In this document: in pieces, positions 1-15,626 of the stretch
Position numbering within the stretch: the stretch's first letter is position 1
Layout of the letters: each line of letters starts with the position of its first letter
Assembly: GCA_040757115.1 (NCBI GenBank)
Contig: JBFLYA010000082.1
Coordinates: 1-15,626, forward strand
DNA from: a bacterium
GTDB taxonomy: Bacteria; UBA9089; CG2-30-40-21; SBAY01
Length of the DNA stretch: 15,626 nucleotides
Reading direction: 5' to 3'
The notes under the pieces: model-generated
Seen by the model: only the letters and a program-made list of their open reading frames with translations
Databases searched by the model: none
Told to the model about the DNA's origin: nothing
Made by a program: the position numbers and the translations under genes

Positions 1-119
1 GAGAGTGGGGACATTTGGAATCAACCCCTTTCTTGAAATGGAGAACAGCATATTGTCTCACTTGAGCTAAAATAAAAATAAGGACTTTATGCCCCTAAAA
101 CTAAAAAACTTGAACATCG

Positions 120-247
120 AGTATTAAAAAATTAATAAACAACGAAAGACCCAAAATGCACAAAAAAAGGAAATTTCTGTCTCTGGTAAATAGATTTTAA
201 TTTTTTCTCTGCGTCTCTGTGTCTCTGCGGTGAACGGTTACAAAAAA
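120..247 (+). repeat. Dispersed repeat, copy A (right half of an inverted-repeat element)
   Basis: This stretch is nearly identical to 10072-10193: both run from AGTATTAAAA through AACGAAAGACCC and TTTCTGTCTCTGGT to the end TGAACGGTTAC (231-241 here). The copies differ by a few substitutions and by an 8-base expansion of the CTCTGTGT tract in this copy. In the copy between the tRNA genes the same sequence is the right-hand half of a 240-bp element with matching ends. Here the left end is not visible before the window start, so this is a partial or left-truncated copy. No reading frame of note crosses it. The repeat relationship is read directly from the sequence; mobility is inferred. Confidence 0.8.
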
Positions 248-288
248 TCCTGATAATCTGCGTTTATCTGCGTCCAACAAAAAAGAAA

Positions 289-329
289 ATCAGTGTTTCA
301 TCCGTGTCCATCTGTGGCTGAACAGTTAC
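289..329 (+). repeat. Repeat right end, GTAAYNRTTCA family, upstream of the TPR gene
   Basis: The segment runs from TTTCATCCGTGTCCATCTG to TGAACAGTTAC (319-329). Close copies lie at 6080-6117 and 8719-8758, with the same order of words (TTTCATC, GTCCATCTGTGGCTGAA, then AGTTAC). All three are on the + strand, and each finishes 28-39 bases before a start codon; here it is 39 bases before ATG 369. Read on the minus strand, the end is GTAACTGTTCAGCCACAGAT, matching the left end at 4176. It could be a miniature-transposon end or a leader element. The sequence shows repetition and position, not function. The rest of 1-368 holds no gene I can support. Confidence 0.75.
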
Positions 330-368
330 GAAAAAATAATAAATTTCAACAAACTGGGAGTTATTTTA

Positions 369-3300
369 ATGGCAGAATCTAATCAAAATTTCTCATTTGA
401 AAATGATATAGAAGACCTATTGGGTGATTTAGGAGTAGTAGTAGAAAAAAAAACGGAATCAGAGGAAGAAAAAATATCTGAATTACCGGCTAAACAAGAA
501 ATCTCTCCTACTCCGCCAGAATCACCGGTTGAACTTGAAGAAGAACCCCCCGCCCCGGCTGAAGAAGAAAAGGTTGCCCCAGAAACTAAAGAAAAAGCAC
601 CAGAAGTAAAGGAAGAAGAATTGCCGGCTAAACAAGAAATCTCCCCTACTCCGCCAGAATCACCGGTTGAACTTGAAGAAGAACTACCCGCCCCGGTTGA
701 AGAAGAAAAGGTTGCCCCGGAAATCGAAGAAGAAACACCGCAAGTAAAGGAAGAAGAATTGCCGGCTAAACAAGAAATCTCCCCTACTCCGCCACCGTCA
801 CCGGTTGAACTTGAAGAAGAACTACCCGCCCCGGCTGAAGAAGAAAAGGTTGCCCCGGAAATCGAAGAAGAACCACCACAAGTAAAGGAAGAAGAATTGC
901 CGGCTAAACAAGAAATCTCCCCTACTCCACCAGCATCACCGGTTGAACTTGAAGAAGAACTACCCACGCCGGTTGAAGAAGAAAAGGTTGCCCCGGAAAT
1001 CGAAGAAGAACCACCACAAGTAAAGGAAGAAGAATTGCCGGCTAAACAAGAAATCTCCCCTACTCCACCAGCATCACCGGTTGAACTTGAAGAAGAACTA
1101 CCCACCCCGGTTGAAGAAGAAAAGGTTGCCCCGGAAATCGAAGAAGAAACACCACAAGTAAAGGAAGAAGAATTGCTGGCTAAACAAGAAATCTCCCCTA
1201 CTCCGCCAGAATCACCGGTTGAGATTGAAGAAGAACTACCCGCCCCGGCTGAAGAAGAAAAGGTTGCCCCGGAAATCGAAGAAGAAACACCACAAGTAAA
1301 GGAAGAAGAATTGCTGGCTAAACAAGAAATCTCCCCTACTCCGCCAGAATCACCGGTTGAGATTGAAGAAGAACTACCCGGCCCGGTTGAAGAAGAAAAG
1401 GTTGCCCCGGAAATCGAAGAAGAAACACCGCAAGTAAAGGAAGAAGAATTGCCGGCTAAACAAGAAATCTCCCCTACCCCGCCAGCATCACCGGTTGAAC
1501 TTGAAGAAGAACCACCCGCCCCGGCTGAAGAAGAAAAGGTTGCCCCAGAAACTAAAGAAGAAGCACCAGAAGTAAAGGAAGAAGAATTGCCGGCTAAACA
1601 AGAAATCTCCCCTACTCCGCCAGAATCACCGGTTGAGATTGAAGAAGAACTACCCGGCCCGGTTGAAGAAGAAAAGGTTGCCCCGGAAATCGAAGAAGAA
1701 ACACCGCAAGTAAAGGAAGAAGAATTGCCGGCTAAACAAGAAATCTCCCCTACCCCGCCAGAGTCACCGGTTGAACTTGAAGAAGAACTACCCGTCCCGA
1801 CTGAAGAAGAAAAGGTTGCCCCGGAAATCGAAGAAGAAGCACCAGAAGTAAAGGAAGAAGAATTGCCGGCTAAACAAGAAATCTCCCCTACCCCGCCAGC
1901 ATCACCGGTTGAACTTGAAGAAGAACTACCCGCCCCGGTTGAAGAAGAAAAGGTTGCTCCAGAAATCGAAGAAGAAGCACCAGAAGTAAAGGAAGAAGAA
2001 TTGCCGGCTAAACAAGAAATCTCTCCTACCCCGCCAGCATCACCGGTTGAACTTGAAGAAGAACTACTCGCCCCGGTTGAAGAAGAAAAGGTTGCCCCAG
2101 AAACCAAAGAAGAAGCACCAGAAGCAAAGGAAGAAGAATTGCCGGCTAAAGAAGAAATCTCCCCTACTCCGCCAGTGTCGCCGGTTGAACTTGAAGAAGA
2201 ACCACCCGCATCCGTAGAACAAGAAATACCTGAATTAGAAGAGACATCGATACCTGTTGAAGAGGAGGTCAAGGAAGAAATTATGCCTGAAGAAAAAATA
2301 CCTATTATTGAAGAAGAGATACATAAGGAAGAAGAACATGGAGAGGCGTTTGAAACAATCATTACCGAAGACCACTTTGAAGAAATTAAAGAACTAAAAG
2401 AAGAACTCCCACGCCCTCTTCCCAAAACTCCAAAACACAAGAAAGAAAAAGTGTCCATTCTCCCATTTTTAAAAAGAGGACTACAAATTCTCTTTTTAGG
2501 TATTGTGATAACCGGGATTTTATCATTGAGTTATCCAGCTTACCTATATTTCTATAAACCATATCAACATTTTAAATCCGGAGCAAATTATATTCAATCT
2601 AAAAAATTTGATAAGGCAGAAGATGAGTTTAAAGAGGGATTAAGTTTTGTTCGAGGGAAAAGAGGGAAGATTAATGCTTATAATCAATTTGGTGAAGTTT
2701 ATTTAAAGGTAAATGAGTATAAAAAGGCGGAGCAAAAATTCAATCAAGCCCTTCTTATAGCCCCAGATTACCCTGTTACTAAAAATAATCTTGTCAAACT
2801 TCAAATCCAAAAAGGTCATTTAAAAGCAAGTGAAGAGATGTGTAAAGAGATTTTATCCGCACATCCTACAAATATACCAACTTATGTTAATTTAGCCAGG
2901 GTATTACTTATGACTTCACGACCCGAAGGCGCAGTTAAATGTTTAAAATATGCCCTTTCTGTAAATAAAAAAGATATAGAGGCCTTATCCCTATATCAAC
3001 ATGCGTTAGCTAAAGCAGGTAAACATCGTGAGTCATTAAGTATTCATCGCTATCTATACCAGCTTGTCAAAGGTAAAAGATTATATTATCCTGATGATTT
3101 GACTGATATTGGACACATTTACTTGAAAAAGGGAGATTTATTTACTTCAGCCGATATTTTTCACCTGGTCTTAAGACATTATCCCAAACACAGTCGGGCA
3201 AGATTTCTATTATCTCAAGTATTACTTAAGGAATACAAGGTAGATGAGGCAATAAAAGAGCTTGAAAAAACAACGAAATATAATCCAAACTACGACCCTG

Positions 3301-3950
3301 CTTATACGCTTTTAGGTCAGGTTTATTATGATAAAAAGATATACGATAAGGCATTAATCCGATTTCATAGAGCGACTATGATTAATCCTGAAAACAATGC
3401 GGCTTTTGAAGGAATGGGAAATGTTTATTATTATCATTTAAATGCCTATAAGGAGGCGGCAAATGCCTATGCAAAAGTAAAAACAACTTCACTTCAAACA
3501 AAGTATAATTTAGCTACCTGTTTTTATAAAACAGGTCAATTTGATAAAGCCCTTGAACTGTGGAAAAGATTTCCACCAATTCCTGTAATTAACTATAATC
3601 TGGCTAATACCTATGTCCAGTTACATAATTTAGACCAGGCAATGAAAGAATATGAAGATTTGATAAATTTTTATAAAGAGAAGATAAAAGCAAGTGCTAT
3701 TCAACGAGAAAGAAAGGAGATGTATCAAGAATTAAGCGAGATTTATAATAATGTCGGGGTAGTGACCGAATTACAAGGAGAAGGTAAAAAGGCACTTTCT
3801 TACTATTGGCAAGCATTAGAATTTGCCTCTTTAGCCGATGGAGAAAATAAACCCGCCTACAATAACCTTAATCGAACCTTTAACTTAGAAGGTTTAAGTT
3901 CTGTTACTCAAGCACTAAATGATGTAAAAAAGGTAACCGTTCAACCATAG
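369..3950 (+). CDS. Membrane-anchored TPR protein with a Pro/Glu/Lys tandem-repeat domain
   Basis: A 1193-residue protein starting at ATG 369, with GGGAG at 356-360 eight bases upstream. Residues 1-37 are a short acidic head containing DIEDLLGDLG. Residues 38-589 are twelve exact 46-residue repeats rich in Glu, Pro, Lys and Val, with PEVK-like words; a decayed thirteenth follows, then an acidic linker to about 680. A basic patch (KTPKHKKEK) precedes one hydrophobic helix at about 704-727. From about 736 to 1170 there are roughly ten TPR-like helix pairs, for example around AEDEFKEGL and AIKELEKTTKYNPNYDPAY. By the positive-inside rule the repeat domain should be cytoplasmic and the TPR domain outside the membrane. 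TPRs usually bind proteins; the partner is unknown. I do not recognise a named family. The last residues (VTVQP and the stop) lie inside a dispersed repeat, so the original C-terminus may have been replaced. Confidence 0.85.
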   Translation: MAESNQNFSFENDIEDLLGDLGVVVEKKTESEEEKISELPAKQEISPTPPESPVELEEEPPAPAEEEKVAPETKEKAPEVKEEELPAKQEISPTPPESPVELEEELPAPVEEEKVAPEIEEETPQVKEEELPAKQEISPTPPPSPVELEEELPAPAEEEKVAPEIEEEPPQVKEEELPAKQEISPTPPASPVELEEELPTPVEEEKVAPEIEEEPPQVKEEELPAKQEISPTPPASPVELEEELPTPVEEEKVAPEIEEETPQVKEEELLAKQEISPTPPESPVEIEEELPAPAEEEKVAPEIEEETPQVKEEELLAKQEISPTPPESPVEIEEELPGPVEEEKVAPEIEEETPQVKEEELPAKQEISPTPPASPVELEEEPPAPAEEEKVAPETKEEAPEVKEEELPAKQEISPTPPESPVEIEEELPGPVEEEKVAPEIEEETPQVKEEELPAKQEISPTPPESPVELEEELPVPTEEEKVAPEIEEEAPEVKEEELPAKQEISPTPPASPVELEEELPAPVEEEKVAPEIEEEAPEVKEEELPAKQEISPTPPASPVELEEELLAPVEEEKVAPETKEEAPEAKEEELPAKEEISPTPPVSPVELEEEPPASVEQEIPELEETSIPVEEEVKEEIMPEEKIPIIEEEIHKEEEHGEAFETIITEDHFEEIKELKEELPRPLPKTPKHKKEKVSILPFLKRGLQILFLGIVITGILSLSYPAYLYFYKPYQHFKSGANYIQSKKFDKAEDEFKEGLSFVRGKRGKINAYNQFGEVYLKVNEYKKAEQKFNQALLIAPDYPVTKNNLVKLQIQKGHLKASEEMCKEILSAHPTNIPTYVNLARVLLMTSRPEGAVKCLKYALSVNKKDIEALSLYQHALAKAGKHRESLSIHRYLYQLVKGKRLYYPDDLTDIGHIYLKKGDLFTSADIFHLVLRHYPKHSRARFLLSQVLLKEYKVDEAIKELEKTTKYNPNYDPAYTLLGQVYYDKKIYDKALIRFHRATMINPENNAAFEGMGNVYYYHLNAYKEAANAYAKVKTTSLQTKYNLATCFYKTGQFDKALELWKRFPPIPVINYNLANTYVQLHNLDQAMKEYEDLINFYKEKIKASAIQRERKEMYQELSEIYNNVGVVTELQGEGKKALSYYWQALEFASLADGENKPAYNNLNRTFNLEGLSSVTQALNDVKKVTVQP
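480..2215 (+). repeat. Coding minisatellite: twelve 138-bp units plus a partial thirteenth
   Basis: Each unit starts GAATTGCCGGCTAAACAAGA (the first is GAATTACCGG) and encodes 46 residues beginning ELPAKQEISPTPP. Units start at 480 and every 138 bases thereafter without an indel; the twelfth ends at 2135. A thirteenth (2136 onward, with KEEIS replacing KQEIS) decays after about 80 bases. The units are not equally related. Unit 8 resembles unit 1 (both carry APETKE and APEVKEE). Unit 7 matches unit 9 apart from one residue. Units 4 and 5 also differ by one residue. This suggests duplication of multi-unit blocks. Strict length with frame preserved implies selection for the protein repeat. Copy number could vary between strains, and could be mis-assembled from short reads. 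Confidence 0.95.
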
Positions 3951-4103
3951 AGGCACAGAGTTCACAGAGAATTAGAGAAATTAGCCACTGAAAAGTGAGG
4001 CTAAAGCCTCGCATACAAATCTTTTTATTATTCGTGTTCATTCGTGGTTATATATTCCCTCTGTGTTCTCTGTAACTCTGTGGCTATATCCCTGAACGGT
4101 TAC
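3933..4103. repeat. 171-bp inverted-repeat element (MITE-like) overlapping the TPR gene's stop
   Basis: The left end is GTAACCGTTCA at 3933-3943, followed by ACCATAGAGGCACAGAG and TTCACAGAGAA. The right end is TGAACGGTTAC at 4093-4103, preceded by CTCTGTGTTCTCTGTAACTC, so the two ends are imperfect inverted copies over about 40 bases. Inside lies a short perfect hairpin, GAGGCT-AA-AGCCTC (3997-4010). There is no reading frame of useful length. The left end encodes the VTVQP tail and stop of the upstream protein. It resembles a non-autonomous element of the same family as 9948-10187. No transposase recognising these ends is in the window, and a target duplication is not evident. Confidence 0.75.
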
Positions 4104-4175
4104 TGAAAAAGGAATATAGGATAAAAAAATAAATAATGCAGGCAATAAATTACCAGGCTAATAATTTAAAAAATC

Positions 4176-4222
4176 GTAACTGTTCAGCCACTGATTAACA
4201 CAGATTGACACGGATAAAATAG
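4176..4222 (+). repeat. Repeat left end, GTAAYNRTTCA family (isolated)
   Basis: GTAACTGTTCA (4176-4186) is followed by GCCACTGATTAACACAGATT and then GACACGGATAAAATAG. The same word order occurs at 14538 in the end of ftsH. A degenerate end, GTAAGCGTTCA, lies at 4249-4259. No matching right end is found before 4700, so this is a solo or broken copy. Confidence 0.65.
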
Positions 4223-4263
4223 ATTATCAAAGTAGCATTTAAAGTGGAGTAAGCGTTCAGCCG

Positions 4264-4578
4264 TGTCCCTCAGATGGGACAATATCAACTCAAAACTCAA
4301 ATGTCAAAACTCAAAACTTCATCTCAAAACCTTAAAACTAATAGATTTATTGCGACTGATGGAGAAGCTTTTAATTGTAGTTTTGAGCTTTGCTTCATTT
4401 AATGTCCCATAGGGACAACATATCGGTAGAAATAAATATCATACAAATAATGTCCCGTAGGGACAATATATCGGTAAATGGCTTTCCATAAATTTTCTAC
4501 CAATATATCGTTCCTACGGAACTGATTGATTTATCTATCTATTCCTACCGATATTATGTTCCTAACGGAACGATTATT
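4264..4578. repeat. Cluster of five small palindromes upstream of the Rpn nuclease gene
   Basis: Three units read TGTCCC-loop-GGGACA followed by a tail: 4264-4281 (tail AATATC), 4403-4417 and 4451-4465 (tails ending ATCGGTA). Two units are inverted and use a variant stem, GTTCC-loop-GGAAC: 4510-4522, and 4558-4571 preceded by CTACCGATAT. The conserved signature is a 5-6 bp stem, a 3-6 base loop, and an AT-rich tail ending CGGTAG on one side. Units on opposite strands face each other across 4480-4500, giving a paired REP-like layout. They end about 75 bases before the nuclease promoter. The hairpins are visible; any recognition by the adjacent nuclease is speculation. Confidence 0.75.
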
Positions 4579-4654
4579 CTCATACCTTATTTATGGGTAT
4601 TATCCTATGTAGACTTCCAGTTAATAACCGCTATACAACAAAAGTAAAAAACCT

Positions 4655-4683
4655 TTGACTTTTACAGAATTATCTGCTATAAT
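4655..4683 (+). promoter_or_regulatory. Sigma70-type promoter for the Rpn nuclease gene
   Basis: TTGACT (4655-4660), a 17-base spacer, and TATAAT (4678-4683), with an extended -10 TGC directly before the -10 box. Transcription should start near 4690. That leaves almost no leader before ATG 4699 but about 30 bases, including AGGAG, before ATG 4720. This decides the start codon. Confidence 0.8.
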
Positions 4684-4719
4684 ACCAGTAAGATAAAAAT
4701 GGGGCAGGAGAAAATAAAG

Positions 4720-5679
4720 ATGGAGATATCCAATCCGCATGATGCCTTTTTTAAAGAGGTGTTTTCCAATAAAGAGAATGCAGATGATTTTATCAATGCT
4801 ACCTTACCAGAAGATTTGAAGAAAAATCTGGATTTGTCAACATTGGAATTGGATAATAATTCTTATATCGATGAGGAACTAAAGGAGAACTTTTCGGATA
4901 TCGTCTATAATTGCTTCTATATTGGTAAGAGCAAGATAAAGATTTCACTTTTATTTGAACATAAGAGTTATGTAGTGAAATATCCACATCTTCAGATTCT
5001 AAGGTATATGCTGAAGATATGGCAGACTAATATCAAGCAGAAAGAAAAATTAATTCCTATTATTCCTATTATTTTCTACCACGGCAAGGACAAATGGCAT
5101 TTAAGGGAGCTAAGTAGTTATTTTGAAGGGTTTGATGAGGTATTAGGCCGTTATATCCCAGATTTTGATTATTTATTGACTGATTTATCGGGTTATAGTG
5201 ATGAAGATTTAAAGGGAAGGATATTTTTAAATATTGGTTTACGGATTACATGTTTAATGATGAAAAATATCTTTGATGAGGGAAAGGTAAGGGAACATTT
5301 AGAGGAATTTTTAGCGATAGGGAAGATGTATTATGAACAGGAGAAGGGATTAAAGTTTTTAGAAGGGGTAATAAGGTATATCTACAATAGCACTGAGATT
5401 AAGATAGAGGAAGTAATTGAAGCAACTAAGAAGATTTCTGCAAAAGGAGGTGCAGTAGCAATGACTACAGCAATGAGATTAAGGCAAGAAGGATTACAAC
5501 AAGGGGTACAACAAGGCTTACAACAAGGAATACAACAAGGCTTACAACAGGGTGCATACAACAAGGCGATAGAAACTGCTAAGTCTATGTTCCGCAAAGG
5601 GTTTAATCTTGAGGTGATTGCTGAAATCACAGGACTTACAAAAGAAGATTTGAAAAGGCTTGTTAATGAAAAACACTAA
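4720..5679 (+). CDS. Rpn-family recombination-promoting nuclease / putative transposase (PD-(D/E)XK)
   Basis: A 319-residue protein. ATG 4720 is chosen over an in-frame ATG at 4699 because AGGAG (4706-4710) sits nine bases upstream and the promoter places the transcript start near 4690. The N-terminus NPHDAFFKEVFS is the family signature. The nuclease core follows: Asp60 in SDIVY, then LLFEHKS with Glu80 and Lys82, matching the D...ExK arrangement. The C-terminal third carries a QQG-type tandem run (about residues 256-278) typical of the family, then a helical tail ending TKEDLKRLV. Rpn proteins (known from E. coli RpnA) are DNA nucleases that raise RecA-independent recombination; many are annotated as transposase. 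The core appears intact. It stands alone, with repeats on both sides and a hairpin 19 bases after the stop. Confidence 0.88.
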   Translation: MEISNPHDAFFKEVFSNKENADDFINATLPEDLKKNLDLSTLELDNNSYIDEELKENFSDIVYNCFYIGKSKIKISLLFEHKSYVVKYPHLQILRYMLKIWQTNIKQKEKLIPIIPIIFYHGKDKWHLRELSSYFEGFDEVLGRYIPDFDYLLTDLSGYSDEDLKGRIFLNIGLRITCLMMKNIFDEGKVREHLEEFLAIGKMYYEQEKGLKFLEGVIRYIYNSTEIKIEEVIEATKKISAKGGAVAMTTAMRLRQEGLQQGVQQGLQQGIQQGLQQGAYNKAIETAKSMFRKGFNLEVIAEITGLTKEDLKRLVNEKH

Positions 5680-5697
5680 ACTATAGGCAGACCTGTG

Positions 5698-5716
5698 GGG
5701 TGCATTTTATGCACCC
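5698..5716. other. Perfect hairpin after the Rpn gene
   Basis: GGGTGCAT (5698-5705), loop TTT, ATGCACCC (5709-5716): an 8-bp perfect stem 19 bases past the nuclease stop codon. No T-run follows, so a classical rho-independent terminator is not supported. It may still end or stabilise the transcript, or be one more dispersed palindrome. The bases after it (GTGCTTCTGTGCCTTTGTGCC) repeat the 9-10-base word rhythm seen in the GTAAYNRTTCA elements. Confidence 0.55.
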
Positions 5717-5855
5717 TACCTTTGTGCTTCTGTGCCTTTGTGCCTGATATAGACTTATACCATTCCCCCAAATGAGTGACCTATTACAATCCCTGTAACA
5801 AAAGTTTCCACCTGTGCGATTAGACTAATTCATCGCAGAGACGCAAAGGAAAAAT

Positions 5856-5963
5856 AAATGTAAAATGTAAAATAGGAAATGAAAAATGGGAAATTTTAGT
5901 ACTTCACAAGACTCATTACCTTTCAGTTATACATTTTCATTTTACATTATCCATTTTACATTT
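5856..5963. repeat. 108-bp inverted repeat with AAATGTAAAATG ends
   Basis: AAATGTAAAATG (5856-5867) and CATTTTACATTT (5952-5963) are exact inverted copies. The similarity continues inward with indels (GAAATGAAAAATG against CATTTTCATTTTAC). The centre holds no frame. This is a different family from the GTAAYNRTTCA elements. The remaining part of 5717-6033 contains only fragments such as CGCAGAGACGCAAAGG (5833-5848) and no gene I can support. Confidence 0.65.
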
Positions 5964-6033
5964 AACCACACAGGTCGATAAATTTCAATGTGGAAAGATT
6001 GAAAGAAGGCATAAAAAGATTTGTCTTGTCCAA

Positions 6034-6117
6034 TCTTCGTGTCCTTCGTGCTCTTCGTGGTGAATAGTTACCAAAAATCAATGTTTCATCCGTATCTATC
6101 TGTGGCTGAATAATTAC
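6034..6117 (+). repeat. Two tandem repeat right ends upstream of alr
   Basis: The first end runs from CTTCGTGTCCTTCGTGCTC to TGAATAGTTAC (6061-6071). The second begins CAATGTTTCATCCGTATC and finishes TGAATAATTAC (6107-6117). The order matches 204-329, where a three-word end is likewise followed after about 40 bases by a TTTCATCCGTG end. The second end finishes 32 bases before the alr start codon. No convincing -35/-10 pair was seen between 5964 and 6149, so the alr promoter may lie inside the repeats. Confidence 0.7.
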
Positions 6118-6149
6118 AAAAAATCTATAGAAATTCTTAACCGATTACT

Positions 6150-7229
6150 ATGAATAAATGGATTGAAATTAATCTAACAAATATAACACATAATATCAAC
6201 CAGGTCCGTAAATTAGTCGGCGAGGGAGTAGAGATAATGCCTATTGTCAAAGCTAATGCCTATGGCCATGGGGGTATTGAAGTTGCAAAAACGGTCATAG
6301 AAGCAGGGGCAAATAGATTAGGTGTGGCATCTCTGAATGAAGGGATAGAACTCCGAGCCGCTGGAATAACTGTTCCTATCTTAGTTTTATCTCCTCTTGA
6401 ATCTAATCAACTTCAACAAGCGATTGATAACCAATTAACATTGACCATTTCAAGTCTTTCTGACCTTAAAAATTTATTCAACCAATCAATAAAAATTCAT
6501 CTTAAGATAGATACTGGTATGGGCAGACTTGGAATTCAGTGTAACGAAATAAATGAGTTAATTGAAATCATAAAATCATCTCATTTACAAATAGAAGGTA
6601 TTTTTTCTCATTTTGCTCAGGCGGATGTGGATGATAAATCATATACCTATAAACAATTTAGTAAATTTCAAGAGGTAGTAAAGAACATCTCTGCGTCAGG
6701 AATAGATATTCCGATAAAACATATCTCAAACAGTGCCGCAATAATAAGATTTAAGGAGATGCACTTAAATTTAGTCAGACCAGGCATTATGATTTATGGG
6801 CTTTACCCTGCACCGAATATCCCTAAAATAGTGTCTCTCCGCCCGGCAATGACATTTAAAACTAAGATTATCCAATTGCGTAAAATCCCGCAAGGATATG
6901 GTATTTCCTATGGTTCAACTTACATCACTCCTGAAGAAACACTCATCGCCACTATCCCGGTAGGTTATGCCGATGGTTATAACCGACTTTTATCTAATAA
7001 GGCACAGGCAGTAATTAAAGGAATTCGAGTGCCTATTGTAGGACGAATAACAATGGATTTTTGTATGCTAAATGTAAATAAAGTTCCGGATGTGGCAACT
7101 GGGGATGAAGTCATCTTATTTGGTGAAGACCCACAGGTAGATGAATTAGCACAAATCTGTCAGACAATCAACTACGAAATCGTCTGTGGCATAAATCTGC
7201 GTGTACCGCGGAGGTATTGCAGAGACTAA
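6150..7229 (+). CDS. alr: Alanine racemase
   Basis: A 359-residue, full-length PLP enzyme that interconverts L- and D-alanine in the cytoplasm, feeding D-Ala-D-Ala synthesis for peptidoglycan. The N-terminal TIM barrel carries the PLP-binding lysine Lys34 in VKANAYGHG. Further signatures are DTGMGRLG (121-128), HISNSAA (191-197), and RPGIMIYGLYP (210-220). The C-terminal domain has the second catalytic base, Tyr254, in GYGISYGSTY, then the VGYADGYNR and GRITMDFCMLNV motifs and a conserved VPRRY near the end. The start fits the family's N-terminus (KWIEINLTNITHNI). No Shine-Dalgarno sequence is visible before ATG 6150, so initiation may be SD-independent. The gene is monocistronic by spacing (about 470 bases after Rpn, 260 before the next gene). 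No frameshift or missing residue. Confidence 0.96.
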   Translation: MNKWIEINLTNITHNINQVRKLVGEGVEIMPIVKANAYGHGGIEVAKTVIEAGANRLGVASLNEGIELRAAGITVPILVLSPLESNQLQQAIDNQLTLTISSLSDLKNLFNQSIKIHLKIDTGMGRLGIQCNEINELIEIIKSSHLQIEGIFSHFAQADVDDKSYTYKQFSKFQEVVKNISASGIDIPIKHISNSAAIIRFKEMHLNLVRPGIMIYGLYPAPNIPKIVSLRPAMTFKTKIIQLRKIPQGYGISYGSTYITPEETLIATIPVGYADGYNRLLSNKAQAVIKGIRVPIVGRITMDFCMLNVNKVPDVATGDEVILFGEDPQVDELAQICQTINYEIVCGINLRVPRRYCRD

Positions 7230-7328
7230 ACTTAGAAAAAAATGGGGTAGTGAAATAATAGGGTGATGCATTTAACATCAACACTCCCATACTAGTGTCG
7301 TGTTGAACAAATAACGCACGGAATTTGA

Positions 7329-7414
7329 TTCTGGTAACTGGTGATTGGTAACTGGTAATTAAATACCGTTCGGCTGATCTCAGGACGAAACTATTTAACC
7401 AGTTACCAATTATC
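7329..7414. repeat. Inverted repeat of the GGTAACTGGT type
   Basis: ATTGGTAACTGGT (from about 7344) pairs with ACCAGTTACCAAT (7398-7410). A further GGTAACTGGT copy at 7333 makes the left arm a tandem. The same vocabulary (TTGGTAA...) builds the hairpin between the tRNA genes at 9752-9788. The loop contains GTTCGGCTGATCTCAGGACG. Upstream, 7292-7328 (AGTGTCGTGTTGAACAAATA and the following bases) looks like a distinct insertion scar but is not identifiable. No terminator for alr is evident in 7230-7320. Confidence 0.55.
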
Positions 7415-7488
7415 CGTTTGCAGGTTATGAAATCTGATGATACGCCGTGCAAAATTTACTCAACACCACACTAGCAAAAGGACATAGA

Positions 7489-8349
7489 ATGATTTGGGTT
7501 ATTTATTCATTAATCTCTGCCTTTTCTTCTGCAACAACAGATACACTTTCTAAAAAGGCAATGGAAAAAGAAAACCAATATTTAATTCTCTGGGTAAGAT
7601 TGGTTTATTGCCTGCCTTTTCTTATGCCATTACTTATTTTTATCCAGATTCCTGAGTTAGATTTTGTTTTTTGGAGCACTATTTTACTCCTGTTACCATT
7701 TGAAATTATCGCTGAAATACTTTATGTTCAAGCAATAAAGATTTCGCCTCTATCATTGACTATTCCATTTCTTTCATTTACACCTGTATTTTTGATTTTT
7801 GTTTCTTTTTTTATTTTAGGTGAATTGCCTACAGTCATTGGAGTTATAGGGATTATCTTAGTAGCAATTGGAGGTTATACCTTAAATCTTCATCGGACTT
7901 CACAGGGTATATTAGAACCTTTAAAAGCCATAATTAAAGAAAAAGGTTCATTTTATATGCTCATTGTCTCTTTTATTTTCAGTATTACAGCGACTCTGGG
8001 CAAATTAGCGATTTTGCATTCAAGTCCAACATTTTTTGGCGCATTTTATTTCATCCTTTTAGGAACAGCCTTTACGCCTATTGCAATTGTCAAATCAAAG
8101 AAAAGATTTATTGACTTTTTCAAGATTTCCAGAAATTATTTTTTTATTGGTTTCTTCTTTGCAGTAATGGTCATTTGCCATTGTTTGGCAATTCAATTGG
8201 TTGAGGTTTCGTATATGATTTCTATCAAGCGGGCAAGTCTAATCTTCAGTGTTATCTATGGCTGGTTAATCTTTAAAGAAGAAAATATCAAAGAAAGATT
8301 CTTTGGAACTTTACTGATGATAATCGGGATGGTCTTGATTATACTGTAA
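7489..8349 (+). CDS. EamA/DMT-family transporter
   Basis: A 286-residue inner-membrane protein of about ten hydrophobic helices, made of two EamA repeats (about 2-133 and 153-286). The first repeat shows the SSATTDTLSKKAM stretch in helix 1, and PLSLTIPFLSFTPVFLI before GELPT. The second shows ATLGKLAILHSSP and ends FKEENIKERFFGTLLMIIGMVLI, a common EamA finish. ATG 7489 is chosen over an in-frame GTG at 7447 because AAAAGGA (7476-7482) lies six bases upstream and the extra 14 residues are polar and outside the fold. Family members export or import small metabolites (amino acids, nucleotide sugars, drugs). The substrate cannot be read from sequence or context, because the neighbouring genes are separated by repeats. 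Confidence 0.88.
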   Translation: MIWVIYSLISAFSSATTDTLSKKAMEKENQYLILWVRLVYCLPFLMPLLIFIQIPELDFVFWSTILLLLPFEIIAEILYVQAIKISPLSLTIPFLSFTPVFLIFVSFFILGELPTVIGVIGIILVAIGGYTLNLHRTSQGILEPLKAIIKEKGSFYMLIVSFIFSITATLGKLAILHSSPTFFGAFYFILLGTAFTPIAIVKSKKRFIDFFKISRNYFFIGFFFAVMVICHCLAIQLVEVSYMISIKRASLIFSVIYGWLIFKEENIKERFFGTLLMIIGMVLIIL

Positions 8350-8508
8350 GTCAGATGAATCAGACAAAGAAAAAGGGGAAACGGGGAAACGAAGAAAGGG
8401 AGAAATCTGTGTCCTCTGCGGTAAAATCTTGCGGATATTTTCAGGGGAAACGGACATGAGCCAAGGCTCACAAAGGGCAATGAAAATGGGAGAAGGACAA
8501 CCCCCTAA

Positions 8509-8526
8509 CCCCCTTTATTAAGGGGG
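8509..8526. other. CCCCCTT hairpin
   Basis: CCCCCTT (8509-8515), loop TATT, AAGGGGG (8520-8526), preceded by a second C5 run at 8501. The stem is strong, 160 bases after the transporter gene, but no T-tract follows on either strand. It resembles a dispersed palindrome common in environmental genomes more than a terminator. Confidence 0.5.
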
Positions 8527-8622
8527 AATATCTGTTCTACACCATAGGATATGAGTCTGTGGATACTATACTAATTCGCTAATCTCTAATTCACTAATTC
8601 GCTATTTTCAGGGGAAAGGAAG

Positions 8623-8694
8623 TTTCACGCCAGGCATGCAAAGAACGCAAAGGAAAATAAGGGAAAAAATTACCTTTGCGTCCTTTGCGTGAAA
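8623..8694. repeat. 72-bp palindromic element with TTTCACGC ends
   Basis: TTTCACGC (8623-8630) and GCAAAGAACGCAAAGG (8638-8653) pair with CCTTTGCGTCCTTTGCGTGAAA (8673-8694, listed as stem arm). The left arm carries a 7-base insertion, CAGGCAT, and one mismatch. Flanking copies of TATTTTCAGG (8435, 8604, 8699), the first two extended by GGAAA, form a second short direct repeat. No gene is present in 8350-8786. Confidence 0.65.
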
Positions 8695-8718
8695 AAACTA
8701 TTTTCAGGTCACGAATTT

Positions 8719-8758
8719 TCAGTGTTTCATCTGTGTCCATCTGTGGCTGAATAGTTAC
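8719..8758 (+). repeat. Repeat right end, GTAAYNRTTCA family, upstream of the QueG-like gene
   Basis: TTTCAGTGTTTCATCTGTG leads through CCATCTGTGGC to TGAATAGTTAC (8748-8758), 28 bases before ATG 8787. It is the third copy in the window that directly precedes a coding region on the same strand (others at 289-329 and 6080-6117). It is nearly identical to the first copy over 40 bases. Confidence 0.75.
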
Positions 8759-8786
8759 AGAAATTATTAAGGTGGTGAATAAAATT

Positions 8787-9440
8787 ATGAACTCAAAAAA
8801 TGAAATTGAAACACAAATAAAAGATTTAGTAAAAAAAGAAGGGATTGTGCTATGTGGTTATGCTAATCTGGAGAATGTCCAGCGTCCATTATTAGCCCAA
8901 AAACTAACTTATGGTATTTCCTTAGGCTATCGGCTTTCAGAGGTGATAATTGACGGCATAATTGATAGACCGACAAGAGACTATTTCCATCATTATCGCC
9001 AGATTAATCTTTTACTTGACCAGAGTGCATTAAAGGTAACCAGTTTTATTCAACAACAAGGTTACAATGCCTTACCCATTCCCGCGTCTCAAATTACCGA
9101 TTGGAAAGAGATAAGAGGAAGTATTTCTCATAAATTAATTGCGGCTAAGGCTGGCGTAGCCTGGATAGGTAGAAGTTCATTAGCAGTTAGTCCAGATTAT
9201 GGAGCGAGAATAAGATATGTCAGTATTTTGACAGATTTACCACTTTCAACTGGAAAACCGTTAGATTTTGATTGTGGGGATTGTCAAAAATGTCTTGCAA
9301 TCTGTCCTTGTGGGGCAATTGGAGATAGTGCAGATAAATTTGACCGCAATAAATGCCTTGAGCAACTAAAAATCTTTGCTAAATCAGAGAATTTAGGCAC
9401 GCATTACATCTGTGGGCTGTGTGTTAAAATTTGTAGGTAA
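8787..9440 (+). CDS. Short QueG-like protein with double 4Fe-4S cluster domain
   Basis: A 217-residue protein from ATG 8787 (an in-frame GTG at 8772 sits inside the AAGGTGGTG likely ribosome-binding region, so the later ATG is preferred). The middle holds the epoxyqueuosine-reductase-like stretch WIGRSSLAVSPDYG...ILTDLPL. It is followed by two ferredoxin-like clusters: CGDCQKCLAIC (first Cys at residue 163) and a later Cys190 with CGLCVKIC (first Cys at 209). QueG itself reduces epoxyqueuosine to queuosine in tRNA using cobalamin, and is usually longer with a C-terminal HEAT-like region. Short relatives of about 220-240 residues lack that part and have unproven function. The frame stops one residue after the final cysteine, where relatives typically continue with Pro and several residues. 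Electron transfer is probable; the tRNA-modification role is uncertain. Confidence 0.8.
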   Translation: MNSKNEIETQIKDLVKKEGIVLCGYANLENVQRPLLAQKLTYGISLGYRLSEVIIDGIIDRPTRDYFHHYRQINLLLDQSALKVTSFIQQQGYNALPIPASQITDWKEIRGSISHKLIAAKAGVAWIGRSSLAVSPDYGARIRYVSILTDLPLSTGKPLDFDCGDCQKCLAICPCGAIGDSADKFDRNKCLEQLKIFAKSENLGTHYICGLCVKICR

Positions 9441-9619
9441 ACCGTAAAAAGAGGATGTGGCGATAAAAATAATGACAAAATTTGCATTCTTCCCTCATTG
9501 CTCATTCCCAAATTTAGTCAGTGGCAAACTTTCAAACAAAAGTGAACCATTCCCTTGTTCCTTTGTTTCCTTGCTCCCTTGTTAAATTTGTAAAATTCGT
9601 GTATTTGTGTAAATTTCTC

Positions 9620-9648
9620 TTGACAATCTGTTTATTTTAATATACAAT
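9620..9648 (+). promoter_or_regulatory. Promoter of the tRNA-Leu gene
   Basis: TTGACA (9620-9625), a 17-base spacer and TACAAT (9643-9648), with the mature tRNA beginning 12 bases further on. This is the consensus arrangement for a stable-RNA promoter. It probably also serves the tRNA-fMet gene 54 bases after tRNA-Leu, since no separate promoter is seen there. Confidence 0.8.
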
Positions 9649-9659
9649 ATAATCTGGTA

Positions 9660-9748
9660 GCCGAGATGGCGGAATTGGCAGACGCACCGGACTTAAAATC
9701 CGGTGGAAATTTATTTCCGTGCCGGTTCAAGTCCGGCTCTCGGCACCA
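9660..9748 (+). tRNA. tRNA-Leu (anticodon UAA)
   Basis: An 89-base class II tRNA. The acceptor stem GCCGAGA pairs with TCTCGGC (9738-9744), followed by discriminator A and an encoded CCA. The anticodon arm CCGGA-CTTAAAA-TCCGG gives TAA, reading UUA and UUG. A long variable arm (GGAAATTTATTTCC region) confirms the leucine class. The T arm contains GGTTCAAGTCC. Confidence 0.97.
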
Positions 9749-9751
9749 GTT

Positions 9752-9788
9752 TGGTAAATAGTAATTGGTAACCATTTACTATTTACCA
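9752..9788. repeat. Perfect 13-bp hairpin between tRNA-Leu and tRNA-fMet
   Basis: TGGTAAATAGTAA (9752-9764) and TTACTATTTACCA (9776-9788) are exact inverted copies. The loop includes TTGGTAACCA, itself a partial palindrome. It begins three bases after the CCA of tRNA-Leu. No T-run follows, so read-through into tRNA-fMet is likely. It could act in precursor processing, or be the same GGTAA-type repeat as 7329-7414. Confidence 0.7.
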
Positions 9789-9801
9789 TTTACCAATACA
9801 T

Positions 9802-9876
<75 letters not shown>

Positions 9877-9947
9877 GAAAAGAAGTAGAAAGAAGAGAGT
9901 AGAAAGTAGAGAGAGAGGAATCTAACAAAGACTGAGACAAAAAATCT

Positions 9948-10187
9948 GTAACCGTTCAGGTAATCCTTTACCGCAGAGACGCAGAGAAACAGAGAGGAAA
10001 ATATCTTTTTTTCGTATTTTTCTCGCATTTTTCGCTGTTTAAAAAGGCTTAAAAACAGTTAGTCAAAAGTAAGTATTAAAAGATTAATAAACAACGAAAG
10101 ACCCGAAATGCACACAAAAAAAGGAAATTTCTGTCTCTGGTGAATAGATTTTAATTTTTTCTCTGCGTCTCTGCGGTGAACGGTTAC
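9948..10187. repeat. 240-bp inverted-repeat element between the two Met tRNA genes
   Basis: The left end is GTAACCGTTCA (9948-9958), a 12-base insert, then CCGCAGAGACGCAGAGAAA. The right end is TTTCTCTGCGTCTCTGCGG followed by TGAACGGTTAC (10177-10187). Apart from the insert the arms match over 30 bases. The right half is a near copy of 120-247. Around the element lies a second exact inverted pair, GTAGAAAGTAGAGAG (9899-9913) and CTCTCTACTTTCTAC (10194-10208), so one inverted repeat is nested within another. No coding frame is credible. A miniature mobile element is the likely class, by inference. Confidence 0.8.
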
Positions 10188-10231
10188 AAAAATCTCTCTA
10201 CTTTCTACTCGCTACTCTCTACTTTTTAATT

Positions 10232-10308
10232 GGCGGTGTAGCTCAGCTGGTCAGAGCAACGGAATCATAATCCGTGTGTCCGGGGTTCGAATCCCTGCGC
10301 CGCTACCA
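10232..10308 (+). tRNA. Elongator tRNA-Met (anticodon CAU)
   Basis: 77 bases with encoded CCA. The acceptor stem is GGCGGTG / CGCCGCT, with wobble pairs G1-U72 and U6-G67. The anticodon arm ACGGA-ATCATAA-TCCGT gives CAT. The first 20 bases and the CGCCGCTACCA end match the elongator tRNA-Met pattern known from Bacillus, rather than tRNA-Ile2, whose CAU would be lysidinylated by TilS. The anticodon loop has A at position 32, where a pyrimidine is usual. An Ile2 identity is not fully excluded. Confidence 0.92.
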
Positions 10309-10349
10309 GTAATTAATCTAATAACTGTTGATTCACAAAGGAAATTTTT

Positions 10350-11066
10350 ATGGATATAACAGAGTTTAGTATAAGAATTTTGCTTCTTTTCTTTCCAGGG
10401 ATAATCTGTTCATATATCGTCGATACATTTACAATACATAAACCACGAGAACCATTTTTCTTTTTGCTTCAGTCTTTTGTTTTTGGATTATCGTCATATT
10501 TCTTATTTTGGGTAGTACTTCCAATATATAATTTCATGGGGATTAAAGTGGGACTTTGGGACTCTAAGTCAGAAGTCGTATTTCTTAGAGCACTTATTGA
10601 TGACAATATTCACATTTCCTATTATGAAATAGTATGGGTTTGTTTTGTGGCAATTATTCTGGGATTAATTATTACTGCAATTGAAACCTACAAGATTCAC
10701 TTTCGGTTGGTTAAGGGTTTAAGGATTACTAAAAAATTTGGTGAATTGGATGTATGGGGCTATTCCCTTAACGCAAAAGATATTGAATGGGTAACTGTTA
10801 GAGATATAGAGAAAGATTTAGTTTATGATGGATGGGTTCAATCTTTCTCTGATGATTCAAAGGATGCGGAACTGCTTCTTCGTGATGTTTCTGTTTATAG
10901 TAATTTAGAAGCTAAACCTTTATATCAAGTTGGAGCAATGTATATTTCAAGGAAGCGTGATGATATTACCATAGAGTTTAGAACAATTCCTATTACTGAG
11001 AATATAAAATGGAAGGAGGGGAAAGAAGATGAAGGAAATAAAACCAATCCCGAAGCCACTGAATGA
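10350..11066 (+). CDS. DUF6338-like membrane protein
   Basis: A 238-residue protein of unknown function. ATG 10350 has AAGGA at 10338-10342, seven bases upstream. Three hydrophobic helices are visible, at about 5-25 (LLLFFPGIICSYIVD), 36-58 and 91-112. They are followed by a soluble C-terminal domain. That domain has well-formed conserved-looking blocks: VWGY, DIEWVTVRDIEKDLVYDGWV (144-163), LLLRDVSVY (175-183), and GAMYISRKRDDITIEFR (195-211). I recall this layout from Pfam DUF6338 proteins, but the assignment is from memory of the family pattern. The last 13 codons overlap the start of a small proline-rich gene, which suggests translational coupling. It begins 41 bases after tRNA-Met and may be read from the tRNA transcript. 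Confidence 0.75.
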   Translation: MDITEFSIRILLLFFPGIICSYIVDTFTIHKPREPFFFLLQSFVFGLSSYFLFWVVLPIYNFMGIKVGLWDSKSEVVFLRALIDDNIHISYYEIVWVCFVAIILGLIITAIETYKIHFRLVKGLRITKKFGELDVWGYSLNAKDIEWVTVRDIEKDLVYDGWVQSFSDDSKDAELLLRDVSVYSNLEAKPLYQVGAMYISRKRDDITIEFRTIPITENIKWKEGKEDEGNKTNPEATE

Positions 11067-11172
11067 AGGAATGATAAAAAAGGGAGGTGTAAACTTACCA
11101 CCCAAAACACCACCACCACCACCACCTTCAGGGCAGGGTAGTAAATCTCATCCTATTGGAAAAAAAAGTTAA
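11029..11172 (+). CDS. Small proline-rich protein overlapping the DUF6338-like gene
   Basis: A 47-residue frame in a different phase from its neighbour. ATG 11029 is preceded by a strong Shine-Dalgarno sequence, AAGGAGG (11013-11019), nine bases away inside the upstream gene, and the two genes overlap by 38 bases. The product is basic and disordered in appearance: KPIPKPLNEG, then IKKGGVNLPPKTPPPPPPSG with six prolines in a row, ending SHPIGKKS. There are no membrane segments. The excellent ribosome-binding site and the overlap support a real gene coupled to the membrane protein. Function unknown; a binding peptide for an SH3-like or other polyproline-recognising partner is possible but unproven. 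Confidence 0.65.
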   Translation: MKEIKPIPKPLNEGMIKKGGVNLPPKTPPPPPPSGQGSKSHPIGKKS

Positions 11173-11182
11173 AAGAAAAGAG

Positions 11183-11329
11183 TTTAATCGTATTAGATTT
11201 AATCCAAAAGTAATGGGTGGATGTAGAGGTAGCCGAAGGATACATATTACTGTTTCTCTGAGTGCTAATGGTATAAAGAGTGAGGATGTGCTCCGAGATT
11301 TCGGTAGATGGAAAATCCAAAACCCCTAA
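11183..11329 (+). pseudogene. Remnant of a DUF433 (VapB-type) antitoxin
   Basis: The frame reads FNRIRFNPKVMGGCRGSRRI, then HITVSLSANGIKSEDVLRDF and ends at TAA 11327-11329. This matches the DUF433 pattern: R-I-x-F-(D/N)-P-x-V-M-G-G, then C-I-R-G-x-R-I, then L-x-x-x-A-N-G, then (E/D)-x-(I/V)-L-x-D. Several core pieces are missing or altered (the CxRGTRI box is scrambled to CRGSRRI, and residues between ISV and LAN are lost). The frame has no start codon, being preceded by in-frame lysine codons and stops. No VapC-like toxin follows. I read it as a decayed antitoxin gene left between two functional units. Confidence 0.65.
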
Positions 11330-11347
11330 TTTTTACGATTTTAATCC

Positions 11348-12706
11348 ATGATTGAAAAGGTAGAAAAAATTATTATTCAATATCATATGCTTGATGAAGA
11401 AGATAAAGTAGTCATTGGAATTTCTGGAGGGCCTGATTCGGTTGCTCTTTCACATATCCTCTCAAGATTACAAAAAAAATATAAATTAACACTTTATCTG
11501 GCTCACTTAAATCATTTATTAAGAAAAGAGGCAAAACAAGAGGCTTTATTCGTAAAAGAAATAGCAAAATCACTGAAATTACCTATTGTTACCGCAGAAA
11601 TAGACATTTTGCAGGATACTTCAAAAAATTTCTCCATCCAGCAAAAAGCCCGTAAAGTTAGATATGAATTCTTAATTCAAACCGCAAAAACACTAAATGC
11701 GAATAAAATTGTCTTAGCCCATCATCATGATGATAATTTTGAAACTAAACTTATGTGGTTAATCCGTGGATGCGGAGCAACAGGAATAAAAGGAATTCCA
11801 CCTGTACGGAAAATTGATGAACAACTTTATATCATTCGACCATTAATAAAAATTACAAAACAAGAAATCATAGATTACCTTAAATCTCATAATCTATCAT
11901 TTAAAACAGATACATCTAATCTGAAAACAGATTATTTACGCAATAAAATCCGATTAAAATTATTACCAAAACTACAAGAGTATAACCCAAAGATAAAAGA
12001 GGTATTAGATAAATTATTTACTTTGTGGGAAATAGATGATGAATATTTAGAGTTTTTATCAAAAGAAGAGAAGAATAAAGTTCTATCAGGAAAAAATAAG
12101 GTTGACTTAAAAAAATTTTCCTGCCTCCATCAATCTATTCAATCCCGTATCTTACGCCAAATGATTGAAGAAGTAAAAGGCGATTTACAAGGAATTACAT
12201 TTAAACATATTGAGGCTATCTTAAATTTAATTAAAAATGGACCGGCGCAAGGAAGTTTGAATTTACCATTAAATATTAATATTCAAAGGGAATATGATAC
12301 TTTAACTATTTATCACGGAGATAGAGTTGAGGAAAAAGGGGAAGAAAAATATTTAAAAGTTCCCGGGATAACCGTAATAGACGGCTTAAAAATAGAAACA
12401 CAATTAATCCAGAAAATTTCTCTCTCTACCGATTTATCTACTTACTTAGATTATGATAAAGTTCAATTACCATTATTACTTCGCCATCGAAAAAAAGGTG
12501 ATAGATTTCATCCTTATGGAATGGTGGGAAGTAAAAAGATTAAAGATTTTTTTATGGATTTAAAGATTCCAAAAACAAAGCGAGACAAAATCTATCTTCT
12601 TGAGGATAAAGAAGGAATTATTTCGATAATTGGACTTAATAGAATTGATGAACGAGTAAAGATTACAGATTTGACTAAAAATATATTAATGATAAAGGTG
12701 ATTTAG
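11348..12706 (+). CDS. tilS: tRNA(Ile)-lysidine synthetase
   Basis: A 452-residue protein that ligates lysine to C34 of the CAU-anticodon tRNA-Ile2 in an ATP-dependent reaction, switching it to read AUA. The N-terminal PP-loop ATPase has SGGPDS at 26-31, then AHLNHLLR (52-59), AHHHDDNFET (124-133) and GIKGIPP (146-152), followed by RPL...D.SN..TDYLRNKIRLKLLP (164-207). A helical middle domain follows at about 215-300. The C-terminal TilS domain has RHRKKGDRFHPYGM (379-392), KKIKDFF and KRDKIYLL. The length equals the long (Bacillus-type) form. No Shine-Dalgarno sequence is visible before ATG 11348. The stop is one base before the ftsH start, so the two genes form an operon; tilS and ftsH are neighbours in many bacteria. 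The C-terminal tail looks complete. Confidence 0.95.
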   Translation: MIEKVEKIIIQYHMLDEEDKVVIGISGGPDSVALSHILSRLQKKYKLTLYLAHLNHLLRKEAKQEALFVKEIAKSLKLPIVTAEIDILQDTSKNFSIQQKARKVRYEFLIQTAKTLNANKIVLAHHHDDNFETKLMWLIRGCGATGIKGIPPVRKIDEQLYIIRPLIKITKQEIIDYLKSHNLSFKTDTSNLKTDYLRNKIRLKLLPKLQEYNPKIKEVLDKLFTLWEIDDEYLEFLSKEEKNKVLSGKNKVDLKKFSCLHQSIQSRILRQMIEEVKGDLQGITFKHIEAILNLIKNGPAQGSLNLPLNINIQREYDTLTIYHGDRVEEKGEEKYLKVPGITVIDGLKIETQLIQKISLSTDLSTYLDYDKVQLPLLLRHRKKGDRFHPYGMVGSKKIKDFFMDLKIPKTKRDKIYLLEDKEGIISIIGLNRIDERVKITDLTKNILMIKVI

Positions 12707-12707
12707 A

Positions 12708-14570
12708 ATGAGTAAAGGTGTAAATTTAATTTTGTGGTTAATTTTTTTAATATTAGTTTTACCCTATCTACTTAAGACTTTTCAGACACCTCTTCCACCA
12801 GTACCTGACCGAATAAGTTATAGTGAGTTTTTAGACTTTGTAGAAAAAGGTAAAGTTCAGAATCTTAAGATTGTTGACCGGGATATTAAAGGGACATTTA
12901 AAGGAGACAAGCCATTTGTTACTTATATACCTCATGAAGACCCTAACTTAATCAAATTTTTAGTTGAGCATAAGGTTTCTTTTGAAGGAGATAGTCCCGC
13001 AGAGGCAAAATGGTGGATGACACTACTCTGGTATTTAGGGACTCCTGTGTTTTTTTTCTTCCTCATCTGGTTTTTGTTATCTCAGCAAGTTGGAGGACCA
13101 AGGGGATTAACTCGTATAGCTACCTTTGGTCAAAGTCGGGCTAAATTTAATCCTAAGGAAAAAACGACAATCTCATTTAAAGATGTTGCGGGTGTAGATG
13201 AGGCAAAGGAAGAATTACAGGAGATAATAGAATTTCTGCGTCAGCCAAAAAAATTCCAGAAACTCGGGGCTAAAATTCCCAAAGGCGTTCTTTTAGTTGG
13301 TCTTCCTGGAACAGGAAAAACATTATTAGCCAAAGCAGTTGCTGGTGAGGCTCAAGTGCCTTTTTTAAGTATCAGTGGCTCGGATTTTGTTGAAATGTTT
13401 GTTGGAGTAGGTGCATCCCGGGTGAGAAATTTATTTGACCAGGCTAAAAAACAGGTAACTTCTTCAAATAAAGGATGTATTATTTTTATTGATGAAATCG
13501 ATGCAGTTGGCAGACAACGGGGGGCAGGACTGGGTGGAGGTCATGATGAACGAGAGCAAACTTTGAATCAATTATTAGTGGAAATGGATGGTTTTAACAC
13601 CGGCGAAGGGGTAATATTGATTGCCGCCACGAATAGACCTGATGTCCTTGACCCAGCACTTCTTAGACCCGGTAGATTTGATAGACATATTACAGTTGAT
13701 ATTCCTGATTTACCCGGTCGGGAGGCAATTCTTAAAGTCCATATGAAAAATGTTAAGGTAGCAAAAGAGGTGGATATAAAATTACTGGCACGCAGGACCT
13801 CAATGTTTGTTGGTTCAGACCTGGCAAATTTAGTTAATGAAGCCGCTTTATTGGGTGCCAGAAGAAAGAAAAAAAGAATAGGAACAAAGGAATTTGAAGA
13901 TGCAATTGAACGAATTATTGCTGGTCCAGAAAAGAAAAGTAAGGTTACTTCTGAAAGAGAAAAAAAGATTAAGGCATACCATGAAGCAGGACATACACTA
14001 CTGGCTAAACTTATACCGAATAGTGACCCGGTTCATAAAGTCTCAATTATACCTCGTGGCATTGCAGGAGGTTATACCCTTCAATTACCTACGGAAGATA
14101 AACATCTTTATACCCGCACTGAATTATTAGATAAAATGGTTGTAGCACTTGGCGGAATGCAAGCAGAATTAATTAAATTTAACGATATGACCACTGGTGC
14201 CCAAAAAGATATTGAATGGACAACAGATATTGCTCATAAAATGATTTGTGAATATGGAATGAGTGAGGAACTCGGTCCTATCGCCTTTGGAAGAAGAGAC
14301 CAGGAGATATTCTTAGGCAGAGATTTCTTTAAAGAAAAAAATTATAGTGAACAGGTGGCATTTAAAATAGATACCGAAATCCATAATCTTATAAATTCCT
14401 GTAATAAAAAGGCTAAAGAATTATTACTCGAAAATAACGATAAACTTGACCGCCTGGCAAATGCCTTAATCGAAAAAGAAACATTAGAATCCCACGAAAT
14501 AGAGGAAATACTTAAAGATGCTCACGAAATTAAAAACGTAACTATTCAACCACTGATTAACACAGATTAG
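12708..14570 (+). CDS. ftsH: ATP-dependent zinc metalloprotease FtsH
   Basis: A 620-residue membrane AAA+ protease that extracts and degrades membrane and short-lived cytoplasmic proteins. An N-terminal helix (6-22), an extracytoplasmic segment, and a second helix (about 106-125) precede the AAA module. Walker A is GLPGTGKT (198-205; the usual second residue is Pro, here Leu). Walker B is IIFIDE (258-263), and RPGRFDR (320-326) holds the arginine fingers. The protease has HEAGH (425-429) with the likely third zinc ligand Asp501 in TTGAQKD. The usual GGRAAEE motif reads [10 protein letters not shown] here. AAAGGTG (12694-12700) precedes the start. The last 11 residues ([11 protein letters not shown]) are encoded by a GTAAYNRTTCA repeat, so the native tail was probably replaced; the catalytic parts end well before. 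Confidence 0.96.
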
Positions 14571-14577
14571 CACGGAT
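14538..14577 (+). repeat. Repeat left end forming the ftsH stop region
   Basis: GTAACTATTCA (14538-14548) is followed by ACCACTGATTAACACAGATT and AGCACGGATAAA. The arrangement is the same as at 4176. In the ftsH frame it encodes [10 protein letters not shown] and the TAG stop. No right end is found before 14932, so the copy is solo. Confidence 0.75.
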
Positions 14578-14710
14578 AAATAGCAGAGGACAGATGAGAA
14601 ACGGGGAAACGGAGAAAGGGAGAAGGAGAGGAGACTCAAGGCACTATACCTAAATTTTTGGTGGTGTCTGAAGATAACGCTAATAGTGAAATCTATGCAG
14701 ATTTGGTGTC

Positions 14711-14818
14711 CAAAAGGGGATAAGGAGATAAAGGGAGATATGGAGATTATTTATTGTAATTTGCAAAATTTTAGAATGAATTTATCTCCTTATCTCCATA
14801 ATCCCCATATCTCCTTTT
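14711..14818. repeat. Imperfect inverted repeat of GGAGATA words
   Basis: The left arm (14711-14747) is built from AAGGGGATAAGGAGATAAAG and GGAGATATGGAGATT. The right arm (14780-14818) is built from ATCTCCTTATCTCCATAATC and CCCATATCTCCTTTT. The arms are complementary with shifted word order, and a 32-base AT-rich centre separates them. It could fold into a long hairpin after ftsH and the T-run in CTCCTTTTCTT is modest, so it might attenuate transcription. The other bases between 14578 and 14931 show no gene. Confidence 0.55.
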
Positions 14819-14931
14819 CTTACACTATTTCAACCTTTATGCTAGTGCTCTGTCGCCAATGATTTGATTAAGATTTTGGTCATTCTTGCCGATAATAATA
14901 ATATAAACTCTTGAGGCAAGGAGGAACCAGA

Positions 14932-15378
14932 ATGAAAAAAAAGTATATAGTTGAATTAACGGACGAAGAACGACAAATGTTGCAGAAACTAATTTCTTCA
15001 GGAAAGGGGGCAGCTCGAAAAATAGCCCACGCTCGAATATTACTAAAGGCTGACAGCAGTGAGGGGAGAGAAGAGATAAAAGATTCTGACATTGCCAAAT
15101 CTATTGAGGTGGGAACAGCGACTGTGTTGAGAGTTCGCCAACAGTTTGTAGAGGATGGTTTAGAGGCGGTATTGGAACGGAGGAAGCCGCGGCGTGAATA
15201 TCAGCGAAAACTTGATGGTGATGATGAAGCTCACCTGATTGCTTTGGCATGCAGCGAACCACCAGAGGGGCATTGTCGGTGGACATTAAGATTACTTGCA
15301 GATAGGATGGTTAAATTAGAGTATATCGATTCGGTGTCCAAGGACACTGTGCATCGGACATTAAAAAAACGAAATTAA
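14932..15378 (+). CDS. IS630-family transposase, N-terminal part (helix-turn-helix)
   Basis: 148 residues from ATG 14932, chosen because AAGGAGG (14918-14924) lies seven bases upstream; a TTG at 14911 is also in frame. The N-terminus KKKYIVELTDEERQMLQKL, AHARILLKAD, and the helix-turn-helix DIAKSIEVGTATVLRVRQQF (53-72) are typical of IS630 OrfA. A second DNA-binding segment follows, with HCRWTLRLLADRMVKL and KDTVHRTLKK. The frame ends TLKKRN at a seven-A run (15363-15369). IS630 transposases often use such A-runs for frameshifting, but here the continuation lies in the +1 (or -2) phase, not the usual -1, and the catalytic domain is absent downstream. A weak promoter, TTGGTC (14876) to TAATAT (14899) with a 17-base spacer, lies upstream. 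Not expected to transpose. Confidence 0.85.
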   Translation: MKKKYIVELTDEERQMLQKLISSGKGAARKIAHARILLKADSSEGREEIKDSDIAKSIEVGTATVLRVRQQFVEDGLEAVLERRKPRREYQRKLDGDDEAHLIALACSEPPEGHCRWTLRLLADRMVKLEYIDSVSKDTVHRTLKKRN

Positions 15379-15478
15379 ACCCTGGTTAAGCAAGCAATGG
15401 TGTATTCCACCTAAGGCTAATGCAGAGTTTGTTTACAACGGAACTTTCCCTCAAAAAGAGCCTATAAAGAAGGGATAA
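14932..15478 (+). mobile_element. Truncated IS630-family insertion sequence remnant
   Basis: The segment holds the N-terminal DNA-binding half of an IS630 transposase (14932-15378) plus a second stretch in the +1 phase. That stretch, from AAC 15368, reads NEIKPWLSKQWCIPPKANAE and FV up to about 15433, joining well to the first half in IS630 proteins. Homology then stops (YNGTFPQKEPIKKG, TAA 15476-15478). The catalytic DDE domain is therefore missing, and no right inverted repeat can be defined. The left terminus is probably in 14830-14900 but not identified. It is a dead fragment that may have been cut by a later insertion or deletion. Confidence 0.75.
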
Positions 15479-15572
15479 CCTTTTAATAATCAAGGGGATA
15501 GGCAAATTTTAGACCTTAAAAGTGTGCATACGAGTATTATTAAAAAATTTTATTATTTTTTTTAAAAAATGC

Positions 15573-15601
15573 TTGACAAAATTTAATTAATATGCTATTA
15601 T
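15573..15601 (+). promoter_or_regulatory. Strong sigma70-type promoter reading out of the window
   Basis: TTGACA (15573-15578), a 17-base spacer, and TATTAT (15596-15601), with an extended -10 TGC. It has the same architecture as the Rpn promoter (same spacing and TGC extension), inside a very AT-rich block (15535-15605). The gene it drives starts beyond 15626. Confidence 0.7.
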
Positions 15602-15626
15602 TTAATCATTATGTATGTGTCCAGAA

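Follow-up and report, generated by a model that had tools for sequence, protein, structure and literature searches.

Short repeats with a common 12-bp end: very probable MITEs of the IS66 type in a 4.3-Mb bacterial genome

What are the dispersed repeats of this bacterial genome, which differ in their interiors and end again and again in the same few bases? The window, the 15,626-nucleotide stretch of DNA that was analysed here, contains 11 matches to the 11-bp motif GTAAYNRTTCA where 0.20 would be expected in shuffled sequence, and each of the 11 positions given in a preliminary description is an exact match. The frequency is also far above chance in the whole 4.3-Mb genome, with 1,208 matches (591 + 617) versus 55 (20 + 35) for a reversed-pattern control. 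The motif first described is thus real, but its consensus was too narrow: the actual end is 12 bp long, GTAA-[C/G/T][C/T][A/G]-TTCA-[G/C], and the earlier version left out GTAAGCGTTCA, of the GCG class. This sequence is an end too (62 copies versus 0 for the control in 1.56 Mb of stretches), and a copy at 4249 is a twelfth end in the window that had been overlooked. End-class counts, arms and pairing all come from these 1.56 Mb, about 36% of the genome, in which the commonest GTAANNNTTCA words are CCG (174), CTA (141), GCG (62), CTG (38) and TTA (16), the control giving 0-2; GTAAGCG is one of four large end classes. The GTAA and TTCA blocks are imposed by the search pattern, but the fall-off of conservation beyond the end is not. 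The load is about 280 ends per Mb, and by our estimate the repeats take up roughly 3% of the genome.

The ends pair head to head, in convergent orientation. In neighbouring convergent pairs no more than 500 bp apart, flank agreement is confined to a width of 8 bp, where 35 of 102 are identical (mean identity 0.59); other target-duplication lengths were rejected, the mean flank identity being 0.31-0.41. When all convergent combinations within 3 kb are considered, the 8-bp flanks are exact in 56 of 326 and agree at >=7/8 positions in 63, versus agreement in 0 of 111 same-strand control combinations. The genome-wide excess, the target-site duplications and the co-variation of paired ends, all of which the preliminary description had named as things to look for, are present. 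The 58 short elements verified by such duplications measure 118-546 bp (median 240 bp), and among them no CCG, GCG or TCG end is paired with a CTA or TTA end, when permutation gives a mean of 17.9 such mixed pairs and a minimum of 8. Each family has its own characteristic left and right arms; the arms of the verified elements fall into 33 sequence groups whose common sequence ends after position 12-13, in agreement with the initial impression of constant ends and differing interiors. Short, multicopy, free of transposase genes, bounded by terminal inverted repeats and 8-bp target duplications, and missing from exact empty sites, the repeats have the properties of MITEs.

The empty sites come from a comparison with G001, a genome of the same genus. 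Two duplication-bounded elements (L071:7796-8004 and L060:17569-17863) correspond there to clean empty sites that have a single copy of the 8 bp, and L075:8758-8996 to a similar, less clean one. The window's element at 9948-10187 is also absent from G001, its two flanks overlapping there by exactly 8 bp. Exact empty sites of this kind in a sister genome indicate that some elements jumped recently, and the 98.5% mean identity of the six 237-bp copies of the GGCTATATATC family indicates a recent spread of that family. An end lies within 250 bp of the contig start in 20 of 65 contigs versus 5.7% of random windows; these elements disrupt short-read assemblies.

In the window, the following elements and element parts lie outside a larger unit at 4176-6117:

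9948..10187: complete 240-bp MITE with CCG ends, arms GGTAATCCTTTACCGCAGAG / CCGCAGAGACGCAGAG, exact duplication, empty site in G001
9940..9947 and 10188..10195: left and right copies of the target duplication AAAAATCT, exact
3933..4103: complete 171-bp MITE with CCG ends, duplication TAAAAAAG/TGAAAAAG (7/8), present in G001
120..241, reverse strand: right half of a 9948-10187-family MITE; the left part is missing where the contig begins
279..329, reverse strand: right arm of a GGACACGG-type MITE, CTG end
8708..8758, reverse strand: right arm of a GGACACGG-type MITE, CTA end, no partner found within the window
14538..14580, forward strand: left arm of a GATTAACAC-type MITE, CTA end, giving the last codons and stop of the ftsH frame

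The 171-bp and 240-bp pairs are, as originally described, inverted-repeat elements without genes, with duplications matching at 7/8 and 8/8 positions; the presence of the former in the sister genome makes it an older insertion. Several of the remaining ends, which had been taken to be single, are not: one MITE family supplies both the arm at 4176 and that at 6107, and the pair has a perfect duplication and an exact empty site in G001. The ends at 231 and 319 look like the right halves of elements broken up by further insertions or cut off at the contig start. Direct repeats (D9, D10 and D12) join 120-241 to 10072-10192 at 94-98% identity, and at the locus of 279-329 G001 has the left arm of a GGACACGG-type family and another insertion. 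The ftsH alignment to G001 stops at 14536, and the C-terminus of FtsH differs in the sister genome. A MITE end at 3933-3950 likewise supplies the C-terminal codons and stop of a TPR-protein frame, the role that 14538-14570 has for FtsH. At 480-2226 the TPR-protein gene contains a 138-bp (46-codon) tandem repeat in about 12 copies that is differently arranged in the sister genome, and 14911-15378 codes for an N-terminal portion, 155 aa long, of an IS630-family transposase that ends early.

The arms at 4176 and 6107 form a third pair in the window, which the preliminary description had missed, and they enclose far more than a short MITE:

4176..6117: 1,942-bp unit between GATTAACAC/GGACACGG MITE-family arms, carrying rpn; perfect duplication, empty site in G001
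4249..4635, forward strand: left part of a GTAAGCGTTCA-end element, which holds a TATAGC-type MITE and has lost its right end
4699..5679, forward strand: rpn, intact, 326 aa, Rpn-family recombination-promoting nuclease / Transposase_31
5987..6071, reverse strand: lone CTA end with CACGAAG arm

The unit lies at the alr locus. The perfect 8-bp duplication AAAAAATC stands at 4168-4175 and 6118-6125, and in G001 the entire unit is absent from an exact empty site with flanks 96-97% identical. Its interior consists of the truncated GTAAGCG element (homologous, at 85% identity, to a 435-bp end-bounded element, L199:11012-11446), the intact rpn gene (PF04754, E 1.6e-46; TIGR01784, 102.5 bits against a cut-off of 52.1), a GACCTGTGCG-type MITE (5800-5986) and the CACGAAG arm. 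The sequence at 5800-5986 belongs to a second MITE-like family that is unrelated to the first; its members are about 185 bp long, have ends TTTCGACCTGTGCG and exist in many copies at about 95-97% identity (e.g., in L076, L064, L028 and L180). A third repeat family, at 4400-4635, has ends TATAGCRGTTATT and internal GTCCCATAGGGAC / GTTCCTAACGGAAC hairpins, with copies about 97% identical in L083, L049, L085 and L056. We considered rpn as the family's own transposase and rejected it, the genome's other rpn genes not being regularly bounded by such ends.

The unit is thus either a cargo-carrying element or a MITE with later nested insertions. We lean toward the second course, in which a short MITE came first, rpn and the other repeats were added by nested insertion and recombination, and the 1.9-kb unit never moved as a whole. 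Other repeats and a truncated element form a mosaic inside the unit, no donor copy of which was found, and nested MITEs are common (e.g., L060:4645-4923 within 4222-4976). Nested filling, however, requires that all of these gains occurred after the split from G001, whereas a single jump is one event; that the unit moved in this way is conceivable, if short of probable.

Which transposase would move such elements? Published IS66 elements have ends starting GTAAGCG and 8-bp target repeats (PMC11946415; PMC3281130). The repeats could initially be matched to no family that had a name, but their ends, which start with GTAA (a start imposed by the search) and include GTAAGCG, and their 8-bp duplication are those of the IS66 family. 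We conclude with considerable confidence that the repeats are MITEs, non-autonomous elements with the shared ends as terminal inverted repeats, and that IS66-family transposases, supplied in trans, serve to move them. No IS66 transposase gene was found within the window or the 58 verified short elements, which makes these IS66-type MITEs and not IS66 elements. A transposase gene with the same ends, which the preliminary description had suggested seeking, does exist: IS66 genes lie between or beside such ends in the phylum. In this genome a broken IS66 gene (L029) lies between GTAACCGTTCAGGTA ends 1,563 bp apart, and in the same order an intact 468-aa IS66 transposase (L096, identical to L118, contig JASEHA010000036.1) has GTAACCGTTCACA ends 1,505 bp apart. 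Genes of a second IS66 clade (L097, L107, L033 and L110) are bounded or bordered by CTA ends; L095, which is intact at 522 aa, has the close variant GTAACTACTCA, and L101 the close variant GTAATTACTCA. The main CTA-clade sequences are 42-52% identical to one another, those of the CCG clade 40-99%, and sequences of different clades mostly share 22-35%; the two end classes follow these two protein clades. An IS66 gene of Spartobacteria, in another phylum (L123), has GTAACCGTTCAC ends. A weak PF03050 match in G001 (L105; 30.5 bits against a cut-off of 180) was left aside, not being clearly an IS66 protein.

This genome has five IS66-family (PF03050) matches, mostly fragments; its assembly contains no intact IS66 gene, and stops interrupt the best copy, L029. 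Another IS66 element, the third, which ends GTAACTGCTCATCATC, lies with different flanks at contig breaks in the sister genomes G000 and G001, which shows that multicopy IS66 DNA is present but unassembled; the end of this element, GTAACTGCTCA, is one base off the MITE ends. A source copy is presumably active now, or was recently, in this genome. No similarity at E 1e-3 was found, in the part tested, between MITE interiors and IS66 interiors or ends beyond about 15 bp, which leaves a simple origin by internal deletion unsupported.

Other transposase families also duplicate 8 bp, for example those of the ISL3, IS256 and IS1595 type. The repeats could be MITEs of such a family, with the IS66 genes that have the same ends being coincidental or passengers. 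The missing intact IS66 source in this assembly would fit such an origin, as would L029 and L096, for which matching 8-bp flanks were not found, a result that weakens the direct link. We nonetheless regard it as improbable, because matching end classes occur on two IS66 clades, across several genomes and, in one case (L123), outside the phylum, and published IS66 ends begin with GTAA (PMC11946415). Finally, that the repeats are immobile host sites, regulatory or terminator-like and kept by selection, is hardly credible and was dropped as a sole explanation. Their mostly intergenic position (long ORFs hold 18 of 50 insertion points versus 78% of random points) would fit it, but 8-bp duplications, exact empty sites at orthologous loci and nested copies speak against it.

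For these repeats, the preliminary description had proposed that one recognition factor handles several element types. Shared recognition stands, but since at least two end classes, CCG/GCG and CTA/TTA, do not mix, the ends are likely recognised by related IS66 transposases and not by one factor. As we envisage it, an IS66 transposase would recognise the 12-bp end GTAA-NNN-TTCA-[G/C], with NNN tied to its clade (CCG/GCG or CTA/TTA), and bring two ends together; the IS66 proteins would presumably carry out the transposition reaction itself. The element would be inserted into AT-rich, mostly intergenic DNA with duplication of 8 bp. Unrelated interiors may have been caught between ends and then multiplied, and so many of them because little past 12 bp is common. 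A wider and more speculative proposal is that the IS66-type transposases here need little beyond the 12-bp end, that whole genes can therefore be enclosed and moved, and that 4176-6117 is a recently transposed, transposase-less rpn unit. In this phylum the minimal ends number >900 in each genome of two sister species. With clean empty and filled sites from two sister genomes, the sequence needs of IS66 transposition (how far they extend beyond 12 bp, and which NNN) become readable in natural data.

The high load of ends extends across most genomes of the phylum: of the others that were sampled, the majority have an excess of GTAASYRTTCAG (e.g., 930, 752, 411 and 165 hits versus a control of at most 9), and no such excess was found in the sampled genomes of other phyla. 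The repeats, which most genomes of the phylum contain, are a superfamily of IS66-type MITEs with about 33 arm groups and one 12-bp end. Short tandem-like modules (CACGAAG, CGCAGAG and CACAGATT) occur in several arms and in this genome mostly stand directly behind GTAA ends, as in 64 of 71 CAGAGACGCAGAG clusters. Elsewhere in the phylum, and in two genomes from other phyla, the CACGAAG module also occurs without GTAA ends. One inverted element with CACGAAG arms and no GTAA ends (L128, G007:C33, about 870-1100) has a direct repeat of about 23 bp (TTTGCCTGTAAATACTCACCTCA) on either side, where the elements described here have 8-bp duplications.

No IS66-derived MITE was found in the literature open to search, nor any paper matching the exact arm sequence words. 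The closest relatives are the IS66 elements of the single-gene tnpC type, which like the repeats have GTAA-starting ends and 8-bp duplications (PMC11946415, PMC3281130); the IS66 genes of this phylum have 11-15-bp ends identical to those of the repeats. The repeats differ from them in lacking a transposase and in sharing only the 12 bp of the end, conservation across arm groups ceasing at position 12-13, whereas published IS66 inverted repeats extend over 20-30 bp. MITECca01 of Cardinium, of the IS982 family, is about 240 bp long and occupies 3.5% of the chromosome in 169 copies (PMC9769881). It resembles the present repeats in length and in its high copy number, and like them it has no genes, borrows its ends from a transposase gene and lies mostly between genes; ours differ in their IS66-type ends, 8-bp duplications, many unrelated interiors per end and lack of an intact assembled parent. 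TIMEs are Tn3-derived miniature elements reported to make mosaic non-autonomous transposons (PMC4133298). Like the ends here, theirs are non-autonomous and could enclose passenger genes, as may be the case at 4176-6117; TIMEs have Tn3 ends, whereas the ends here are of IS66 and the gene-carrying unit is a candidate for such movement.
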